Positions 1 to 64,000 of a stretch of 64,000 bases of DNA are shown piece after piece; position 1 is the first letter of the stretch; the number at the start of each line of letters is the position of its first letter. Location of the stretch: positions 2,728,001 to 2,792,000 of the forward strand of contig NZ_JADWYR010000001.1 in NCBI RefSeq assembly GCF_015831355.1, written 5' to 3'. The DNA comes from Panacibacter microcysteis (lineage in GTDB: Bacteria; Bacteroidota; Bacteroidia; Chitinophagales; Chitinophagaceae). The translations under genes and the position numbers were made by a program. The notes beneath the pieces were generated by a model. The model did no database searches. It saw nothing but the letters and a program-made list of their open reading frames with translations, and was not told the origin of the DNA.

Positions 1-2
1 AT

Positions 3-1730
3 TTTGCGGATAACATGACCAGCAGGCGGGAAAATCAAACACTCAAGCCATTTTTGAAGGCACAATCAGCATTTAATGTAGATAATGCTGCCGGCTTTAC
101 CGGTATTAAAAACAGTTACCCCGACGTGCTTACGTTAATCATTCCATTTAAGAATGAAAAACTGACTGTAGACCTGATTAAATCAGATATATTGACCAAT
201 ACATTCAGGGTTATAACAGATAAAAATCCTGCAGGGGAATTGGTAGAAAAGGGTGCCCATTACAGGGGTGTTGTACGTGATAGCAAATCGATTGTGAGCA
301 TCAGTCTTTTTGACAAAAAAGTAGAGGGATTGATTTCTATGGAAAACCGGTCTAATATCGAGATAACAAAATTGCTCGGTAAAAATGAAAATGATGCGCA
401 TGCTGTTTATGCCACAGAAGATCTGCTGGTAAAAAGCAATGGTCAACAAAATTGTCAACTCTTAAATCCGCCAAAATCGGAGCTGATAAAAACCCCGGGT
501 AAGAACGTGGCACCTGCGGCAAACATGCAGACATGTGTTACCAATTATTGGGAATGTGCTTATAATCTTTATCAGTATTTTGGAACTACGTCTGGGGTGA
601 GCTTTTTTACAACAGCATTATTTAATACTTATGCAACAATATTTTCAGATGAGCGAATCGGTATGAAATTAAATACCGTTTATATTTGGACTAGTGCGGA
701 TCCTTATGCAGATGACCTGAATACCTTCTCTTCATTACGTACAGGTTTTACGGAAAATCTTGCTATGCTCTTAAGTTCAACAGGCGGTGGCGGGGTTGCA
801 TGGCTGAACACACTCTGCTTTACAGGAGATTATTACAGACATTCTTTTTGTGGAAGTATTTTATTGTCAACAGTATTACCAATTACAACATATTCATGGC
901 CTGTGAACGTAACTACCCATGAAGTTGGTCATAATTTAGGAAGTCCGCACACACATGCATGCGCGTGGAATGGCAATAATACTGCTATTGATGGTTGTGG
1001 ACCTTCTGCAGGTTACAGCGAAGGATGTACAAACAAACTTCCTTCGACCGGTGGAACAATAATGAGTTACTGTCATTTGACTTCTGTTGGAGTAAAGTTG
1101 ACAAAAGGTTTTGGGACACAGCCGGGTGACTTAATAAGAAGTGTAGTGAGCTCTTGCATCACATCAACCTGTCAACCAACCGGTAATACATGCAGACCGC
1201 CTTCAAATTTGAGAACGACCAACATCACCACGGGTGGAGCTACCTTGCTTTGGGCAAAAGTTGCCGGAGCCACATATTATTATGTCTATTTAAGTTCGGA
1301 TAACGGGGCGACCTTTTCTCTTGTTGGCAACTATATTTATGGAACTACATTTAGGGTATCAGGTCTTTCTGCTAATAAGAACTATATCTTCGAAGTATGG
1401 GTTGCCTGTGCCAGCGGCCTGAATAACTCTGCCAGTTCGAGCTTTACAACCGCGGCAGCTTCAGTTGCACCCGGTATAAATGCAGATGGTAAGAACGCTG
1501 TGTTTTCTGTATATCCGAATCCCGTAACAGGTGGGCGATTCACTATATCACTGTTAAAAGGCTATGAAAACTCTACGGTGGAAATACTCAATAGCTGGCA
1601 ACAGGTAATAATTGCCAGTAAAGTGAAAGGCTTGCAGCATTCGTTTAATACTTCTTTGTCAAAAGGAATTTATTACGTACGTGTAACAAATAAAGATGAA
1701 ATGATTACAGGCAAGCTACTGGTTGAATAG
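3..1730 (+). CDS. Secreted zinc metalloprotease with T9SS tail (5' truncated)
   Basis: A secreted zinc endopeptidase of the reprolysin-like (metzincin) group. Counting from the ATG at 15, the zinc motif HEVGHNLGSPH (HExxHxxGxxH) covers residues 302-312, and the Met-turn methionine of IMSYCH is near residue 350. A fibronectin type III domain follows at about residues 396-483. A type IX secretion sorting domain starting with VYPNP fills about 497-571. The frame is open upstream of the ATG to the window edge and no signal peptide is visible, so the true start lies outside the window. The N-terminal part resembles a metzincin propeptide region. Zinc chemistry and T9SS export are known for these families; the substrate is unknown. 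A terminator follows directly. Confidence 0.9.
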   Translation, partial: FADNMTSRRENQTLKPFLKAQSAFNVDNAAGFTGIKNSYPDVLTLIIPFKNEKLTVDLIKSDILTNTFRVITDKNPAGELVEKGAHYRGVVRDSKSIVSISLFDKKVEGLISMENRSNIEITKLLGKNENDAHAVYATEDLLVKSNGQQNCQLLNPPKSELIKTPGKNVAPAANMQTCVTNYWECAYNLYQYFGTTSGVSFFTTALFNTYATIFSDERIGMKLNTVYIWTSADPYADDLNTFSSLRTGFTENLAMLLSSTGGGGVAWLNTLCFTGDYYRHSFCGSILLSTVLPITTYSWPVNVTTHEVGHNLGSPHTHACAWNGNNTAIDGCGPSAGYSEGCTNKLPSTGGTIMSYCHLTSVGVKLTKGFGTQPGDLIRSVVSSCITSTCQPTGNTCRPPSNLRTTNITTGGATLLWAKVAGATYYYVYLSSDNGATFSLVGNYIYGTTFRVSGLSANKNYIFEVWVACASGLNNSASSSFTTAAASVAPGINADGKNAVFSVYPNPVTGGRFTISLLKGYENSTVEILNSWQQVIIASKVKGLQHSFNTSLSKGIYYVRVTNKDEMITGKLLVE

Positions 1731-1750
1731 CAGTCTGGAAAAGTATTACA

Positions 1751-1778
1751 AAAGCAGCCCAGATGGGCTGCTTTTTTT
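1751..1778 (+). terminator. Rho-independent terminator of the metalloprotease gene
   Basis: The sequence AGCAGCCC-AGAT-GGGCTGCT forms an 8-bp stem with a tetraloop and is followed by a run of seven T, 20 bases after the stop codon. Confidence 0.85.
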
Positions 1779-1935
1779 ATCCGTAAATTATGTGTAATAA
1801 CCGTTTAGCTACAAGCTTTGCCTTTTGTACAATCAGGAACGGAATAATAAAATAAAAGCTGCACTTTTATATTCCCGCTTTAACCACAGGCTTCTGCACC
1901 TTAACCGCATTATTTACTATTTCAAATAATTATAT

Positions 1936-2319
1936 ATGAGAAAGTCATTTCTGCTGACAGGCGCATGTATGCTTTTGTTGTTGTTTACGCTATCATGTAC
2001 CCGGTATGGCGACAACCGTAACATAAGTGTGAGTATAAGTGAAAATGAACATACGTATAAATTAGTTGCTTATTTCAACAGGAATAAAACAAAGGCTGTG
2101 CATGAATACATGGATCAAATATTGGGTAGCTATTCCGATATGTCATTTGTAAACAGTGAAATTGATGCAGATCTGACACTCAATAACGGGGCTACGTTTT
2201 ACCTGAAATCTGTACCGGGAGAATTAGAAGTAGCATTGGACAAAAGGGAAAATACCAAGGCCAACTATATTATCATAAAAGATATGTGTGCAGGTATAAA
2301 GGACGTGGTGAAAGATTAG
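1936..2319 (+). CDS. Small hypothetical lipoprotein
   Basis: A 127-residue protein with a lipoprotein signal peptide: a short basic start (MRKSF), a leucine-rich stretch, then FTLSC with the lipidated cysteine at about position 21. The mature part is polar, with no domain I recognise. It is probably anchored in an envelope membrane. The gene stands alone, between the metalloprotease terminator and another small gene. The start codon is chosen because it gives a well-formed signal peptide. Function unknown. Confidence 0.7.
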   Translation: MRKSFLLTGACMLLLLFTLSCTRYGDNRNISVSISENEHTYKLVAYFNRNKTKAVHEYMDQILGSYSDMSFVNSEIDADLTLNNGATFYLKSVPGELEVALDKRENTKANYIIIKDMCAGIKDVVKD

Positions 2320-2439
2320 TATCATCCGCTTAAATCCGGGCAGGGATCTTTTTCGTTTATTTTAACGCAAATTTCATTACAAAAACTGTGTAAAATGCGA
2401 CTAATAAACGTCTAAATAGTAACAATTAAATGCTGTACT

Positions 2440-2766
2440 ATGGAAAGGATCTCTACTCAACAGGAAATTTTGCTGGCAACAGGTACTGCTTTTTTTGAAC
2501 AACAATGTTTTGAAAGAACGGAGTCAGGCAGTAACAAAGCGCTTTCGCAAAAAGAAAAAATAGAAGAAGCTTGCTGGAATGGAATGTTGCCTGACCTGCT
2601 CCCTGGCATTGTGGAAAAAAACGAAAATGGTAAATACCTTTTACTTTGGAACATTGCGCATCATAAAGCCTTTATGGAAATAGACCTTTGTGATGAACCG
2701 ATAGCAAATGACGGCTATTATTCGGTAAATCCTTATGTGTTTCTGCAGCACCATAACGGTAACTAA
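2440..2766 (+). CDS. Hypothetical protein, 108 aa
   Basis: A soluble acidic protein of 108 residues with no signal peptide, membrane segment or familiar motif. The sequence has normal amino-acid composition and two Trp/His-containing stretches near the C-terminus (LLWNIAHHKAF), which argues for a folded protein rather than a chance frame. It lies in the same direction as the lipoprotein gene upstream, with a 120-base gap. A dispersed intergenic repeat and a bidirectional terminator follow. Function unknown. Confidence 0.6.
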   Translation: MERISTQQEILLATGTAFFEQQCFERTESGSNKALSQKEKIEEACWNGMLPDLLPGIVEKNENGKYLLLWNIAHHKAFMEIDLCDEPIANDGYYSVNPYVFLQHHNGN

Positions 2767-2816
2767 GTTTTGTGCATTCAGGCAATGAAACATAATACTG
2801 TGATCTCCGCTTTTGC

Positions 2817-2890
2817 TGCATAGTATTGATGGCGCTGAAGAGTGCGACGCAACGAAAGTTTCATATTGTTTTGACAGCCGGGCTCATAAA
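2817..2890 (+). repeat. Dispersed intergenic repeat, copy 1 (GCGACGC type)
   Basis: Contains the family core GAGTGCGACGCAAC (2840-2853) followed about 25 bases later by GCCGGGCTCATAAA. It lies between convergent genes, just before a terminator. Confidence 0.8.
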
Positions 2891-2902
2891 TTCATTTAAA
2901 AT

Positions 2903-2934
2903 AAAAAACGCCACTTGTAAAGTGGCGTTTTTTA
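2903..2934. terminator. Bidirectional terminator between convergent genes
   Basis: AAAAAACGCCACTT-GTA-AAGTGGCGTTTTTT is a perfect stem with an A tract on the left and a T tract on the right, so it can serve both the plus-strand gene ending at 2766 and the minus-strand protease ending at 2936. Confidence 0.9.
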
Positions 2935-2935
2935 T

Positions 2936-5900
2936 TTATCGTTTTTCGTAAGACGGTAATTTTGGTGGCATGTACCCTTTTGTCTTCAGGAGGTTTTTAA
3001 TTTCGCTGATTGCGCGTTCTAACTGAGGATCTGTGTCTTTGGCCATAGCGGTGAGATCTTCCGGTACTTCGATGTCTGGCTCTACACCATGCCCTTCTTT
3101 AAACCAGGTGCCATCAACATTGTACATGCGGAAAGTCGGAACCGTTACACTTCCACCATCTATCAGGTCGGGGGACCCGCTCAAACCAATGAGGCCGCCC
3201 CATGTTCTGGTACCAATGAGCGGGCCAAGACCTTTTTTACGGAAATAATCGGGAAAGGCATCTCCACCGCTGCCACTCCAGCCATTCATCAGCATTACTT
3301 TGGGGCCGTAGTTTGCGAATGGTGGCCATTGCCATGACTCGCCGTCGCGTATGGCCCAATATGCAAGTGGTGTGCGATTCAGCATTTCTATAAAACGGTC
3401 TGGTATCTGGCCACCATCATTGAACCGTTCATCAATAATGAGGGCTTTTTTCTCCGTTTGCGCATTGAGCTGGCGCAGCAATTCTGTCTGGCCATCTACT
3501 CCTGTGCTTGGAACATATACATAACCCACTTCGCCATTGGTAGCTTCTTCAACACGTTTACGCATTGCTTCTATCCATGCAAGATTGCGTAAGCGGTACT
3601 CGTCATCCATCGTTTGTACCACAACTGTTTTTGCATTGTTAAATGATGGAATATTGTTATACGTTAATTCCACTGGTTTGTTGGAAAGCCCGAGAAACGC
3701 TGCGTATGGTTCGCCGGCAGTTGTAAGTGCCACACCGTTTACAGCCAGTATGTAATCGCCTTCCCTGATACCAAGCCATGTTACGTCCAGGGATGAATGA
3801 ACTTCTGCATCCCACGGTGCGGCTTTAAGTATTTTTTTGATTCTATAGAAATTGCCTTCTGCCTGCCAGTTAATACCCAGGTAACCGCAGCTTTGAGACT
3901 TTTCTTTTTCTATATCGCCGCCGCCATGATAGGTATGTGAAGCATTTAATTCGCCAATCATTTCGCCGATTATGAAATCTACTTCTTCGCGGGTCATAGC
4001 ATGCTCAACCATTTTCAGGTAGCGTTCTTTTACAAGATTCCAGTTTACGCCATGCATATTTGGATCGTAGAAAAAATCTCTCTCCATGCGCCAGGCATCA
4101 GTAAACAATTGTTTCCACTCTGCCATAGGTTCAACAATACTCATCATTTCAGCAGTTCGAACAGGTTTATCGAATTTCTGGCCTTCGTCAGCCGCGATAA
4201 CGGCAAATGATGAGCCTTTTGCGGCCAGCAGTTTTTCTTTGTTTGCCGCCATGATATAGTAGTCAGCGCCATCGAGAATAGTTTTTTCTTCACGTTTATC
4301 GAGGTCGTAAAACTTAATAGCGGGAGACCCATCATTGCTGCCTGTATTAGGGTAACGCATGTAAATGATCTTTCCTTTTATTGCATTGAGATTGCCAAGA
4401 TTACCGGCCACTGGAGAGAGAATCAACATACGCTGTTCTATTCCGTCAAAGTCAATTGCGACAGCATCTTTGTCGACCGATTTTTTATCTGAAGCTGTAT
4501 CTTTTGCATCTTTTTTCTTTTTTGTATCTTTTTTGTCTGCCTGTTTTTCATCTTTTGTTTCATCTTCTTTGATTGATACCGTGTCGTTTTTAGGCGCAAA
4601 AATAGAAACGGCATCTTTCTTCAAAGGGATAGCAGCGAGCTGTGTGGAGTTGGCGTAAATAAATGAGTTGTCAAAATCGCTGTAGTAGGGATTGAAAGAC
4701 TGGTTGGTGAGCAGGTAAATGTATTTACCCTCTTCATCAAACACAGGGTTATTGGAGTTGTAGTAACCGCTTGTAACCTGTTGTGCTTTTTTTGATTTCG
4801 TATCGTAGACAAAAACAGCGTTGTGCCAATTTTCAATGTCCCGGGCATAGGTCAGCCACCTGCTGTCCGGGCTCCAGCTACAGCAAAAGCCTTCCAGGTT
4901 GCCGTGAGACCAGCGTAAGGCTTTATCAACATCGTAGATTTGAGCCGCGGTAATATCGTAAATCTTAATCTTGTTGCCTTTATCGATAAAGGCAAGCTTT
5001 TTACTGTCGGGACTCCAGTAAAGCTGATACCGGTAACCAGCGTCCAATGAAGTAAGTTTTGCGGCAGCATTTTCTTTACCAGGCTGCATCATCCATAGTT
5101 CGTATTCGCCTGACTGGTCACTCCAGTAAGCAATGTTTTTACCGTCAGGGCTGTAAGCGGGATAACGCTCTGCAACGCCCGGACTTGAAGTAAGATTTTT
5201 TACAAAGCCATCTTTTGCGGGTACGGAAAAAATATCACCTCGTGCTTCTACGATTACGCGGTTGCCATCGGGGCTTACGTTTACGTGCTGAATATATCGT
5301 TGTGCACTTTCTGCTTTAGGTTTCAAAGCAGTTCTGTCTGTTATAACATCCACTTTTACTTCTTTCACCTGCTTCGAGGCAAAAGAATACAGGTAAAGTT
5401 TGCCACCTTGTTCAAACACTATTTCGTCTGACCCCATAGATGGGTAATGCGCGTCATAATCGGTATATTTTGTAAGCTGCTCAAATTTCTTTGCAGGAAT
5501 ATCATAACGCCAGAGATTCATTCTTTCTTCTGTGCCGCGGTCTGAAAGAAAATAAATTGAATTGTCATGCCACATCGGAAATTCATCTGCCGCGTCGCTG
5601 TTGGCGGAGATGTTTTCGGAGGCCAGCGTGGTAAAATTGAAAATATGGATATCAGCATTCCAGCCACCGCGATAGCGTTTCCAGTTGCGGCCAACCTGCG
5701 AGCGAAAGTTGAGTGCCATTTGTTTGCCATCAGGAGAATACGAACCAAACTCTGCATAAGCCATCGGAAGCTTTTGTTCTGCACCGCCGTTTGCCGGTGC
5801 AGTATAAAACTGGTTGAAGCGGTATTTGCCGCTTTCCCTGATTGACGCAAAAAATATGCTTGTACCATCTGGTGTCCAGTCTACAAGACGGTCTCCATAA

Positions 5901-6217
5901 CTGTGTGCGGTAATGCGAACCGGTACACCACCGGTAACGGGCATCACGTACACATCTTTGTTCCCGTCGTAGTTGCCGGTAAATGCTATACGTTTACCAT
6001 CCGGTGAAAACTTCGGATAGCTTTCCACACCGGCGGGAGAACTGAGTTTAATAGCAGTGCCACCTTCTTTTGGTACTACCCAGACGTCGTTTGCATAAGT
6101 GAATACGATCTGTGTTTTTGATACATCGGGAAAGCGAAAAAGGCCGGCATCGGTTTGCGCCAGTAAAGACATACTACAACATGCTGCCGGTAGCAGGCAT
6201 GCAAACATTTTCTTCAT
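2936..6217 (-). CDS. Tricorn-like protease (S41 family)
   Basis: A 1093-residue periplasmic or exported serine protease of the Tricorn type. It starts with a signal peptide (MKKMFACLLPAACCSMSLLAQ). The N-terminal half holds many WD40/TolB-like PD40 repeats (SPDGK, WSPDSK) forming beta-propellers. A strongly charged Lys/Asp linker lies near residues 545-580. The C-terminal half has the Tricorn core, a PDZ domain and the S41 fold. An SH pair in ELNASHTYHGG matches the Ser-His of the Tricorn active site, and GSGGDAF in the C-terminal part carries the probable nucleophilic serine. The family degrades peptides. The gene is single and ends at a bidirectional terminator. Confidence 0.92.
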   Translation of the reverse strand: MKKMFACLLPAACCSMSLLAQTDAGLFRFPDVSKTQIVFTYANDVWVVPKEGGTAIKLSSPAGVESYPKFSPDGKRIAFTGNYDGNKDVYVMPVTGGVPVRITAHSYGDRLVDWTPDGTSIFFASIRESGKYRFNQFYTAPANGGAEQKLPMAYAEFGSYSPDGKQMALNFRSQVGRNWKRYRGGWNADIHIFNFTTLASENISANSDAADEFPMWHDNSIYFLSDRGTEERMNLWRYDIPAKKFEQLTKYTDYDAHYPSMGSDEIVFEQGGKLYLYSFASKQVKEVKVDVITDRTALKPKAESAQRYIQHVNVSPDGNRVIVEARGDIFSVPAKDGFVKNLTSSPGVAERYPAYSPDGKNIAYWSDQSGEYELWMMQPGKENAAAKLTSLDAGYRYQLYWSPDSKKLAFIDKGNKIKIYDITAAQIYDVDKALRWSHGNLEGFCCSWSPDSRWLTYARDIENWHNAVFVYDTKSKKAQQVTSGYYNSNNPVFDEEGKYIYLLTNQSFNPYYSDFDNSFIYANSTQLAAIPLKKDAVSIFAPKNDTVSIKEDETKDEKQADKKDTKKKKDAKDTASDKKSVDKDAVAIDFDGIEQRMLILSPVAGNLGNLNAIKGKIIYMRYPNTGSNDGSPAIKFYDLDKREEKTILDGADYYIMAANKEKLLAAKGSSFAVIAADEGQKFDKPVRTAEMMSIVEPMAEWKQLFTDAWRMERDFFYDPNMHGVNWNLVKERYLKMVEHAMTREEVDFIIGEMIGELNASHTYHGGGDIEKEKSQSCGYLGINWQAEGNFYRIKKILKAAPWDAEVHSSLDVTWLGIREGDYILAVNGVALTTAGEPYAAFLGLSNKPVELTYNNIPSFNNAKTVVVQTMDDEYRLRNLAWIEAMRKRVEEATNGEVGYVYVPSTGVDGQTELLRQLNAQTEKKALIIDERFNDGGQIPDRFIEMLNRTPLAYWAIRDGESWQWPPFANYGPKVMLMNGWSGSGGDAFPDYFRKKGLGPLIGTRTWGGLIGLSGSPDLIDGGSVTVPTFRMYNVDGTWFKEGHGVEPDIEVPEDLTAMAKDTDPQLERAISEIKNLLKTKGYMPPKLPSYEKR

Positions 6218-6512
6218 GTTGACTATTTTAATGAGATAAATAAAATGTGGCCAGGGTGTGTTTATACGAATAGCGCCTGAAAGTTATAACAGGTGTTGTG
6301 GTAATGGGAATAGTTTTTTGTTGACCGGTTAAAACAGGGGAGCAGTGGATTAGCAGAACTCACCCCCAAAACTTTTGCAATGCGACATATTTAAAACAAT
6401 GATTAACAGGTGTATCAGCTTTTGAGAAACAGATTAATTACCTAGACTTGTCATAACTGGCGGTGCACACTAATTATAGTTTATGACCCATTAAAAAGCT
6501 GTCGCAAAATGA

Positions 6513-6575
6513 TCTGCAGTACAAGAGTGCGACGCAACAGGCGATGCCACAACGCACTGCTGCCGGGTACATAAA
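6513..6575 (+). repeat. Dispersed intergenic repeat, copy 2 (GCGACGC type)
   Basis: A near-consensus copy: TACAAGAGTGCGACGCAACA, then GCGATGCCAC, then TGCCGGGTACATAAA. It lies in the 438-base divergent gap 6218-6655 between the Tricorn-like gene and the isomerase-like gene. I see nothing else in that gap. Confidence 0.85.
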
Positions 6576-6655
6576 TTTCTTTTCACCAATACAATTACAA
6601 TGCTTATTCATTACATTTAGCCCAACGATTGTAAACTAATACCTAAATACTTTTT

Positions 6656-7576
6656 ATGCGTACATCAAGAAGAGACTTTTTAAAAAAAGGTACAATGGCT
6701 GCGGCCGGCGCAGCTTTGTTGTCTAATAAAATATTTGCAGCACCTGCAACAGCAACCATCCTTGGCGTGCAGTTGTATTCTGTAAGGGAAGACATGTACA
6801 AAGACACGTTGGGCACATTGAAAAAAGTGAGTGATGCCGGTTACAAATATGTGGAACATGCCGGCTATAACAACCGTAAATTTTATAGTAAATACACGGC
6901 CGCCGACTTTAAAAAAGTATTGGCAGATCTTGGCATGCAAATGAAGAGCGGCCATACCGTAATGGGCCGCAACCATTGGGATGAATCTAAAAAAGATTTT
7001 ACTGCTGCATGGAAGTATACTGTAGAAGATGCCGCAACAGCAGGGCAGGAGTACGTGATAAGCCCATGGCTGGATGAAAGCTACCGTAAAGACTATGATG
7101 GTCTTAAACGCTATATGGAAGTGTTTAATAAAAGTGGTGAACTGTGCAGGAAATCTGGTATGAAGTTCGGCTACCACAACCATGACTTTGAGTTTAGTGA
7201 AAAGCTGAATGGCGAAAAAGTATTTGACATTATCCTGCAAAACACAGACCCTTCTCTGGTGGCGCAGCAACTGGATATCGGAAACATGTACCATGCAGGC
7301 GGTGTGGCACTGGATATTGTAAAACAATACCCCGGCAGGTTTGAACTGATGCATGTAAAGGATGAGATAAAAGCTGCCAAAGGTGGAGAAATGGGTGGTG
7401 AATATGAGAGCACCATTTTGGGTAAAGGTATTATACCTGTAAAGGAAGTGATTGACCTGGGTAAAAAATCGGGTGGTACCATACATTTTGTGGTAGAGCA
7501 GGAATCTTACCAGGGTATGGCGCCTATAGATTGTGTGAAAGAAGATTATGCTATTATGAAGGGATGGGGATATTAA
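6656..7576 (+). CDS. Sugar phosphate isomerase/epimerase family protein, Tat-exported
   Basis: A 306-residue protein of the xylose isomerase-like TIM-barrel family (AP endonuclease 2 superfamily). It starts with a twin-arginine signal: RRDFLKKG, then an alanine-rich hydrophobic stretch ending near IFAAPA, so it is exported folded, probably with a bound metal. The barrel shows GVQLYSVRE early, FGYHNHDFEF in the middle (a His/Glu metal-site region), and LMHVKDE towards the end. Family members isomerise or epimerise sugars or inositols; the substrate here cannot be told. The gene is single, in a divergent arrangement with the Tricorn-like gene, and ends at a strong hairpin shared with the convergent protease gene. 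Confidence 0.85.
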   Translation: MRTSRRDFLKKGTMAAAGAALLSNKIFAAPATATILGVQLYSVREDMYKDTLGTLKKVSDAGYKYVEHAGYNNRKFYSKYTAADFKKVLADLGMQMKSGHTVMGRNHWDESKKDFTAAWKYTVEDAATAGQEYVISPWLDESYRKDYDGLKRYMEVFNKSGELCRKSGMKFGYHNHDFEFSEKLNGEKVFDIILQNTDPSLVAQQLDIGNMYHAGGVALDIVKQYPGRFELMHVKDEIKAAKGGEMGGEYESTILGKGIIPVKEVIDLGKKSGGTIHFVVEQESYQGMAPIDCVKEDYAIMKGWGY

Positions 7577-7590
7577 ACCGCTAAATATTT

Positions 7591-7631
7591 TAAACATAAA
7601 CGGCGGCGCGCAGCGCCGCCGTTTATGTTTT
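7591..7631. terminator. Long hairpin terminator between convergent genes
   Basis: AAACATAAACGGCGGCG and CGCCGCCGTTTATGTTT form a stem of about 17 bp around a short GC-rich loop. It lies between the isomerase-like gene (ends 7576) and the minus-strand protease (ends 7639) and can act in both directions. Confidence 0.8.
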
Positions 7632-7638
7632 GGCAAAC

Positions 7639-9228
7639 TTATTTTACTTCGAGTGCCTTTTTAATCATCGGGTCATTTACATTACTTACTTCGTAAAAGC
7701 CCTCACTGCGCCAGATTTGACGGGCAAGTTGCGCAGGAAATTTATCCAACAATTCCTTCTTTGCTTTGCTGTCAACCTTTGTAAGATCAATACTGTCGCG
7801 TTTTGCAAAATCAGTCAGTTGTTGCCATTCACGCTCACCGGCAGTGAAACTCTTTGCCAGGTCGAGCGGGGTTTTGTAAGCAGCGAGTGCGTCTTTATGC
7901 TGTATGTAATACGTGTATACAAAATTATTGAGTGTGTTTCTTATGTAAAGTTGTACAACCGGCTCGGGCTGAGATGCTGTATCAAAAGCAACAAAGATAT
8001 CTGGCGTTATACCACCGCCGCCATATACCGTGCGGCCACTTTTTGTTTTAAATGCGGGCCCGGCAGGTGTAGAGGTATCGCCATGCACCACTTCTCCGTT
8101 GTGAAAGCGTGTAAGCAACTCTTCTTCGTAGACCTCCCTGTTGTTGCTTTCATAAGGTTTTTGAATGTTGCGGCCCAGTGGTGTAAAATATCTTGCCACG
8201 GTAAGGCGCAGGGCACCACCATCACTCAGGTTAAATTGTTGTTGTACGAGGCCCTTACCAAATGTGCGCCGGCCAATGATCGTGGCGCGGTCCCAATCCT
8301 GCAGGGCGCCGGATAATACTTCGCTGGCACTTGCAGACGTTTCATCTACCAATACCGTAAGTTTACCGGTTTCAAAAAGGCCATCACGTTTGCAGTGGTA
8401 CTCCATCTCCGGTACGTGCGTGCCTTTTGTATATACGATCATCTTATCATTGTCAAGAAACTCATCGGCAATATCTACAGCTTCCTGCAATATGCCGCCG
8501 CCGTTACCACGCAGGTCGAGTATAAGCTCTTTCAATCCCTGTTTCTGCAGGCCTTCCAGCGCAGCCATAAATTCTTCGTAGGTGGTTTCAGAAAACTTGT
8601 TGATGTGTATAAAACCCAGGCCCGGTTGCATGATGTATGCAACATCAACAGAAGGTACCGGTATGGTGCCCCTGGTGATCATAAGTTTTACCGGTTTGTT
8701 ATCCCTCAGTACTGTAAGCGACACCTTTGACCCGCCTGCACCACGCAGCATTTTTCTTATTTCTGCCGGCTTAATTTTTACACCGGCAACATTGGCCGTA
8801 TCGTTTACTTTGATGATCTTATCGCCCACCTGCGCACCGGCTTTGAAAGAGGGGCCATCTGCTATTACGCTCACAATATTCACCGTGTCGCTAAAAATCT
8901 GGAACTCCACTCCGATACCCTGGAAATTGCCCTGCAGGTCTTCGGTAACATCCTGTAGTTCTACCGGCGGTATGTATAGCGAATGTGGGTCAAGGTGAGC
9001 CAGCATTTTGTTGATGGCATCTTCTTTCAGGCTGTCCACCGCAACCGTATCCACGTATTTATTTTGAATAAGGTTTAATATTTCCTGTATAGAACTGCTT
9101 TTTGTATTTTTCAGAAAGCCGGAAACACCGCCTGTATCTTCCCGCAGTTTGTAGCCGATCCACATACCCACCATCATAACAATTGAGAAAAGCAACGGCA
9201 GCCAAACCTGCAATTTTTTATTTACCAT
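7639..9228 (-). CDS. Carboxy-terminal processing peptidase (S41A)
   Basis: A 529-residue membrane-anchored periplasmic serine protease of the CtpA/Prc family. Residues 9-25 form an N-terminal membrane anchor. A PDZ domain follows at about 85-170 (GIGVEFQI, GAQVGDKIIKVN). The S41 catalytic core contains DETSASASEVLSGAL with the nucleophile Ser300 (the middle serine, by alignment with Tsp) and TFGKGLVQ with the general base Lys325, exactly 25 residues later as in E. coli Tsp. The family trims or degrades proteins from exposed C-termini in the envelope. It is transcribed alone, away from tRNA-Arg. Confidence 0.93.
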   Translation of the reverse strand: MVNKKLQVWLPLLFSIVMMVGMWIGYKLREDTGGVSGFLKNTKSSSIQEILNLIQNKYVDTVAVDSLKEDAINKMLAHLDPHSLYIPPVELQDVTEDLQGNFQGIGVEFQIFSDTVNIVSVIADGPSFKAGAQVGDKIIKVNDTANVAGVKIKPAEIRKMLRGAGGSKVSLTVLRDNKPVKLMITRGTIPVPSVDVAYIMQPGLGFIHINKFSETTYEEFMAALEGLQKQGLKELILDLRGNGGGILQEAVDIADEFLDNDKMIVYTKGTHVPEMEYHCKRDGLFETGKLTVLVDETSASASEVLSGALQDWDRATIIGRRTFGKGLVQQQFNLSDGGALRLTVARYFTPLGRNIQKPYESNNREVYEEELLTRFHNGEVVHGDTSTPAGPAFKTKSGRTVYGGGGITPDIFVAFDTASQPEPVVQLYIRNTLNNFVYTYYIQHKDALAAYKTPLDLAKSFTAGEREWQQLTDFAKRDSIDLTKVDSKAKKELLDKFPAQLARQIWRSEGFYEVSNVNDPMIKKALEVK

Positions 9229-9298
9229 TTTGCCAAGTACTTAGATATATTCTTAAAACACGAATATCAGTAATAATGTTATTAATGATCTTACAAAT

Positions 9299-9420
9299 GT
9301 TACCGGCTGCAGCAAACAAAGAATATTTTTATGATGCCGGCTGCAGGTACGTTGTGGCATCGCCTGTTGTGTCACTCACTTGTGCTTCCTGTTTTTATGG
9401 CGGCTGCAGCGTTGCGGTTT
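9299..9420 (-). repeat. Dispersed intergenic repeat, copy 3 (GTGACAC type)
   Basis: Reads GTGGCATCGCCTGTTGTGTCACTCAC on the plus strand, the reverse of the GTGAGTGACACAACAGG form, with GCCGGCTGCAGGTAC at the left end. A fragment TACCGGCTGCAGCA sits just before it. It lies between the divergent processing protease and tRNA-Arg. Confidence 0.75.
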
Positions 9421-9485
9421 ATCCCGCGTCTCCAATCATTTTTGAAGTAATTACCCAATTTTTTCCTTTTGTAACATTTCCCGCC

Positions 9486-9493
9486 TATATTTG
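9486..9493 (+). promoter_or_regulatory. -7 promoter element of tRNA-Arg
   Basis: TATATTTG matches the Bacteroidota -7 consensus TAnnTTTG and lies 20 bases before the tRNA. A TTTTG upstream is only 14 bases away, so the -33 element is uncertain. Confidence 0.5.
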
Positions 9494-9513
9494 CAACCCC
9501 AAATAAGGGAAAA

Positions 9514-9587
9514 GGCCTCGTAGCTCAACTGAATAGAGCATTTGACTACGGATCAAAAGGTTTCAGGTTTGAATCCTGACGAGGTCA
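9514..9587 (+). tRNA. tRNA-Arg (anticodon ACG)
   Basis: A full cloverleaf can be drawn. The acceptor arms GGCCTCG and CGAGGTC pair with one G-U. The D arm is GCTC/GAGC, and the anticodon stem TTTGA/TCAAA encloses loop CTACGGA (anticodon ACG). The T arm TCAGG/CCTGA has loop TTTGAAT. The discriminator is A and CCA is not encoded. It decodes CGN arginine codons after A34-to-inosine editing. A terminator follows closely, and then a toxin-antitoxin pair, as is common at tRNA insertion sites. Confidence 0.95.
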
Positions 9588-9592
9588 CATCT

Positions 9593-9632
9593 TGGGACAA
9601 ACAGAAAATGACTGAGTTGTCCCATTTTTTTT
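9593..9632 (+). terminator. Terminator of tRNA-Arg
   Basis: TGGGACAA (9593-9600) and TTGTCCCA (9617-9624) form an 8-bp stem with a 16-base loop, followed by eight T. The remaining 295 bases up to the AbiEi gene are AT-rich and hold only the promoter element listed next. Confidence 0.8.
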
Positions 9633-9875
9633 GCCCTGAAAAGTCTTACCAACCATCAACATAATTCTGCACGCTTCGTTGACTCTTGTGGTTAAATATC
9701 AAAGCCCGTCAAAAAGTCGATTTTTCGGGGAACATTTGAACCAATTATCTTTTTTTGTTGGGTACAGTTCGTTTATATATATGATATACCGTTGCGATGT
9801 ATTGGAAACAATCATATCCGGCAAAATTTGAATGTGGTTTAGAAATTTGGTTCAAATCAAAACTTTATGTAAGTT

Positions 9876-9883
9876 TATATTTG
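9876..9883 (+). promoter_or_regulatory. -7 promoter element of the AbiE operon
   Basis: TATATTTG, matching TAnnTTTG and followed by GCAAA, lies 45 bases before the AbiEi start. No well-spaced -33 TTTG is visible (the nearest is 26 bases upstream). Confidence 0.45.
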
Positions 9884-9927
9884 CAAAACGGGATGAAAAG
9901 TAACCCTTTTATCAAACAAGGACTTAA

Positions 9928-10734
9928 ATGATTGGACAATACAGATATTTAGAGGACTTTATCAAAGAATTACGTTCCAATGGAAAATATGCATTTTCAT
10001 TACGAGAAGTACGAGGCCGTTTTGAGCAATCGGATGAAGCGATAAAGAAAGCGTTGCAGCGACTAAAAAAGAAGAATGAAATTGCTTTAATAAGGAACGG
10101 GTTTTATGTAATTGTTACTCCCGAATACAGCAGTAAAGGAACACTTCCACCATCGCTTTTTGTCGCAGATTTGATGAAGTTTTTGGAGAGAGATTATTAC
10201 GTAGGGTTGTTAAATGCAGCTACTTATTATGGAGCTGCACACCAGCAACCACAATCTTTTTCAGTGATCACAATGAAGCCAGGTTTGCGTAGTATTCATA
10301 ACGACAACCTGAAAATGAACTTTTATATAAAGAAGGAATGGGACAAAGGTGATATAGTTCAAAAAAAGGTTGATACAGGATATATAAACGTATCATCGCC
10401 GGAATTAACTGCGCTGGACTTAGTATATTATTTTGATCAGGCGGGTGGTTTCAGCAGAGTAGCGACTGTGCTGGAAGAGCTTTGTGAAAGCATTGATCCC
10501 GATAAAATGCTTGACCTTGCGAAACGGTATTCTCCTATAACAGCGGTTCAACGTTTGGGCTTTCTGCTTGACGAGATTTTAAGTATGCCGGATTTAAGCG
10601 AGCCTATAAAAGGCTATTTAAAAACAGTGAACTATTTCCCTGTATTATTAAGACCGCAAAAAGAAAAGCCTGAGATGATTACCGGTAATGATTGGAAAGT
10701 TGTTCAAAATATAGAAATAGAAACCGATTTATGA
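9928..10734 (+). CDS. AbiEi-family antitoxin (type IV toxin-antitoxin)
   Basis: A 268-residue protein of the AbiEi antitoxin family. The N-terminal ~70 residues form a winged helix (SLREVRGRFEQSDEAIKKALQRL), the DNA-binding part that in known AbiE systems represses the operon. The rest is the antitoxin domain, with the family-like stretches YYVGLLNAATYYGAAHQQPQ and VSSPELTALDLVYY. The stop codon overlaps the toxin start as ATGA, so the two are translationally coupled. In characterised AbiE systems the antitoxin counteracts the nucleotidyltransferase without binding it. The gene is more AT-rich than its neighbours and lies right after a tRNA, both suggesting acquisition by transfer. Confidence 0.9.
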   Translation: MIGQYRYLEDFIKELRSNGKYAFSLREVRGRFEQSDEAIKKALQRLKKKNEIALIRNGFYVIVTPEYSSKGTLPPSLFVADLMKFLERDYYVGLLNAATYYGAAHQQPQSFSVITMKPGLRSIHNDNLKMNFYIKKEWDKGDIVQKKVDTGYINVSSPELTALDLVYYFDQAGGFSRVATVLEELCESIDPDKMLDLAKRYSPITAVQRLGFLLDEILSMPDLSEPIKGYLKTVNYFPVLLRPQKEKPEMITGNDWKVVQNIEIETDL

Positions 10735-11513
10735 TTCCTCAGGCATACATAACCGCGTGGCGTAAAAAGGCTCCCTGGCAGGAAGATTTCCAGGTTGAAC
10801 AGGATCTGGTAATTGAGCGTGCCTTGATGGCAATATACAGTAATGAATATTTAAAAGAGCGATTGGCATTCAGAGGGGGAACGGCATTACATAAATTGTA
10901 TCTCTCGCCTGCCGCAAGGTATTCTGAAGATATAGATTTAGTGCAAATCACAGCAGAGCCATTTGGGTCAATTATGGATAAGTTACGAGAGACTTTATCC
11001 TTTTTGGGCGATAAGCCAATACGTAAGCAGAAACAGCATAACATTACATTGGTATACCGCTTTGATTCAGAGGGTGGAATTCCGTTGAGATTAAAAGTGG
11101 AAGTGAATTGTCGGGAACACCATACAATTTTTGGCATTCAGGATGTAAAACATACTATGCAGTCTGAATGGTTTACAGGTGAAGTTTTGATACCGTCATA
11201 CCAGTTACCGGAATTATTGGGTACTAAAATGCGTGCGCTTTATCAGCGCCGAAAAGGGAGAGATTTATTTGATATGTGGTTTGCATTGATTCAAGGCAAG
11301 GTTGATCCACGTGCTGTTATTGAAGCATGGAACTTTTATATGAAAGAAGAACATAATGGTGTAACACAGAAAGAGTTTCTAGAAAATATGGAAAAGAAAA
11401 TTGAAGATGCAGATTTCACAGGCGATATGAATGGATTGCTTAGAAGTGATATTCAATACAATATAAGTGAAGCATACAAATTTGTAAGAACAAATCTTTT
11501 GGAAAAGATTTAA
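10731..11513 (+). CDS. AbiEii nucleotidyltransferase toxin
   Basis: A 260-residue toxin of the AbiEii/AbiGii nucleotidyltransferase family. FRGGTALHKLY near residues 46-56 and RYSEDIDLV near 64-72 are the nucleotide-binding and metal-binding motifs (GG-T and D-x-D) of the polymerase-beta-like fold. Known relatives add nucleotides to tRNA 3' ends and stop growth, giving abortive phage defence. The start at 10731 is chosen because its ATG overlaps the antitoxin stop as ATGA; the frame is open further up but that would overlap the antitoxin by 43 bases. AT-rich like its partner. No integrase or repeat of the tRNA 3' end is visible downstream. Confidence 0.92.
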   Translation: MIPQAYITAWRKKAPWQEDFQVEQDLVIERALMAIYSNEYLKERLAFRGGTALHKLYLSPAARYSEDIDLVQITAEPFGSIMDKLRETLSFLGDKPIRKQKQHNITLVYRFDSEGGIPLRLKVEVNCREHHTIFGIQDVKHTMQSEWFTGEVLIPSYQLPELLGTKMRALYQRRKGRDLFDMWFALIQGKVDPRAVIEAWNFYMKEEHNGVTQKEFLENMEKKIEDADFTGDMNGLLRSDIQYNISEAYKFVRTNLLEKI

Positions 11514-11690
11514 AATCAAATAACTATAAGCAAAATACAATTTATCCAGTGGGGCACTCCAGATAGAGGGAATCTGAGCTATGTAGTATTAAACCTGAAT
11601 CAGCATAACATAACTCATCTAACAATATTAACTCCGGCGAAAGTTGTTACAATTATCAACCTGCTCAAACCGCATCGTTGCTGCTATGAA

Positions 11691-11755
11691 ATGTACAGTA
11701 CAAGTGAGTGACACAACAGGTGATGCCACGAAGTACTGCAGCCCGCCACCAAATT
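11691..11755 (+). repeat. Dispersed intergenic repeat, copy 4 (GTGACAC type)
   Basis: TACAAGTGAGTGACACAACA followed by GGTGATGCCAC and a degraded right end (GCCCGCCACCAAATTATT). It lies in the 346-base gap 11514-11859 after the AbiE operon. The first 195 bases of that gap are an open frame continuing past the toxin stop; nothing else is visible. Confidence 0.8.
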
Positions 11756-11859
11756 ATTATTGCCTGCTTTTACGGATATACATTTTTTAAATATTCCGCC
11801 ATTCAACTTCGGGCTAAACCTTTACTGTTTCGGCTTGTTTAAGTTGGTAAAGCATAGTT

Positions 11860-13278
11860 TTGAAAATACTCCTCACAGGTGCTACGGGTTATATAGCGCA
11901 GCGGTTGTTGCCCGAACTTTTGGCTGATGGTCATTTTGTGTATTGCTGTGTGCGTGATAAGGCGCGGTTCGATCTGCATCGTTTCAATAATCCGAATGTA
12001 GCTGTTGTGGAAGTTGATCTGCTGAAGGAGGAAACACTTCAGCATATTCCTGCAGACATAGAGGTGGCTTACTACCTTGTGCATTCCATGTCTGGCAGCA
12101 CAGATTTTTCTAACCAGGAAGCACAATCGGCGCAGCATTTTAAAGCACGTATGAATACTATACAGGTGCGGCAGGTAATTTACCTTACGGGCATTGTAAA
12201 TGAAAAAAGTCTTTCTAAACATCTTGCATCAAGACTGGAGGTAGAGAAAATCCTTGCATCGGGAGATTATGCGCATACCATTTTAAGGGCAGGCATCATT
12301 GTAGGTTCGGGCAGTGCTTCTTTCGAGATCATACGCGACCTGGTAGAGAAATTGCCTGTCATGATTACGCCACGCTGGCTAAATACCAAAACGCAACCCA
12401 TTGCCATACGCGATGTTGTTGCATACCTCAAAGGCGTTATCGGTCTTGAAGAAGCATACAATAAAGGCTTCGATATCAGCAGTGGCGAAACGATGACGTA
12501 TAAAGAAATGTTGCTGCAGTTTGCAGAAGCACGTAAACTGAAACGCAAAATTTTTGTACTGCCGGTACTTACGCCAAAGCTGTCATCTTACTGGTTATAT
12601 TTCGTTACATCTACCAGTTATACGCTGGCAAAAAACCTGGTAGATAGTATGAAGGTTGAAGTGATCGGCAAGCCGAATACGTTGGCGCAAACGATTGGTA
12701 TTACGCCCACACCTTATAAAAAAGCGATTGAACTGGCATTTATGAAGATCGAGAATGACCAGGTTTTGTCAAGCTGGAAAGATGCGCAAAGCAGCGAGCT
12801 GTTATACAAGGGGCTCACCACACATTTAACAGTGCCCAAAGAGGGTACGCTGAGCGATAAGCGCAAACAGAAAGTGGCAGATATAAACCGCACGCTGGAA
12901 AAACTTTGGCGCATTGGCGGCAATACAGGCTGGTACTACGGCGAATGGTTATGGGAGTTTCGCGGGTTCCTGGATAAGCTTTTTGGCGGTGTGGGCTTGC
13001 GCAGGGGCAGGCGCAGCCCCACGCAGATATACCCCGGAGATTCACTCGATTTCTGGCGTGTAATGATCGCCAGCAAGGCAGACAAGCGGCTGTTGCTGTA
13101 TGCAGAAATGAAATTGCCCGGTGAGGCCTGGCTGGAATTCTGTATTAACAAAGATGGAGAGCTGGTGCAAACGGCAACCTTCAGACCACTGGGTTTAAAA
13201 GGCCGGTTGTACTGGTATAGCGTGTTGCCATTTCATGGGTTTATTTTTAAAGGCATGCTGAATGCATTGTGCAAATAA
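11860..13278 (+). CDS. NAD(P)-binding SDR-like protein with DUF2867 domain
   Basis: A 472-residue cytoplasmic protein. The N-terminal Rossmann fold starts with LLTGATGYIAQRLLPELL (a GxxGxxG dinucleotide site) and is of the atypical/extended SDR type. The C-terminal ~150 residues resemble DUF2867 (LWRIGGNTGWYYGEWLWEFRG ... PGDSLDFWRV ... LPGEAWLEF). Such fusions are common in Bacteroidota. The reaction is unknown; the fold implies an NAD(P)-dependent redox or epimerase step. Translation appears to start at a TTG (11860), placed directly before the Rossmann strand with no ATG nearby. It ends at a terminator shared with aspartate kinase. Confidence 0.85.
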   Translation: MKILLTGATGYIAQRLLPELLADGHFVYCCVRDKARFDLHRFNNPNVAVVEVDLLKEETLQHIPADIEVAYYLVHSMSGSTDFSNQEAQSAQHFKARMNTIQVRQVIYLTGIVNEKSLSKHLASRLEVEKILASGDYAHTILRAGIIVGSGSASFEIIRDLVEKLPVMITPRWLNTKTQPIAIRDVVAYLKGVIGLEEAYNKGFDISSGETMTYKEMLLQFAEARKLKRKIFVLPVLTPKLSSYWLYFVTSTSYTLAKNLVDSMKVEVIGKPNTLAQTIGITPTPYKKAIELAFMKIENDQVLSSWKDAQSSELLYKGLTTHLTVPKEGTLSDKRKQKVADINRTLEKLWRIGGNTGWYYGEWLWEFRGFLDKLFGGVGLRRGRRSPTQIYPGDSLDFWRVMIASKADKRLLLYAEMKLPGEAWLEFCINKDGELVQTATFRPLGLKGRLYWYSVLPFHGFIFKGMLNALCK

Positions 13279-13296
13279 TAAGAACGCCACGTAAAC

Positions 13297-13328
13297 AAAA
13301 CAGCGCCGGCATTTGCCGGCGCTGTTTC
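13297..13328. terminator. Bidirectional hairpin terminator
   Basis: AAACAGCGCCGGCA-TT-TGCCGGCGCTGTTT is a perfect 14-bp inverted repeat between the convergent genes ending at 13278 and 13347. Confidence 0.85.
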
Positions 13329-13346
13329 TATAAAGCAGTTGCGTAA

Positions 13347-14666
13347 CTACAACCCGAACACACCTTTATTGATCAGTTGCAACGTTTGCTTTTTATACTG
13401 TGCAGGCACCAGTAATGAAACGTTGTTGTTACTGCCACCGTAGCTTACCATGCGCAGCGGTATTGTGCTGATGGCCTCAAACACTTTGGTCATCACATCC
13501 GGCGTTTGTGCAATATCATTACCAACAACAGAAACGATTGTCTGGTCTTTATCTACTTCTACCGTGCCAAATGGTTCCAGTTCTTTTACAATGGCGTCAA
13601 GGTTGGCGTCGCTGTCGATTGTTACACTTACGGCTACCTCAGAGGTGGTGATCATATCAATCGAAGTGCGGTATTTTTCAAACACTTCAAATATTTTACG
13701 CAAAAAGCCATACGCCAGCAGCATGCGGCTGCTCTTGATCTTGATGGCAATGATGCCATCTTTTGCAGCTACAGCTTTTGCACCGGCCTTGTTGGCATCT
13801 TCCTGTATGGTGGTGCCTTTGGCTTCCGGCTGCATGGTGTTTAACAGTTTTACGGGCACATTGTAATGCTGTGCCGGCCATATGCAGGCAGGGTGTAAAA
13901 TTTTTGCACCAAAGTATGCAAGCTCTGCAGCCTCATCAAAACTTAAAGTTTCTACAGGCAATGTCTTATCTACAATACGCGGATCATTGTTGTGCATGCC
14001 ATCAATGTCTGTCCATATCTCGCAAACACTGGCATTAATTGCTGCAGCAATAAGAGAAGCTGTATAGTCGCTGCCGCCACGTTTTAAATTGTCCACCTCA
14101 CCCCTTGCATTGCGACAAATATAACCCTGCGTTATAAACAGTTTTTTGTGGCTGTTCTGCTGCACCAACTGGCTCAGCTTTACTTTAATGCTGCCCACCT
14201 GTGGTTCTTCATTGGCATCTATGCTCATAAATTCCAGTGCCGGCAGCAACAGGTGATCAATGTTGTTTTCTTCCAGGTAAACACAGAAAAGCTTTGTGCT
14301 CATCAGTTCACCCTGCGCAAGAATGTCTTTATTCAAAGCATCACTGAAAGAGATCTTCAGAATAATATTGAGGAATTCAAAATGCTCCGTAACGATGGCA
14401 TTTGCCCTGGCTTGTGCATCTGCTGTTTGTACAAGTGTTTGTACAAAGTTCCTGTAATGCGCTTCCAGCTCATCAATCTTTCGTTTGGCTGCATCCCTGT
14501 CGCTGTGTGCAAGACTATCACTGATAGATACCAGCGCATTCGTTGTACCGCTTAAAGCGCTCAGCACAACGATCTTTGGTTCATCGTCCCTGGTTATCAG
14601 TTGTGCTACCTGGTGCATACGTTCCGGCTTTCCAACACTGGTGCCGCCAAACTTCATAATTTTCAT
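13347..14666 (-). CDS. lysC: Aspartate kinase
   Basis: A 439-residue monofunctional aspartate kinase, which phosphorylates aspartate to open the pathway to lysine, threonine, methionine and diaminopimelate. The N-terminal signature KFGGTSVG (residues 5-12) binds ATP and aspartate. KRGGSDYTASLIAAA and IWTDIDGMHNNDPRIV are the other catalytic-domain motifs. Two ACT regulatory domains fill about residues 300-439 (GIIAIKIKSSRML ... VSVVGNDIAQTPDV), as in allosterically controlled enzymes. There is no fused homoserine dehydrogenase. The gene is single, with no other amino-acid biosynthesis genes around it. The symbol is given by function; which isozyme it is cannot be told. Confidence 0.92.
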   Translation of the reverse strand: MKIMKFGGTSVGKPERMHQVAQLITRDDEPKIVVLSALSGTTNALVSISDSLAHSDRDAAKRKIDELEAHYRNFVQTLVQTADAQARANAIVTEHFEFLNIILKISFSDALNKDILAQGELMSTKLFCVYLEENNIDHLLLPALEFMSIDANEEPQVGSIKVKLSQLVQQNSHKKLFITQGYICRNARGEVDNLKRGGSDYTASLIAAAINASVCEIWTDIDGMHNNDPRIVDKTLPVETLSFDEAAELAYFGAKILHPACIWPAQHYNVPVKLLNTMQPEAKGTTIQEDANKAGAKAVAAKDGIIAIKIKSSRMLLAYGFLRKIFEVFEKYRTSIDMITTSEVAVSVTIDSDANLDAIVKELEPFGTVEVDKDQTIVSVVGNDIAQTPDVMTKVFEAISTIPLRMVSYGGSNNNVSLLVPAQYKKQTLQLINKGVFGL

Positions 14667-14756
14667 GAGAAATTCCCCCGCCCCGATTTTTTTTTAAAGT
14701 ATAATTTTTAGCGGCAGCAAAAGTAGCCCGTATCAAAGAAATTTGCATAAGAATTT

Positions 14757-14857
14757 TATGTAGCCGGCTGCAGCAACGCTAATGATCGTTTGTTGCGTCG
14801 CACACTTGTACTGTTGAACCATTATTCGCCAAACGCGAAGACTGTAGCGAAGTATTG
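14757..14857 (-). repeat. Dispersed intergenic repeat, copy 5 (GCGACGC type, long form)
   Basis: TAGCCGGCTGCAGCA, then GTTGCGTCGCACACTTGTAC, then an extra arm with CGCGAAGACTGTAGCGAAG. It occupies the middle of the 342-base divergent gap 14667-15008, in which I see no other element. Confidence 0.8.
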
Positions 14858-15008
14858 ATGCTGTCATAAGATACGCTAACGTCTTTTTTAGGCACGGCAC
14901 CACACAGAACAAAAGCATTAATTATCAATTAATCAAAACCCGTATTCGTGGCGGCTTAGCAAAAATGCCGTACTTTTATTTTTTAGTGAATTAAACCACT
15001 GCTTATTT

Positions 15009-15449
15009 ATGATCGCGTTTCTCATTTTCAAGTTGCTTATTTATATTTTTCTTATCTGTTTATTGTTCTACTTCTTTGTTTTTACTACCGTCAGAAAACT
15101 TGCACGCCGCAGAAAAATAAGAACACAGGGTGAAAAAGCACTCGCTTCAGTGGTGGATTATAAAATTGCCAAAGATTCAGACAGGGTTCGATCTTATTTC
15201 CCGGTATTACAGTTCAGAACAAAAGACGATGCGGTTGTAACTGTGCAAAGCCAGAAATCTAGAACAGAAAAATATCCCGAAGGGCATATGGTTACATTGT
15301 ACTACATGCGCAGCGATCCTTCCAAATTCTACATATCAGGCCTGGTTCCTTTCATTAAAATTGCGGGTATAATGCTCGGCGGTTGTGGTGTCATTGTTCT
15401 ATCAATCGAAATTTTCAGAACCATAAGGCAGATTATCGCCAATTTCTAG
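15009..15449 (+). CDS. DUF3592-like membrane protein
   Basis: A 146-residue membrane protein with one strong N-terminal hydrophobic segment (residues 2-30), a soluble middle of about 70 residues, and a second segment near 115-135. The middle resembles DUF3592 (ALASVVDYKIAKDSD ... YFPVLQFRTKDD ... YPEGHMVTLYYMRSDPSKF). Such proteins are widespread in bacteria and have no assigned role. The gene stands alone, upstream of the gamma-glutamyltransferase-like gene in the same direction with a gap of 195 bases. Confidence 0.7.
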   Translation: MIAFLIFKLLIYIFLICLLFYFFVFTTVRKLARRRKIRTQGEKALASVVDYKIAKDSDRVRSYFPVLQFRTKDDAVVTVQSQKSRTEKYPEGHMVTLYYMRSDPSKFYISGLVPFIKIAGIMLGGCGVIVLSIEIFRTIRQIIANF

Positions 15450-15644
15450 CACTCCATATTGCATTAACTGCAGGCGCTATTTCAAAAGCCAGCATCTTTA
15501 AAAGGCGAAAAAGCGCAGCGTTATTTACGTTGTTTGCTTATACTGTTTTACCTTTTATGCCTTTGTAAATAACCGCGTATATTCCCGCTCGTCCGGCTTT
15601 CTTTCTACGTAACTGCGCTATCTTTAAAGCTCAAACGGTAGCGC

Positions 15645-17564
15645 ATGAAACACCTGTTAATCTTTCTTATTACATGTAGTATAATGCTGGGTGCAAATGC
15701 ACAGCAAACCCAAAAACCGCCGCTGCACGGTAAACACTGGATGGCTATTACAGGTAAACCACTGGCAGCAGAAGCCGGCGCCATGATCTTTAATAAAGGC
15801 GGTAATGCTGTAGATGCCGCATGCGCCATGCTGGCTGCTACCTGCACCATGTGGGATGTACTCAGCTGGGGCGGAGAAACACAGGCACTCATCTATAACC
15901 CCACAACAAAAAAAGTTATTGCCATCAATGCACTGGGTGTTGCACCAACAGGCGCCACAACGGCTTTTTTTAAAAGCAAAGGCATGCAGTTTCCTCCCGA
16001 GTATGGCCCGCTTTCGGCTATTACACCAGGTACACCGGGCGGCATTTGTTATATGCTTGCCGAATACGGAACATTGAGTTTGAAAGAAGTGCTTGCGCCG
16101 GCTATGCAACTTGCAGAAGGCTATGCAATAGAGGCGCAGACGGCCAATGCTATAGAGCGCGGCAAAAAGATGATCAAACAGTGGCCTTACAGCAAATCAG
16201 TATTTCTGCCACACGAAGGTGCAGAGAGAGAAGCACCCGAAGCAGGCGAGATCTTTGTGCAAAAAGACCTGCTGGCCACGCTGCAAAAAATGGTTGATGC
16301 GGAACAGGAGGCTCTCAGGAAAAACAAATCGAGGAAAGAAGCCATTTATGCTGCATACGACAGGTTTTACAAAGGAGACATTGCTAAAGAATTTGTGCGT
16401 GGTGCACAGGAGCAGGGCGGCTTAATAACGATGGATGATCTTGCAAAATGGAAACCTGTTGAAGAAGAACCTTTGCACGTAAACTATAAAGGTATTGAAG
16501 TGTATAAGCTGCAACAGTGGACACAGGGCCCGTCTATGCTGCAGGCACTCAACATTCTCGAAAACTTCGATCTTAAAAGCATGGGTTACAATTCTGCGCG
16601 TTATATGAACACGTTGTACCAAAGTATGAGCCTTGCTTTTGCAGACAGGGATTTCTATTACGGCGATCCTTATTTTCCACCGGAGGAACCAATGAAAGGC
16701 TTACTGAGTAAAGCATATGCCAAACAAAGGGCTGCACTGGTTAACGATCAAATGAGCCGGCCCGATATAGGCCCCGGTGATCCTTACCCGTTTGAAGGTA
16801 AAACGAACCCTTATCTTGGCATTTTGAAAGAAAGAGGTTTCAATATCGCTCCGCCCGAACGTGCAACCCCCGGCGCCACGCCAAAGCATGACGCTACTTT
16901 CAACAACATATTCAACGGCACATTCGCAGCCAATACTGTTGACCCGGCATATACAGACCGCATGTGGCGTGGTACCACTTCTGTGGAAGCCGCAGATAAA
17001 GAAGGTTGGGTTGTTTCTATTACACCGAGTGGCGGATGGCTGCCCGCCTGCATTGCAGGCAATACAGGCATTGGCATGAGCCAGCGTTTGCAAAGCTTTG
17101 TGCTCGATAGTACGCTCGATCCCTTCAATGTAATTGCACCAGGCAAAAGGCCAAGGGTTACACTCACGCCGTCCCTTGCGCTGAAAGATGGCAAACCTTT
17201 TATGGCTTTTGCAGTGCAGGGTGGCGACACACAGGATCAAAACCTGCTGCAATGCTTTTTGAATGTAGTGGAATTTGGTATGACCATTCAGGAAGCTGTA
17301 GAAGCTGCAAACATCAACTCAGATCAGTTGTGGCTTTCACTCGGCGGCGAGCAGGTGGCAGACAGGCAGCCAAGGGCGGGCAGCATGCTCGTTAACAGCA
17401 ATACGCCCGACTATGTGCAAAGAGCACTGCGCAAAATGGGTTATAAATTATACTTCGACGATAGAACGAGCGGTCCAATCAACGCTATTTATTTTGACTG
17501 GAAGCACGGCAGTTTCTGGGGCGGCTCCAGCAACCACGGTGAAGATTACGGTATTGGCTGGTAA
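15645..17564 (+). CDS. Gamma-glutamyltransferase family protein
   Basis: A 639-residue secreted enzyme of the gamma-glutamyltranspeptidase/Ntn-hydrolase family. It has a clean signal peptide ending in GANAQQ. Family landmarks include NKGGNAVDAACAMLA near residue 47 and GGDTQDQNLLQCFLN near 527. The self-cleavage threonine that becomes the N-terminal nucleophile of the small subunit should be Thr444 in WRGTTSVEAAD. Well-studied GGTs read TTHxS at this place; here it is TTS, so the substrate may differ. Known members hydrolyse or transfer gamma-glutamyl groups of glutathione and related peptides in the periplasm; which compound is used here is open. Confidence 0.88.
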   Translation: MKHLLIFLITCSIMLGANAQQTQKPPLHGKHWMAITGKPLAAEAGAMIFNKGGNAVDAACAMLAATCTMWDVLSWGGETQALIYNPTTKKVIAINALGVAPTGATTAFFKSKGMQFPPEYGPLSAITPGTPGGICYMLAEYGTLSLKEVLAPAMQLAEGYAIEAQTANAIERGKKMIKQWPYSKSVFLPHEGAEREAPEAGEIFVQKDLLATLQKMVDAEQEALRKNKSRKEAIYAAYDRFYKGDIAKEFVRGAQEQGGLITMDDLAKWKPVEEEPLHVNYKGIEVYKLQQWTQGPSMLQALNILENFDLKSMGYNSARYMNTLYQSMSLAFADRDFYYGDPYFPPEEPMKGLLSKAYAKQRAALVNDQMSRPDIGPGDPYPFEGKTNPYLGILKERGFNIAPPERATPGATPKHDATFNNIFNGTFAANTVDPAYTDRMWRGTTSVEAADKEGWVVSITPSGGWLPACIAGNTGIGMSQRLQSFVLDSTLDPFNVIAPGKRPRVTLTPSLALKDGKPFMAFAVQGGDTQDQNLLQCFLNVVEFGMTIQEAVEAANINSDQLWLSLGGEQVADRQPRAGSMLVNSNTPDYVQRALRKMGYKLYFDDRTSGPINAIYFDWKHGSFWGGSSNHGEDYGIGW

Positions 17565-17621
17565 ACTTTTTACCCATAGCACTTTATCATCAGCACGCAA
17601 ATACTAACGTGGTAATGGTGT

Positions 17622-17705
17622 TAACCGGCAATGGTTTTTATGGCATCGCCTGTTGTGTCACTCACTTGTGCGTTCCGTTTTTATGGCGGCTGCTGCGTTT
17701 CAGTT
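17622..17705 (-). repeat. Dispersed intergenic repeat, copy 6 (GTGACAC type)
   Basis: ATGGCATCGCCTGTTGTGTCACTCACTTGTGCG followed by TTTTTATGGCGGCTGCTGCG, almost identical to copy 3 across about 60 bases. It lies between convergent genes. Confidence 0.8.
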
Positions 17706-17744
17706 TGCGAAGTTCTGAAACGTTATCAGCAACACAAAAAGCGC

Positions 17745-18104
17745 CTAATTGAAAAGCTGCATCATATCTTCTGCCAGTATATCCATAAAAAACCGGCCGC
17801 GCTCAAAATCTTCTTTGGTGGTAATATCTCCGTTGTAGTTTTTAACTTCAAAAGCAATCATGCATTGCTGCTGGTGGCTGTCTATTTTAGACAGGTAGAT
17901 TACATTCATTCTTTCTTTACCAAATATGTTGAAGTCAAGGCTTGTGAACAGTATCAGTTTTTGTTCTGTTTCATCTTCATAAGCCAGTTTATATTTTTCC
18001 GGCATGTGAAAGAGTATTTCTGTTACCTGTTCTTTAATGGCCGCCCAGGAGCAGTTAAACTGCTGAATAGAAAAGGGGTTCTGATAAACGTCGATCTGTT
18101 GCAT
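17745..18104 (-). CDS. Hypothetical protein, 119 aa
   Basis: A soluble protein of 119 residues without signal peptide or membrane segment. It is rich in aromatic and acidic residues and has alternating strand-like stretches (KLILFTSLDFNIF, MNVIYLSKID). I do not recognise the family. It is convergent with the gamma-glutamyltransferase-like gene and lies downstream of the ABC permease on the same strand, but a hairpin terminator separates those two, so it probably has its own promoter. Confidence 0.65.
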   Translation of the reverse strand: MQQIDVYQNPFSIQQFNCSWAAIKEQVTEILFHMPEKYKLAYEDETEQKLILFTSLDFNIFGKERMNVIYLSKIDSHQQQCMIAFEVKNYNGDITTKEDFERGRFFMDILAEDMMQLFN

Positions 18105-18170
18105 GATGGATATTGGTTTAAAAAACTATAACACATGTAACGCATAATTGTGCCGGATTATTGAGTACGT

Positions 18171-18203
18171 AAAAAAAGAACGGCAGCGCTCTACGCGCTG
18201 CCA
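18171..18203 (-). terminator. Terminator on the minus strand, after the ABC permease
   Basis: GGCAGCGC and GCGCTGCC form a strong stem; on the minus strand it is followed by TTCTTTTTTT, so it would stop transcripts from the permease gene ending at 18376. Confidence 0.7.
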
Positions 18204-18289
18204 TTAATATTACTAAAACAGTTATATATATTTGCCGGGCTTACAATTCACTTTTGTCAATAAAGTTGTTGCAATATCCTGCGTTATTA

Positions 18290-18378
18290 CACCCGGCGTT
18301 GCCCGGTATTTTTTCCAGAGTTGAAGTGTGCGACGCAACAGGCGATGCCACAAGGTACCAATGCCGGGTACACAACTA
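18290..18378 (+). repeat. Dispersed intergenic repeat, copy 7 (GCGACGC type)
   Basis: GTTGAAGTGTGCGACGCAAC, then AGGCGATGCCAC, then ATGCCGGGTACAC. The left end GCCCGGTATT and the right end AATGCCGGG pair with one G-T, so the whole unit can fold as one long stem-loop. The right end runs up to the last codons of the permease gene. Confidence 0.85.
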
Positions 18379-20745
18379 TTCAGACCGCAGGCTTTTTACC
18401 GGGTTATTTTGTGCCGCACGCATGGCCTTACTGCCCACGGTTATAAAGGCAATTGCCAATGCACTGATGCCCGCAACTGCAAATACCCACCACTCCACGC
18501 TTGTGCGGTATTGGTAATTGGTGAGCCATTTGTTCATCATATACCATGCAACAGGGAAGGAGATAAGCAACGAAACGGTTACGAGTACCATGAAATCTTT
18601 TGAAAGCAGTATGATGATGTTGCTTACACTTGCACCAAGCGTTTTGCGTATACCAATTTCTTTCACTTTTGTTTCTGCTGTGTAAGTAACGAGCCCAAAC
18701 AAACCCAGGCAACTGATGATGATGGCGATGGCTGCAAACACATTGAATAACCCGGCAATGCGGGAATCTTTTTTGTACATTTCATCAAAGCTTTCATCGA
18801 GAAACCGGTATTCGAAGTCGTAATCTGCGTTGTATTTTTTCCAAACCTGTTGTATAGCAGCAATGGCCTGTGGCGCCTGGTTGCTGTTTGTTTTAATGTA
18901 AAAGCGCCACCAGTTCCAGAAATTTTTATAAGAGAATATGCAGGGCTCAATAGCGGTGCGCATGTTTTTAAAATGGAAGTCTTTTGCCACGCCCACTATT
19001 ATGCCATCGCGGCCATGAAAATTGAAACGCTTGCCAATCGGGTCTTTGATGCGCATTTGTTTAATGGCTTCTTCGTTTAGTATATAATGGCTGCTGTCTG
19101 CCGGTGTGCCGGTAAAACCGGTACCCGCCACCAGTTGCATGTTCATCACTTTCATAAAGTCTCGGTCAACATCCATCTGGTTGATCATAAAGTTTTGCTG
19201 GTCGGCCGTTTTGCCATCCCACACAGCATCGCCTGTGGCACTCTGAATGTTGAGTATATCGTTGGAGCTTGCAGTAACTGCCGCTATACCCGGAGATTTT
19301 TCCAGCTCGGCTTTAATTGCTTCGTAATGCGCGGTAAAATTTCTGCCGTTGAAAGACATGATGTTTTCTTTTTCATAACCCAGGCTTTTCTGGCGTATAT
19401 ATTCCAGTTGCTGACCAATGATGAGCGTAGAAATGATCAGTACTACAGAGCAGGTAAATTGTATAACTACAAGGGTTTTTCTAAATGTACCATTGCGGCC
19501 AAGGCCGGGTATTAAACCTTTCAATGCCATTGCCGGGCTAAAAGATGATAACATTAAGGCAGGATAAACACCCGCAAACAAGACTGTTACAAACATGGTA
19601 ACAACAGTAAGTGCCAGCACACGTGTGTCGAGAAAATCAAACGTGAGGTTTTTGCCCGACAACCCGTTGTAAAAAGGCATTACAGCATATACCAAAAATA
19701 CAGCGAGCGTCATGGCAATGATGAATACCACGAGCGATTCTGTTATAAACTGCCAGAATAAATGCATTCGACCGGCACCAATAACTTTTCTTACACTTAC
19801 TTCTTTGGTTCTTCTTGTAGACCGTGCTGTAACAAGATTTACGTAATTGATACACGCTATCAGCAGTATTACGATGGCAACGATAAAAAATATTTTCACC
19901 ACCTGCGCACCATTATCTTCACCACCTGCGGTGTATAAATGCATTTGCGCCATGGGCTGCATTACATAAAAGAGATCTTTTACAAATTCTTCATCCTGGT
20001 TCTTACGGTGCAGGTCTGCCAGTTGTTTGCCAAAGGCCGCGGCATTGGTGCCCTGCTTCAGCAAAAAGTAAGTGTCGTAGTTATAATTTCCCCAGTCGCC
20101 GTCGAGGCTTTTCCAGTAGCTGTTTTCAGAGTAGCCTTCTTTCAAAATGTCGAAAGGCATTATAATGTCGTATCGTATGCTGGAGTTGGAAGGCATATCG
20201 TCCAGAACGCCTGTTACGGTAAAATTATCTTTGTTATTCACCTTTACTACTTTGCCTGTGGCAGTTTCTTTTCCAAAAAATCGCTCTGCGGCTGCTTTTG
20301 TAATAATCATGGAGCGGTTATCCGTAAACGGTATTTTCCGGTTGCCACTTATCATCGCAAAATCAAAAATGGAAAACAAAGAAGGATCTGCATAACAGGT
20401 TTTTTGTTCGGTAAACTTTTTGCCATTGTATTCCAGCAGCATGTCGCCATTGTCTGATATACGGCACACATCTTCAACCCCTGGTATTTCTCTTTTGGCA
20501 AACGTAGCAAGCGGCGCCGGGGTGGTGCTCCATATTTGTTTGTGGTCTTTGTCAAAGGTTGGAGACGGCTTATAAATCTGGTTAAGCTTTGTATTGAAAG
20601 TATCGTAACTCAGTTCATCCCATACCCAAAGCATGAGCATAATACTTGCTGCAAGGCTAACTGCAAGGCCGGCAATGTTTATAAAAGAATAAGTCTTGTT
20701 TTTTACAAGTGTTCTTAAAGCTATCTGCAGGTAATTTCTAAACAT
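18376..20745 (-). CDS. ABC transporter permease, MacB/FtsX type
   Basis: A 789-residue inner-membrane permease with the architecture typical of Bacteroidota. There is one N-terminal membrane helix (residues ~20-43, after RTLVKNKTYSFINIAG), a large MacB-type periplasmic domain, and a three-helix FtsX block near 280-440. A second periplasmic domain and a second FtsX block follow near 660-780 (GLFGLVTYTAETKVKEIGIRK). Relatives form complexes with a separate ATPase and transmit force for export or signalling; no ATPase gene is adjacent. The start is set at MFRNYLQIAL, the usual N-terminus. A 16-base palindrome lies about 115 bases upstream. Confidence 0.9.
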   Translation of the reverse strand: MFRNYLQIALRTLVKNKTYSFINIAGLAVSLAASIMLMLWVWDELSYDTFNTKLNQIYKPSPTFDKDHKQIWSTTPAPLATFAKREIPGVEDVCRISDNGDMLLEYNGKKFTEQKTCYADPSLFSIFDFAMISGNRKIPFTDNRSMIITKAAAERFFGKETATGKVVKVNNKDNFTVTGVLDDMPSNSSIRYDIIMPFDILKEGYSENSYWKSLDGDWGNYNYDTYFLLKQGTNAAAFGKQLADLHRKNQDEEFVKDLFYVMQPMAQMHLYTAGGEDNGAQVVKIFFIVAIVILLIACINYVNLVTARSTRRTKEVSVRKVIGAGRMHLFWQFITESLVVFIIAMTLAVFLVYAVMPFYNGLSGKNLTFDFLDTRVLALTVVTMFVTVLFAGVYPALMLSSFSPAMALKGLIPGLGRNGTFRKTLVVIQFTCSVVLIISTLIIGQQLEYIRQKSLGYEKENIMSFNGRNFTAHYEAIKAELEKSPGIAAVTASSNDILNIQSATGDAVWDGKTADQQNFMINQMDVDRDFMKVMNMQLVAGTGFTGTPADSSHYILNEEAIKQMRIKDPIGKRFNFHGRDGIIVGVAKDFHFKNMRTAIEPCIFSYKNFWNWWRFYIKTNSNQAPQAIAAIQQVWKKYNADYDFEYRFLDESFDEMYKKDSRIAGLFNVFAAIAIIISCLGLFGLVTYTAETKVKEIGIRKTLGASVSNIIILLSKDFMVLVTVSLLISFPVAWYMMNKWLTNYQYRTSVEWWVFAVAGISALAIAFITVGSKAMRAAQNNPVKSLRSE

Positions 20746-20858
20746 AATTGTGCATCATTTAAAAGAATATGATTGTGCCAACCAAAATTTTCAATGCACA
20801 TGCCAATATTGCAAGATGTTGAAACAGAAATGATATTATTTTTTTAGCGCATGTAAAC

Positions 20859-20874
20859 TGTTCGTATGCGAACA
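20859..20874. promoter_or_regulatory. Palindrome upstream of the ABC permease
   Basis: TGTTCGTATGCGAACA has perfect 6-base arms (TGTTCG/CGAACA) around TATG. Its size and position, 114 bases before the permease start, fit a repressor or activator site. The protein that binds it is unknown. Confidence 0.35.
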
Positions 20875-20897
20875 CTGTTTGTACGGCAATGATATGA

Positions 20898-20975
20898 TGA
20901 GCCAGGCTGCATTACTGTTATAAAGCTTTCGTTGCGTCGCACTCTTGTACTGCGGTGGGCAACTCAGCAACTGCG
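20898..20975 (-). repeat. Dispersed intergenic repeat, copy 8 (GCGACGC type)
   Basis: GAGCCAGGCTGC at the left, then GTTGCGTCGCACTCTTGTAC. It lies in the 329-base gap 20746-21074, which otherwise holds only the palindrome at 20859. Confidence 0.75.
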
Positions 20976-21074
20976 GTGTACGCACATTTATACAGGCACC
21001 TTGTGGTGTAGCTTTACCGCCGTTGAATGACGACCCCTGTATGCCGCGGTTATGGTATTATGGGTTATAGATTT

Positions 21075-21767
21075 TTACGTTGTTTTCCAAAGGCGTGCAC
21101 CGCCTTTTATACCATCCTTATTACTTACAATAATTATGTTATCGTCAAGCTTAAAATCGATGTTTCTGGCGTTACCACCACTTATATACAACCGGTCATA
21201 ATTGAATACCGTTTTTAAAATGCCAAGCACTTTCCTGATGCGTTCGTTCCAGTGCGCTTTACCTTTCTTCTCGTATGCCTTTTCGCCAATATAGTCGTCG
21301 TACACCTTATTGGTCTTTATGGGATGGTGTGCCAGTTCCAGGTGAGGCAACAGGTGACCATCATCAAGCAATGCAGTACCGAAGCCGGTACCCAGTGTTA
21401 TTACCATTTCCAGGCCGGTGCCGCTAACAAGCCCCAGGCCTTGCAGGTCTGCATCATTTACCACTTTTGCAGGGCATTTAAATGTTTCTGATAAAGCTTT
21501 CTGCAGGTCATGGTCTTTCCAGTATTCAGTGCCTAGATTGGGCGCTGTTTTAATAACACCTTTTTTTACATAGCCGGGGAAACCCGCAGAAATCCTGTCA
21601 AAACCATCAATGCCGCCAGCGAGTGTTTTAATGGTTGCAATTACATTCTCCGGTGTAGATGGTTGCGGAGTTGGTAGCTTTTTATACTCAGAAAGCGATT
21701 CGCCTTCTTCGTTCAACAAAGTGATCTTAATATTCGAACCGCCGATGTCTATGGTTAAAATCTTCAT
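21075..21767 (-). CDS. ROK family kinase (polyphosphate glucokinase-like)
   Basis: A 230-residue cytoplasmic sugar kinase of the ROK group. DIGGSNIKI at residues 6-14 is the phosphate-1 motif and LGTGFGTALL near 125-134 the phosphate-2 motif. SAGFPGYVKKGVIKTAPNLG matches the region seen in polyphosphate/ATP glucokinases (PpgK-like). Length and absence of a DNA-binding N-terminus point to an enzyme, not a regulator. It probably makes glucose 6-phosphate, with polyphosphate or ATP as donor; the donor cannot be decided from sequence. Single gene. Confidence 0.82.
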   Translation of the reverse strand: MKILTIDIGGSNIKITLLNEEGESLSEYKKLPTPQPSTPENVIATIKTLAGGIDGFDRISAGFPGYVKKGVIKTAPNLGTEYWKDHDLQKALSETFKCPAKVVNDADLQGLGLVSGTGLEMVITLGTGFGTALLDDGHLLPHLELAHHPIKTNKVYDDYIGEKAYEKKGKAHWNERIRKVLGILKTVFNYDRLYISGGNARNIDFKLDDNIIIVSNKDGIKGGARLWKTT

Positions 21768-21940
21768 TGCCTTGCTTTAATTACGTGTTGCTGTAATAAT
21801 GTTTTGGAACGATAAATATACAACGTGCGTATGTTTCAGTATTGGTGAAATTTTAAAGAAGCGGCGGCTGTAAATTATTTGACAGTATGTGTGGCAATAG
21901 TTATTTTTAAAAAAAATTTCAACCAAAAAAATTAACCCTT

Positions 21941-22774
21941 ATGAGTTTGTTCTCCCGCTTATCAAATGGATGGAAAATCTCCATGAAAAGTTTCCAGGTT
22001 TTAAAAACCAATAAACAATTGCTTTTCTTCCCGCTGCTTTCCGGCGCATCAATGATCATCCTTACTGCATCGTTTGCATTTGCTGCATTTTTCGCAAAAA
22101 CCTGGATCAGGGATTTGATGGATGCAGAAGGCGCCCGGAAATTGTTGGCATATGCCGGTATATTTGGCTTTTACCTGCTTAACTATTTTATAGTGGTCTT
22201 TTTCAATGTGGCGCTCATGCGTTGTGTACGCATGGTATTCAATGGCGAAGAAGTTGACATGAAAGATGGTATCAATTACAGCTTTAGCAGGATTGGTACA
22301 ATTCTCGGCTGGTCAGTTATTGCAGCAACAGTAGGTACTATTTTAAAAATTATACAGGAAGAAACCGGTATTGTCGGTAAAATCATAACCGGTATTATTG
22401 GTTTAATATGGAACGTTACTACTTTCTTCGTAGTGCCTGTATTGGCTTATGAAAATACAGGACCAATAGAAGCGATTGGTCGTTCTGCCGGCATTATAAA
22501 AGCGAAATGGGGAGAAAGCCTTGCTGGAAATTTTAGCCTTGGCCTGGTACAGTTCCTGGCATTGCTGCTTATAGCGGTACCATTGTTTTTTGTTGGTTCG
22601 GTTGTCAATACTTTTACCGGCATTGCATTGGCCGTATTTGCAGGTATATTGATTATTGCTATTATCAGTGCGGCACAGGCTATTTTTATCAGCGCTGTGT
22701 ACCAGCAGGCACAAGGTGTGGAAGTTGCAATCTTGAATGATGAAATGGTGGATGACCTGTTTGTAAGAAAATAA
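21941..22774 (+). CDS. DUF6159-type membrane protein
   Basis: A 277-residue inner-membrane protein with about six hydrophobic segments. The N-terminus SNGWKISMKSFQVLKTNKQLLFFPLLSG is the hallmark of the DUF6159 family, followed by helices near residues 30-48, 70-92, 118-135, 150-170, 200-220 and 225-250. Function unknown in the family. The gene stands alone and ends at a clear terminator. Confidence 0.75.
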   Translation: MSLFSRLSNGWKISMKSFQVLKTNKQLLFFPLLSGASMIILTASFAFAAFFAKTWIRDLMDAEGARKLLAYAGIFGFYLLNYFIVVFFNVALMRCVRMVFNGEEVDMKDGINYSFSRIGTILGWSVIAATVGTILKIIQEETGIVGKIITGIIGLIWNVTTFFVVPVLAYENTGPIEAIGRSAGIIKAKWGESLAGNFSLGLVQFLALLLIAVPLFFVGSVVNTFTGIALAVFAGILIIAIISAAQAIFISAVYQQAQGVEVAILNDEMVDDLFVRK

Positions 22775-22796
22775 CGATATTGCAAGTAGCCTTACC

Positions 22797-22823
22797 AAGC
22801 CGCTTTCAAAGCGGCTTTTTTTA
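22797..22823 (+). terminator. Terminator of the DUF6159 gene
   Basis: AAGCCGCTTTCAAAGCGGCTT followed by a T run, 22 bases after the stop codon. Confidence 0.85.
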
Positions 22824-22943
22824 TTAAAAAGCATGCATGTTGCACAAATGTCTGCTGCCATTGTGCCAACAAATATTTTGTAAACTTTTTTTGCTGGCGG
22901 TGCTTTAACAAAACATCCTGTAATTTTATAGAAATTGAGGTTT

Positions 22944-23486
22944 ATGCGATTGGTAGTATTGATCACTTTTCTATTATTTTCTTTTGGTGCAGGTGCCCAA
23001 ACCCTGTTACCGCTAACGTATGCAGATTATTCGCAGCGTTCCGCCATCAGCAGCATTCATGCAAACGACACAACGGCCCAGAAAAAATGGTTCTTTAGCA
23101 AATATGCAGGTCTCAGTACCAGTTTTAGCTTCTTTAAAGGTGGCAATGCAACAGTGGTTGCTGCACCTGTTGGCCTGCAAATAAACAGGCAGTTAAATAA
23201 CAATCTTTTTGCCTTTGCAGGTGTATCTGTTGCGCCTGCATATATCAATTTCAACCAGCGTTTTCTTACCCAGGCCGGCGATAAGAATTTTCAGCAATCA
23301 TCATTTTTAAAAGCAAACAGCCTCGGTATTTATTCCAGGGCAGAAGTAGGTTTAATGTATGTAAACGATGCCCGGACTTTTTCTATTTCCGGTAGCATTG
23401 GTGTGGAACGTGGCAGTTACCCCATGATGATGCCTTACCAAAACAACGGTGCAATTGCGCCACGAAACCCTGCAATATTCCAATAA
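22944..23486 (+). CDS. Hypothetical secreted protein
   Basis: A 180-residue protein with a signal peptide (MRLVVLITFLLFSFGAGAQ). The rest alternates short hydrophobic strands with polar turns and resembles a small outer-membrane beta-barrel or adhesin-like protein; I do not recognise a family. The ATG at 22944 is preferred over a TTG at 22935 because it places the signal peptide correctly. The next gene follows after 14 bases, so the two are probably cotranscribed. Confidence 0.7.
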   Translation: MRLVVLITFLLFSFGAGAQTLLPLTYADYSQRSAISSIHANDTTAQKKWFFSKYAGLSTSFSFFKGGNATVVAAPVGLQINRQLNNNLFAFAGVSVAPAYINFNQRFLTQAGDKNFQQSSFLKANSLGIYSRAEVGLMYVNDARTFSISGSIGVERGSYPMMMPYQNNGAIAPRNPAIFQ

Positions 23487-23500
23487 ACAATAAAGCTTTT

Positions 23501-23752
23501 ATGGCTAAGTCATTTAAAGAGAGTTTTTCTATCAATGGGGAGCAACTGGTAAATAAAGTAAAAGAACTCATTGAGGAAGGTAACGTTCGCAAAATTTCTA
23601 TTCACAATAAAGAAGGCAAAGAGTTAATGTCTTTTCCGTTAACCGTTGGCGTAGTGGGTGCGGTAATTGCACCGGTGCTTGCGGCTGTTGGTGGCCTTGC
23701 AGCATTGCTTGGCGAGTGCACCATTTCTGTAGAAAGGGATGAAGCTCCATAA
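23501..23752 (+). CDS. DUF4342 domain protein
   Basis: An 83-residue protein matching the DUF4342 pattern: an amphipathic N-terminus (KSFKESFSINGEQLVNKVKELIEEGNVRKI), the strand pair ISIHNKEGKELMSFPLTVG, then one membrane segment (VVGAVIAPVLAAVGGLAALLG). Known relatives are small single-pass proteins of unknown role. It lies 14 bases after the secreted protein gene. Confidence 0.78.
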   Translation: MAKSFKESFSINGEQLVNKVKELIEEGNVRKISIHNKEGKELMSFPLTVGVVGAVIAPVLAAVGGLAALLGECTISVERDEAP

Positions 23753-23806
23753 GTAATGGAGTTAACTTTCTGTAACACCAGTGGTATAGCGTTACAAGGA
23801 AATTTT

Positions 23807-23905
23807 TTGTACCCGGCAGCAGTACATCGGTGAAACTTCCGTTGCGTCGCACTCTTCAACTGTTGATACATGGCTGAACATACGCGAAGCATACAGCGAG
23901 GGTAT
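23807..23905 (-). repeat. Dispersed intergenic repeat, copy 9 (GCGACGC type, left half of a pair)
   Basis: TGTACCCGGCAGCAGTA, then GTTGCGTCGCACTCTTCAAC, then an extra arm with ACGCGAAGCATACAGCGAGG. It forms an inverted pair with the next copy, between convergent genes. Confidence 0.85.
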
Positions 23906-23911
23906 ACAAAC

Positions 23912-23996
23912 CGGATCGCTGCAGTCGCCATAACAGTGGAACGTTGAAGTGAGTGACACAACAGGCGATGCCACAAGCACCAATGCCGGTAACACC
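23912..23996 (+). repeat. Dispersed intergenic repeat, copy 10 (GTGACAC type, right half of a pair)
   Basis: TTGAAGTGAGTGACACAACA, then GGCGATGCCAC, then AATGCCGGTAACACC. It is oppositely oriented to copy 9 and of the other core type. Confidence 0.85.
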
Positions 23997-24006
23997 ATCT
24001 TCTTTT

Positions 24007-25224
24007 TTAATCCAGCAAAAACATACCATCGGCATAAATTATTTTTTCTGTTCCGTCTTCTAACGTAGCCGTGACTGTGCGGTTGCTGGTGCTGATGATA
24101 TCTGTATGCACTTTGGGGCAACTGTTGTAACCCATTTCGGCCCACTGTTCTGTTGTTACAGTACTCATATCGCCGGTATAAGTGTCTTTGTAGGCATTGC
24201 CCAGCGCAATATGTGTGTTGCCAAATTCGCCGCCCATGTTTTCGTCAAACAACGTGGTGGCCATAAACTTCGTGATGCGCGAATGACGTTTGTCTGTCAG
24301 TGAAAACTCACCAACTTTATCTGCATTTTCCTGCGCAATCATTTCCTTTAAAGCATCGGCATTTTCGGCGGCATCTGCAAAAGTAACAAGGCCGTTTTCA
24401 AAGACCAGTTTTACACCGGCAATGCGTTTACCGGAGTAATACAAAGGCTGGTTAAAATAAATATGCCCGTTGGTGCCGCGCCAGTCCGGCGAAGTAAAAA
24501 TTTCGAAGCTGGGAATGTTTTTGCCGCCGCCACTCAGCCACTTGCGGTTTTTGCCGATCTGTATGTGCAGGTCAACATCCTGGCCTTTTACATGCAGTTT
24601 TTGCAATGGCAGCGCATCGAGCTTGTGTTTAATGGTCTCTATCTCCTGTTGTACTTTTTTCCATTTTGCCACGGGATCATCTTCCCGCAAATAACAGGCT
24701 TCGATAATTTGTTCCCAGTATGCTTCTGTAGAAAGCCCGGCTTCGGCAGCCATAGAAGGCGTACCATACAGGCACAGCGTCCACGATAATTTTCCTTCCT
24801 GTTCTTTCTTTTCACGCATGGCCATGTAAGGTGCTCTTGCACTGTTCATCATGCTTATGCGGGCAGAGGGCAACCCTTCAAATACGTGTATGTCTGGTTC
24901 TGCGATAATAAAAACAATATGGTCAATAGCATCTACAAGCCCCTGCCAGTAAGGCTTTGCAAAAAACGCCACTTGTTCATCGCTACCATTTTGCAGTAAA
25001 AAACGAGACAGGCTGTTCTCTTTTATGTTATCGGGCATATAGCCGTTTATGATATTGCCGCCGGCAGTATAAATTTCTTTGGCAATTGCCATGTATAAAT
25101 TTTTGCTGCATTCCTGCCCCACGAGGTAAACGGTATCGCCCTTGTTTATACCAGCGCCATTATTTATTGCATAACGCACCATAACCTGGGCATATTTCTG
25201 TAGAATCTTTTCGTCAGGCTGCAT
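24007..25224 (-). CDS. Aminopeptidase, M29 family
   Basis: A 405-residue cytoplasmic metallo-aminopeptidase of family M29 (thermophilic aminopeptidase T/S type). The metal ligands expected in the C-terminal half are visible: the Glu in VGEFSLTDKRH, the Glu/His region in LFDENMGGEFGNTHIALG, and CPKVHTDII. The family removes N-terminal residues from peptides, broadly and often with preference for hydrophobic residues. It is the third gene of a minus-strand set: flavin reductase, DUF2071, then this one after 41 bases. Confidence 0.88.
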   Translation of the reverse strand: MQPDEKILQKYAQVMVRYAINNGAGINKGDTVYLVGQECSKNLYMAIAKEIYTAGGNIINGYMPDNIKENSLSRFLLQNGSDEQVAFFAKPYWQGLVDAIDHIVFIIAEPDIHVFEGLPSARISMMNSARAPYMAMREKKEQEGKLSWTLCLYGTPSMAAEAGLSTEAYWEQIIEACYLREDDPVAKWKKVQQEIETIKHKLDALPLQKLHVKGQDVDLHIQIGKNRKWLSGGGKNIPSFEIFTSPDWRGTNGHIYFNQPLYYSGKRIAGVKLVFENGLVTFADAAENADALKEMIAQENADKVGEFSLTDKRHSRITKFMATTLFDENMGGEFGNTHIALGNAYKDTYTGDMSTVTTEQWAEMGYNSCPKVHTDIISTSNRTVTATLEDGTEKIIYADGMFLLD

Positions 25225-25265
25225 ATTCGTATTTTTTACAGCGAATTTATTGAATGCAGGAGGAA

Positions 25266-26003
25266 TTAAAAAGTGGCAGCAGTGATCTTTGATGGCATAC
25301 GGACATTTACTGCTGAGCCTCTTGCAAGGAAAACAGAACGCGGCTGCACATGCTGCACAAACGGAACAAAGCTTTTACCGTAAAGGCGCTCAACATTGCA
25401 CTGCAGCTTGTGATCCCTTACTTTAAAAACCTGCCATGCGGGATGCTCTACGCGATAAGCAACCGTGGTCTTTTTATTAAGACCGTTATAGCCGACATAA
25501 TGTTCCAGGATAAACTCCTCTTCAGAGCCGGGCACAATAGCGGTCAATGTATTTTCAGCTACAAGTTCCATTGAATTCCATTCCTCGTTATGGCGTTTCC
25601 ATTTGTACGAAACGTTTAGTTCATTTTTGTCTGACTGTATGCTGTGAGACATCAAGGCGGTGCTGTAATGCTCATTGAACAAGCCATTGGCAAGCTTCGC
25701 TATAACAGCTGACGGTACAATCTCTGAAACAAAGCCTACTCCTCTTTCCCATTCACTGCCATTGAAATGCCTGATATAATAGCGCAGGTTTACTTCTTCA
25801 AAGTTTACAAAGCCAGGCCATTTTACGCCAAGCACACGTGTATTGTTAAAAAGAAAACCAACAATACTGATCATTGCCCTGCCATCAAAAAGATCCGGTT
25901 CTGTATATGGTGGAATGTATTGCTGTAATATTGCTGCATCTATTTCATAATTGAACATGGCCAGGTATTCCCAACTGGCCGAAAGAAATTTTCGTTTCTG
26001 CAT
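25266..26003 (-). CDS. DUF2071 family protein
   Basis: A 245-residue soluble protein of the DUF2071 family, recognised from SASWEYLAMFNYEIDAAILQQYIPP, DGRAMISIVGFLF and NFEEVNLRYYIR. The fold is acetoacetate decarboxylase-like in related proteins, but the function is not known. It starts 3 bases after the stop of the flavin reductase gene, so the two are almost certainly cotranscribed and possibly coupled in function. Confidence 0.85.
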   Translation of the reverse strand: MQKRKFLSASWEYLAMFNYEIDAAILQQYIPPYTEPDLFDGRAMISIVGFLFNNTRVLGVKWPGFVNFEEVNLRYYIRHFNGSEWERGVGFVSEIVPSAVIAKLANGLFNEHYSTALMSHSIQSDKNELNVSYKWKRHNEEWNSMELVAENTLTAIVPGSEEEFILEHYVGYNGLNKKTTVAYRVEHPAWQVFKVRDHKLQCNVERLYGKSFVPFVQHVQPRSVFLARGSAVNVRMPSKITAATF

Positions 26004-26006
26004 ATA

Positions 26007-26639
26007 TCAGATTTTTTCCGGGAGTATACCCGGCTTTGCATACTTGTAACGGGCAATAAAAGCGGTATTGTAGTAAGCATCTGCTCCATTGCTGCATAAA
26101 GAGCCTGCTTTGTCAATATCCAGGAAACCATCAGGTCTCAAAACACCTGCTTCCAGTTGTACAAAATCAATCTTGCCGATTACGAGGAAGGTATCATTTA
26201 ATGTTATGGGTATTATTTCCTGCATTGTCAATGCATACTTGATGGCGCTTTCTTTCACAAATGGCGCGGTGAAATGGTCTATGTATTCAGGTGTTAAACC
26301 TGTCTCGTCAAACTCGCTTACAGATTCCGGGTATTTTGCACTTGCCTGGTGCGCCGGCTCCAAAAATGACTCGTGAACATGATTGATGGTATACACACCG
26401 GTAGCCTTAATATTGTCTATTGTATGGGGCGCGGCTTTCAGCGGCCTGTTGATAAAACCTACCAAAGCAGGATCTGAGCCCATATGTACAATGCTGCTGA
26501 AAAGGCCGAGGTTGGTATTGCCAGAAGTATTTGCAGTGCCTATAAGGCTTATTGATTTAAAACCTGTAAGGCTGTTGATAAAGTTTGCCCTGTAAAAACG
26601 TTCCCACTGCTGTATGTCCGCGGCTTTATAAGAGATCAT
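26007..26639 (-). CDS. Flavin reductase-like FMN-binding protein
   Basis: A 210-residue protein of the flavin reductase / FMN-binding split-barrel family. NTNLGLFSSIVHMGSDPALVGFI is the flavin-phosphate region and THNVHES-like TINHVHESFLEPAHQAS the family motif. Such enzymes reduce free flavin with NAD(P)H or bind FMN as a redox group. It is divergent from the photolyase-type operon, only 73 bases separating the two starts, so the two sets may share one control region. No TAnnTTTG element is visible in that gap. Confidence 0.85.
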   Translation of the reverse strand: MISYKAADIQQWERFYRANFINSLTGFKSISLIGTANTSGNTNLGLFSSIVHMGSDPALVGFINRPLKAAPHTIDNIKATGVYTINHVHESFLEPAHQASAKYPESVSEFDETGLTPEYIDHFTAPFVKESAIKYALTMQEIIPITLNDTFLVIGKIDFVQLEAGVLRPDGFLDIDKAGSLCSNGADAYYNTAFIARYKYAKPGILPEKI

Positions 26640-26712
26640 GATAAATTTTTTTTAAGTAAAACATTCTTTATGCCCGATTGTTGTTGAAGTGAATCAATAA
26701 CAGTCACAAAAT

Positions 26713-26883
26713 TTGAAGCAACAAAAGAAAGCCGATCTTCCGCAGAAAACCTGTGTGGTTTGTAAAAGACCTTTTAGCTGGAGAAAAAAGTGGGCAAAAG
26801 TTTGGGACGATGTTAAATATTGCAGCGACAGGTGCAGGATGCAAAAAAATCAACATCATGGGCAACAAGAGAGCGTTAGATGA
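26713..26883 (+). CDS. DUF2256 small zinc-binding-like protein
   Basis: A 56-residue protein with the complete DUF2256 signature: [20 protein letters not shown] (residues 12-31), then the YCSDRCR motif (residues 36-42). The four cysteines (C-x2-C ... C-x3-C) would bind a zinc ion. The only possible start in this frame after the upstream TAA is the TTG at 26713. Its last 26 bases overlap the next gene, which suggests translational coupling. In my experience DUF2256 genes often lie beside photolyase/cryptochrome genes; that association is recalled, not computed. Function unknown. It opens the plus-strand photolyase-type operon. Confidence 0.85.
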
Positions 26884-27142
26884 TTTTTCTATTGACCGTA
26901 TTATTGAAATGGCCTGGGAAGACAGAACCACTTTTGAAGCCATTTATAACCAGTTTGGTTTAAGAGAGCAAGAGGTAATAGCACTCATGCGCAATAAAAT
27001 GAAGCCTGCCAGTTTCCGGATGTGGCGCAAACGCACCAATGGACGCGCCACCAAGCACGAGGCATTAAGAGCAGAAGATGTCAGCCGTTTTAAATGTACA
27101 CGCCAGAAAACAATTTCATTGAACAAGATCAGCAAGCGATAA
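26858..27142 (+). CDS. DUF2805 / TIGR03643 family protein
   Basis: A 94-residue basic protein of the TIGR03643/DUF2805 family: [20 protein letters not shown] followed by [20 protein letters not shown] and [12 protein letters not shown]. The fold looks like a small helix-turn-helix, with an extra C-terminal basic tail of about 20 residues. I chose the ATG at 26858 because it fits the family N-terminus; the frame is open further up but runs through the DUF2256 gene. It overlaps DUF2256 by 26 bases and the photolyase-like gene starts 8 bases later. Confidence 0.85.
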
Positions 27143-27150
27143 TTTACCTT

Positions 27151-28296
27151 ATGAAAAACTACACGCAGCATTATACTTTTCCTACTTCTTACGATGCGAT
27201 ACTTGAACAGCTTGATGGCATTAAACCCGCCTTGTATGCGCGAACCAGGAATTTCGTAGATGGATCTGTCACTTATCTTTCACCATATATATCCCGCGGT
27301 GTAATCAGTTGCAGGCAGGTGTTAAATCATGTACTGAAGAAGGACCACAAGCCCTGGCAAATAGAAAAATTTATACAGGAGCTTGCGTGGCGCGAGTATT
27401 TTCAACGCACCTGGCAGCAACTGGGCGACGGCATATGGGATGACATTAAACGGCCGCAGCCAGACGTAGTGCATCATCGCATGGTAGATGCTGTAGCCGC
27501 CGCATCCACTTCCATCAATGCCATTGATGAGCACATACAATTATTATTTGATAAAGGCTATATGCACAATCATGTACGCATGTATGTAGCATCAATTACA
27601 TGCAATATTGCAAAGGCACACTGGCTTGTACCATCCAAATGGTTGTACTATCATTTGCTCGATGGTGATATTGCCAGCAACACGTGTAGCTGGCAATGGG
27701 TAGCGGGTGCTTTTGCAACAAAAAAATATTATTGTAACCAGGATAATGTAAACCGGTACACATACAGTGAGCAGAAAGATACTTTTCTAGACAAAGAATA
27801 CCCGGCCCTTGTTAATATGCCTGTACCGCCACAGCTCGAAGCAAGCAGTGAACTCACATTGCATACCCCGTTGCCACAAACGGCCTTACCAGCAATAGAC
27901 ATCAGCAAGCCAACATTTATTTACAACAACTATAACCTGGATCCGCAGTGGCACAGCCATGAAGATGGCAACCGCATCCTGTTACTCGAGCCATCTCACT
28001 TTGAAAAATACCCGGTAAGCAAACAGGTAATCGATTTTATACTGGCACTCGGCAAAAATATTCTCGGGTTGCAGGTGTATACCGGGGAGATGTCTGCTAT
28101 AGCCAAACTTTATCCCAACAGTGAAACCGCCAATGAGCAAATCGTTTCGAAAGAAAACCCCGTATATAGCCATTATACCGGCAAAAGGGAAGAAAGAGAC
28201 TGGATGTTCCCGGAAGTTGTAAAGCCGTATTCCTCTTTCTTTGCATTCTGGAAAAAATGCGCCCCTTACCTCAAAGAATATACTGGCAATCAGTAA
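27151..28296 (+). CDS. Photolyase/cryptochrome FAD-binding domain protein
   Basis: A 381-residue flavoprotein of the photolyase/cryptochrome superfamily. The N-terminal ~230 residues are the all-helical FAD domain: WREYFQRTW, the NHVRMYVASI segment (the usual M-N-R-x-R site) and LLDGDIASNTCSWQWVAGAF. The antenna domain that normally precedes it is missing. Instead about 130 residues follow at the C-terminus (RILLLEPSHFEKYPVSKQVI ...) that look alpha/beta and could be a permuted antenna domain (inference). It may repair DNA or sense light. ATG 27151 is chosen over an ATG at 27094, which would overlap DUF2805. Stop and next start are adjacent (28296/28297). Confidence 0.88.
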   Translation: MKNYTQHYTFPTSYDAILEQLDGIKPALYARTRNFVDGSVTYLSPYISRGVISCRQVLNHVLKKDHKPWQIEKFIQELAWREYFQRTWQQLGDGIWDDIKRPQPDVVHHRMVDAVAAASTSINAIDEHIQLLFDKGYMHNHVRMYVASITCNIAKAHWLVPSKWLYYHLLDGDIASNTCSWQWVAGAFATKKYYCNQDNVNRYTYSEQKDTFLDKEYPALVNMPVPPQLEASSELTLHTPLPQTALPAIDISKPTFIYNNYNLDPQWHSHEDGNRILLLEPSHFEKYPVSKQVIDFILALGKNILGLQVYTGEMSAIAKLYPNSETANEQIVSKENPVYSHYTGKREERDWMFPEVVKPYSSFFAFWKKCAPYLKEYTGNQ

Positions 28297-29097
28297 ATGA
28301 ATCACAATATGAACCAGGCAATTGATTTATTAAAACAAAAAATTGAACCGTTAAGAGAACAGATCATTCATCACCCTGTGTACAGTGTAATCAGAAATGC
28401 AGATGATCTCAGGATTTTTATGCAATACCACGTATATGCAGTGTGGGATTTTATGTCTTTGCTTAAATCGCTTCAGCAAAACCTCACCTGCACCAGTATT
28501 CCATGGTTTCCCAGGGGTAATGCAGATACACGTTTCCTCATCAATGAAATTGTAACGGGCGAAGAGTCTGATGTTGATATGAATGGCGAACGTACCAGTC
28601 ATTTTGAACTATACTTACAGGCCATGGAACAATGTGGCGCAGCCACTGCAGGTATCAATACTTTTATTGCAACATTACAGCAATCCCGAAACCTGGCTGC
28701 TGCATTTGACAATGCCGGTACGCCTGCCGCTGCCGCAGCTTTTGTAGATTATACATTCCAGGTGATCAATACCGGTAAAACGCATGTGCAGTCGGCTGTC
28801 TTTACATTTGGCAGGGAAGATCTTATACCCAATATGTTCATTTCGCTCTTACAGGATATCAACAACGAAATGCCCGGCAGCATTGCAATATTCAGGTATT
28901 ATATTGAACGGCATATAGAAGTAGACGGCGATCACCACAGCAACCTCGCTTTACAAATGACCGCAAATCTTTGTGGCAATAATGAACAATACTGGAAAGA
29001 AGCAGAAGCAGCGGTAGTTGCATCCCTGCAAAAACGCATTGAGCTTTGGAACGGTGCTCACCGCGCTATATTGCAGCAGGAGGCTGTAATAGTATAA
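28297..29097 (+). CDS. DUF3050 protein with diiron oxidase-like motif
   Basis: A 266-residue all-helical protein of the DUF3050 family, in which some members carry an unconfirmed heme oxygenase label. The sequence shows histidine H45 in QYHVYAVWDF, glutamates E84, E89 and E90 in NEIVTGEES, and H206-x3-D210-x2-H213 in RHIEVDGDHH. That last pattern is the third-helix motif of heme-oxygenase-like diiron oxidases such as CADD. I infer a metal-dependent oxygenase; the first-helix glutamate normally found about seven residues before the first His is not obvious. It starts on the base after the photolyase-like stop codon, so it is cotranscribed. Confidence 0.82.
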   Translation: MNHNMNQAIDLLKQKIEPLREQIIHHPVYSVIRNADDLRIFMQYHVYAVWDFMSLLKSLQQNLTCTSIPWFPRGNADTRFLINEIVTGEESDVDMNGERTSHFELYLQAMEQCGAATAGINTFIATLQQSRNLAAAFDNAGTPAAAAAFVDYTFQVINTGKTHVQSAVFTFGREDLIPNMFISLLQDINNEMPGSIAIFRYYIERHIEVDGDHHSNLALQMTANLCGNNEQYWKEAEAAVVASLQKRIELWNGAHRAILQQEAVIV

Positions 29098-29156
29098 TCT
29101 CAAAAACTCATTGCAAACAATAGCCTGCAATTATTGTTAGTGCAAAATAAACTTGC

Positions 29157-29873
29157 ATGGAAACAATAAAAGGAAAGCATATTTTATTACTGGGTGCAAC
29201 AGGTGGCATTGGCAGTAAAACGGCAAAAATATTGACGTCTGCAGGCGCCAATATTTTTTTATGCGCAAGAGACCGGCAAAAGCTTACCGCGCTTGCAAAT
29301 GAATTAAACATTCCTGGTGCAAACGTATTTGCGGCAGATATAACCCGGCCAGAAGAAGTAACCTTACTGAAAGAACATTTTTTCAAAGTATTTAGCCAGG
29401 TAGACATACTTATCAATGCTTCCGGTATTGGCATCATTAAATCTTCTGACGTATTAACGCCGGAAGAATTTATGCAAACGATCAACATCAACCTGTATGC
29501 GCCTTTTCTTATTATCAAAGCTTTTCTGCCTGCTATGAAGGAGCAAAAGAAAGGCCTCATCATTCACATACCCGGTATACTCGGTAAAATACCAATGCTC
29601 GGGGCTGCAGCATACAGTGCATCCAAATACGGGCTAACAGGTATGTTGCAAAGTGTGCGGGAAGAAGTAAAGCGCACAGAGATACGTATAACCAATCTTT
29701 TTCTGGGCGGCGTCGATACACCGTTTTGGGACAATATAGACCTGCGTGTACAGCGAGATAAAATGGTGATGGCCGAAGAAGCAGCAAGAACCATCTGGTT
29801 TCTTTGTCAGCAACCGTCCAGTGCGGTAGTAAGCGAAATGGTTGTGCAGCCTTTCAATCACCAGGCTATATAA
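29157..29873 (+). CDS. Short-chain dehydrogenase/reductase
   Basis: A 238-residue classical SDR. LLGATGGIGSKTAKIL (residues 11-26) is the NAD(P) site and YSASKYG carries the Tyr-x3-Lys catalytic pair. The usual NNAG motif reads NASG. It reduces or oxidises an alcohol/ketone with NAD(P)H; substrate unknown. It lies 59 bases after DUF3050 in the same direction and probably ends the photolyase-type operon. Confidence 0.88.
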   Translation: METIKGKHILLLGATGGIGSKTAKILTSAGANIFLCARDRQKLTALANELNIPGANVFAADITRPEEVTLLKEHFFKVFSQVDILINASGIGIIKSSDVLTPEEFMQTININLYAPFLIIKAFLPAMKEQKKGLIIHIPGILGKIPMLGAAAYSASKYGLTGMLQSVREEVKRTEIRITNLFLGGVDTPFWDNIDLRVQRDKMVMAEEAARTIWFLCQQPSSAVVSEMVVQPFNHQAI

Positions 29874-29877
29874 TTTT

Positions 29878-29950
29878 TTATGGTGTAGCGGGCAACAGTT
29901 TTTCATGGCATCGCCTGTTGTGTCACTCACTTGTACTGTAATGCATGTGG
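29878..29950 (-). repeat. Dispersed intergenic repeat, copy 11 (GTGACAC type)
   Basis: CATGGCATCGCCTGTTGTGT then CACTCACTTGTACTG, directly after the SDR stop. With copy 12 it forms a wider inverted pair. The 373-base convergent gap 29874-30246 holds these two copies and the hairpin at 30099. Confidence 0.8.
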
Positions 29951-30098
29951 CAGCATGGCGAATATTGAACTACGGATCGTGAATGGCCAACGAGAAAGTA
30001 GAATAAGCAAATAAGTGGCTGAGACAATAAGTAATGATTAATAAATAACGGGACATAATTGAGTTGAACCCGGGAAAGAAAAAGCTCTTAGTGATTAT

Positions 30099-30135
30099 AG
30101 CGCAAACACATCTCCAAAGGAGATGTGCTTGCGCT
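30099..30135. terminator. 17-bp hairpin, possible terminator
   Basis: AGCGCAAACACATCTCC (30099-30115) and GGAGATGTGCTTGCGCT (30119-30135) pair over 17 positions with one A-C mismatch and an AAA loop. It is followed by GTTTTCTTG, a weak T tract. It may end transcripts from the SDR operon, although it lies 226 bases downstream. Confidence 0.55.
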
Positions 30136-30148
30136 GTTTTCTTGTATA

Positions 30149-30236
30149 ATCTTCGCACCTGCTCCATAAAGTTCTGAACGTACAAATGAGTGACACAACA
30201 GGTGCTTCATATTTATTCAACAGCCGGCAACATAAT
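30149..30236 (+). repeat. Dispersed intergenic repeat, copy 12 (GTGACAC type)
   Basis: An ATCTTCGCACCTGCTCC arm, then TACAAATGAGTGACACAACA, then CAGCCGGCAACATAA. It runs close to the last codon of the DUF4412 gene. Confidence 0.8.
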
Positions 30237-30246
30237 TATTGCTTAC

Positions 30247-30975
30247 TTACTGGCCGGAGATTTTCATAGTCTGGTATCCTGTAATGTCCACCTCTTTGCC
30301 ACTTGTATTTACGTTGGTAGCCTCCAGCATAACTTCTTTGTTATTGGAGAGATCTTTGGTGATCATCTTTAACATAACACCATTGGCAATATCCTGCAGG
30401 TTGCCGAGCGCATTATTCCCGGTTTTTCCTTTTCCGCTGTTCATAGCCATCATCATACTTTTAGCAAAGTTTATATAACCCGCGTCAAGCTCAGTTGTAA
30501 CCCAAACAAGCGATTCGCTTTCTGCGCTGGTTATCTTGTACTGGTCGCAATTGTAGCCCATTATTTTTTCACTTACACCGGTTTTTGTTACCTGGCCTTT
30601 TGGTGCAGATGGCTGATCTTCCCCGGTTTTTTTGTCTTTGTATTGTTGCTGAAATTTTCCGAAGTCCATTGTCATAACCATCTTTTGCGCCTGCATAATG
30701 GTAAGCATCTTTGTATTTTTTGTATCGAATATCATCAACACCATGTTGTTTTCTGCAGGTTCCATGGCGGCGTAATCGCCATCGGAGAACCACATGGTTA
30801 ATTTGTTACCTGCCTTTTTAGCCCCCTCGCTGATGCTGTACGTAATACCTGTTTTAAAGTTAAACTTTGTAACGTCCTGGGCTTGCAGTGCTGCCTCAGG
30901 TGTAAAGAAAAAAAACACGCCGGTAAGTAATGCTAAGCCAACGCTTTTGGTACCGGTTAAGCGCATTGTTTTCAT
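30247..30975 (-). CDS. DUF4412 domain secreted protein
   Basis: A 242-residue exported protein: signal peptide ending in AALQAQ, then a DUF4412-type beta-rich domain (NKLTMWFSDGDYAAME ... KMVMTMDFGKF ... EKIMGYNCDQYKI). Related proteins are envelope proteins of unknown function, loosely lipocalin/LolA-like in pattern. Single gene, 45 bases after the histidine kinase stop codon in the opposite view; both are on the minus strand, and the kinase lies upstream. Confidence 0.78.
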   Translation of the reverse strand: MKTMRLTGTKSVGLALLTGVFFFFTPEAALQAQDVTKFNFKTGITYSISEGAKKAGNKLTMWFSDGDYAAMEPAENNMVLMIFDTKNTKMLTIMQAQKMVMTMDFGKFQQQYKDKKTGEDQPSAPKGQVTKTGVSEKIMGYNCDQYKITSAESESLVWVTTELDAGYINFAKSMMMAMNSGKGKTGNNALGNLQDIANGVMLKMITKDLSNNKEVMLEATNVNTSGKEVDITGYQTMKISGQ

Positions 30976-31020
30976 AAATCAGTATTTATTAATATTAAGG
31001 TACGTGTAATTTAAATGGGA

Positions 31021-33207
31021 TCAATCTGTTTCCAAAGTTTCAAAAGGTAGTTTTAAATGGAACGTGCTGCCTTTACCAGGCTCACTTTCGGCGTATATAT
31101 TTCCGCCATGTTTTTCTACTATTTGCGCGGAGATATACAAGCCTATGCCCAGCCCGTCGAACACATGGCTTTGTTCTTTTATGCGATAATAACGTTCAAA
31201 AATTTTATCAAGGTGTTCAGCATTTAAGCCAATGCCATAATCTGTAACCGCCAGGTGTAAAAAACTGTCTTCAACCGTGAGGCAAACCTGTACTTCTGAA
31301 GAAGAGGGCGAATATTTTACAGCGTTTGAAAGCAGGTTTACGATCACTTGTTTCATCCGGTTCTCATCGCCATACACGATAACAGCAGGGTTGCCCTGTT
31401 TGGAGATGTTGTGCGACCGCGTATGTTGCAGGAAATCGTAAATGGTTTCATTCAGCAGTGCGTTAAAGTTAAAACGGCTGTAAAAGTAGGTAAGGCTGCC
31501 ATTCTGAATTTTGCTGATGTCGAGCAGTTCCGCAATCATCTGCTGCATGCGCTCAATAGCATCAAGCGCTTTCATGGTATATGTTTGTACGGCCCTTGTG
31601 CCGGAATCGCTTAAAACATGTGAAAGAATTTGTATATAACCTTTTGCAACTGTTAATGGTGTTTTTAATTCATGGCTGGCAATACTCATAAACTCATCTT
31701 TCTGCTGCTCTTTCATTTTATGATCATGAATGTCTATGCACGTACCGATCCACATAATTATTTTTCCTTCACTGTTTTTATGTGGTGTTGCTTTGGTGTG
31801 GTGCCAGCGGTATTCGCCGTATTTGTTTTTTAGCCGGTGTTCAACCGCCCACTCTTTTTCTTCCTGCTGAGAAACTTCCCAGTATTTCCTGTTTTTTACA
31901 AGATCTTCGGGATGTATATAATCTGCGTTCAGGTTTTGCAACGACTGGGGAACGAGGCCAAAATACAGGTAGGCAGATTCGTTGATATAGGTTAGCTGGT
32001 GGTTGCTGTCTGTAACCCATATCAGCTCAGTGATATTTTCTGCCAGTAACCTGAAGCGTTGTTCATTTTCTTTGAGTGCTTCTTCCATCGACCGGCGTTC
32101 CGTAATATCAGTATTGGTGCCAAACCACTGCATTATTTCGCCTTTTTCATTTCGTAATGGAAAGGCTCTTGAGAGAAACCACCGGTAATTGCCGTCTTTT
32201 CCACGCAGGAGAAAGGTGTCTTCCCAATCATTGCCGCCATCAATGGCTTCTTTAAAGCGTTTCACCACGCCTTCTACCATAGCAGGGTGATGTATTGCCT
32301 GCCAGCCCCAGCCCTGCATTTGTTCCAGCGTGGTACCCGTATAATCATACCATCGTTCATTGTACCAGTAGATCCAGCCATCTGGCTGCATCATCCACGC
32401 AAGTTGTGGAATAGAATTAGCCAATGTTCTGAACTGTACTTCATTATCAGCTATTTTTTTCTCTGCAATCTTCTTTTCCGTAATATCCCTTGAAACAGCA
32501 ATGATGCTTTCAACATGGGCGTCTTTGTCTGTTATAGGCGAAACAATGATGTTCCACCATTTTGGTGTGCCTTTAAAAGTGGCGCAAAATGCTTCGAAAT
32601 GAACCACTTCGCCATTCTTTGCACGCTGTACTGCATCAAGAATAATATTTTGATATTCATCGCCCCAGAGTTCCCACCAGTATTTGTTTTTTACAATATC
32701 AAAATCTTCCAGTTCCATGGCGCAACGGCCATTAAAATTCATAAATGCTATCCGGCCATCCTGGTCCAGGATCTTTACACAATCGGGGCTGCTTTCAAGC
32801 AGGTGTTTATTAAACACATCGGCATGTTTGGTGGTCACCTCTTTGGAGATGACCATGATAGCGTATACTGCACCATTATCGCTTTTAAGTGGCTGGTAAA
32901 TAATGTCGAAATAGCCGGTGTCAAGCGTGCCGTTGCGTATAAACTGTGCGGGAACATCTTCTGCATTGTATGTAATACCCTGCTGGTATACATTGGTAAG
33001 AATATCTTTAAAATTCTGCGATTTCACTTCCGGGAAAATATCAAACAATGGCCTGTTGATCGTTTCGGCCGCAGACCGCTGCCATATCTCCAGGTTTTTT
33101 TTGTTGGCAATTTTCACGATAAAGTCCGGGCCCTCCAATACCGAAAACGCGATCGGTAACTCTTCCATGATATGTGGTAAATAATCGAGCGAATTGATAA
33201 AAGTCAT
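31021..33207 (-). CDS. Multi-PAS sensor histidine kinase
   Basis: A 728-residue soluble sensor kinase without membrane segments. It carries four PAS domains in a row (about residues 8-125, 130-250, 255-375, 380-500), the last with clear PAC motifs. The HisKA domain has SIASHELKTPLTVAKGYIQI with phospho-acceptor His512. The HATPase domain has NLLSNAVKYSP (N box), DYGIGL (G1) and GLGIGLYI (G2). It autophosphorylates in response to a cytoplasmic cue, probably a small ligand or redox state bound by a PAS domain. No response regulator is adjacent; the nearest in the window is the single-domain regulator at 40697, a possible but unproven partner. Confidence 0.92.
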   Translation of the reverse strand: MTFINSLDYLPHIMEELPIAFSVLEGPDFIVKIANKKNLEIWQRSAAETINRPLFDIFPEVKSQNFKDILTNVYQQGITYNAEDVPAQFIRNGTLDTGYFDIIYQPLKSDNGAVYAIMVISKEVTTKHADVFNKHLLESSPDCVKILDQDGRIAFMNFNGRCAMELEDFDIVKNKYWWELWGDEYQNIILDAVQRAKNGEVVHFEAFCATFKGTPKWWNIIVSPITDKDAHVESIIAVSRDITEKKIAEKKIADNEVQFRTLANSIPQLAWMMQPDGWIYWYNERWYDYTGTTLEQMQGWGWQAIHHPAMVEGVVKRFKEAIDGGNDWEDTFLLRGKDGNYRWFLSRAFPLRNEKGEIMQWFGTNTDITERRSMEEALKENEQRFRLLAENITELIWVTDSNHQLTYINESAYLYFGLVPQSLQNLNADYIHPEDLVKNRKYWEVSQQEEKEWAVEHRLKNKYGEYRWHHTKATPHKNSEGKIIMWIGTCIDIHDHKMKEQQKDEFMSIASHELKTPLTVAKGYIQILSHVLSDSGTRAVQTYTMKALDAIERMQQMIAELLDISKIQNGSLTYFYSRFNFNALLNETIYDFLQHTRSHNISKQGNPAVIVYGDENRMKQVIVNLLSNAVKYSPSSSEVQVCLTVEDSFLHLAVTDYGIGLNAEHLDKIFERYYRIKEQSHVFDGLGIGLYISAQIVEKHGGNIYAESEPGKGSTFHLKLPFETLETD

Positions 33208-33248
33208 GAGGGGAGTGGTATATACATTAAAAGTATAATAATTATTTA

Positions 33249-33270
33249 TTTTGCTATCATTAAAAATAGC
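33249..33270. other. Short inverted repeat upstream of the histidine kinase
   Basis: TTGCTAT and ATAGCAA, 7-base arms separated by eight bases, lie about 45 bases upstream of the kinase start. It could be an operator or a 5' leader hairpin. Confidence 0.3.
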
Positions 33271-33371
33271 AACGAAACAACAAGCTTTACAAACCTTTTG
33301 TGCAATAAACCTGTATCAAAACCATGAAGTTTCCCGGTATGCATTCAGCAGGCACAATTATTTGCTATGCA

Positions 33372-33379
33372 TAAGTTTG
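33372..33379 (+). promoter_or_regulatory. Possible -7 promoter element
   Basis: TAAGTTTG matches TAnnTTTG and lies 35 bases before the start at 33415. If used, it supports that start over an ATG at 33367. No good -33 element is visible. Confidence 0.35.
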
Positions 33380-33414
33380 GCATAAAATTCTATTGTTGCT
33401 GCCAAACACTCGAT

Positions 33415-34188
33415 ATGAAATTGCTGACCTGTTCATTACTGCTGGCGCTGGTGTTAACCACAGCCAAAACCAACGCTCAAAATGAATACCTGCTGATGGA
33501 GTTTGTAAAGATGAAACCTGGTATCACAGATACGGCTTCTGTAATGAATTATATACGTAACAGGGTAGACGTGCAGGAGCAAAAATTTAAAGCTGTTATA
33601 CGCAGCACAGTCTGGCAGCCGGTTAATCCTGCCAGGAATAAAAACCAGTACGATTATGTTATTGTAACCAGTTTCAAAAATTTTACAGACTGGTTGTCTG
33701 AATACAAAAATGTAGATTCGAAAGGTGTTTATTACAGCCTCACAAAAGGCCGGCTGGATAGTACCAGCATGCGTAAAAATGATTCATTCGATATTATTTA
33801 CACGCCCATTTACGAGATGTTTGCAGAAACAGATATGACTTCCGCACCCGGCTTAATGCTTGTTAAATACGTCAAAGCAACACCTGGTAAAGAAATATCT
33901 TACGAGAACCTGCAAACCGGCGACTGGCTTACGATTCACAAAGACCTTATTAAAAAGAATTTTGAAGCAGGTTATAACTTCTGCAGGCTTATCTTCCCGG
34001 AAGCCGGCGGCGACTTTAACTACACCAACTTTATCTATTTCAAAGACGATGCTATGTTTGAGAAGCAGAATGATATAGACTACGATCCTTATATGCGTGC
34101 CAACCAAAGTGCTTTTATCAATGCAGGCAACCTGAATAAAGAAATCTTTTCAGAAATGTTTAGCCTGGTAGCTGTGGTAAAACAATAA
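33415..34188 (+). CDS. Hypothetical secreted protein, 257 aa
   Basis: An exported protein whose signal peptide (MKLLTCSLLLALVLTTAKTNAQ) fixes the start at 33415. The rest is a soluble alpha/beta domain of about 235 residues with repeated YxxV/F-type strands (YLLMEFVKMKPG, DYVIVTSFKNFTDWL, LMLVKYVKATPG), suggesting two related ferredoxin-like halves. I do not recognise a named family. The next gene begins 19 bases after its stop (10 bases if the earlier ATG is used), so they form an operon. Confidence 0.72.
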   Translation: MKLLTCSLLLALVLTTAKTNAQNEYLLMEFVKMKPGITDTASVMNYIRNRVDVQEQKFKAVIRSTVWQPVNPARNKNQYDYVIVTSFKNFTDWLSEYKNVDSKGVYYSLTKGRLDSTSMRKNDSFDIIYTPIYEMFAETDMTSAPGLMLVKYVKATPGKEISYENLQTGDWLTIHKDLIKKNFEAGYNFCRLIFPEAGGDFNYTNFIYFKDDAMFEKQNDIDYDPYMRANQSAFINAGNLNKEIFSEMFSLVAVVKQ

Positions 34189-34207
34189 CTTTAAAAAAAT
34201 GCACGTC

Positions 34208-34657
34208 ATGAAACGAATGCTGATCTCTTGCTTGTTTGCGCTTTGCTTTGTACCTCTTTCTGCGCAAACAAAGTTGCTGACCGCAGAGCAGGAGCAGGAG
34301 ATTGCAAAATTAATTGACCAGTATTCCACTGCAAGAGCAACAAACGACACCGTATTACTAAAATCTATCTTATCTGAAGACGTCGATCAGCTTGTTTCCA
34401 CCGGCGAATGGCGCAGCGGTATGCAAAGTGCGGTACAGGGCATGCTCAGAAGTACTGCAGCCAATGAAGGGAAAAGAACGCTTACAATCCACCAGGTAAA
34501 GGCATTAACAGTTCACAGTGCTATTGTTGACTGCAGGTACCAGGTACAAAGCAATAATAACACCATGCGAAACATGTGGAGCACATTCATCGTAGCCAAA
34601 CAAAACAACGTCTGGAAAATATGTGCTATCAGGAACATGCTGCCCGCTGCTAACTGA
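34208..34657 (+). CDS. Secreted SnoaL/DUF4440-like protein
   Basis: A 149-residue exported protein of the NTF2-like fold. Signal peptide MKRMLISCLFALCFVPLSAQ is followed by the pattern of a DUF4440/SnoaL domain (IAKLIDQYSTARATNDTVLL, then a C-terminal strand-rich part ending WSTFIVAKQNNVWKICAIRN). Such domains are often enzymes or binding proteins in the periplasm; the role is unknown. ATG 34208 is preferred; an in-frame ATG at 34199 would only add three residues. Confidence 0.75.
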   Translation: MKRMLISCLFALCFVPLSAQTKLLTAEQEQEIAKLIDQYSTARATNDTVLLKSILSEDVDQLVSTGEWRSGMQSAVQGMLRSTAANEGKRTLTIHQVKALTVHSAIVDCRYQVQSNNNTMRNMWSTFIVAKQNNVWKICAIRNMLPAAN

Positions 34658-34686
34658 TTATTCGTTTTTGTTTTTAATCTTTGCGC

Positions 34687-35109
34687 ATGCAAATTTTCCA
34701 GCAAACATTGTCACTTGCGCAAAGGCCACGAGGCTTTCATTTAATTACGAACGAAGTATTGCGTGCTCTGCCTGACATAAAAAAAATACGCAAAGGATTT
34801 TGCCAGGTTTTTATTCAACATACATCAGCTGCTCTTACCATCAATGAAAATGCAGACCCCACCGTACGGAAAGATTTTGAAATGTTCTTCAATAAAACTG
34901 TGAAGGAAAATGATCCTGATTATGCACATGATTATGAAGGGTCAGATGATATGCCCGCACATCTGAAAGCTTCTTTGCTTGGCGCTTCTGTAATGATACC
35001 TGTTATAAACGGTGCACTGGCATTGGGTATATGGCAGGGCATTTATCTCTGCGAACACAGGAATCACGGTGGCAACAGATCGATTGTGATTACAGCCTGG
35101 GGAGAGTAG
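34687..35109 (+). CDS. YjbQ family protein (UPF0047)
   Basis: A 140-residue cytoplasmic protein of the YjbQ family. Family motifs are FIQHTSAALTINENADPTV, the HLKASLLG segment and LALGIWQGIYLCEHRN. The family fold is a beta-alpha barrel-like trimer, and some members show weak thiamine phosphate synthase activity, though the physiological role is unsettled. The start is the ATG at 34687; a TTG six bases earlier is less likely. The gene is tandem with the secreted proteins upstream, 29 bases away. Confidence 0.88.
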   Translation: MQIFQQTLSLAQRPRGFHLITNEVLRALPDIKKIRKGFCQVFIQHTSAALTINENADPTVRKDFEMFFNKTVKENDPDYAHDYEGSDDMPAHLKASLLGASVMIPVINGALALGIWQGIYLCEHRNHGGNRSIVITAWGE

Positions 35110-35112
35110 CTG

Positions 35113-35211
35113 TTAACGCAGCGCTTCAAAAATATACCTCGCCTGGCTCCAGAATTCATCCAGCGAAATCATACGTGGTTTAAAAAATGAAATCAATTCG
35201 GGCCAGTCCGC
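35113..35211 (-). pseudogene. In-frame C-terminal remnant of the DUF4268 gene
   Basis: Directly after the TAA at 35212-35214, the same reading frame continues for 32 codons to a second stop at 35113-35115. The translation includes ADWPELISFFKPRMISLDEF, then WSQARYIFEALR, which looks like the natural end of a DUF4268 protein. A single substitution (AAA to TAA) would explain the break. The joined protein would be 153 residues, close to the family's usual length. Confidence 0.75.
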
Positions 35212-35574
35212 TTAGTTAAATACACTTACGTCGTTCAGTGTTGTGCCAATCGTACTTATGGTCTTTCCATTTTCGTCATGCGTATGCAACATCCATTGCC
35301 ATTCTTCGGCAAGTGCATTGTGCAAAAGGGTTTTTAATGCTGTAAACTGCTCAAAAAAAAGTGCCTGCATGGAGGGGTCCTTATGAGTAAGTTCAATGCC
35401 AATCGTTGCCCGCTTGTTATCGGCATGCATCCTGAAATAGATATCTTTTTCACCGGTCTTGTAATTGATCCAGTTAATATGGTCTCCATCTGCAGATAAT
35501 ACAGGCTGCATATATTGTCCAAAGGCTGTCCAGAAAGCCTGCTTTAACAATACGGCATCTTTTTTAGCATACAT
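35212..35574 (-). CDS. DUF4268 domain protein, prematurely stopped
   Basis: A 120-residue protein of the DUF4268 family: LKQAFWTAFGQYMQPVL, then the strand pair around WINYKTGEKDIYFRM, then a helix (QALFFEQFTALKTLLHNAL). The family is related to restriction-endonuclease-like and DNA-repair proteins in fold assignments, but no function is shown. The protein stops after NDVSVFN, and the rest of the family domain continues in the same frame downstream. It may be a recent pseudogene, a read-through gene, or a sequencing error. Confidence 0.75.
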   Translation of the reverse strand: MYAKKDAVLLKQAFWTAFGQYMQPVLSADGDHINWINYKTGEKDIYFRMHADNKRATIGIELTHKDPSMQALFFEQFTALKTLLHNALAEEWQWMLHTHDENGKTISTIGTTLNDVSVFN

Positions 35575-35597
35575 GCTGCAAAGATAATAAGGAGATA

Positions 35598-35675
35598 ATG
35601 TAGCCGGCTGTGTTGCTGCTATGGAGCTTTGGTTGTGTCACTCACTTGTACTGCTATAACATTATTCAGCATCGA
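35598..35675 (-). repeat. Dispersed intergenic repeat, copy 13 (GTGACAC type)
   Basis: GTAGCCGGCTGTGTTGCTGC, then GGTTGTGTCACTCACTTGTAC. It lies in the divergent gap between the DUF4268 gene and the TonB-dependent receptor. Confidence 0.75.
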
Positions 35676-35818
35676 TACACTGCCTGCGAAATCCTTCATG
35701 CCACAACCACAATAGCAGCGCATAAAAATGCTTTTCTCATCCCATGAAAATGATATTACAAAAAACCAGGTAACATTATCTTAACGCTGGGGTAATAAAC
35801 ACTTAACATGCTTTTGAT

Positions 35819-35847
35819 TTTGTGCGCAGGCACCAACAATACTTTTG
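35819..35847 (+). promoter_or_regulatory. Promoter of the TonB-dependent receptor gene
   Basis: TTTG at 35819-35822 and TACTTTTG at 35840-35847 match the Bacteroidota -33 and -7 elements with a 17-base spacer; an alternative TTTG six bases earlier gives 23. The -7 element lies 16 bases before the start codon. Confidence 0.5.
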
Positions 35848-35863
35848 CGCAAAATAACTGCTG

Positions 35864-38734
35864 ATGATCTCTAAAACGCTGTGTTTCTTTATTGTATGCC
35901 TGTTAGCTGCAGGATATGTAAATGCGCAAAACGTATCGCTGGTTGTAAAAATAACCGACGAGCAACACCTTAATCTTCCCGGTGCCACAGTAACGCTGAA
36001 TAATAACAGGTATGTCGCTATTTCCGATAAAACGGGTGCAGCCACTTTTACTGCCATACCGCAGGGTTCTTACCAGCTGGTGATAAAATATATTGGCTAC
36101 AGTGATTACACAAATACCGTGGTGGCCGATAAACGAATCAATGAAGTAGAAGTTACCTTAACAGCGGGTGTACAGGAATTGAAAGGCGTTGTTGTACTTG
36201 GCGACCGGCTTAAAGGACAGGCGAAAGCGTTAAACCAGCAGAAGAACAGTGGTAACATCACGAATATTATCAGTGCAGACCAGGTAGGGCGTTTTCCGGA
36301 TGCAAATATTGGCGATGCTATAAAACGTGTGCCCGGTATAACCATGCAGAACGACCAGGGCGAAGCCAGGAATATTGTTGTAAGAGGTATGGGCCCTGAA
36401 TTCAATTCCGTGTCTTTAAACGGCGAGCGTATTCCTTCTGCAGAAGGCGATAACAGGCGCATACAAATGGACCTGATACCAGCCGATATGATACAGACAA
36501 TTGAAGTAAACAAAACACTTACTGCTGATATGGATGCCGATGCCATCGGCGGTTCTGTAAATCTTGTTACCCGTGCAGCGCCCAATGGCCTGCGTATATC
36601 CGGTACATTGGCTGGTGGTTATAATCCTGTAAGAAAAACATTCATTGGTACCGGAAGTTTCATTCTTGGCAACAGGTTTTTCAGTAATAAATTAGGTGCA
36701 GTACTTAGCGGCTCGTACAATAACAATAAGTATGGATCTGACAATATAGAAGCCACATGGGCCAAAGATGCAAATGGTAAAGTGTTTGTTGACGATAACG
36801 ATATAAGGGTGTACGACGAGTGGCGTATCCGCAGAAGCCTTTCTCTTTCGCTCGACTGGAAACTAAACCCGGTGAACACCATCTACCTTACCGGCATGTA
36901 TAACTGGAGAGACGACAGGGAAAACCGTTTCCGCCTGCGCCATCGCTACAGGGGCGATGAAGAAGATTATGCAGATGATCTTATCTATGACAACAATGGA
37001 AATATCACCGGTTACAATAATGGCGAGGTATTGCGCCAGACAAAAGGAGGTATCGATAACGATCGTGTACAGGAACGCAGGCTTGAAGACCAGCGTGTGC
37101 GTTCACTTTCATTGGCCGGCGATCATTTGCTTGGAACGCTTAAGCTTGACTGGTCTGTGCAATATGCCAAAGCTTCTGAGAAAAGACCAAATGAAAGGTA
37201 TATATCTATGGGTTTGAGAGATATTACTATTTCGCAGGATATTTCAGACGAGACAAGACCATTGATGACGGATGCGACCCCGCTGAGTGATTATACAAGA
37301 TTAAACGAACTGACAGAGCAATTCCAGGACCAGTACGAAGAAGACATCAATGCAAAACTTGGTTTCAGTATTCCGTTATCTGTCGTAAAAAATCAAAAAG
37401 GTAATTTGTTGTTTGGCGGGCGTTTACGACATAAAATAAAACAGCGCAACAACAATTTCTTTTCATACGAGCCGATTGGTGACAATGAAGGTAATTATGC
37501 CAACATTTCCCTATTCCCATTAACAGATAAAACCAACAGCAACTTTTATCCGGGTAATAAGTATGTTGCCGGCTCATTTATAACACCCGGCTATTTAGGC
37601 AAAGTAGATCTTGCCAACAGCAATCTTTATGAGCAGAGCGATGAGCCGGGCGAATATCTTGCCCAAAACTTTACAGCGAAGGAAGTGATAACAGCCGGTT
37701 ATGCAGAGCTAAGACAATATTTCACCAAGCAGTTTTCTGCGAATATTGGTATACGCGTTGAAAACACTGCCATCAATTACACAGGTAATATTGTAGAAGA
37801 TGAGGAAGACCTGAAGGGACAGTCATCGTTAAAGAACAGCTATGTAAATGTACTGCCTGATGTAAACCTTCGTTACCAGGTTTCGAATAACTTTATTTTA
37901 AAAGCTGCATGGACAAACGGCATTGCCCGCCCGAGGTATTATGATCTTGTTCCTTACTTTAACATTAATCCAAATGATCTTGAGCTAAGTGTTGGTAACC
38001 CGGAACTGGAGCCGGTGAAGTCAATGAACTTCGACCTGATGGCAGAAAACTATTTTAAATCTGTAGGCCTTGTATCAGGCGGGGTGTTTTATAAAAAGCT
38101 CAACAACTTTTTTTATACTTACATTGATAACAATTTTACCCGCAGCGACTTTGCCCGGGCCTTTCCTACGGTTGATAACCCGATAGAAGAAGGAGACAAC
38201 TGGGATTTCTCTCAAAGAAGAAACGGCGATGGTGCAACTATATGGGGCGCAGAAGTTGCCTTTCAGCGCCAGCTTGATTTTCTCGGTGGTTTCTGGAAAG
38301 GATTTGGCGTATATGTAAATTATACGTACACCCATTCCAAGGCTGATGGTATTTATAACGGAGGAGAACTTGTACGCAGCGATGTAAAACTTCCGGGAGC
38401 GGCGCCGCACATGTTTAATGCATCGCTTTCTTATGAAAATAAGAAGGTAGTGGTACGCCTGTCAGGAAACTTTACTTCTGCGTATGTAGATGATGGTGAT
38501 GACGCAGGATATAATGAAGATGCATTCTTTGACCGCTACTACGATAAACAATTTTTTCTCGATGCAAATGCGTCTTATGCTTTTACACCCAAATTGCGTG
38601 TATTTGCTGAAGCAAATAATTTAACCAACCAGCCTTTGCGGTATTACCAGGGTGTAAAAGACAGAACCGCACAACTGGAGTTTTATGGTCCGCGTTTTAA
38701 CCTTGGTGTAAAATTCGATCTCACCAAAAAATAA
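35864..38734 (+). CDS. TonB-dependent receptor
   Basis: A 956-residue outer-membrane active transporter. It has a signal peptide (cleavage near VNAQN), a carboxypeptidase-regulatory-like domain at about 24-105, and a plug at about 125-235 with GRFPDANIGDAIKRVPGI and GPEFNSVSLNGERIPS. A 22-strand barrel follows, ending in FNLGVKFDLTKK with the C-terminal aromatic-rich strand. The FPDxNxxxAxxRVPG signature belongs to the TonB-Xanth-Caul group, often linked to uptake of sugars or phosphorylated compounds. No SusD gene accompanies it. A beta-propeller phytase follows, so inositol phosphates or other phosphate esters are likely cargo (inference). Confidence 0.93.
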   Translation: MISKTLCFFIVCLLAAGYVNAQNVSLVVKITDEQHLNLPGATVTLNNNRYVAISDKTGAATFTAIPQGSYQLVIKYIGYSDYTNTVVADKRINEVEVTLTAGVQELKGVVVLGDRLKGQAKALNQQKNSGNITNIISADQVGRFPDANIGDAIKRVPGITMQNDQGEARNIVVRGMGPEFNSVSLNGERIPSAEGDNRRIQMDLIPADMIQTIEVNKTLTADMDADAIGGSVNLVTRAAPNGLRISGTLAGGYNPVRKTFIGTGSFILGNRFFSNKLGAVLSGSYNNNKYGSDNIEATWAKDANGKVFVDDNDIRVYDEWRIRRSLSLSLDWKLNPVNTIYLTGMYNWRDDRENRFRLRHRYRGDEEDYADDLIYDNNGNITGYNNGEVLRQTKGGIDNDRVQERRLEDQRVRSLSLAGDHLLGTLKLDWSVQYAKASEKRPNERYISMGLRDITISQDISDETRPLMTDATPLSDYTRLNELTEQFQDQYEEDINAKLGFSIPLSVVKNQKGNLLFGGRLRHKIKQRNNNFFSYEPIGDNEGNYANISLFPLTDKTNSNFYPGNKYVAGSFITPGYLGKVDLANSNLYEQSDEPGEYLAQNFTAKEVITAGYAELRQYFTKQFSANIGIRVENTAINYTGNIVEDEEDLKGQSSLKNSYVNVLPDVNLRYQVSNNFILKAAWTNGIARPRYYDLVPYFNINPNDLELSVGNPELEPVKSMNFDLMAENYFKSVGLVSGGVFYKKLNNFFYTYIDNNFTRSDFARAFPTVDNPIEEGDNWDFSQRRNGDGATIWGAEVAFQRQLDFLGGFWKGFGVYVNYTYTHSKADGIYNGGELVRSDVKLPGAAPHMFNASLSYENKKVVVRLSGNFTSAYVDDGDDAGYNEDAFFDRYYDKQFFLDANASYAFTPKLRVFAEANNLTNQPLRYYQGVKDRTAQLEFYGPRFNLGVKFDLTKK

Positions 38735-38776
38735 TTGTTGTTGGCGGCTTGTATGCTTTGCATGAAACTGTGATCG

Positions 38777-38860
38777 GATCGCTTCAGCCGCCATAAAAAG
38801 GGAACCCTGAAACGAGCGTGGCAACAGGCGATGCCACAAGGTTCAAATGCCGGTTACAGC
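38777..38860 (+). repeat. Dispersed intergenic repeat, copy 14 (atypical core)
   Basis: GCCGCCATAAAAAGGGAACC, then GCGTGGCAACAGGCGATGCCAC, then GGTTCAAATGCCGGTTACAG. GTGGC/GCCAC and GAACC/GGTTC make nested stems. The core has lost the GCGACGC palindrome but keeps the hairpin. It lies between the receptor and the phytase gene. Confidence 0.7.
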
Positions 38861-38895
38861 ACAAAAAAAATCCTGCACTATAACGGGTATAGAAT

Positions 38896-39951
38896 ATGAA
38901 AAGAACGTTTGAATGTATCTTGTTTGTTTACTTTTTATGTTGTGCGTGTACCAATATAAAAAAGCAAACGGCAGGCGTTAATGAACAGGTACTGAAGCCT
39001 GCAGTAGTTACTGATACCGTGATAGAAGATAGTGATGATCCTGCTATATGGATCAACAAACAGGATGTAAGCAAAAGTTTTATACTTGGTACAGACAAGA
39101 GTAACGACAATGGTGGTGTATATGTTTTTGACCTTGCAGGTAAAATTAATGAAAGCCTTACGGTGAAAGGACTTAAGCGTATAAACAATGTAGATGTAGC
39201 ATACGGTTTGCAACTGGGGGGCAGTAAAACAGATATTGCTGTTGCTACAGAAAGAGGCACTAACCGCATACGTGTTTTCAGCCTGCCAGGTATGAAGCTG
39301 GTTGATGGTGGCGGTATAGAAGTATTTAAAGATGAACAGGAACGCGGCCCTATGGGTATAGCATTGTATACACGGCCTGCAGACGGAAGTATTTATGCCA
39401 TCGTGAGTCGGAAATCCGGCCCGTTGCAGGGCTACCTTCAACAATATCTTTTGCATGATGATGGCACCGGCAAGGTAACAGGCGACCTTGTAAGAAGCTT
39501 TGGAACTTACTCTGGTAAAAAAGAAATAGAATCTGTTGCAGTAGATAATGAACTTGGATTTGTGTACTACTCAGATGAGCAAACAGGCATCAGGAAATAT
39601 TTTGCAGATCCTGCAAAAGGTAATGATGAAATAGCAATGTTTGGCAGCGGGCAATTCAAAGAAGACAATGAAGGTATTTCGATCTATCAGCTTACCGATA
39701 CTACCGGTTATATTCTTGTATCTGACCAATCCGCGAACCGATTTAATATTTATCCCCGTGAAGGCAACCGCCACCAACTGCTGGCCTCGGTGGCTGTAAG
39801 CACCAACCAGAGTGATGGTAGTGATGTAACGTATGTAAGCCTGCCGGGCTTTGAAGGTGGAATGTTTGTGGCGATGAGCACAGATAAAACATTCCAGTAT
39901 TACCGCTGGACAGATATTGCTTTGAAGGCGGGATTAAAAGTCCGTAAATAA
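38896..39951 (+). CDS. Beta-propeller phytase, lipoprotein
   Basis: A 351-residue phytase of the six-bladed beta-propeller class, which removes phosphate from phytate with calcium. The N-terminus is a lipoprotein signal with a CCAC cysteine cluster near residue 16-19, so it is membrane-anchored. DSDDPAIWIN near 45-54 is the family's calcium/phosphate motif. Further blades show GTDKSNDNGGVYVFDL, RERGTNRIRV-like ATERGTNRIRVFSL and YYSDEQTGIRKY. It follows a TonB-dependent receptor, a pairing reported in other Gram-negative bacteria, so phytate would be cut at the surface or in the periplasm and products taken up. Confidence 0.92.
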   Translation: MKRTFECILFVYFLCCACTNIKKQTAGVNEQVLKPAVVTDTVIEDSDDPAIWINKQDVSKSFILGTDKSNDNGGVYVFDLAGKINESLTVKGLKRINNVDVAYGLQLGGSKTDIAVATERGTNRIRVFSLPGMKLVDGGGIEVFKDEQERGPMGIALYTRPADGSIYAIVSRKSGPLQGYLQQYLLHDDGTGKVTGDLVRSFGTYSGKKEIESVAVDNELGFVYYSDEQTGIRKYFADPAKGNDEIAMFGSGQFKEDNEGISIYQLTDTTGYILVSDQSANRFNIYPREGNRHQLLASVAVSTNQSDGSDVTYVSLPGFEGGMFVAMSTDKTFQYYRWTDIALKAGLKVRK

Positions 39952-40003
39952 GGTTGTTGTATAGTATGAAAGATTATCTTGCCGGTAATTTTAACCTTTA
40001 CAC

Positions 40004-40684
40004 ATGACCAACGCTCTTAAAAAACTCAGCAGGTTTTTATGCCTGTTTTACTTTTCTTTTTCTGCTTACACCTTACATGCCCAGTCGCTGCCCGTTTACA
40101 TTAAGCAGATCAGCAAAAAATTTAATGCAGAGGAAGCCACTATTCGTATAAACAATAAGCTGGCAGATTACAGTGCACTTTCAGGCATAGCAGATACATT
40201 GCTGCTAAAGGTTGAACTGTATCAGAAAAAAGAAGCTATTGCCTTATATGGCAAAGAGGAAGGCCGCAATGGTGTGCTGCTTGTAACACTACGCAAGCAT
40301 GCCGATGAAAGGCGCGGCACCCCGCAATACATTTACCATAAAAACGGAGACTCTACTTATTGTGAGCAACAAACCCCCGCCACACTGGATCATGATACAA
40401 CCGGCAAAAGCTGGTTAAACTTCCTGGTTAAGAATCTTAATGCAGCTGCGCCGGTTGATGCAGGTAGTCCACCCGGTTTGTACATCGTTTATATAACATT
40501 TACTGTTGATGCAGAAGGAAATGTTACAGATTTGCAGATACCGGAAGATCCCGGTTACGGCACATCTAAAGAAGTCAGGCGTTTAATGAAAACATCTCCC
40601 AAATGGCAACCTGGCACATGTAATGGAAATATTATTCTTTACCGTGCCATTCAAAGGGTAACGTTTATGGTTAATGAAGGATAA
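40004..40684 (+). CDS. Secreted TonB C-terminal-domain-like protein
   Basis: A 226-residue exported protein: signal peptide ending in TLHAQ, a middle with no clear family, and a C-terminal ~85-residue TonB-C-like domain (GLYIVYITFTVDAEGNVTDL ... KTSPKWQPG ... RAIQRVTFMV). True TonB is anchored by an N-terminal helix; here a cleaved signal peptide is more likely, so it would be a soluble periplasmic relative. It follows the phytase gene by 52 bases in the same direction. A role in energising the nearby receptor is only a guess. Confidence 0.72.
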   Translation: MTNALKKLSRFLCLFYFSFSAYTLHAQSLPVYIKQISKKFNAEEATIRINNKLADYSALSGIADTLLLKVELYQKKEAIALYGKEEGRNGVLLVTLRKHADERRGTPQYIYHKNGDSTYCEQQTPATLDHDTTGKSWLNFLVKNLNAAAPVDAGSPPGLYIVYITFTVDAEGNVTDLQIPEDPGYGTSKEVRRLMKTSPKWQPGTCNGNIILYRAIQRVTFMVNEG

Positions 40685-40696
40685 GTTGTTTGCTGA

Positions 40697-41047
40697 CTAA
40701 TTGTGCGCAAAGCGGTCAATTGTTGCAAGTACTTCATCAATATCAAGCGGCTTGGGCAAAAAGCCGTTAGCGTTACAAACGCTGATAAACGCACCCACTT
40801 CTTTATTGGCAGAAATAATAATAGCCGGTGTTTCAGGCTGCAGTTCTTTTATTTGTTTGCAAATATCTATGCCGTTTTTTCCTTTCAGGTTTACGTCGAT
40901 CAGGTAAAGCATAGGTGGTGGTGCTTCCAGGTCAAGACCATCTCCGTTATAATCAGCATTTACCTGGTAACCATGTTTGCTGATGTATTGTTTCAATACC
41001 ATCAATGTTGTCGTATCATCTTCAATAATGTGTACCAGTTTATTCAT
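40697..41047 (-). CDS. Single-domain response regulator
   Basis: A 116-residue receiver domain without output domain. The acidic pair is D10/D11 in HIIEDDTTT, the phospho-acceptor is Asp51 in LYLIDVNLKGKNG, and the lysine is in ISANKEVG. It probably passes signals by protein contacts, as CheY-like proteins do. Convergent with the TonB-C-like gene, 12 bases apart. An upstream palindrome lies 26 bases before its start. Confidence 0.88.
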   Translation of the reverse strand: MNKLVHIIEDDTTTLMVLKQYISKHGYQVNADYNGDGLDLEAPPPMLYLIDVNLKGKNGIDICKQIKELQPETPAIIISANKEVGAFISVCNANGFLPKPLDIDEVLATIDRFAHN

Positions 41048-41072
41048 CGGTTTGGCTTTTGATAAGTACGCT

Positions 41073-41086
41073 GCAACGTGCGTTGC
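41073..41086. promoter_or_regulatory. Palindrome upstream of the response regulator
   Basis: GCAACGTGCGTTGC has perfect 6-base arms around TG, 26 bases before the response regulator start. It may be an operator. Confidence 0.3.
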
Positions 41087-41177
41087 CTGTACAATAAGAG
41101 GGTAAACTTAATTGCTTTTTATATGCCATCGTTAAAGTGAAACATATAAATGATCGGTGAATATGATACGCAGCAAA

Positions 41178-41200
41178 GAGCCCGGCAATTGCCAGGCTCT
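41178..41200 (-). terminator. Hairpin after the 73-aa gene
   Basis: AGAGCCCGGCAATTGCCAGGCTCT folds with one mismatch pair and lies 51 bases beyond the stop of the minus-strand gene ending at 41251. The T tract is weak. Confidence 0.45.
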
Positions 41201-41250
41201 AAGTTTGGTATACCTGTTACCGTTACCTTCTTGCACAGTCGCAGATGACT

Positions 41251-41472
41251 TTAACGTTGCTTCTCGCGGGCTGCTTCATCGTTATCAGTTTTATTGGAAT
41301 CATCCGGAAACTGCGATAACGGAGCCTCCTTTGTTACTTCGTCTTTAAGCGTTTCTGCGATATCTGTTGTAATAAGATTTTCTTTATTGTCATTATCCGG
41401 TGTTACTGCATTAATGTCTATTACTTCTTTTGTATGCCTTACCTTACCGGAGTTATCAGATGAATCTTTCAT
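41251..41472 (-). CDS. Hypothetical acidic protein, 73 aa
   Basis: A short, very polar protein rich in Asp, Lys and Thr (KDSSDNSGKVRHTKEVIDIN) with no signal peptide or membrane segment, probably largely disordered. No family recognised. Its composition is compatible with a real stress-related small protein, but a chance frame is not excluded. Confidence 0.45.
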   Translation of the reverse strand: MKDSSDNSGKVRHTKEVIDINAVTPDNDNKENLITTDIAETLKDEVTKEAPLSQFPDDSNKTDNDEAAREKQR

Positions 41473-41750
41473 ATGGCTTGTTTATTATATAAATATTACA
41501 AATTATACGCCATACAATTGCTCGGAGATAAAGAATGCATGATAAAGACAAGTACGATCAGGTTAGATATTGAATATAAAAAGATATACATAATTTAATA
41601 CATACGGTTGTAACTTTTAAGGATTTGTGTAGATTAATTGCAACAATGCAAGTAACATATTTCACATAACTGGTGTGGTCGTGTAGAAGGAGATGGTGTT
41701 TGTCATATACGCCGGGTTTGTTAACTGCCCGTTTCGGTTGAAGGCGATTT

Positions 41751-41845
41751 GTATGTACCCGGCAGCAGTAATAAAATTCAGCTTCTGTTGCGTCGCACAC
41801 TTCAGGGTTCCACTTTCATGGCAACAGGGCGCCGCACTAAGCAAC
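41751..41845 (-). repeat. Dispersed intergenic repeat, copy 15 (GCGACGC type)
   Basis: TGTACCCGGCAGCAGTAATA, then CTGTTGCGTCGCACACTTCA, then GGCAACAGGGCGCCGCAC. It lies in the 432-base gap 41473-41904; the remainder of the gap is AT-rich and shows nothing I can name. Confidence 0.8.
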
Positions 41846-41904
41846 TGTACATGTATAAAGCGGCAAGATGTAGGCATGTGCGGCATTAGCCCGGAAATGA
41901 CGCT

Positions 41905-42135
41905 CTAATGTGTCTTCATCATCCACCAGCCTTTATCAAATAGTTCGTCTGCTGCTATAGTAAGCCCCTCGTCCGGGCTTGTACTGTTTTGAGGTACCAG
42001 GGTAATGTAATTTTCATTTTTACCACTCACTTTATATATTGGCGTATTACCGGATACAGGATGCCCGTTGGCAATCAGGGTACCTGTTTCTACTGTATCT
42101 ATTTCAGATAAGGTTGTTATTTGTTCCCACATAAA
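41905..42135 (-). CDS. Hypothetical protein, 76 aa
   Basis: A small soluble protein starting MWEQITTLSEIDTVETG, with strand-like segments (GTLIANGHPVSGNTPIYKV, YITLVPQNS) and a helical end with a WWMM cluster. An in-frame ATG seven codons earlier is also possible. No family recognised. Confidence 0.5.
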   Translation of the reverse strand, partial: FMWEQITTLSEIDTVETGTLIANGHPVSGNTPIYKVSGKNENYITLVPQNSTSPDEGLTIAADELFDKGWWMMKTH

Positions 42136-42238
42136 ATGTTTCAGCTCAAATATCATTCCCCTGTACGGCTATGCGTAGCAGGAAATAAATGTTTGGGGTC
42201 CCTTTTAAAACCAGTATTCATCCTCTCAATATTGTATA

Positions 42239-42691
42239 CTACGAAATATCTTCCGGGGAGATATTCAATGTTGCGGCAATTTTTTCCTTTGATGGTTTAA
42301 GCAGGAAGAACAGGAATATTCCGCCGGCAACGAATGCCATCATTTCAATCACCTGCGTGAGCATAAAAGCAATTATGGCAAAGAGTACCGGCCCTTCTAA
42401 TAAAGCACAACGGATAATAAAAGCAGTTCTGTAAACAGTCAGCCGCGTCTGTACATCTGGAACTGATTGAGCGTTCCTGGTTTTGGAATTAAACAGCATG
42501 TTTCCCCCTAATCTGCCTGCTATGATCAAAGCAGGTACTGCGATAAAAAAGATATTGCCAAAAGCGGTAAAATTGCCTGCACCGTAACCTGACAACACCA
42601 GGAAGCCAGCCATTGCTGCAAAAATAACCTGGCCTGCAAGAAAAGCGGTGAATAGTGTGTTCAGCGTTTTAAAATAGTTTGTTGGTTGCAT
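42239..42691 (-). CDS. Four-helix membrane protein, hypothetical
   Basis: A 150-residue membrane protein with four hydrophobic segments (about residues 12-34, 42-58, 92-112, 114-132) and a polar C-terminus ending near NISPEDIS. The layout is common in uncharacterised Bacteroidota proteins. Function unknown. It has the same orientation as the small gene downstream, with an 83-103 base gap. Confidence 0.7.
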   Translation of the reverse strand: MQPTNYFKTLNTLFTAFLAGQVIFAAMAGFLVLSGYGAGNFTAFGNIFFIAVPALIIAGRLGGNMLFNSKTRNAQSVPDVQTRLTVYRTAFIIRCALLEGPVLFAIIAFMLTQVIEMMAFVAGGIFLFFLLKPSKEKIAATLNISPEDIS

Positions 42692-42961
42692 TATTTAACT
42701 ACAAATATTAGAGATTGATTTGGCCCGTAAAGCACCATCCTTCAGCGGTGCATCCATTGAACCTAACCGGGGATTTTCTTATGGGCATTAACCAGGATCA
42801 ATGTTAACGAAAGTACAATAAAAATCAGCTAAGCTTCAAATGACATAAAAATGTCGTTTAATTGATAATCGTAAAAGCATCGTTAAAGCGTTTTTTGGAG
42901 GTGATTATTGGTTAAACCTGCACGTATTTTGTACGTCTTAGTTGTATAAAAACCGAATATT

Positions 42962-43150
42962 ATGACAAGCGAAATACAACAATCTTTACGCATGCAATTA
43001 AAAGAAGCAACAAAGGATTTGACTTTCAGAAAAGCATTTAATAAAATGAATCTTCATGAATTGAAAAGGCTGAAATCAAGAAAAAACCTTTTAATGTTTT
43101 CTATGGTTTATGGTGCTACAATCATCGTCTTAGCCGCGTTAATTTTCTAA
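42962..43150 (+). CDS. Small tail-anchored membrane protein, 62 aa
   Basis: A basic 40-residue amphipathic N-terminus (LRMQLKEATKDLTFRKAF ... LKRLKSRKNLL) is followed by one C-terminal membrane helix (MFSMVYGATIIVLAALIF) that ends the protein. No family recognised. A good terminator follows 58 bases downstream, which supports expression. Confidence 0.6.
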   Translation: MTSEIQQSLRMQLKEATKDLTFRKAFNKMNLHELKRLKSRKNLLMFSMVYGATIIVLAALIF

Positions 43151-43208
43151 TTGTAACAGGTAGAGGATATAATTAGATGCAAATAGCCCGGTTGCTAAAC
43201 TGGCAAAA

Positions 43209-43240
43209 TAAAAAAGACCGTTTAAAAACGGTCTTTTTTA
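43209..43240. terminator. Terminator after the 62-aa gene
   Basis: AAAAAAGACCGTTT-AA-AAACGGTCTTTTTT is a perfect stem with A and T tracts on both sides. Confidence 0.88.
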
Positions 43241-43421
43241 TTGACTACTGTAGTGTTTGGCAGGCACAAAAAAAATAATATGTTCCCCAAATTGTCTAAC
43301 AATAATTGAGAAAAATAAAATTATGCGTAAACGGTTCCTCAAACTCCGTTACAAAAGAATGTAGGCAGTTCAGGTTTTGCCGTGGCATGAATTATGAAGC
43401 ATCTAGTAAAAATTGATAACC

Positions 43422-43991
43422 ATGGAAAAAGCATCTTCAAAAACAACGACAAAAAAATCTACCCGTAGTGCCGGAGCAAAAACAAATAAAGAAATGAGCC
43501 CTGTGCTGCATGAATTTTTTGTAGACGAACTAAAAGATATTTATTGGGCAGAAAAGCATTTGACAAAAGCGCTTCCTAAAATGCAGAAAGCGGCAACATC
43601 AAAAGAACTGCAGGAAGCGTTTGCCACACACCTTGAGCAAACTAAAGTACAGATCGAAAGATTAGAACAGATTTTTGAATCATTGGGAGAAAAGGCTGTT
43701 GCAAAAAAATGCGAGGCTATGGAAGGCATTGTTAAAGAAGGAGAATCTATTATTGAAGACACAGAAAAAGGCACTGCAACAAGAGATGTAGGTCTTATCC
43801 TGGCTGCTCAAAAAGTAGAACACTACGAAATTGCAACTTACGGTGGTTTACACCAGCTTGCAGTAACAATGGGGCACGATGAAGTTGCCGGTATACTGGA
43901 GCAGACATTGAATGAAGAGAAAGAAACTGATCAGTTGCTTACAGGTATTGCGGAAGAGCATGTTAACTACGATGCCAACAGCGAAGGATAA
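43422..43991 (+). CDS. DUF892 ferritin-like protein (YciE/YciF family)
   Basis: A 189-residue protein of the DUF892 family, four-helix bundles with a ferritin-like di-metal site that are induced by osmotic and other stress in several bacteria. The first ~25 residues are a Lys/Thr/Ser-rich tail. The core begins LHEFFVDELKDIYWAEKHL, and metal-ligand regions are EHYEIATYGGLHQLA and TLNEEKETDQLLTGIAEEHVN. The ATG at 43422 is preferred over one at 43413. It is convergent with a stress-type PNPOx gene and ends at a terminator. Confidence 0.88.
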   Translation: MEKASSKTTTKKSTRSAGAKTNKEMSPVLHEFFVDELKDIYWAEKHLTKALPKMQKAATSKELQEAFATHLEQTKVQIERLEQIFESLGEKAVAKKCEAMEGIVKEGESIIEDTEKGTATRDVGLILAAQKVEHYEIATYGGLHQLAVTMGHDEVAGILEQTLNEEKETDQLLTGIAEEHVNYDANSEG

Positions 43992-44019
43992 ACCTCGCTT
44001 TGAATACCGCATTAAATTT

Positions 44020-44053
44020 AAAAGCCATTGAAAATTTTCAATGGCTTTTTTAT
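44020..44053. terminator. Terminator between convergent stress genes
   Basis: AAAAGCCATTGAAAATTTTCAATGGCTTTTTTA is a perfect inverted repeat with T tracts, between genes ending at 43991 and 44073. Confidence 0.88.
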
Positions 44054-44072
44054 ATTGATTCTGATAACCCTC

Positions 44073-44582
44073 CTAATGAACATTTATTTTTCCCTGCACA
44101 CCATCATCCATTGTTTTGCCTGTAACAACAGCAGTAGCTATTTTAACCAGTGATACAAACTTGTTGCTTTTTGTATCCCAGTAATAGGTGTCTTCTGGAA
44201 TAACCTGGATGATAGACACTTCCGGATCGTCTATGCCCTCAGTAAACCATGCCTTGGCCATTGGTGTCCATATTTCTTTTGTTTTTTCCCTGTCGCGCAT
44301 AATTACTGCACGCCCGTACACGCTTAAGAATTCGGCGCTTGTTTTATTAGAATAGAAAAGTTGCACCTCGTCATTATCCCGTATCTCTTCGTTCTTGTCG
44401 CTTGAGGCCTTGCTCAGGAACCAGAGGTTTCCTTCATCGTCTACTTCCTGTGTACTCATCGGTCGTGCAGACATCGGGCGTTTATCAAGATTTGTTACAA
44501 ACATGCATATATCTGCCGACTCTGCCAATGCCTTTAATTTTTCTATCGCTTCTTTGCTGTATAAATTTTTTTTGTCTCCCAT
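44073..44582 (-). CDS. Pyridoxamine 5'-phosphate oxidase family protein
   Basis: A 169-residue split-barrel flavin-binding protein of the general stress protein 26 type: FVTNLDKRPMSARPMSTQEVDDEGNLWFLS is the FMN region, followed by VQLFYSNKTSAEFLSVYGRAV and IIQVIPEDTYYWDT. Relatives bind FMN/FAD and are induced by stress; they are not the PdxH enzyme. It is in the same direction as the transketolase gene upstream, with a 54-base gap. Confidence 0.85.
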   Translation of the reverse strand: MGDKKNLYSKEAIEKLKALAESADICMFVTNLDKRPMSARPMSTQEVDDEGNLWFLSKASSDKNEEIRDNDEVQLFYSNKTSAEFLSVYGRAVIMRDREKTKEIWTPMAKAWFTEGIDDPEVSIIQVIPEDTYYWDTKSNKFVSLVKIATAVVTGKTMDDGVQGKINVH

Positions 44583-44636
44583 AATTCATTTTTTATGATA
44601 TGTGCAATTGATATGCCTAAAACATGAAGGCCATAA

Positions 44637-46478
44637 TCAGCGTATTAATGTCTTAACCATTGTAATAATTGCTGATGCATCTATGCCTGCTTCGTTTAAA
44701 AGTTGATCTTTTGTACCTGACTGAGAAATTTTTGCCACAGCCATTTTGTGCACGGTACATTGTTCGCCGGCTAAAGCAGCAGCAATAAAATCTCCAAGCC
44801 CGCCGTGCATAAAATGGTCTTCAACCGAAACAACGATTGGCTGTCTTGTTTCTTTGGTGCATTGCAGCAATGTTTTTTTGTCAACAGGATTGATGCAGTA
44901 GCAATCGACAACCCTGATATTGATTTTTTCCTTTCGTAGTTTTTCCGCGGCGGCCAGTGCTTCAAAAACTGTTATGCCAGACGCGGCAATCGTTAATACA
45001 TCATCAGATGAGCTTTTAAGTATTTTAGAACCGCCGATGGTAAATTTTTCTTCTGCACCATAAAGTACAGGTGTTTTTGGCCTGAGTGTGCGTATGTAAA
45101 CAAACCCGCGATGGTTCAACATAGCCGGTACCAGTTTTTCCGTTGAAACAGCATCAGCAGGCTGCAAAATGACTGTACCGGGTACTGCGCCAAACAATGC
45201 AATATCTTCCAGGGCCATTTGAGAGGGACCATCTTCACCTATGGACACACCAACATGCGAGCCTGCGAATTTGATGTTGGCTTCAGAAACCCTCGCCATT
45301 CTTACCTGGTCTGCAGCTCTTGTAAGAAACGCACCAAAGGTTGCCACCACGGGTATTTTGCCAATTCTGGATAGACCCACTGCGGCGGATACCATATTTT
45401 GTTCGGCGATGTAGCATTCGACAAAGCGTTGTGGGCTGGCTTCCATAAAATTTTCTGTGAAGGTTGAGTTTTTTACATCTGCATCCAACGCGTAGATCAG
45501 GGCTGCATTTTTGCCAATACCGGCCAACACCTCACCAAATACTTCACGTGTTGCATATTCCTTCTCTTTTTCAAAATGCATGGGTGATGAAATATTAATT
45601 CTCGAGGCTTTCGAGATTTTGCTTTTAGCGGGTTTACGAATGTCGAAGCTTAACTGATCACTGACATTGCCCAGTTCTTTCAATGCTTTTTTGAGGTCTT
45701 CTTTCTTAAGAGGCTTACCATGCCAGCCATCTTTGTCTTCAAGGAACGAAATGCCTTTACCCTTAAACGTACTGGCTACAATGGCTACAGGCTTACCGTT
45801 GCTGTTCCTGTTGGCTAAAGACAATGTGTTGTCTATTTCTTCCAGGTTATGGCCATCAATAACAAATACATCAAAACCAAATGCACGAAATCTGTTGGCG
45901 TATTCATCTACATGGTGGCCAAACATTGTTTCGCCACTTTGGGCCAACCTGTTGATGTCGAGTATGGCCACGAGATTATCCAGCTTATGAAAAGAGGCAA
46001 AGTTTGCTGCTTCCCATACTTGTCCTTCTGCAAGTTCGCCATCGCCGCAAAGCACATAAATATGGTTGTTGATTTTTTCCCTTTTTGATGCAAGCGCAAT
46101 GCCCGCCCCAACAGATAACCCCTGGCCTAAGGAACCTGTTGCTGCATCAGCAAACTCAAAACGTGGTACGGGATGGCCTTCGAAACGGCTGTTGAATTTG
46201 CGCAGTGTTTTTAGTTCTTCCAGCGGGTAGGCACCGCACATGCCAAACAGTGCATACAGCAGCGGTGCAGCATGACCTTTGGAGAGTATGAACCGGTCGT
46301 TGTAAATATTGAGCGGCTGGTCTATGTCATAAGTGAAATACCTGTCGAACAATACCGCAGTTATATCTGCAGCAGACAGGCAGGATGTGGGGTGACCAGA
46401 ACCTGCTTCTGTAGTGGAGATCATTGACCATTTACGCAATAAATTCGCCTTTTGCTGAAGTGTAGCAGTATCTTTCAT
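44637..46478 (-). CDS. Transketolase (single chain)
   Basis: A 613-residue enzyme that moves two-carbon units between sugar phosphates using thiamine diphosphate. The N-terminal domain has GHPTSCLSAADITAVL and SKGHAAPLLYALFG, then the thiamine diphosphate motif CGDGELAEGQVWEAANFA. The middle domain has EQNMVSAAVGLSRIGKIPVV and the GPSQMALEDIALF histidine/glutamate region. The C-terminal domain is complete (VVSVEDHFMHGGLGDFIAAAL). It is slightly shorter than classical transketolases (about 660) and resembles the type otherwise split into two subunits, here fused. It serves the pentose phosphate pathway. Start MKDTATLQQKANLLRKWS is the typical family start. Confidence 0.9.
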   Translation of the reverse strand: MKDTATLQQKANLLRKWSMISTTEAGSGHPTSCLSAADITAVLFDRYFTYDIDQPLNIYNDRFILSKGHAAPLLYALFGMCGAYPLEELKTLRKFNSRFEGHPVPRFEFADAATGSLGQGLSVGAGIALASKREKINNHIYVLCGDGELAEGQVWEAANFASFHKLDNLVAILDINRLAQSGETMFGHHVDEYANRFRAFGFDVFVIDGHNLEEIDNTLSLANRNSNGKPVAIVASTFKGKGISFLEDKDGWHGKPLKKEDLKKALKELGNVSDQLSFDIRKPAKSKISKASRINISSPMHFEKEKEYATREVFGEVLAGIGKNAALIYALDADVKNSTFTENFMEASPQRFVECYIAEQNMVSAAVGLSRIGKIPVVATFGAFLTRAADQVRMARVSEANIKFAGSHVGVSIGEDGPSQMALEDIALFGAVPGTVILQPADAVSTEKLVPAMLNHRGFVYIRTLRPKTPVLYGAEEKFTIGGSKILKSSSDDVLTIAASGITVFEALAAAEKLRKEKINIRVVDCYCINPVDKKTLLQCTKETRQPIVVSVEDHFMHGGLGDFIAAALAGEQCTVHKMAVAKISQSGTKDQLLNEAGIDASAIITMVKTLIR

Positions 46479-46627
46479 TGATTATTTTTTCGGTGAAGAA
46501 TGTGTTAGCGTAACAAAATGAACAATTAAGGTGCCAGCGTTTTTTATTAATATGTTACTGCCTGTAAAAAACAGCAGGCGGAGCATGTTTACCCGTGAGC
46601 TTTCATGGTTAGGTCGCATGGAGGAAT

Positions 46628-46732
46628 AGCGGTAATTACGCTGCCATCTTCGCGGTTGCTCCATAAAGATTCATCAGCTGAAGTGTGCGACGCAACAAAA
46701 GCCCGATAGCAGTATTGCTGCCGGGTACACAA
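46628..46732 (+). repeat. Dispersed intergenic repeat, copy 16 (GCGACGC type, long form)
   Basis: ATTACGCTGCCATCTTCGCG, then TGAAGTGTGCGACGCAACA, then TGCTGCCGGGTACACAAAA. It lies in the 345-base divergent gap 46479-46823, where I see nothing else. Confidence 0.85.
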
Positions 46733-46823
46733 AAATCTCCCAACAAAATAACGGGTAATGTTCACGGTACAAATTCCTGCCGTGGTGTAAACATTTCATA
46801 CAGAAACGGGCTAATTTTATCAG

Positions 46824-47768
46824 ATGTCGTTTTCAAACAGTATAACTGAATTATTCGGTATTCAATACCCCATAGTCCAGGCAGGTATGATCTGGACAAG
46901 CGGCTGGCGACTGGCTGCTGCAGTAAGCAATGCCGGTGGGCTTGGTATAATAGGCAGCGGCAGTATGTACCCCGCTGTGCTGCGCCAACATATTCAGCAA
47001 TGCAAAGCTGCAACAGATAAGCCTTTTGGTGTAAATGTGCCATTGTTGTACAAAGACATAGATGCGCATATACAAACCATTATTAACGAAGGAGTGAAAA
47101 TTGTATTTACATCTGCAGGTAACCCCAAAACATTTACTGCTTTGCTTAAGCAGCACCATATAAAAGTTGTGCACGTGGTAAGCAGTAGCATTTTTGCGAA
47201 GAAAGCCGCCGATGCAGGTTGCGATGCGGTGGTGGCAGAAGGCTTTGAAGCAGGTGGCCACAATGGCCGCGAAGAAACAACTTCAATGGTATTAATACCT
47301 GCTGTAAAAGCTGTAGTAAATATACCCGTTATAGCAGCGGGCGGCATTGCCACCGGCAGGCAAATGCTGGCGGCAATGGTATTGGGTGCAGCGGGTGTGC
47401 AGGTAGGCACCCGCTTTGTTTGCAGTGAAGAAGCATCGGCCCATGTAAGTTTTAAAGAAGCCGTGCTTGCGGCAAAGGAGGGAGATACAATGCTCAGTAT
47501 GAAAAAGCTGGTACCGGTACGGTTGCTGAAGAACGGGTTTTTCACCGCCGTACAACAGGCCGAGTATGCAGGCGCAACCGCAGAAGCACTGCAAACATTA
47601 CTGGGCCGGGCAAGAGCCAAAAGAGGAATGTTTGAGGGAGACATGGCAGAAGGTGAGCTGGAGATAGGGCAGGTGAGTGCATTGGTCAATACTATTGAGC
47701 CTGCGGCCGATATTGTTAAAGGTATCTGGACAGAATTTTCGGCGGCACTGCAAAATCCTTTGCAGTAA
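46824..47768 (+). CDS. Nitronate monooxygenase family protein
   Basis: A 314-residue FMN-dependent TIM-barrel enzyme of the nitronate monooxygenase / enoyl-reductase FabK group. Motifs: YPIVQAGMIW at the start, SNAGGLGIIGSGS, VVAEGFEAGGHNG (substrate/FMN loop with His), and VIAAGGIATGRQM followed by GVQVGTRFVCSEE (phosphate binding). It may oxidise nitronates or act as an FMN-dependent reductase; the family cannot always be separated by sequence. Its regulator-like neighbour NrtR-type gene lies 69 bases downstream. Confidence 0.88.
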   Translation: MSFSNSITELFGIQYPIVQAGMIWTSGWRLAAAVSNAGGLGIIGSGSMYPAVLRQHIQQCKAATDKPFGVNVPLLYKDIDAHIQTIINEGVKIVFTSAGNPKTFTALLKQHHIKVVHVVSSSIFAKKAADAGCDAVVAEGFEAGGHNGREETTSMVLIPAVKAVVNIPVIAAGGIATGRQMLAAMVLGAAGVQVGTRFVCSEEASAHVSFKEAVLAAKEGDTMLSMKKLVPVRLLKNGFFTAVQQAEYAGATAEALQTLLGRARAKRGMFEGDMAEGELEIGQVSALVNTIEPAADIVKGIWTEFSAALQNPLQ

Positions 47769-47837
47769 TTTTTTATATGTAACTTTTTTTACTTAGCATA
47801 GCACATTATTTACCTCCCGTAAAAATTGCTTGCCTGT

Positions 47838-48611
47838 ATGGTTGAATTTAAGTCGGTTAACGAGTTCAGGCTTAAAGGTGGAAAATACTTCATGCCCTGC
47901 ATTTCCATAGACTGTGTAATTTTTGGTTTTCATGCCGGCCAGTTAAAAGTATTACTGCTCACCATTGCCAATTATTCCAGTTGTGGCCTGCCTGCCGGCT
48001 TTATTTACAAAGAGGAACACATTGACGCTTCGGCCAAACGCATCTTACTGGAACGAACAGGGCTGAGTGATATTTTCCTGCAGCAGTTCTACATATTCGG
48101 AGATCCCAAGCGGTGCGATGAGAATATTACCAAAGCTGTTTTTGAAAAGGCCGGTATAACGGCGCCTGCCGATAACTGGTTACTACAAAGGTTTCTCACG
48201 ATTGGCTATTATGCGCTGGTAGATTTTGAAAAGGTCAATGCCAAACCCGATTATTTTTCCGAAACATGCGAATGGTACGATATAGACAACCTGCCACCGC
48301 TGGCAATGGATCATGCGCAGATTGTGCAAAAAGCACTGCTTACATTGAGAACCCACCTGAGGTACGAACCCGTTGGCTATAACCTGCTGCCGGCAAAGTT
48401 TACCATGCCCGAACTGCAAAGCCTTTATGAAACGATTTTAGGCCAGAAACTTGACCGCAGAAATTTTCAGCGCAAAATGCTTTCTTATGGGATCTTAAAA
48501 AAACTAAAGGAGCAGCGTAAAGGTGTTGCGCACAAAGCGCCCTATCTCTATTCTTTCGATCTGCGCAAGTACCACAAAGCACTGGAAGAGGGTTTTCAAA
48601 GCGCCTGGTAA
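47838..48611 (+). CDS. NrtR-like transcriptional regulator (Nudix + winged helix)
   Basis: A 257-residue protein with an N-terminal Nudix-type domain (MPCISIDCVIFGFHAGQLKV) and a C-terminal winged helix (MPELQSLYETILGQKLDRRNF, the typical NrtR DNA-binding part). Members bind ADP-ribose or sugar-phosphate ligands and repress NAD or sugar genes. The Nudix box is degenerate: the RE and EE pairs of the consensus read RI and ER (KRILLERTGL), so hydrolysis is unlikely and a sensor role is favoured. ATG 47838 is preferred to an upstream TTG at 47826. The regulated operon is not evident in the window. Confidence 0.85.
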   Translation: MVEFKSVNEFRLKGGKYFMPCISIDCVIFGFHAGQLKVLLLTIANYSSCGLPAGFIYKEEHIDASAKRILLERTGLSDIFLQQFYIFGDPKRCDENITKAVFEKAGITAPADNWLLQRFLTIGYYALVDFEKVNAKPDYFSETCEWYDIDNLPPLAMDHAQIVQKALLTLRTHLRYEPVGYNLLPAKFTMPELQSLYETILGQKLDRRNFQRKMLSYGILKKLKEQRKGVAHKAPYLYSFDLRKYHKALEEGFQSAW

Positions 48612-48647
48612 TATCACCCGCGGCCATCCCACGTTTTTTTAAGATGG

Positions 48648-48742
48648 GCCGGGCAACAATTACTACTATCAGGCACCTGTTGCGTCGCACTCTTCAGCGC
48701 CATATTTCTTTTCAGCAAGTGCGAAGATTGTCGCGAAGCCTG
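48648..48742 (-). repeat. Dispersed intergenic repeat, copy 17 (GCGACGC type, long form)
   Basis: GCCGGGCAACA, then CCTGTTGCGTCGCACTCTTCA, then AAGTGCGAAGATTGTCGCGAAG. It lies after the NrtR-like gene. Confidence 0.8.
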
Positions 48743-48833
48743 CAAAAACCTGTTGACAGCAGCTATAAAATATTGTTAAGGGCTTGAAACTCTGCGCAAA
48801 AATGATAACTTTACTTCACCAAACTACTGCATC

Positions 48834-49232
48834 ATGAAAAACATACTCATTTGTTTTCTTTTGCTGTTTTCAACCAACATTGCGCTGGCAACGGGTGCAA
48901 AAGATTGTTCAAACTGCATTTTTACGGGCACGGTGGTAGACGCTGTTACAAAAAAGCCAGTTACCGACGTTATGGTCATTGCCCGTGGCATTGAATCAGG
49001 AGACGAACAAAAATTTACCACAGATCAGAATGGTCAATACAAAATACCAACACTCCCTGCCGGCACCTATATCATTCGTTTTGAAAAGCATAGCTATAAG
49101 GCCTGCGAAAAGAAAAACCTTTCGGTAAAGAAAAACACTACCGGTATAAAGATCAATATAGAGCTGATGTATGATGAGGAAGAGCAGGAAGAAGATCATC
49201 ACAACTGGTTACCAAAATATAATATTCTGTAA
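48834..49232 (+). CDS. Carboxypeptidase-regulatory-like secreted protein
   Basis: A 132-residue exported protein: signal peptide MKNILICFLLLFSTNIALATG, then one carboxypeptidase D regulatory-like domain (FTGTVVDAVTKKPVTDVMV ... KFTTDQNGQYKIPTLPAGTYIIRFEKHSYK), which has a transthyretin-like fold. The tail is acidic (DEEEQEEDHH). Such domains bind or present other proteins in the envelope of Bacteroidota. It lies upstream of the polysaccharide locus but 262 bases before it, with a promoter in between, so it is probably independent. Confidence 0.78.
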   Translation: MKNILICFLLLFSTNIALATGAKDCSNCIFTGTVVDAVTKKPVTDVMVIARGIESGDEQKFTTDQNGQYKIPTLPAGTYIIRFEKHSYKACEKKNLSVKKNTTGIKINIELMYDEEEQEEDHHNWLPKYNIL

Positions 49233-49436
49233 AACCGCGCTTATACCAGGTTTTGAAACATATCCGGTTACCCATTTTCGAATTGAATTCCCGCCCTTTT
49301 GCAATTTTTAAGCATTCTGCTCGTTTTTTAACTGAACTATTCCCTGTACAATGTGCTCGAAGTGTGTTTAAAATATTACAAAATATTCTATTTGTTCTTT
49401 TGCACGCAGAAACACCCTTTTCGGCTTAATAATCTT

Positions 49437-49467
49437 TTTGGAACAACAAAATACAAGAGTACATTTG
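49437..49467 (+). promoter_or_regulatory. Promoter of the exopolysaccharide locus
   Basis: TTTG at 49437-49440 and TACATTTG at 49460-49467 match the Bacteroidota -33 and -7 elements with exactly 19 bases between. The -7 element lies 27 bases before the first gene of the locus. The rest of the 262-base gap shows no repeat. Confidence 0.7.
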
Positions 49468-49494
49468 CACACAATTTAAATAACCAGTAACTCA

Positions 49495-50313
49495 ATGAAA
49501 AAATTGACTTTCTACACCAAATCTCTGCTCTACCCTGTTTTGTTTCTTTTTCTCATCTCATTTTTTGCAACATCCTGTAAAACCGAACGTATCGCGATTT
49601 TAAAAGACATTCCTGATACAACTTCATTGAGATATATTCCACTGGCAAAGTACACGCCACCTACTGTACGGGTGGATGATATATTAAATATTGTTATTCA
49701 AACACTTGATCCTCAGGCTAATACAATATTAAACCAGGGAAATCTTCCCGCAACTTCCGGTGCGGTATCCGGCGGCTCTGCCGCGCAGGCTGTTATTTCA
49801 GGCTACCTGGTAGGTAAAGATGGTTCTGTACGCATGCCTTACATTGGTACAGTGCACGTAGCAGGTTTAACCACAGAACAGATCAGAGATACTGTAAGTA
49901 ACAGGATCGCTTTCTATTTTAAAGACCCTGTAGTCAATGTTCGTTTTGCCAACTTTAAAGTTACTGTGCTCGGCGAAGTTAAAAACCCGTCTACTTTTCT
50001 TATTCCCAATGAAAAACCAAGCATCATTGATGCGGTGGGCCTGGCGGGAGATATAACGATCTATGGCAGACGGGACAACGTAATGCTGATCAGGGATTAT
50101 GAAGGACAAAAAGAAATTACCAGGATTAACCTTGATAGTTCAAAAAGTGTAAGCTCTCCTTATTTCTTCCTTCGTCCAAACGACGTAATATATGTAGAAG
50201 CCTCTGCTTCTAAAGTGCAGAGTACAGATGCCTACAGAAACCGCAACTACTCCATTATTGCTGCGGCGTTGGGTTTCCTTACAATATTATCAGCAAGACT
50301 ATTGTTTAAATAA
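49495..50313 (+). CDS. Polysaccharide export lipoprotein (Wza-like)
   Basis: A 272-residue outer-membrane polysaccharide export protein. The signal peptide ends in the lipobox FFATSC, lipidated at about Cys28. The Poly_export domain covers about 60-150 (VRVDDILNIVIQTL ... GYLVGKDGSVRMPYIGTVHVAG), followed by a SLBB domain (VTVLGEVKNPSTFLIPNEKP). A final hydrophobic helix (SIIAAALGFLTILSARLLF) ends the protein and would form the outer-membrane pore helix. It works with the Wzc-like kinase, encoded 84 bases downstream, to export the polymer. Confidence 0.92.
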   Translation: MKKLTFYTKSLLYPVLFLFLISFFATSCKTERIAILKDIPDTTSLRYIPLAKYTPPTVRVDDILNIVIQTLDPQANTILNQGNLPATSGAVSGGSAAQAVISGYLVGKDGSVRMPYIGTVHVAGLTTEQIRDTVSNRIAFYFKDPVVNVRFANFKVTVLGEVKNPSTFLIPNEKPSIIDAVGLAGDITIYGRRDNVMLIRDYEGQKEITRINLDSSKSVSSPYFFLRPNDVIYVEASASKVQSTDAYRNRNYSIIAAALGFLTILSARLLFK

Positions 50314-50397
50314 TATTCACCTGTATTTCTTTCATAAGTCTGTTTTCAGACTATACAACTAATTGGTTTTAGCGACTATTTATAAACTATATACTTT

Positions 50398-52842
50398 ATG
50401 CAAAGCAACAATAAACCTAATGATAATACCAATGCTGGTATTGTGGGTTTTAACAATGGGGAGGAAGGTTTTGACTTTAAATACCTGGTAGCAAAGGTTG
50501 CCGGTAACTGGAAATGGTTTCTACTTTCTGCCATTTTATGTGTGGGTCTGGCTGTACTATATATAATGTACGCTATCCCTACATTTACAATCAGTGCAAG
50601 GGTGCTTGTAAACGGTGCTAACTCAGGTAAAATAAACAGTGGTATCACCGAAACATCTATGTTAAGCGACCTCGCGTTGTTCTCACAGCAAAACGATGTA
50701 AACAATGAAATCCAGGAATTATATTCCAGGACGCTTGTAGAAAAAGCAGTAAAAGACCTGCAGCTTAACGTATCATATTGGGCGCTTGCCGGTGTAAGGT
50801 TTGCAGAAGTATATGATAAATCTCCGTTCTTTATAGATCTGCTGGAACTGCGTGGCGGTTTGGAAGACCCGCTGGCATGGGATGTACGTATCATTGGTGA
50901 CAGCCTGAAATTTATGGATGATTATACACCTGATCAGTTCAGGATTAGATTTGGCGATACGGTAAGAAAGAAATTTTGTACGTACGTGGTGAGAAAAAAT
51001 CCCGCTTCTCCGGAAGTGAAAGATTCCACCTTTCCTTTGGGTTTAAGAATACTGACTTACCCGGCCACAAACTACACTTACATGGAGAATTTGTTGGTTT
51101 TTCTTACGGCAACCAACACTACTATGATGGATGTTACATTTGATAATTCAGTGCCGGCCAAAGGTGAGGATTTTCTTAACTACCTTATAAAATCGTACAT
51201 AGATACAAAAGTGCGTGCTAATAATGCCATTGCTGATAGTACCATCAGGTTTATTGACGAGCGTATTACCGGCGTTGCACAAGAGCTAAGCAATGTTGAA
51301 AGCAGGGCTACCAATATTTTAACTTCCGGAGGTATTACAGACATCAACGAAGAGACACGCGTATTAACCGGTGAAAAAAGTGAGGCCAGTGCTGCATTGT
51401 CCAACTACAATGCGAAAGTACAGTCTGTGGATATGATCAACCGCTACCTGAACGATCCTACACGTATCAATGAGCCCCTGCCAACCAGTACAAACATTGA
51501 TGATCCTACGTACATTTCCCAGGTGCAGAAATACAACAGCCTGCAACAACAGAAAGAAACAGCTTTACAGACCAATACCGTGAATAACCCGGTTATTATT
51601 AATCTTGATAACCAGATATCGGTTACCCGTGGTATTTTAAAGAACATTCTTTCTACTTATAAAGAATCTCTAAACTATACATACAATTCTCTTGCCGGCA
51701 GAAATGCAGAAGTGCAGGGCCGTGTGTCAAGAGCACCAATACAGCAGCGTCAATATCTCGAAACATCGCGCAGGCAGGAAGTTTTGCAGCAGTTGTATGT
51801 TTACCTGCTTACTGTAAGAGAGCAGACGGCTGTTACCAAATCAAACAACATAGAACCGGTAAGAATAATAGATGCACCCAAAGCAGGCGTGTACCCGTGG
51901 TGGCCTAACAAGATCATTGTAATAATCGCAGCAATATTTCTTGCTTTGGTTATTCCTTCTGTTGCCATTCTTATAGGCGAATTAAACAGCAATAAAGTAA
52001 CCACACCAAATGATATTACTGCAGCTACATCTACACCGGTAATTGCTGAAATAAGTGCCAGCAAAAATGGAAAAGCCATTGTTGTTACAAAAGACTCCCG
52101 TACGGCTGTGGCAGAGCAGTTCCGCACCTTGCGTACAAGTCTCTTGTCTAAAGTGGCAGAGATATCAAACGGCAAACCCGGTGGTAAAGTAGTAATGCTT
52201 ACATCCACTGTGAGTGGAGAAGGTAAATCTTTTGTTACACTCAACACAGCGGTAACCCTGGCGCTTGCCGGTAAAAAAGTATTACTCGCAGATTTTGAAT
52301 TGCGTAAGTCTCAGTTAGGCACAGTGTTAAACCTCGATGATTCCAAACATGGTATTGCAGAATACCTGGAAGAAAATGGCTCACTGAATGAAGCAATTGT
52401 TCCGTCTGGCATCAATGAAAATCTCTGGATTCTGATGTCGGGCACGTTAGAGTCTAATCCATCAGAAGCATTGTTGAATGACCGTATGAAAGTGCTGTTT
52501 GAAGACATGCGGAACAAATTCGACTACATTGTGGTAGACACACCACCGGCTGCTATAGTAACAGACGCGCAGGTTATCGGCGTGTATGCTGACATTACCC
52601 TTTACGTGGTAAGGCAGAAATACACTTACAAAAAACACGTAGATGTTATTGAAGATCTTAAACACAACAGGAAGCTTAAAAACATGTATGTAATTCTGAA
52701 TGACGTTAAACCTGTTCCGGGTTATAACCAGGGTTATGGTTTAGGTTTCAGGTTCGATGAAGATCATGGTTATTATACACAGGATGATGCCAAAGACAAG
52801 AGGCCTTTCTATAAGAAGATATTTCCTGATACAGAAGCATAA
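50398..52842 (+). CDS. Tyrosine-protein kinase / chain-length determinant (Wzc-like)
   Basis: An 814-residue fusion of a Wzz-type domain and a bacterial tyrosine kinase. Helix 1 is near residues 36-57 and helix 2 near 500-528, with a large coiled periplasmic part between. The cytoplasmic kinase has Walker A TSTVSGEGKSF with Lys610, Walker A' VLLADFELRKSQLG (Glu at the usual second Asp) and Walker B YIVVDTPPA. The C-terminal tail is rich in tyrosine (YNQGYGLGF, HGYYTQDD, FYKK), the autophosphorylation cluster. Cycling of phosphorylation controls polymer length and export. It opens the polymer machinery with the Wza-like lipoprotein. Confidence 0.93.
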   Translation: MQSNNKPNDNTNAGIVGFNNGEEGFDFKYLVAKVAGNWKWFLLSAILCVGLAVLYIMYAIPTFTISARVLVNGANSGKINSGITETSMLSDLALFSQQNDVNNEIQELYSRTLVEKAVKDLQLNVSYWALAGVRFAEVYDKSPFFIDLLELRGGLEDPLAWDVRIIGDSLKFMDDYTPDQFRIRFGDTVRKKFCTYVVRKNPASPEVKDSTFPLGLRILTYPATNYTYMENLLVFLTATNTTMMDVTFDNSVPAKGEDFLNYLIKSYIDTKVRANNAIADSTIRFIDERITGVAQELSNVESRATNILTSGGITDINEETRVLTGEKSEASAALSNYNAKVQSVDMINRYLNDPTRINEPLPTSTNIDDPTYISQVQKYNSLQQQKETALQTNTVNNPVIINLDNQISVTRGILKNILSTYKESLNYTYNSLAGRNAEVQGRVSRAPIQQRQYLETSRRQEVLQQLYVYLLTVREQTAVTKSNNIEPVRIIDAPKAGVYPWWPNKIIVIIAAIFLALVIPSVAILIGELNSNKVTTPNDITAATSTPVIAEISASKNGKAIVVTKDSRTAVAEQFRTLRTSLLSKVAEISNGKPGGKVVMLTSTVSGEGKSFVTLNTAVTLALAGKKVLLADFELRKSQLGTVLNLDDSKHGIAEYLEENGSLNEAIVPSGINENLWILMSGTLESNPSEALLNDRMKVLFEDMRNKFDYIVVDTPPAAIVTDAQVIGVYADITLYVVRQKYTYKKHVDVIEDLKHNRKLKNMYVILNDVKPVPGYNQGYGLGFRFDEDHGYYTQDDAKDKRPFYKKIFPDTEA

Positions 52843-52905
52843 ATTATAAGGAATAAATGGTTGTTGCCCAGTCTAGTAATCAATGCTCAAAATAAAATTC
52901 CATTT

Positions 52906-53805
52906 ATGAAAAACAGTATATCCAGGCCAGTCATTGTAATCGGTTCAGGTCGGTCTGGTACAACCATTATTTCCGAAATACTCTTCCGGCACGAAGATTT
53001 GGCCTGGCCGTCTAATTACCAGGAAATGTTCCCGGCAAAACCAGGCATTAACCTTTTTCGCCTGGCTTTTGAAAATAAATTGTGGCGTCTGCAGGGCCAG
53101 AAACCGCAGTTAAACAAGGTTTCTAAACTTAATAAGATTCTGTTTAAACCTGCAGAAGCCTACAGGTTTTGGGAATACTTAACCGGGCCGGATGTAGATT
53201 TTTCACGAGGCTTTCTGCTTCACCAGAAACCATCAGCAGACGACCTGAAAAGAATTCACAAGGCATTCAATAAAATAGTACGGTACCAGTCTAAAAAAAG
53301 ACTGGCATTTAAAATAACAGGCCCGGCTAGAATAGGTTATCTTAAAACTGTTTTTCCCGATGCTGTTTTTATCAATATTGTAAGAGAGCCTATTGCAACC
53401 ATTAATTCGTGGCTAAACGTAGAGTTTTGGCAGGACAAAGGAAAACACCAGTTGTGGTGGACCGGCGCTTACACACCACAGGAACTGGAATGGGCAGAAA
53501 AGAATGCTGATAAGCCGGAACTGCTGGCAGCTATGCAATACCGCAAACTACAGGAAACAACAGAAAAAGAAATAGAAGAGCACAAAGTAAAGTGCCTGAC
53601 CGTACGTTATGAAGATTTTGTGGCACAACCTGCAGCAACAATCCATAGCATTATAGCTTTTGCAGATCTAAAAAAATCATCGCTGGTAGATACATATTTG
53701 CAGGGAATAAAAATCTATAACCAGAACAAGAACGACGAAAAAACCGGCGAAGACCCACAGGCAACAGATATGCAGCGCATTTTACAGGGAGTTTATGCAT
53801 TTTAG
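52906..53805 (+). CDS. Sulfotransferase, family A copy 1
   Basis: A 299-residue cytoplasmic sulfotransferase that would transfer sulfate from PAPS to a carbohydrate hydroxyl. VIGSGRSGTTIISEIL near residues 10-25 is the 5'-phosphosulfate loop; FINIVREPIATINSWL contains the Arg region of the 3'-phosphate site. It shares with the copies at 58829 and 59882 the stretches HEDLAW.SN and FSRGFLL and FKITGPAR. The ATG 52906 is preferred because the P-loop strand follows at once; an upstream TTG at 52861 adds 15 unconserved residues. It follows the kinase by 63 bases and is followed by a repeat pair. Confidence 0.88.
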   Translation: MKNSISRPVIVIGSGRSGTTIISEILFRHEDLAWPSNYQEMFPAKPGINLFRLAFENKLWRLQGQKPQLNKVSKLNKILFKPAEAYRFWEYLTGPDVDFSRGFLLHQKPSADDLKRIHKAFNKIVRYQSKKRLAFKITGPARIGYLKTVFPDAVFINIVREPIATINSWLNVEFWQDKGKHQLWWTGAYTPQELEWAEKNADKPELLAAMQYRKLQETTEKEIEEHKVKCLTVRYEDFVAQPAATIHSIIAFADLKKSSLVDTYLQGIKIYNQNKNDEKTGEDPQATDMQRILQGVYAF

Positions 53806-53819
53806 TTTTTTGGAAACAG

Positions 53820-53882
53820 GCAGTATAACACCTGTCAGCACCGGTTGTGTCACTCACTTGTACGCTATAACAGGTGGCAGCA
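53820..53882 (-). repeat. Dispersed intergenic repeat, copy 18 (GTGACAC type, left half of a pair)
   Basis: ACCGGTTGTGTCACTCACTT, then GTACGCTATAACAGGTGGCAG. It forms an inverted pair with the next copy. Confidence 0.8.
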
Positions 53883-53908
53883 ACGATACTGCATGTGCAG
53901 CAGGTAGA

Positions 53909-54004
53909 AAGTCTTTACGCTGCCAGCGCACAGCAATGCTTCAACAGTTGAAGTGTGCGACGCAACAAAAGCTTAATAGCAGTACAACTGCCGGGTACAT
54001 AAAT
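53909..54004 (+). repeat. Dispersed intergenic repeat, copy 19 (GCGACGC type, right half of a pair)
   Basis: TTTACGCTGCCAGCGCACAG arm, then GTTGAAGTGTGCGACGCAAC, then ACTGCCGGGTACATAAA. It lies inside the polysaccharide locus between sulfotransferase and flippase genes. Confidence 0.85.
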
Positions 54005-54015
54005 TTATTATAAGC

Positions 54016-54040
54016 TTGCCCGAAAGGGCAACTTTGTTTT
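54016..54040 (+). terminator. Hairpin before the flippase gene, weak terminator or leader
   Basis: TTGCCC-GAAA-GGGCAA, a 6-bp stem with a stable GAAA loop, followed by CTTTGTTTTG. It lies about 60 bases before the flippase start and might reduce read-through. Confidence 0.4.
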
Positions 54041-54076
54041 GTAAGCTGTAAAGCTTAATAACCACTGAACAATCTT

Positions 54077-55651
54077 ATGGGAGTGAATAAACAAAAGCTC
54101 GTAAAAACAGGTATATGGCAGGTGCTGAATACTGTTGTTGTACTGGTGTCTCAAATCGGTGCAAATGCAATACTGGCCCGCTATGTAAGCGATGTGGAGT
54201 TTGGTTTAATGGCCATTACCAATGCTTTTGTAAACTTTGCCAGCTTCTTTTCTGAAGCCGGTATGGGCGATGCATTGCTGCAAAGAAAAGAGGTGGAACC
54301 CCAGCATAAAAATGCTGCGTTGTATTTCAGCCTCGTGGTATCTGGTTTGCTTTATGTTATACTGTATTTTACCGCTCCGTGGATATCCACCTTTTACGAT
54401 AAGCCCGAACTGGTAACGATTCTGCGGGTATTGGGTCTTAGTTTCATCCTGTTATCTCTTGGCTCATCTTCTTACAACCTGATGCAGAAGAACTTCAATT
54501 TTAAACAGGTTTTCTACAGTGATAGTTTAAGCTTATTTGCTTCTAACATATTAGGTGTTGCACTGGCCATGTATGGCTATGGTGTTTGGTCGCTTGTGTG
54601 GTCTATTCTCTTTTACAATGCTGCAAGGCTGATCATGGTATGGATCATTGAGCCAATACCTTTAAAACTCGGCGCCTCACTGCGCCACTGGAAAGACCTT
54701 GCCGGCTATGGTGCGGGTTTAACGTTGATTCGTTTAAACAATTTTGTAAGCGGTTTTGGTATTATGCTCGAGATTGGTAAACTGGTAAGCATTGCATTAC
54801 TGGGCGCCTTTGAACGCTCTTACAGGTATACCAATTTACCGGTACGTTATATTGGCGACATGATTCAGAAAATCATGATGCCATTTATGGCCAAGATGCA
54901 GGACGAAATGGATAAGCTCTATGTGTTCTTTTTGCGTGGTATGTCTTTCTCCAATTCTTTGCTTGTACCCATCAGCGTATTTGGTGTAGTCTTCTGTAAA
55001 CCTATTGTCTTAATCTTACTCGGGCACAAATGGTTAAATGCAATTGTGCCAATGCAGATATTGTTCATTTCGCTTCCTTTCAGGATTACCACAAAAGTAG
55101 CAGATGCACTTATGCGAGCAAAGCAGCTGGTCTTCAGAAATGCAGGCAGAAAATTTCAATATACCATTGTATTGTGTGTAGGTATATATATAGGTTGGTT
55201 GTTTGACAAAAACGGTCTCACCGGCATATCTACAGCAGTTACACTGGCGGCAGTCTTTAATTATGTGGCAATGTTGATCACGATCAAAAAGAGGGTATTT
55301 CCTGAAGGCTGGCAGAAAATGATTTTGCATCCTTTTAAAAACGGGTTATGGCTGTCTGTGGTTTTTGTTTTGCCTGCATATGCCGTTTATTATGGCCTCG
55401 ATTACGTTTTAAAAGAACAGGTGCTGTCATTTATAATTGTTACCTGCGTGTTGGGTGCATTTGTGCTGTTTGTTTTCCTGAAAAAACCCACTTTACTTGG
55501 CCAGGATGTAGCTGATATGCAAAAAGAGATGGTTAAAATGGTGAAGAAAGGTGGCAAAGGTGGCGGTGGCAAAAAGAAACGCATGAGAGAACAGCAGCAA
55601 ATAGAAAACGAAAACAATATTCCAACCGTTACAGAACCATTGAACGATTAA
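54077..55651 (+). CDS. Polysaccharide flippase (MOP family, WzxC-like)
   Basis: A 524-residue membrane protein with about 12-14 helices that flips lipid-linked saccharide units across the inner membrane. The start MGVNKQKLVKTGIWQVLNTVVVLVSQIGANAILARYVSDVEFGLM matches the polysaccharide biosynthesis protein group. After the last helix the tail becomes very basic and glycine-rich (KKGGKGGGGKKKRMREQQQ), unusual for this family. It is followed after 9 bases by the sulfotransferase gene at 55661. Confidence 0.9.
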   Translation: MGVNKQKLVKTGIWQVLNTVVVLVSQIGANAILARYVSDVEFGLMAITNAFVNFASFFSEAGMGDALLQRKEVEPQHKNAALYFSLVVSGLLYVILYFTAPWISTFYDKPELVTILRVLGLSFILLSLGSSSYNLMQKNFNFKQVFYSDSLSLFASNILGVALAMYGYGVWSLVWSILFYNAARLIMVWIIEPIPLKLGASLRHWKDLAGYGAGLTLIRLNNFVSGFGIMLEIGKLVSIALLGAFERSYRYTNLPVRYIGDMIQKIMMPFMAKMQDEMDKLYVFFLRGMSFSNSLLVPISVFGVVFCKPIVLILLGHKWLNAIVPMQILFISLPFRITTKVADALMRAKQLVFRNAGRKFQYTIVLCVGIYIGWLFDKNGLTGISTAVTLAAVFNYVAMLITIKKRVFPEGWQKMILHPFKNGLWLSVVFVLPAYAVYYGLDYVLKEQVLSFIIVTCVLGAFVLFVFLKKPTLLGQDVADMQKEMVKMVKKGGKGGGGKKKRMREQQQIENENNIPTVTEPLND

Positions 55652-55660
55652 TATTCCTGC

Positions 55661-56401
55661 ATGACGAAATTTATTGTTTTTACCACGCCGCGCACCGGCT
55701 CAACTTTATTGGTTAAGTCGCTGGATACACACCCTGATATTTTTTGTGCAGGAGAAATATTCCTGTTGAGTGGTACACAGTTCCATGGCGAATGCAGTTT
55801 TAAATTCTGGAAACTTCCCTTGCCCAAAAAAGCAATCTACCTGCTCAATTTCCCTAATATGTGGATGAACCTGCAATCTTTTCTCAACAGGTTTTTTACC
55901 GCTGCAAGAGGAGAGAAGGCAAAAGGGTTTAAACTCATGCATTTTCAAACGGCTTACCTGCCGGGCATTACCGGTTATTTAAAGAACAATAATGTAAAAG
56001 TTATCCTTTTGCTGCGCGAAAACTTGTTAAAGAATACTTTGTCTGACCTCAGGGCAAGACATACAGGTGTTTACCACAACAGTGGTGCAGGCACAGAGAA
56101 GCTGCCTAAGTTTAAAGTTGATCTTACCACCCTCGGCAAAAAAATGGCCGAGATCGACACTTTCAATAAGCAACTGGAGCAGGTAACTGCTTCAATGGAC
56201 CGCTTAAAAATAACCTACGAAGAATTTGATAACTGGGACGCAACAATGAATAAGGTGCTGAATTTTATCAATGTTCCTGACAACAAAATTGCGCCGGTAT
56301 CAAAGAAGCTAAACCCCGATAAACTGGAAGATATGATCGAGAATTATGATGAAATGAAAACATGGCTGCAACAAAACAACTATGCACATTTTCTCGATTA
56401 A
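55661..56401 (+). CDS. Sulfotransferase, family B copy 1
   Basis: A 246-residue sulfotransferase of a second type (Stf0-like). FTTPRTGSTLLVKSLDTHPD near residues 6-25 is the phosphosulfate loop, and GEIFLLSG is shared with its tandem copy. VILLLRENLLKNTLSDLRA is the 3'-phosphate region. It uses PAPS on a sugar acceptor (inference from the locus). Copy 2 follows after 15 bases and the two share layout and many motifs, so they look like a tandem duplication. Confidence 0.86.
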   Translation: MTKFIVFTTPRTGSTLLVKSLDTHPDIFCAGEIFLLSGTQFHGECSFKFWKLPLPKKAIYLLNFPNMWMNLQSFLNRFFTAARGEKAKGFKLMHFQTAYLPGITGYLKNNNVKVILLLRENLLKNTLSDLRARHTGVYHNSGAGTEKLPKFKVDLTTLGKKMAEIDTFNKQLEQVTASMDRLKITYEEFDNWDATMNKVLNFINVPDNKIAPVSKKLNPDKLEDMIENYDEMKTWLQQNNYAHFLD

Positions 56402-56416
56402 ACAAACATACATCGC

Positions 56417-57178
56417 ATGACCAATTTTATCATATTCACCACGCAGCGAAGCGGTTCAACGGTGTTAACCAAGACACTCGATGAACATCCGCAGGTTTTT
56501 GTAGCCGGTGAAATTTTTCATACCAACAACGAAATACACCATCCAGAGTGGCATTTTCCTTTCAAAAATTACCTGGGTAAAGGAACAGCCCGCGGTATGC
56601 TCATGAAAGTGAATAAAGCGCTGAACAATATTGGTATGCAGAACAAAATAAAAAAGCACCTCGATGCTTTTTATACTGCAACAGAAGCCGCAGAAACCGC
56701 CAGGGGGTTTAAGCTCATGCAGTCGCAGGTTAAATCAAATCCGGCTATCTGGCAATACATAAAAAACAATGATGTAAAAATAATCGTGCTGGTGCGCAAA
56801 AATATTTTCGAAACAGCACTTTCGCGTTACCGGGGCAGGGAAACAAAAGTGTATCACTCTGATAGCACTACCACCCAAAAGCAAAAATTACAAATACCGG
56901 TAGCGGAATTTACGGCATGGCTTCGTACACTGGAAGAAGCCAATAAAAAGCTGCTTCAGCAAACAGAAGGTATGAACCGGCTGGTACTTTATTATGAAGA
57001 TTTTGCAAACTGGAACAATATACTGCAGCAAACTTTTGGTTTCCTGCAGGTAGATATGATCGCTATTCCGCCGGCCTTGCAAAAGGTAGGCGCAAAAGAC
57101 TGGCGCGCAGGTATAGAGAATTACGAAGAACTCGAAAAGGCGTTACAGCAAACCAATTATGCCGGCTGGTTAAATTAG
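56417..57178 (+). CDS. Sulfotransferase, family B copy 2
   Basis: A 253-residue tandem paralog of the gene at 55661. FTTQRSGSTVLTKTLDEHPQ is the phosphosulfate loop, GEIFHTNNE follows, and IIVLVRKNIFETALSRYRGR is the 3'-phosphate region. The copies have diverged, so they may modify different positions of the same polymer. A dispersed repeat follows 17 bases after its stop codon and separates it from the polymerase-like gene. Confidence 0.86.
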   Translation: MTNFIIFTTQRSGSTVLTKTLDEHPQVFVAGEIFHTNNEIHHPEWHFPFKNYLGKGTARGMLMKVNKALNNIGMQNKIKKHLDAFYTATEAAETARGFKLMQSQVKSNPAIWQYIKNNDVKIIVLVRKNIFETALSRYRGRETKVYHSDSTTTQKQKLQIPVAEFTAWLRTLEEANKKLLQQTEGMNRLVLYYEDFANWNNILQQTFGFLQVDMIAIPPALQKVGAKDWRAGIENYEELEKALQQTNYAGWLN

Positions 57179-57194
57179 ACAATCAGTATTTTTG

Positions 57195-57296
57195 TGAGCC
57201 CGGCTGCAGCACATCTATGAAGCTTTGGTTGCGTCGCACACTTGTACTGTTGAAACACCAGGCAGCAAAAGCGAAGATTGAAGCGTATAGCGATAG
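57195..57296 (-). repeat. Dispersed intergenic repeat, copy 20 (GCGACGC type, long form)
   Basis: GAGCCCGGCTGCAGCACATC, then GGTTGCGTCGCACACTTGTAC, then AAGCGAAGATTGAAGCG. It lies between sulfotransferase B2 and the polymerase-like gene. Confidence 0.85.
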
Positions 57297-57355
57297 TGCA
57301 ACTTAAACAACCGTAAGCAGTAAAACTGCATAAAGATTATCGAAAAAATTCTTTT

Positions 57356-58810
57356 ATGGCAATGACTTTAAAATTGAAAGATGCGTGGTATTGGATAGCC
57401 AATTTTGCCATACTTGCTTCTTGCTCGGTGTCTATGATGATGGATGATCCCATCTATCTTATTGCAGTAGCTGCACCACTTATTTTCCTGGACAGGGCAT
57501 ATGTTGTACCGGTGTTTATTTTTATTGCCTGTATCGAAGGTTCATTCGTTTCAGATGATGCTTCATCAAAAGCAGAGACCTATGCCATTGCTGTGGCGCT
57601 GCCATTCTTTTTGTACGATATCATTACCCGCAATAAAATAAAAGTACCATTTAAGCTGTCGCTTTTATACGTTTTCTTCGGTGTATTCGTCATTTCAGGC
57701 ATGATCACCTGGGGCGCACATCCCGAGATCAAGCGTTATGTTTCCCAGGCGTTATACATGAAACTGGGCATCTTCATCTACGTAAAAATGTTTATGAAGA
57801 TCATCAAGCTCATCTTCTTTTTCATGTACCTGAAAGTGCTTATCAACAGCGATAAAGAATTACTTTACCGCGGGCTTACACTTGTAAAAGACATGGCGGC
57901 GTATCTTATAGCACTGGTGTTAGTTGATATGCTGTTGTTTGGTGCCGTAACAGAAAAGTTCGATACGCTTCACTTTGGCGATGCGCACCACGGAGACTTT
58001 TCCTCAAACATGAATGCATTAGGTGTTATGTTGTATATAGGCATATTCGAACCTAAGTCAACTTTGTTCAAACGCTTTGTAAACCTTGCAGGCCTGGGTT
58101 GTCTGTTGTTTGTAATCATGAATATCGCCTCAAGAAACGGGTTGCTCAACTTTGTTATTCTCGGTTGCCTGGGCGGGTTTATTGCCTTGTGGAATTTGCG
58201 GTGGGGTGCCAAGGTATTAATCGTTGCGGCAGCCGTTGTGGTAGCCGGTGCCTGCGGTTACATATTTAAAGATTCGCCCACTATCGAGCGTTTTATTTAT
58301 CAGACAGAAGAAGAGGATGGTGGTGAGCGTATCGCTTATTGGAAGGCAGGTTACCAGGCTGTGTCCCGCAACCCTGTATTTGGTGTTGGTGGAGATGAAA
58401 CTGCGTCTTTATGGGCAACATTCCAATATGCAAAGGAGGTAGACCCGCACGTTATGCACAATACCTTCCTTGAGTTTGCGGTAGAGTATGGGCTGCTGGG
58501 TGAAATATTTTTCCTGATTTACGTAGGTGTCATTCTATGGCACAGTTACAGAAACTTTATGTTCGCAGCAAAGTATAATGATATCATATTGGCCGCACCC
58601 GGTATCGCTTATTTTATATCCATCTTTGCGGGTCTGTTTGTAAGCCGTATATGGGAATCTACACTGTGGTATTATTCAACGCTGGTTTTTGCAACATATG
58701 TTGTGTACCGGAAACCGATAGAAGACGCATTTAGTAAACGAAAAAAATATTTAGTACATGGCCTGCCAGATCCGTTAAAAGATCCTGCAATTGCCATACA
58801 CCCAGCTTAA
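57356..58810 (+). CDS. O-antigen ligase / polymerase-like membrane protein
   Basis: A 484-residue membrane protein with about 12 helices, of the O-antigen ligase (Wzy_C) family, which joins or polymerises glycan units on the periplasmic side. The large periplasmic loop contains VSRNPVFGVGGDETASLW and DPHVMHNTFLEFAVEYGLLGE, the family core with its conserved His and Glu. In this locus it is the likely polymerase of the exported polymer; ligase activity cannot be excluded. Sulfotransferase A2 follows after 18 bases. Confidence 0.88.
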   Translation: MAMTLKLKDAWYWIANFAILASCSVSMMMDDPIYLIAVAAPLIFLDRAYVVPVFIFIACIEGSFVSDDASSKAETYAIAVALPFFLYDIITRNKIKVPFKLSLLYVFFGVFVISGMITWGAHPEIKRYVSQALYMKLGIFIYVKMFMKIIKLIFFFMYLKVLINSDKELLYRGLTLVKDMAAYLIALVLVDMLLFGAVTEKFDTLHFGDAHHGDFSSNMNALGVMLYIGIFEPKSTLFKRFVNLAGLGCLLFVIMNIASRNGLLNFVILGCLGGFIALWNLRWGAKVLIVAAAVVVAGACGYIFKDSPTIERFIYQTEEEDGGERIAYWKAGYQAVSRNPVFGVGGDETASLWATFQYAKEVDPHVMHNTFLEFAVEYGLLGEIFFLIYVGVILWHSYRNFMFAAKYNDIILAAPGIAYFISIFAGLFVSRIWESTLWYYSTLVFATYVVYRKPIEDAFSKRKKYLVHGLPDPLKDPAIAIHPA

Positions 58811-58828
58811 TCAATATTAATCCTGCTT

Positions 58829-59743
58829 ATGAGTGATTTCCTATCGAAAAACGAAAAGCTGCTGGAAAAGCCTGTTATCATATTTGGTACCGGCCGTTCC
58901 GGTACTACCGTAATATCAGACATTATTTTGCATCACGAAGACCTGGCCTGGCATAGTAACTGGCAGGAGCTGTTGCCAAAGTCTGCAGCCATTAATTACC
59001 TGCGCCGTGCATTCGATAATGGCTTATGGAACATTACGGGCATGAACACGCAGAATAACAAATCACTTGTCAACCAGGTATTGTTCAGGCCTATAGAGCG
59101 CTACGATTTCTGGGAGAGTATTACCGGCCCCCGCATTGATTTTTCACGAGGTTTTTTACTCAACGAACGCGCCACCGAAGCCGAACGTGCGCACATGCGT
59201 ATGCATTTTGCGAAAATGGTGAAATACCAACACCGCAAAAGACTGGCATTTAAACTTACAGGCCCGGCACGTATGGAATACCTGCTCAGTGTTTTTCCTG
59301 ATGCGCAGTTTGTGCAGATCACCAGGGAGCCTGTGGCTACAGTACGCTCCTGGCTGGAGATACACTGGAGCAATCAAATGACGGAACAACTATGGTGGGA
59401 TGGTGCATATACAGAAGAAGAAAAAGTAAAGGCGAAAGAGTTAGCTAAAAACCCTGCACTGTTTGTGGCCTTCCAGTATAAAAAGTTAATGGAAACAACG
59501 GCTTTGGAAACGGCCAAGCTGGGTGCAGATGTTTATACAGCACGCTACGAAGATTTTGTAAAAGATGCCAGTGGGTTCATTGCAAACATGATGCAACACC
59601 TCGGTTTGCCTGAATCTAAAAGAGTAAACGCATTTATGAGTAAAATCTCTGTGCAAAACAGGAACAACCGTTCTGCAAAATCTGATAAAACCGCAATAGA
59701 CGAAGACACAAAACGTAAGATACTCGAGATCGTAAACGGCTGA
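58829..59743 (+). CDS. Sulfotransferase, family A copy 2
   Basis: A 304-residue paralog of the genes at 52906 and 59882. VIIFGTGRSGTTVISDIIL near 16-34 is the phosphosulfate loop; HEDLAWHSNWQELLPKS, RIDFSRGFLLNERAT, KLTGPARMEYL and FVQITREPVATVRSWLEI are the shared stretches. It is closest to the copy at 59882. A dispersed repeat separates the two copies. Confidence 0.88.
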   Translation: MSDFLSKNEKLLEKPVIIFGTGRSGTTVISDIILHHEDLAWHSNWQELLPKSAAINYLRRAFDNGLWNITGMNTQNNKSLVNQVLFRPIERYDFWESITGPRIDFSRGFLLNERATEAERAHMRMHFAKMVKYQHRKRLAFKLTGPARMEYLLSVFPDAQFVQITREPVATVRSWLEIHWSNQMTEQLWWDGAYTEEEKVKAKELAKNPALFVAFQYKKLMETTALETAKLGADVYTARYEDFVKDASGFIANMMQHLGLPESKRVNAFMSKISVQNRNNRSAKSDKTAIDEDTKRKILEIVNG

Positions 59744-59774
59744 TGAGTGAGTAAAGCTTTGCAGCCTTTTTTTA

Positions 59775-59873
59775 TACGCTTCCATCTTCGCGTTTGCTGA
59801 GTAGTATTGTTACAGTGGAAGAGTGCGACGCAAGAGAAGCTTCATTAATAACCCAACTGCCGGGTACACAAAA
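59775..59873 (+). repeat. Dispersed intergenic repeat, copy 21 (GCGACGC type, long form)
   Basis: TACGCTTCCATCTTCGCGTT, then GTGGAAGAGTGCGACGCAAG, then AACTGCCGGGTACACAAAA. It fills the gap between the two tandem family-A sulfotransferases. Confidence 0.85.
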
Positions 59874-59881
59874 AAACGCTT

Positions 59882-60826
59882 ATGAATGATAAACAAATAA
59901 AGTATGAAGAACTGCTGGAACGGCCAATTTTGATCTTCGGCAGTGGCCGCAGTGGCACCACTATTTTATCTGAGATCATTTTTCAGCATGAAGATCTTGC
60001 ATGGCACAGCAACTACCAAGAAATTCTTACCAAATCTACCTGGATCAATTACCTGCGTCGTTTTTGGGATAATAAAATGTGGCGGCTGGTGAAGTACTGG
60101 AAATTTGTTGGTGTAAGTAAAAATACACGGCAGCAATTCGGATCTTTTTTAAAACTGCTCATCTTTAACCCGATAGAGCGTTATGCTTTCTGGGAGAGCG
60201 TTACAGGCCAGCGCATCGATTTTTCACGAGGTTTTTTGCTCAATGAAAAAGCTACGCCTGAAGAAATACATCACATCCGTTCATTTCTTGCAAAGCAGGT
60301 AAAATACCAGGGCCGTAAAAGATTGATCATGAAGTTTACCGGGCCTGCAAGGTTAGAATATCTCACCAGCATTTTTCCGGATTTGATTGTGGTAAGTATT
60401 GCAAGAGAGCCGATAGCCACAGTGCGTTCATGGCTCGAAGTTGGTTTCTGGCAGCGCATGGGTATTGACAAACTCTGGTGGATTGGCGCCTACTCCAAAG
60501 AAGAGGAAGCGGCTGCAGAAAAGCTGAAAGGTGATGCACCGCTGATCACGGCGTTTCAATATCGTAAACTGATGGAAACAACACAATACGAGATCAACAA
60601 ACTTGGGTTGAATGTACTGGAAACACGCTACGAAGATTTTGTAAAAGACCCCAGGGCATTCATTCAGCAGGTAATGCATCATATGCAGTTGCCACAATCA
60701 AAATATGTAGATAATTATATGACGGAAATGGTTGTAAGCAACCGCAATTCAAGAACATCGAAGAAGACAACCTTCACAGAAGAGACAAAGCAACAAATTA
60801 TGGAAATTGTGGGTGAGTATGCATAG
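59882..60826 (+). CDS. Sulfotransferase, family A copy 3
   Basis: A 314-residue paralog of the gene at 58829. ILIFGSGRSGTTILSEIIF is the phosphosulfate loop, followed by HEDLAWHSNYQEILTKS, RIDFSRGFLLNEKAT, MKFTGPARLEYL and VVSIAREPIATVRSWLEV. It carries about ten extra residues near position 80-95 relative to copy 2. The DNA around FSRGF (GATTTTTCACGAGG) is identical in all three family-A copies, pointing to recent duplication or gene conversion. Confidence 0.88.
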   Translation: MNDKQIKYEELLERPILIFGSGRSGTTILSEIIFQHEDLAWHSNYQEILTKSTWINYLRRFWDNKMWRLVKYWKFVGVSKNTRQQFGSFLKLLIFNPIERYAFWESVTGQRIDFSRGFLLNEKATPEEIHHIRSFLAKQVKYQGRKRLIMKFTGPARLEYLTSIFPDLIVVSIAREPIATVRSWLEVGFWQRMGIDKLWWIGAYSKEEEAAAEKLKGDAPLITAFQYRKLMETTQYEINKLGLNVLETRYEDFVKDPRAFIQQVMHHMQLPQSKYVDNYMTEMVVSNRNSRTSKKTTFTEETKQQIMEIVGEYA

Positions 60827-60851
60827 CAGGCGGTAAGCAAAAGCAATATTA

Positions 60852-60906
60852 TGAGCCATGCTACATTACTACTATTAAGCTGTCGTTGCGTCGCACTCTT
60901 GTACAA
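60852..60906 (-). repeat. Dispersed intergenic repeat, copy 22 (GCGACGC type)
   Basis: GAGCCATGCTACATTACTAC, then GTCGTTGCGTCGCACTCTTGT. It lies just upstream of the glycosyltransferase start; an ATG at 60886 inside this repeat is therefore unlikely to be used. Confidence 0.8.
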
Positions 60907-60945
60907 CAACAATTCTATTCAACACATACACAACCTTCATCAGCA

Positions 60946-62109
60946 ATGCGATTGAACTTTATCAATAACTTTTTTCAATCACCTTCAGTAAACAGTGGTC
61001 TTGTACCAAAGATAAAAGTTGCACACGTAATACGCGTATTCAGCTATGGTGGTGCAGAAGTTTTGTTGCGTGAATTCTTTGCCCAGCCTGAGTTCAAAGA
61101 ACAAATTACATCAGACCTTTTTGTGCTCGATCATAAAAAACTGGGGTTGAAAGATGATGTAATGCCAAATATCAATAAGTTTTATTTCTATAAAATTACC
61201 ACCTGGAAGTTCTTCTTTGAGTACCTGCGTTTTCTTAAAGACATCAAAAAAGGCAATTACGATATTGTACACATGCACCTGCCTGTTGCAGGCTGGATGG
61301 GCGTTGTAGCCAAACTCTTTACCGGCAAAAAAACAAAATATATCTATAGCGAGCATAACCTGGTAAACTTTTACAGTAAATACAATTATTACCTCAGCGG
61401 CTGGACGTATGGCTTTTTTGATAGTGTCATTTATGTATCGCACGAAGTAGGAGAGGTGATCCGTAAAATACAAAAGGGCTGGTTCTTCAAAACCAACCAC
61501 CCCGTTACTATTCTCAATGGTATTGATACCAATAAATTTCATTGCACACACAGGCAACAGCTAAGCCCTGCACAAACGTTGACTATAGGATTGGTAGCAA
61601 GGTTCAGGCCGCAGAAACGTGTAGACCGCTGGGCAGAAGTTGCTGCTGCGGTACACAAAAAAAATCCGGCTATCAAATTCCTGATGGTAGGAGATGGCCC
61701 AAGTGATGAGCTGTTGAGGCAGCGCATCAAAGAGCTCAATGTCGAAGGCGTTATAGAATTGCCGGGTATGCTAACCGATACCTATGCAGCGTATAAACGC
61801 ATAGACATATTCCTGCTTACCAGTGATTTTGAAGGCCTCCCCCTTGCATTGCTTGAGGCAATGAGTTGTGGTTGTGTGCCGGTAATAAGTAATGTTGGTG
61901 GTATTAAGCAGCTTGATTTTACAGGCATCGGGTATAAGTTCGATGATTTTAACCCCGATGCAATTGCTGATAAAATTGTGGCATATACGCAAAACCCTGA
62001 TCAGTATTTTGTGGAAAGCGACCGTTCGAGGGATTTTGTAATTAAAAATTATTCGCTGACCAAACAGGTAAATGAGATCATTGATTTGTACAGGGAATTG
62101 GGTAAGTAA
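60946..62109 (+). CDS. Glycosyltransferase, GT4-like
   Basis: A 387-residue GT-B glycosyltransferase that adds a sugar to the growing unit on the cytoplasmic side. VIRVFSYGGAEVLLREFF near the N-terminus and SDFEGLPLALLEAMSCGCVPVISNVGG near 288-315 (with the E-x7-E donor site) are the GT4 signatures. ATG 60946 is chosen because the upstream ATG at 60886 lies in a dispersed repeat and adds unconserved residues. It is the only glycosyltransferase in the window, so the rest of the repeat-unit assembly, including the initiating enzyme, must be elsewhere. Confidence 0.88.
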   Translation: MRLNFINNFFQSPSVNSGLVPKIKVAHVIRVFSYGGAEVLLREFFAQPEFKEQITSDLFVLDHKKLGLKDDVMPNINKFYFYKITTWKFFFEYLRFLKDIKKGNYDIVHMHLPVAGWMGVVAKLFTGKKTKYIYSEHNLVNFYSKYNYYLSGWTYGFFDSVIYVSHEVGEVIRKIQKGWFFKTNHPVTILNGIDTNKFHCTHRQQLSPAQTLTIGLVARFRPQKRVDRWAEVAAAVHKKNPAIKFLMVGDGPSDELLRQRIKELNVEGVIELPGMLTDTYAAYKRIDIFLLTSDFEGLPLALLEAMSCGCVPVISNVGGIKQLDFTGIGYKFDDFNPDAIADKIVAYTQNPDQYFVESDRSRDFVIKNYSLTKQVNEIIDLYRELGK

Positions 62110-62162
62110 AGTACCTGGTAAAGTTAAATTTATCTCTTTTGTTATCTTTTAAACGCCTCACT

Positions 62163-62247
62163 CCGCGTTTGCCCAATATAGCTTCAACTGTACAAGAGTG
62201 CGACGCAACAGGCGATACCATGAAATACTGTTGCCGGGCTCATACGT
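62163..62247 (+). repeat. Dispersed intergenic repeat, copy 23 (GCGACGC type)
   Basis: ACTCCGCGTTTGCCCAATAT arm, then TACAAGAGTGCGACGCAACA, then GTTGCCGGGCTCATACG. It marks the end of the polysaccharide locus. Confidence 0.8.
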
Positions 62248-62352
62248 ATATGCCCTGCCTTCAATAACGTATAAGGAAAACATTTCGGTTTCGTTTTTGT
62301 TTGTGTAAGAATACTTTGCTTATTTCTACTAACTTGGTAAAAAGTTTTTATT

Positions 62353-63600
62353 ATGCGCAGTACCAGCGGCTGGTGGATCGTTATCGTTGTAATGTTGCTG
62401 ATTGACCTGTATGTTTTCATGGCCATAAGAACAGTAACACAAAATAGCAGCGAGAAAGCCAGAGTGATCATACATACCATTTATTGGGTTATTTCTGCAG
62501 CGGGTGTTATTACTATTCTGTTGTTTCCATATGTGCAGGCTTTTCAAACAAACGTCATTCTGAGAAACTATGTATTTGCTATGCTCGTTGGTTTGTTCTT
62601 TGCAAAAGTGCTTGCCAGTACTTTCTTCCTGGTAGATGATTTGCGGCGCGGTGCAGTGTGGCTGATGGCAAAGATATTTCCTAAAAGCGGCGCTGATTTT
62701 GTGCAGCAGAAAAACAGCATCAGCAGGTCTGCATTCCTTACGTGGGCTGGTATTGCCGTAGGCGGTGGCCTGTTTACTACTTTGCTGTATGGTTTTTCCA
62801 ACAAGTACAATTATAATGTGCGCAGGCTTAAACTCACGTTTGCCAACCTGCCGTCAGCATTCAGGGGCTTGCGTATTATACAGGTAAGCGACATACACAG
62901 CGGTAGTTTTACCGATAAAGAAGCAGTAAAGAAAGGCGTGGAAAAAATTATGGAACAAAAACCTGATCTCATACTTTTTACAGGAGACCTGGTAAATGAC
63001 CGTTCAGACGAAATGGATGAGTACATGGATGTATTCAACAAATTTTCGGCGCCACTCGGTGTATACAGTACACTGGGTAACCATGATTACGGAGATTACG
63101 TTGCATGGCCAAGTGAGGCAGCAAAAGCTGCAAACCTCGAAAGACTCAAGCAAATTCATGGTGAACTTGGTTGGCGATTGCTCATGAACGAACATGTGGT
63201 GCTGGAGAAAGACGGTGCATCCGTTGCATTGCTTGGCATAGAAAACTGGAGTGCGTTTGGAAGATTTCCCAAATATGGTAAAATGGCAGCAGCTTATGCG
63301 GGCACAGAAAAATATCCATTCAAAATTTTAATGAGCCACGATCCTTCTCACTGGGATGCAGAAGTAAGAACAAAATACCCTGACATTAACCTGATGCTCA
63401 GTGGTCACACACACGGTATGCAGTTTGGCCTCGAAAATCCTTATTTTAAATGGAGCCCGGTACAATGGTTTTATAAGCAGTGGGCCGGCCTTTATAAAGA
63501 AGGTCAGCAGATGCTGTATGTTAATCGTGGTTATGGTTTTATAGGTTACCCGGGAAGGGTTGGTATTATGCCTGAGATAACAGTAATTGAGCTGGCTTAG
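62353..63600 (+). CDS. Membrane-anchored metallophosphoesterase
   Basis: A 415-residue protein with three to four N-terminal helices (up to about residue 155) and a C-terminal calcineurin-like phosphoesterase domain. Metal and phosphate motifs are VSDIHSG, FTGDLVNDRSDE, LGNHDYGDY, MSHDPSHWD and LSGHTHGMQFG, all complete. Relatives (YaeI-like) hydrolyse phosphoesters such as UDP-diacylglucosamine, but the substrate here is unknown. It follows the polysaccharide locus after a dispersed repeat and is probably independent. Confidence 0.9.
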   Translation: MRSTSGWWIVIVVMLLIDLYVFMAIRTVTQNSSEKARVIIHTIYWVISAAGVITILLFPYVQAFQTNVILRNYVFAMLVGLFFAKVLASTFFLVDDLRRGAVWLMAKIFPKSGADFVQQKNSISRSAFLTWAGIAVGGGLFTTLLYGFSNKYNYNVRRLKLTFANLPSAFRGLRIIQVSDIHSGSFTDKEAVKKGVEKIMEQKPDLILFTGDLVNDRSDEMDEYMDVFNKFSAPLGVYSTLGNHDYGDYVAWPSEAAKAANLERLKQIHGELGWRLLMNEHVVLEKDGASVALLGIENWSAFGRFPKYGKMAAAYAGTEKYPFKILMSHDPSHWDAEVRTKYPDINLMLSGHTHGMQFGLENPYFKWSPVQWFYKQWAGLYKEGQQMLYVNRGYGFIGYPGRVGIMPEITVIELA

Positions 63601-63602
63601 CG

Positions 63603-64000
63603 TTATACACTTTTATCTGCATCATAAACAATCCCGGCTTTCGCTCGTATTTCGTCGAGGGTTTCCATCAGTTGCATAGTGTCAGCAAACGTCATAACGT
63701 TACTTTCTTTCAGGCCTTTCCTGATGCATTCGCTGGCATGCCTTATTTCATATTGGTAACCCCAGCCTGCTTCTTTCTCCACAGGTATAATTTCTTTGCT
63801 GTCTATCCATCCCGGGTAGTGCTCAATTGTTGTGTCCGGCGCGTAAAAACGATGCGCCAGTTTAAACCTGCCATTGGTGCCATGTATATCGCACTCTGTG
63901 GCAATATTGGAAGCAAAGCTTGAAAACAACTGTGCCATGGCACCACTATTATATCGGAAAGTAATAGCGCATTGCTCATCTATACCTGTAAGCGCCGGGT
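63603..64000 (-). CDS. Gfo/Idh/MocA-type oxidoreductase, C-terminal part (cut at window edge)
   Basis: The C-terminal ~132 residues of an oxidoreductase. The frame stays open to the right window edge, so the N-terminal NAD(P) domain lies outside. Visible are FRYNSGAMAQLFSSFASNI, then IHGTNGRFKL, and GYQYEIRHASECIRKGLKES with the ending ETLDEIRAKAGIVYDAD, which match the C-terminal dimerisation domain of Gfo/Idh/MocA dehydrogenases. These oxidise or isomerise sugars and inositols with NAD(P). Convergent with the phosphoesterase gene, 2 bases apart. Confidence 0.85.
   Translation of the reverse strand, partial: PALTGIDEQCAITFRYNSGAMAQLFSSFASNIATECDIHGTNGRFKLAHRFYAPDTTIEHYPGWIDSKEIIPVEKEAGWGYQYEIRHASECIRKGLKESNVMTFADTMQLMETLDEIRAKAGIVYDADKSV

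Follow-up and report, generated by a model that had tools for sequence, protein, structure and literature searches.

A ten-gene locus in the window (the whole stretch of 64,000 nucleotides that was analysed) probably supplies the export and polymerisation half of a system scattered over the genome, whose product would be a Wzx/Wzy-dependent exopolysaccharide bearing multiple sulfates. Judged from the sequence, the best explanation of the genes found is a new, synechan-like sulfated exopolysaccharide system in which sulfotransferases outnumber glycosyltransferases. Sulfated sugar polymers have been described chiefly in animals, algae, cyanobacteria and a small number of other bacteria.

Pfam profiles showed ten plus-strand ORFs at 49495-62109 to correspond to Wza, Wzc, Wzx, Wzy, one GT4 glycosyltransferase and five sulfotransferases. 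An earlier note on this DNA had placed five sulfotransferases of two families among export and polymerisation genes here, and the profile matches bear this out. The genes, and the one preceding them, are:

48834..49232, + strand, carboxypeptidase-regulatory-like domain protein (PF13620, 52 bits), directly upstream of the locus
49495..50313, + strand, Wza-type outer-membrane export lipoprotein (PF02563, 57.1 bits; SLBB)
50398..52842, + strand, Wzc-type co-polymerase / tyrosine autokinase (PF02706, PF13807, PF13614)
52906..53805, + strand, sulfotransferase STa (PF13469, 72.5 bits); the ORF may open at TTG 52861
54077..55651, + strand, Wzx-type flippase (PF13440, 233 bits)
55661..56401, + strand, sulfotransferase STb, Stf0-like (PF09037, 24.5 bits; cut-off 22)
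56417..57178, + strand, sulfotransferase STc, Stf0-like (PF13469, 31.3 bits; PF09037, 24.6 bits)
57356..58810, + strand, Wzy-type polymerase of the O-antigen ligase/polymerase family (PF04932, 65 bits)
58829..59743, + strand, sulfotransferase STd (PF13469, 57.2 bits)
59882..60826, + strand, sulfotransferase STe (PF13469, 48 bits)
60886..62109, + strand, GT4 glycosyltransferase (PF00534, 94 bits), third in a conserved STd-STe-GT4 trio

Wza, Wzc, Wzx and Wzy were thus found together, the combination that marks a Wzx/Wzy-dependent exopolysaccharide; Wzc also scored 133.5 bits against TIGR01007 (cut-off 108). The likelier start codon is ATG 52906 for STa (over TTG 52861) and ATG 60946 for the GT4 gene (over TTG 60886). 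In a same-genus relative all ten frames were intact, with dN values of 0.06-0.22 and dS near saturation, which indicates that the ten genes are maintained. Together with the family matches, this rules out chance or decayed ORFs. The carboxypeptidase-regulatory-like gene also neighbours the locus in the full-type relatives L068, L069, L070 and L071. The GC content was 0.41-0.44 along the locus, with no step indicating foreign DNA. A scan for sigma-70-type promoters found 22 sites, fewer than in shuffled sequences (31.7), and the 23 terminator-like sites (13.1 in shuffles) were unusable for setting operon limits.

All five sulfotransferases exceeded the Pfam cut-off for PF13469 (27 bits) or PF09037 (22 bits). 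STa, STd and STe were of the PF13469 type and STb and STc of the Stf0-like type; STc was above the PF13469 cut-off as well, while STb was below it (25.2 bits). The clear phosphosulfate loops described earlier were present in the sequences: GSGRSGTT, GTGRSGTT and GSGRSGTT in STa, STd and STe, and TTPRTGST and TTQRSGST in STb and STc. Among relatives hand-picked from the fetched loci, R23-S24-G25-T26-T27, R166 and S174 were invariant in all 26 aligned sequences of the first type, and R11, G13, S14, R119 and S128 in all 15 of the second; we take these residues to form the 5′-phosphosulfate loop and the R...S 3′-phosphate site.

One predicted model per type, STd (pLDDT 83) and STb (pLDDT 87.5), was used for fold comparison. 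In Foldseek searches of the PDB at E <= 0.001, all 29 rows for STd and all 28 for STb were sulfotransferases or the sulfotransferase-fold retinol dehydratase. With VIA-align, STd came closest to mycobacterial STF9 and STF1 (Z 15.2 and 15.1), with tyrosylprotein sulfotransferase (TPST) at Z 14.7. The best match for STb was Stf0 (1tex; Z 13.1, rmsd 4.3, 203 aligned), a modest margin since unrelated P-loop proteins scored Z 10-11.7. Both predicted folds match PAPS sulfotransferases. The resemblance of STb and STc to the Stf0 trehalose 2-sulfotransferase family extends to the PF09037 cut-off; against the equivalog model NF047724, however, STc reached 25 of 400 bits and STb gave no match. Sequence searches of solved structures were marginal, the best hit being tyrosylprotein sulfotransferase for sulfotransferase alignment A3 (9e-4) and, for the STb/STc profile A4, a protein named LPS sulfotransferase NodH (E 1.8e-5).

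These neighbours, which include a trehalose (glycolipid) enzyme, a tyrosylprotein enzyme and NodH, could mean that the acceptor is a glycolipid, a lipopolysaccharide-like glycan or a protein, Wzx and Wzy being mere neighbours. However, the acceptor cannot be read from fold neighbours that share only 14-19% identity, and heparan sulfate sulfotransferases were also among the fold matches. Gene order in relatives bears on the same question. Profiles for STa/d/e (built from window sequences only) and STb/c (built from seven of the eight carriers) each matched the same eight of 195 Chitinophagaceae genomes. These carriers belong to five genera and include Limnovirga soli KCS-6, Parafilimonas terrae DSM 28286 and Ilyomonas limi 17mud1-8; they may be largely one clade, their co-occurrence hence not representing eight independent events. 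In five genomes the sulfotransferase genes were interleaved with wzx and wzy, which argues against another acceptor. In its favour, the STd-STe-GT4 trio of P. terrae lies away from Wzx/Wzy. Sulfotransferases are not always linked to export genes: in P. terrae and SZAS-21 the Wza-Wzc-Wzx-Wzy block contains none, and the Wzc, Wzx and Wzy of these two genomes are only 34-44% identical to those of the window. Overall, an acceptor other than the exported polymer appears unlikely.

The carriers contained at least 9-13 PF13469 matches per genome and the other 35 positive genomes one to three (the best candidates were scored, up to 14 per genome for PF13469 and 18 for APS kinase, so that carrier counts are lower bounds). 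By hand count in the fetched loci, each carrier has between five and nine sulfotransferase genes that form a coherent group accompanying the polymer genes. A Wza orthologue (56-82% identity) was present in all seven other carriers, as was the window GT4 (68-91%), which adjoined STe in each; a Wzy homologue occurred in all eight (35-70% identity in the others). A phylum-wide search with alignment A3 matched four of 395 genomes, namely two carriers, G511 (7e-37) and G538 (3e-16); by BLAST labels the G511 neighbourhood is a different sulfotransferase/glycosyltransferase cluster. The scan of the genome collection used two conserved peptides and detects close relatives only.

A second locus (C1:474849-482774) contained three sulfotransferases (STx, STy, STz), the glycosyltransferases GT4a and GT4b, a UDP-sugar dehydrogenase (Ugd) and CysQ. 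CysQ scored 269 bits against TIGR01331 (cut-off 229). Ugd scored 471 bits against the nucleotide sugar dehydrogenase model TIGR03026 (cut-off 190) and was below the listed equivalog cut-offs (526 of 700 for the UDP-glucose dehydrogenase TuaD); a homologue was present in the second locus of all eight carriers. The single glycosyltransferase noted earlier is thus a count for the window locus and incomplete for the genome, in which a search for further enzymes found 34 PF00534 matches, GT4a and GT4b being added by the second locus. The sulfotransferase excess that had been called unusual persists, with eight sulfotransferases to three GT4s and a probable priming enzyme when both loci are counted. 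None of the genome's seven priming-transferase (Bac_transf) matches lies inside the window.

We read the two loci as one dispersed system, with a priming enzyme that is probably dedicated to it. The second locus is tied to the window locus because sulfotransferase genes switch between the two in relatives, the distribution of the second-locus genes being taken from the fetched stretches only. STy belongs to the second locus in the window's own genome, G058 and L. soli; in UBA4407, UBA7600 and I. limi it sits between Wzc and Wzx, and P. terrae and SZAS-21 have it as part of an STy-STc-STb cluster. For STc, the own genome and G058 have the gene at the window-type locus, and L. soli, UBA4407 and UBA7600 have it at the second. 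Alternatively, the window locus might make one polymer while the second modifies another surface glycan, the gene moves reflecting interchangeability or chance. On C1 some 2.3 Mb separates the two loci, and a further locus (C1:1121457-1138461) with four sulfotransferases and its own Wza/Wzc-like and priming genes makes several sulfated glycans per cell plausible. However, the orthologues swap between precisely these two loci across the eight genomes, no export genes were seen among the second-locus neighbours, and GT4b, Ugd, CysQ and STz were present in all eight genomes having the STe-GT4 pair. Two separate glycans are therefore considered unlikely, and we infer that both loci serve one polymer, on which the sulfotransferases would act. 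The identity patterns of GT4b, CysC and STb fit those of other genes poorly.

The number of sulfotransferases suggests a polymer sulfated at several positions, the reading the earlier note had offered. A possible but doubtful alternative is that the eight genes serve few positions, as overlapping paralogues or under condition-specific expression, and that the polymer is lightly sulfated. STa, STd and STe are indeed paralogues (43-57% identity), as are STb and STc (39%), and in the synechan cluster, loss of the sulfotransferase gene xssE left EPS and bloom formation largely as they were (PMC8205485, excerpt). However, STd (59-85% identity for every pair among seven genomes) and STe (68-91% identity between the own copy and those of all seven other carriers) persist as separate orthologue groups. 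Between STd and STe identity is 53-57%, a pattern more in keeping with distinct roles than with redundancy. Some sulfation steps do seem dispensable, since several enzymes are missing from some carriers. STa was present in five full-type carriers of the eight, the other three having only two STa/d/e-profile matches each; in three carriers, the fetched loci showed neither STa nor STx. STd was missing from UBA7600 in the STa/d/e profile search, and STc from I. limi, which had one STb/c-profile match only.

Sulfotransferases of this kind would depend on PAPS, and the genome search for its synthesis genes identified cysC (C2:709329-709937) adjoining sat (C2:709973-711121). The genome can thus, by its gene content, make PAPS, and absence of its synthesis is ruled out. 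As had been supposed, these genes lie outside the window: all APS kinase and PAPS_reduct-family (CysD/CysH) profile matches were elsewhere in the genome, with none in the window. One strong CysH-like protein scored 230.7 of 154 against PRK02090 (phosphoadenylyl-sulfate reductase) and 177.5 of 165.1 against TIGR00434, and was below the specific APS- and PAPS-reductase models TIGR02055 and TIGR02057. It contains the CC...CxxC motif, a mark of APS reductases. Given this reductase, PAPS could also serve assimilation. At E <= 1e-30, a threshold picked after a gap in E-values was seen, APS kinase was found in 41 of 43 PF13469-positive Chitinophagaceae genomes vs 12 of 152 negative ones (33 of 35 vs 12 of 152 with the carriers left out); at E <= 0.001 the counts were 42 of 43 and 27 of 152. 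In 23 of the 33 non-carrier genomes having both, the two genes were at most 5 kb apart. This pairing across the family offers a simple genomic marker for sulfation.

In the system proposed, Sat and CysC would make PAPS and CysQ would clear the by-product PAP. A priming phosphoglycosyltransferase would start a lipid-linked repeat unit, the best candidate (C2:1114237-1114965) lying beside Glf (pair at C2:1113005-1114965). The window GT4, GT4a and GT4b would extend the unit, with a uronate donor from Ugd among others and possibly UDP-galactofuranose from Glf; other enzymes among the 34 PF00534 matches could also take part. Up to eight cytoplasmic sulfotransferases (STa-STe, STx-STz) would then add sulfate to the lipid-linked unit at different positions, after which Wzx would flip it, Wzy polymerise it, and Wzc and Wza govern length and export. 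The most specific version, a repeat of about four sugars with uronate and perhaps galactofuranose, eight dedicated sulfotransferases each with its own position, heparin-like density (about two sulfates per sugar) and genes at four or more chromosomal sites, is put forward as a speculative one that may well not hold. If sulfation were as dense as this, the enzymes could serve as new tools, each specific for a position, in making heparin-like polymers, and sulfated sludge polymers of unassigned origin (PMC10483923, excerpt) might come from the carrier group.

Some papers, one of 2026, still call bacterial sulfated polysaccharides exclusively cyanobacterial (PMC8205485, PMC13390465; excerpts), and in a marine-mat survey the Bacteroidetes MAGs reportedly yielded no sulfotransferase (PMC9723792). 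In the open-access literature searched, nothing was found joining Chitinophagaceae, sulfotransferase and exopolysaccharide; the first two were co-named only in PMC5641341, with one mention of each. No report of a Parafilimonas sulfotransferase was found there and, by title, nothing on bacterial sulfated-polysaccharide synthesis in Bacteroidota among the matches listed. The named carrier strains make sulfation by Bacteroidota directly testable.

By gene content, a close likeness is to synechan, the product of the xss cluster of Synechocystis sp. PCC 6803, as described in excerpts of PMC8205485. Both systems have Wzx/Wzy-type export, a cluster whose sulfotransferases belong to distinct subfamilies, and part of the machinery elsewhere in the genome (the outer-membrane export gene in synechan). 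Synechan, however, comes from a cyanobacterium rather than a member of the Bacteroidota, and its two sulfotransferases and eight glycosyltransferases (sulfate:sugar about 2:8) contrast with ratios of 5:1 in the window locus and 8:3 with the second locus. The wps-1 locus of the soil-inhabiting Actinoplanes missouriensis also combines Wzx/Wzy/Wzz with sulfotransferases of different families, although it belongs to an actinomycete and has two sulfotransferases only; there, as here, sulfation of the polymer is putative (PMC13390465, excerpt). The capsule clusters of Vibrio sp. KMM 8419 (PMC11641403) and Cobetia marina KMM 1449 (PMC11766843), according to partial texts, likewise join PAPS genes and sulfotransferases to polysaccharide genes, with CysQ in Cobetia as in the second locus here, and with three sulfotransferase genes in Vibrio, one in its O-antigen part. 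In I. limi, cysC, cysD, cysN, CysQ and a sulfotransferase share the second locus. Those two capsules are marine, exported by ABC transporters and of solved structure, whereas the present system is of the Wzx/Wzy type and its polymer is predicted from genes. Finally, the proposed polymer may resemble the sulfated glycosaminoglycan-like bacterial exopolymers of granular sludge, whose producers are largely unassigned (PMC10483923, excerpt), and of Pontiella, which has three putative glycosaminoglycan sulfotransferases, one clustered with eight potential hexosaminyltransferases (PMC7356697, excerpt).

The ten-gene locus holds, as the earlier note had proposed, five sulfotransferases of two families among export genes: STa, STd and STe belong to PF13469 (mutual identity 43–57%), and STb and STc are Stf0-like (39% identity to each other). 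The five genes thus probably descend from two ancestral types. Thirteen sulfotransferase genes were located across the genome containing the window (5.21 Mb, 11 contigs): the five in the window, three in a second locus, four in a third and a lone one. The features concerned are listed below (C1 and C2 are contigs; positions without a prefix are those of the window, C1:2728001–2792000; PGT, priming phosphoglycosyltransferase).

49495–62109, + strand: Wza, Wzc, STa, Wzx, STb, STc, Wzy, STd, STe, GT4, in this order, from family matches
C1:474849–482774, − strand: second locus; CysQ-GT4b-STy-STz-STx-Ugd-GT4a from high to low coordinate
C1:477474–480560: the three sulfotransferases of the second locus
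C1:1121457–1128163: group of four sulfotransferase genes
C2:231854–232693: lone sulfotransferase
C2:709329–709937: APS kinase (CysC), immediately before ATP sulfurylase
C2:709973–711121: ATP sulfurylase (Sat), adjoining APS kinase
C2:1113005–1114965: isolated Glf-PGT pair (PF03275, 172 bits; PF02397, 217 bits)

Elsewhere in the window, an AbiEi/AbiEii type IV toxin-antitoxin pair (9928–11513, + strand; PF09407, 109.5 bits; PF08843, 117.9 bits) lies downstream of a tRNA-Arg gene (9514–9588), at a distance of ∼340 bases.

It is near certain that the window sulfotransferases are genuine PAPS sulfotransferases. AlphaFold2 models of STd and STb, with alignments of the fetched relatives as input, resemble solved enzymes of this kind. 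The top solved matches of the STd model were mycobacterial STF9 (Z 15.2, rmsd 4.1, 252 residues) and STF1 (Z 15.1, rmsd 4.3, 249 residues), and tyrosylprotein sulfotransferase scored Z 14.7. The STb model matched Stf0 best (Z 13.1, rmsd 4.3, 203 residues); heparan sulfate sulfotransferases ranked below Stf0, and some unrelated P-loop proteins reached up to Z 11.7.

PAPS synthesis had been placed outside the window, and a genome search found the adjacent CysC and Sat genes on C2, so the genome does not lack PAPS genes, a lack that would have refuted the sulfated-polymer reading of the earlier note. Among 195 Chitinophagaceae genomes, APS kinase (counted at E ≤ 1e-30) occurred in 41 of the 43 PF13469-positive genomes vs 12 of the 152 negative ones (Fisher p 8e-29, inflated by shared descent). 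Leaving aside the eight carriers, that is, the genomes with both window sulfotransferase types, the counts were 33/35 vs 12/152 (p 3e-24, likewise inflated); in those 33 genomes the kinase lay within 5 kb of a sulfotransferase in 23 and within 1 kb in 16. The two positive exceptions were G072, with a partial APS kinase match (8e-5), and G092, a 60% complete genome. In Chitinophagaceae without the window system, a PF13469 sulfotransferase often adjoins APS kinase (e.g. at L124:7247–8640 and L125:8140–9602, two fetched loci); the sulfotransferase of these two loci shares 41% identity with the lone one at C2:231854.

A scan of a genome collection (84,980 species) with two peptides yielded STa/STd/STe-like genes at 13 loci. 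These carry the titles Chitinophagaceae bacterium, Bacteroidetes bacterium, Limnovirga, Parafilimonas or Ilyomonas; the three species with names all belong to the Chitinophagaceae. The order STd-STe-GT4 (the trio) was found in nine of the loci, including one whose GT4 is clipped by the contig end; three more are clipped by contig ends inside or beside the trio, and UBA7600 lacks STd. The STa/d/e profile and the STb/c profile (the latter made from seven of the eight carriers, not G064, plus one further MAG) detected the same 8 of 195 Chitinophagaceae genomes. PF13469 matches, counted as stretches rather than genes, numbered 9–13 in these eight, 1–3 in 35 other positives and 0 in 152. All eight carry Wza, Wzc, Wzx, Wzy, STb, STe, GT4, CysQ, GT4b, STy, STz, Ugd and CysC, the CysC counted for I. 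limi being its second-locus copy (57% identical); the CysC-Sat pair is present in all but I. limi.

Gene order in the carriers (semicolons separate gene groups)
Own genus (P. microcysteis and G058): Wza-Wzc-STa-Wzx-STb-STc-Wzy-STd-STe-GT4; CysQ-GT4b-STy-STz-STx-Ugd-GT4a (in G058, CysQ and GT4b are separated by one extra gene)
Limnovirga soli: Wza-Wzc-STa-Wzx-STb-STx'-Wzy-STd-STe-GT4; CysQ-GT4b-STy-STz-STc-STx-Ugd
UBA4407: ..STa-STy-Wzx-STb-STx'-Wzy-STd-STe-GT4; CysQ-STz-GT4b-STc-STx-Ugd
UBA7600: as UBA4407, minus STd, plus GT4a
Parafilimonas terrae and SZAS-21: Wza-Wzc-Wzx-Wzy; STy-STc-STb; Glf, PGT, MBOAT, a further gene, STd-STe-GT4; CysQ-STz-GT4b-Ugd
Ilyomonas limi: Wza-Wzc-STy-Wzx-Wzy; STd-STe-GT4; CysQ-CysC-CysD-CysN-STz-GT4b-Ugd-SDR-GT4a; solitary STb

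Across carriers, STy, STc and the STx-like gene (STx' and STx are 39–41% identical) are sited in the export locus, in the second locus or elsewhere, which is hard to explain unless these genes belong to one pathway; judged from gene order, the two loci likely serve one product. In UBA7600 a further STc-like gene and a second copy of GT4 lie close together (37% and 52%, L086). The second locus of I. limi houses PAPS genes (apsK, CysD and CysN, above NCBIfam cut-offs). CysQ of the second locus, above the TIGR01331 cut-off, would dispose of PAP, the by-product of sulfotransfer, and Ugd, a nucleotide sugar dehydrogenase, would provide a uronate sugar donor. The extra G058 protein (L083:11806–13449, 547 aa) has a GINT1_N domain, of the glucosamine inositolphosphorylceramide transferase-like type (134.6 bits); the second locus of P. 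microcysteis has no gene of this type. Also on C1, two ORFs of equal length (460895–461230 and 466748–467083, L024), ∼5.9 kb apart and identical over the 60 residues compared, resemble copies of a repeated element, which may be rRNA operons.

Pairwise identities across genomes were correlated with those of Wzc (plain coefficients, with no null or tree). Most system genes correlated: Wzy (0.96), Wza and Wzx (0.92 each), CysQ (0.89), STd (0.85), Sat (0.83), STy and GT4 (0.81 each), STc (0.72), STe (0.71), STz and Ugd (0.64 each). There was little correlation for STb (0.38), CysC (0.28) and GT4b (0.25). The I. limi STb (L122:6155–6895) is 81% identical to window STb (55661–56401), far above the 51–58% of full-locus relatives outside the genus, so horizontal transfer is probable. 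The 16 genes compared within the genus (P. microcysteis and G058) have all kept open frames (dN 0.06–0.36, dS near-saturated).

The claim of a single glycosyltransferase held for the window locus, with its one GT4; the genome has 34 PF00534 matches. None of the seven Bac_transf (priming transferase) matches in the genome lies within the 64-kb window. Both P. terrae (L040) and SZAS-21 (L038) have a Glf-PGT pair beside the trio, and similar ORFs occur in three further loci (L036, L039, L041; Glf and MBOAT were confirmed by Pfam in SZAS-21 only). Given this position and the homologous pair on C2 (77% and 69% identity with the P. terrae pair), the C2 PGT is the best candidate for the priming enzyme absent from the window; Glf suggests galactofuranose as a component.

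Apart from the window system, the third locus (L026, L027) is an export locus reaching C1:1138461, with its four other sulfotransferases and Wza-like, Wzc-like and priming transferase genes; its Wzx, Wzy, Gmd and Fcl were named by reading translations, with no profile. Gmd and Fcl make fucose probable, and the locus perhaps serves a second sulfated polymer of the same cell. A large part of this locus also occurs in G058, where the fetched stretch (L084) contains three of the four sulfotransferases.

The window sulfotransferases likely modify the Wzx/Wzy product, and each may act at a position of its own. A review (PMC11625862) mentions six bacterial genera as reported producers of sulfated polysaccharides, and no report of one from Chitinophagaceae was found in the open-access literature searched. 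The nearest systems described are synechan (PMC8205485), the capsules of Vibrio (PMC11641403) and Cobetia (PMC11766843), and those of Actinoplanes (wps-1; PMC13390465) and Pontiella (PMC7356697), with two or three sulfotransferase genes each wherever a count was available. For synechan, eight glycosyltransferases and two sulfotransferases are described, roughly matching a sugar:sulfate ratio of 8:2; by the same rule, if it holds, the repeat unit here would be densely sulfated. The type of system is thus already known, and the surprise lies in the number of sulfotransferases and the taxon, sulfation being predicted from the genes. Compared with the nearest described systems, the logic is the same, but the phylum is different, the enzyme ratio is inverted and the genes are dispersed.
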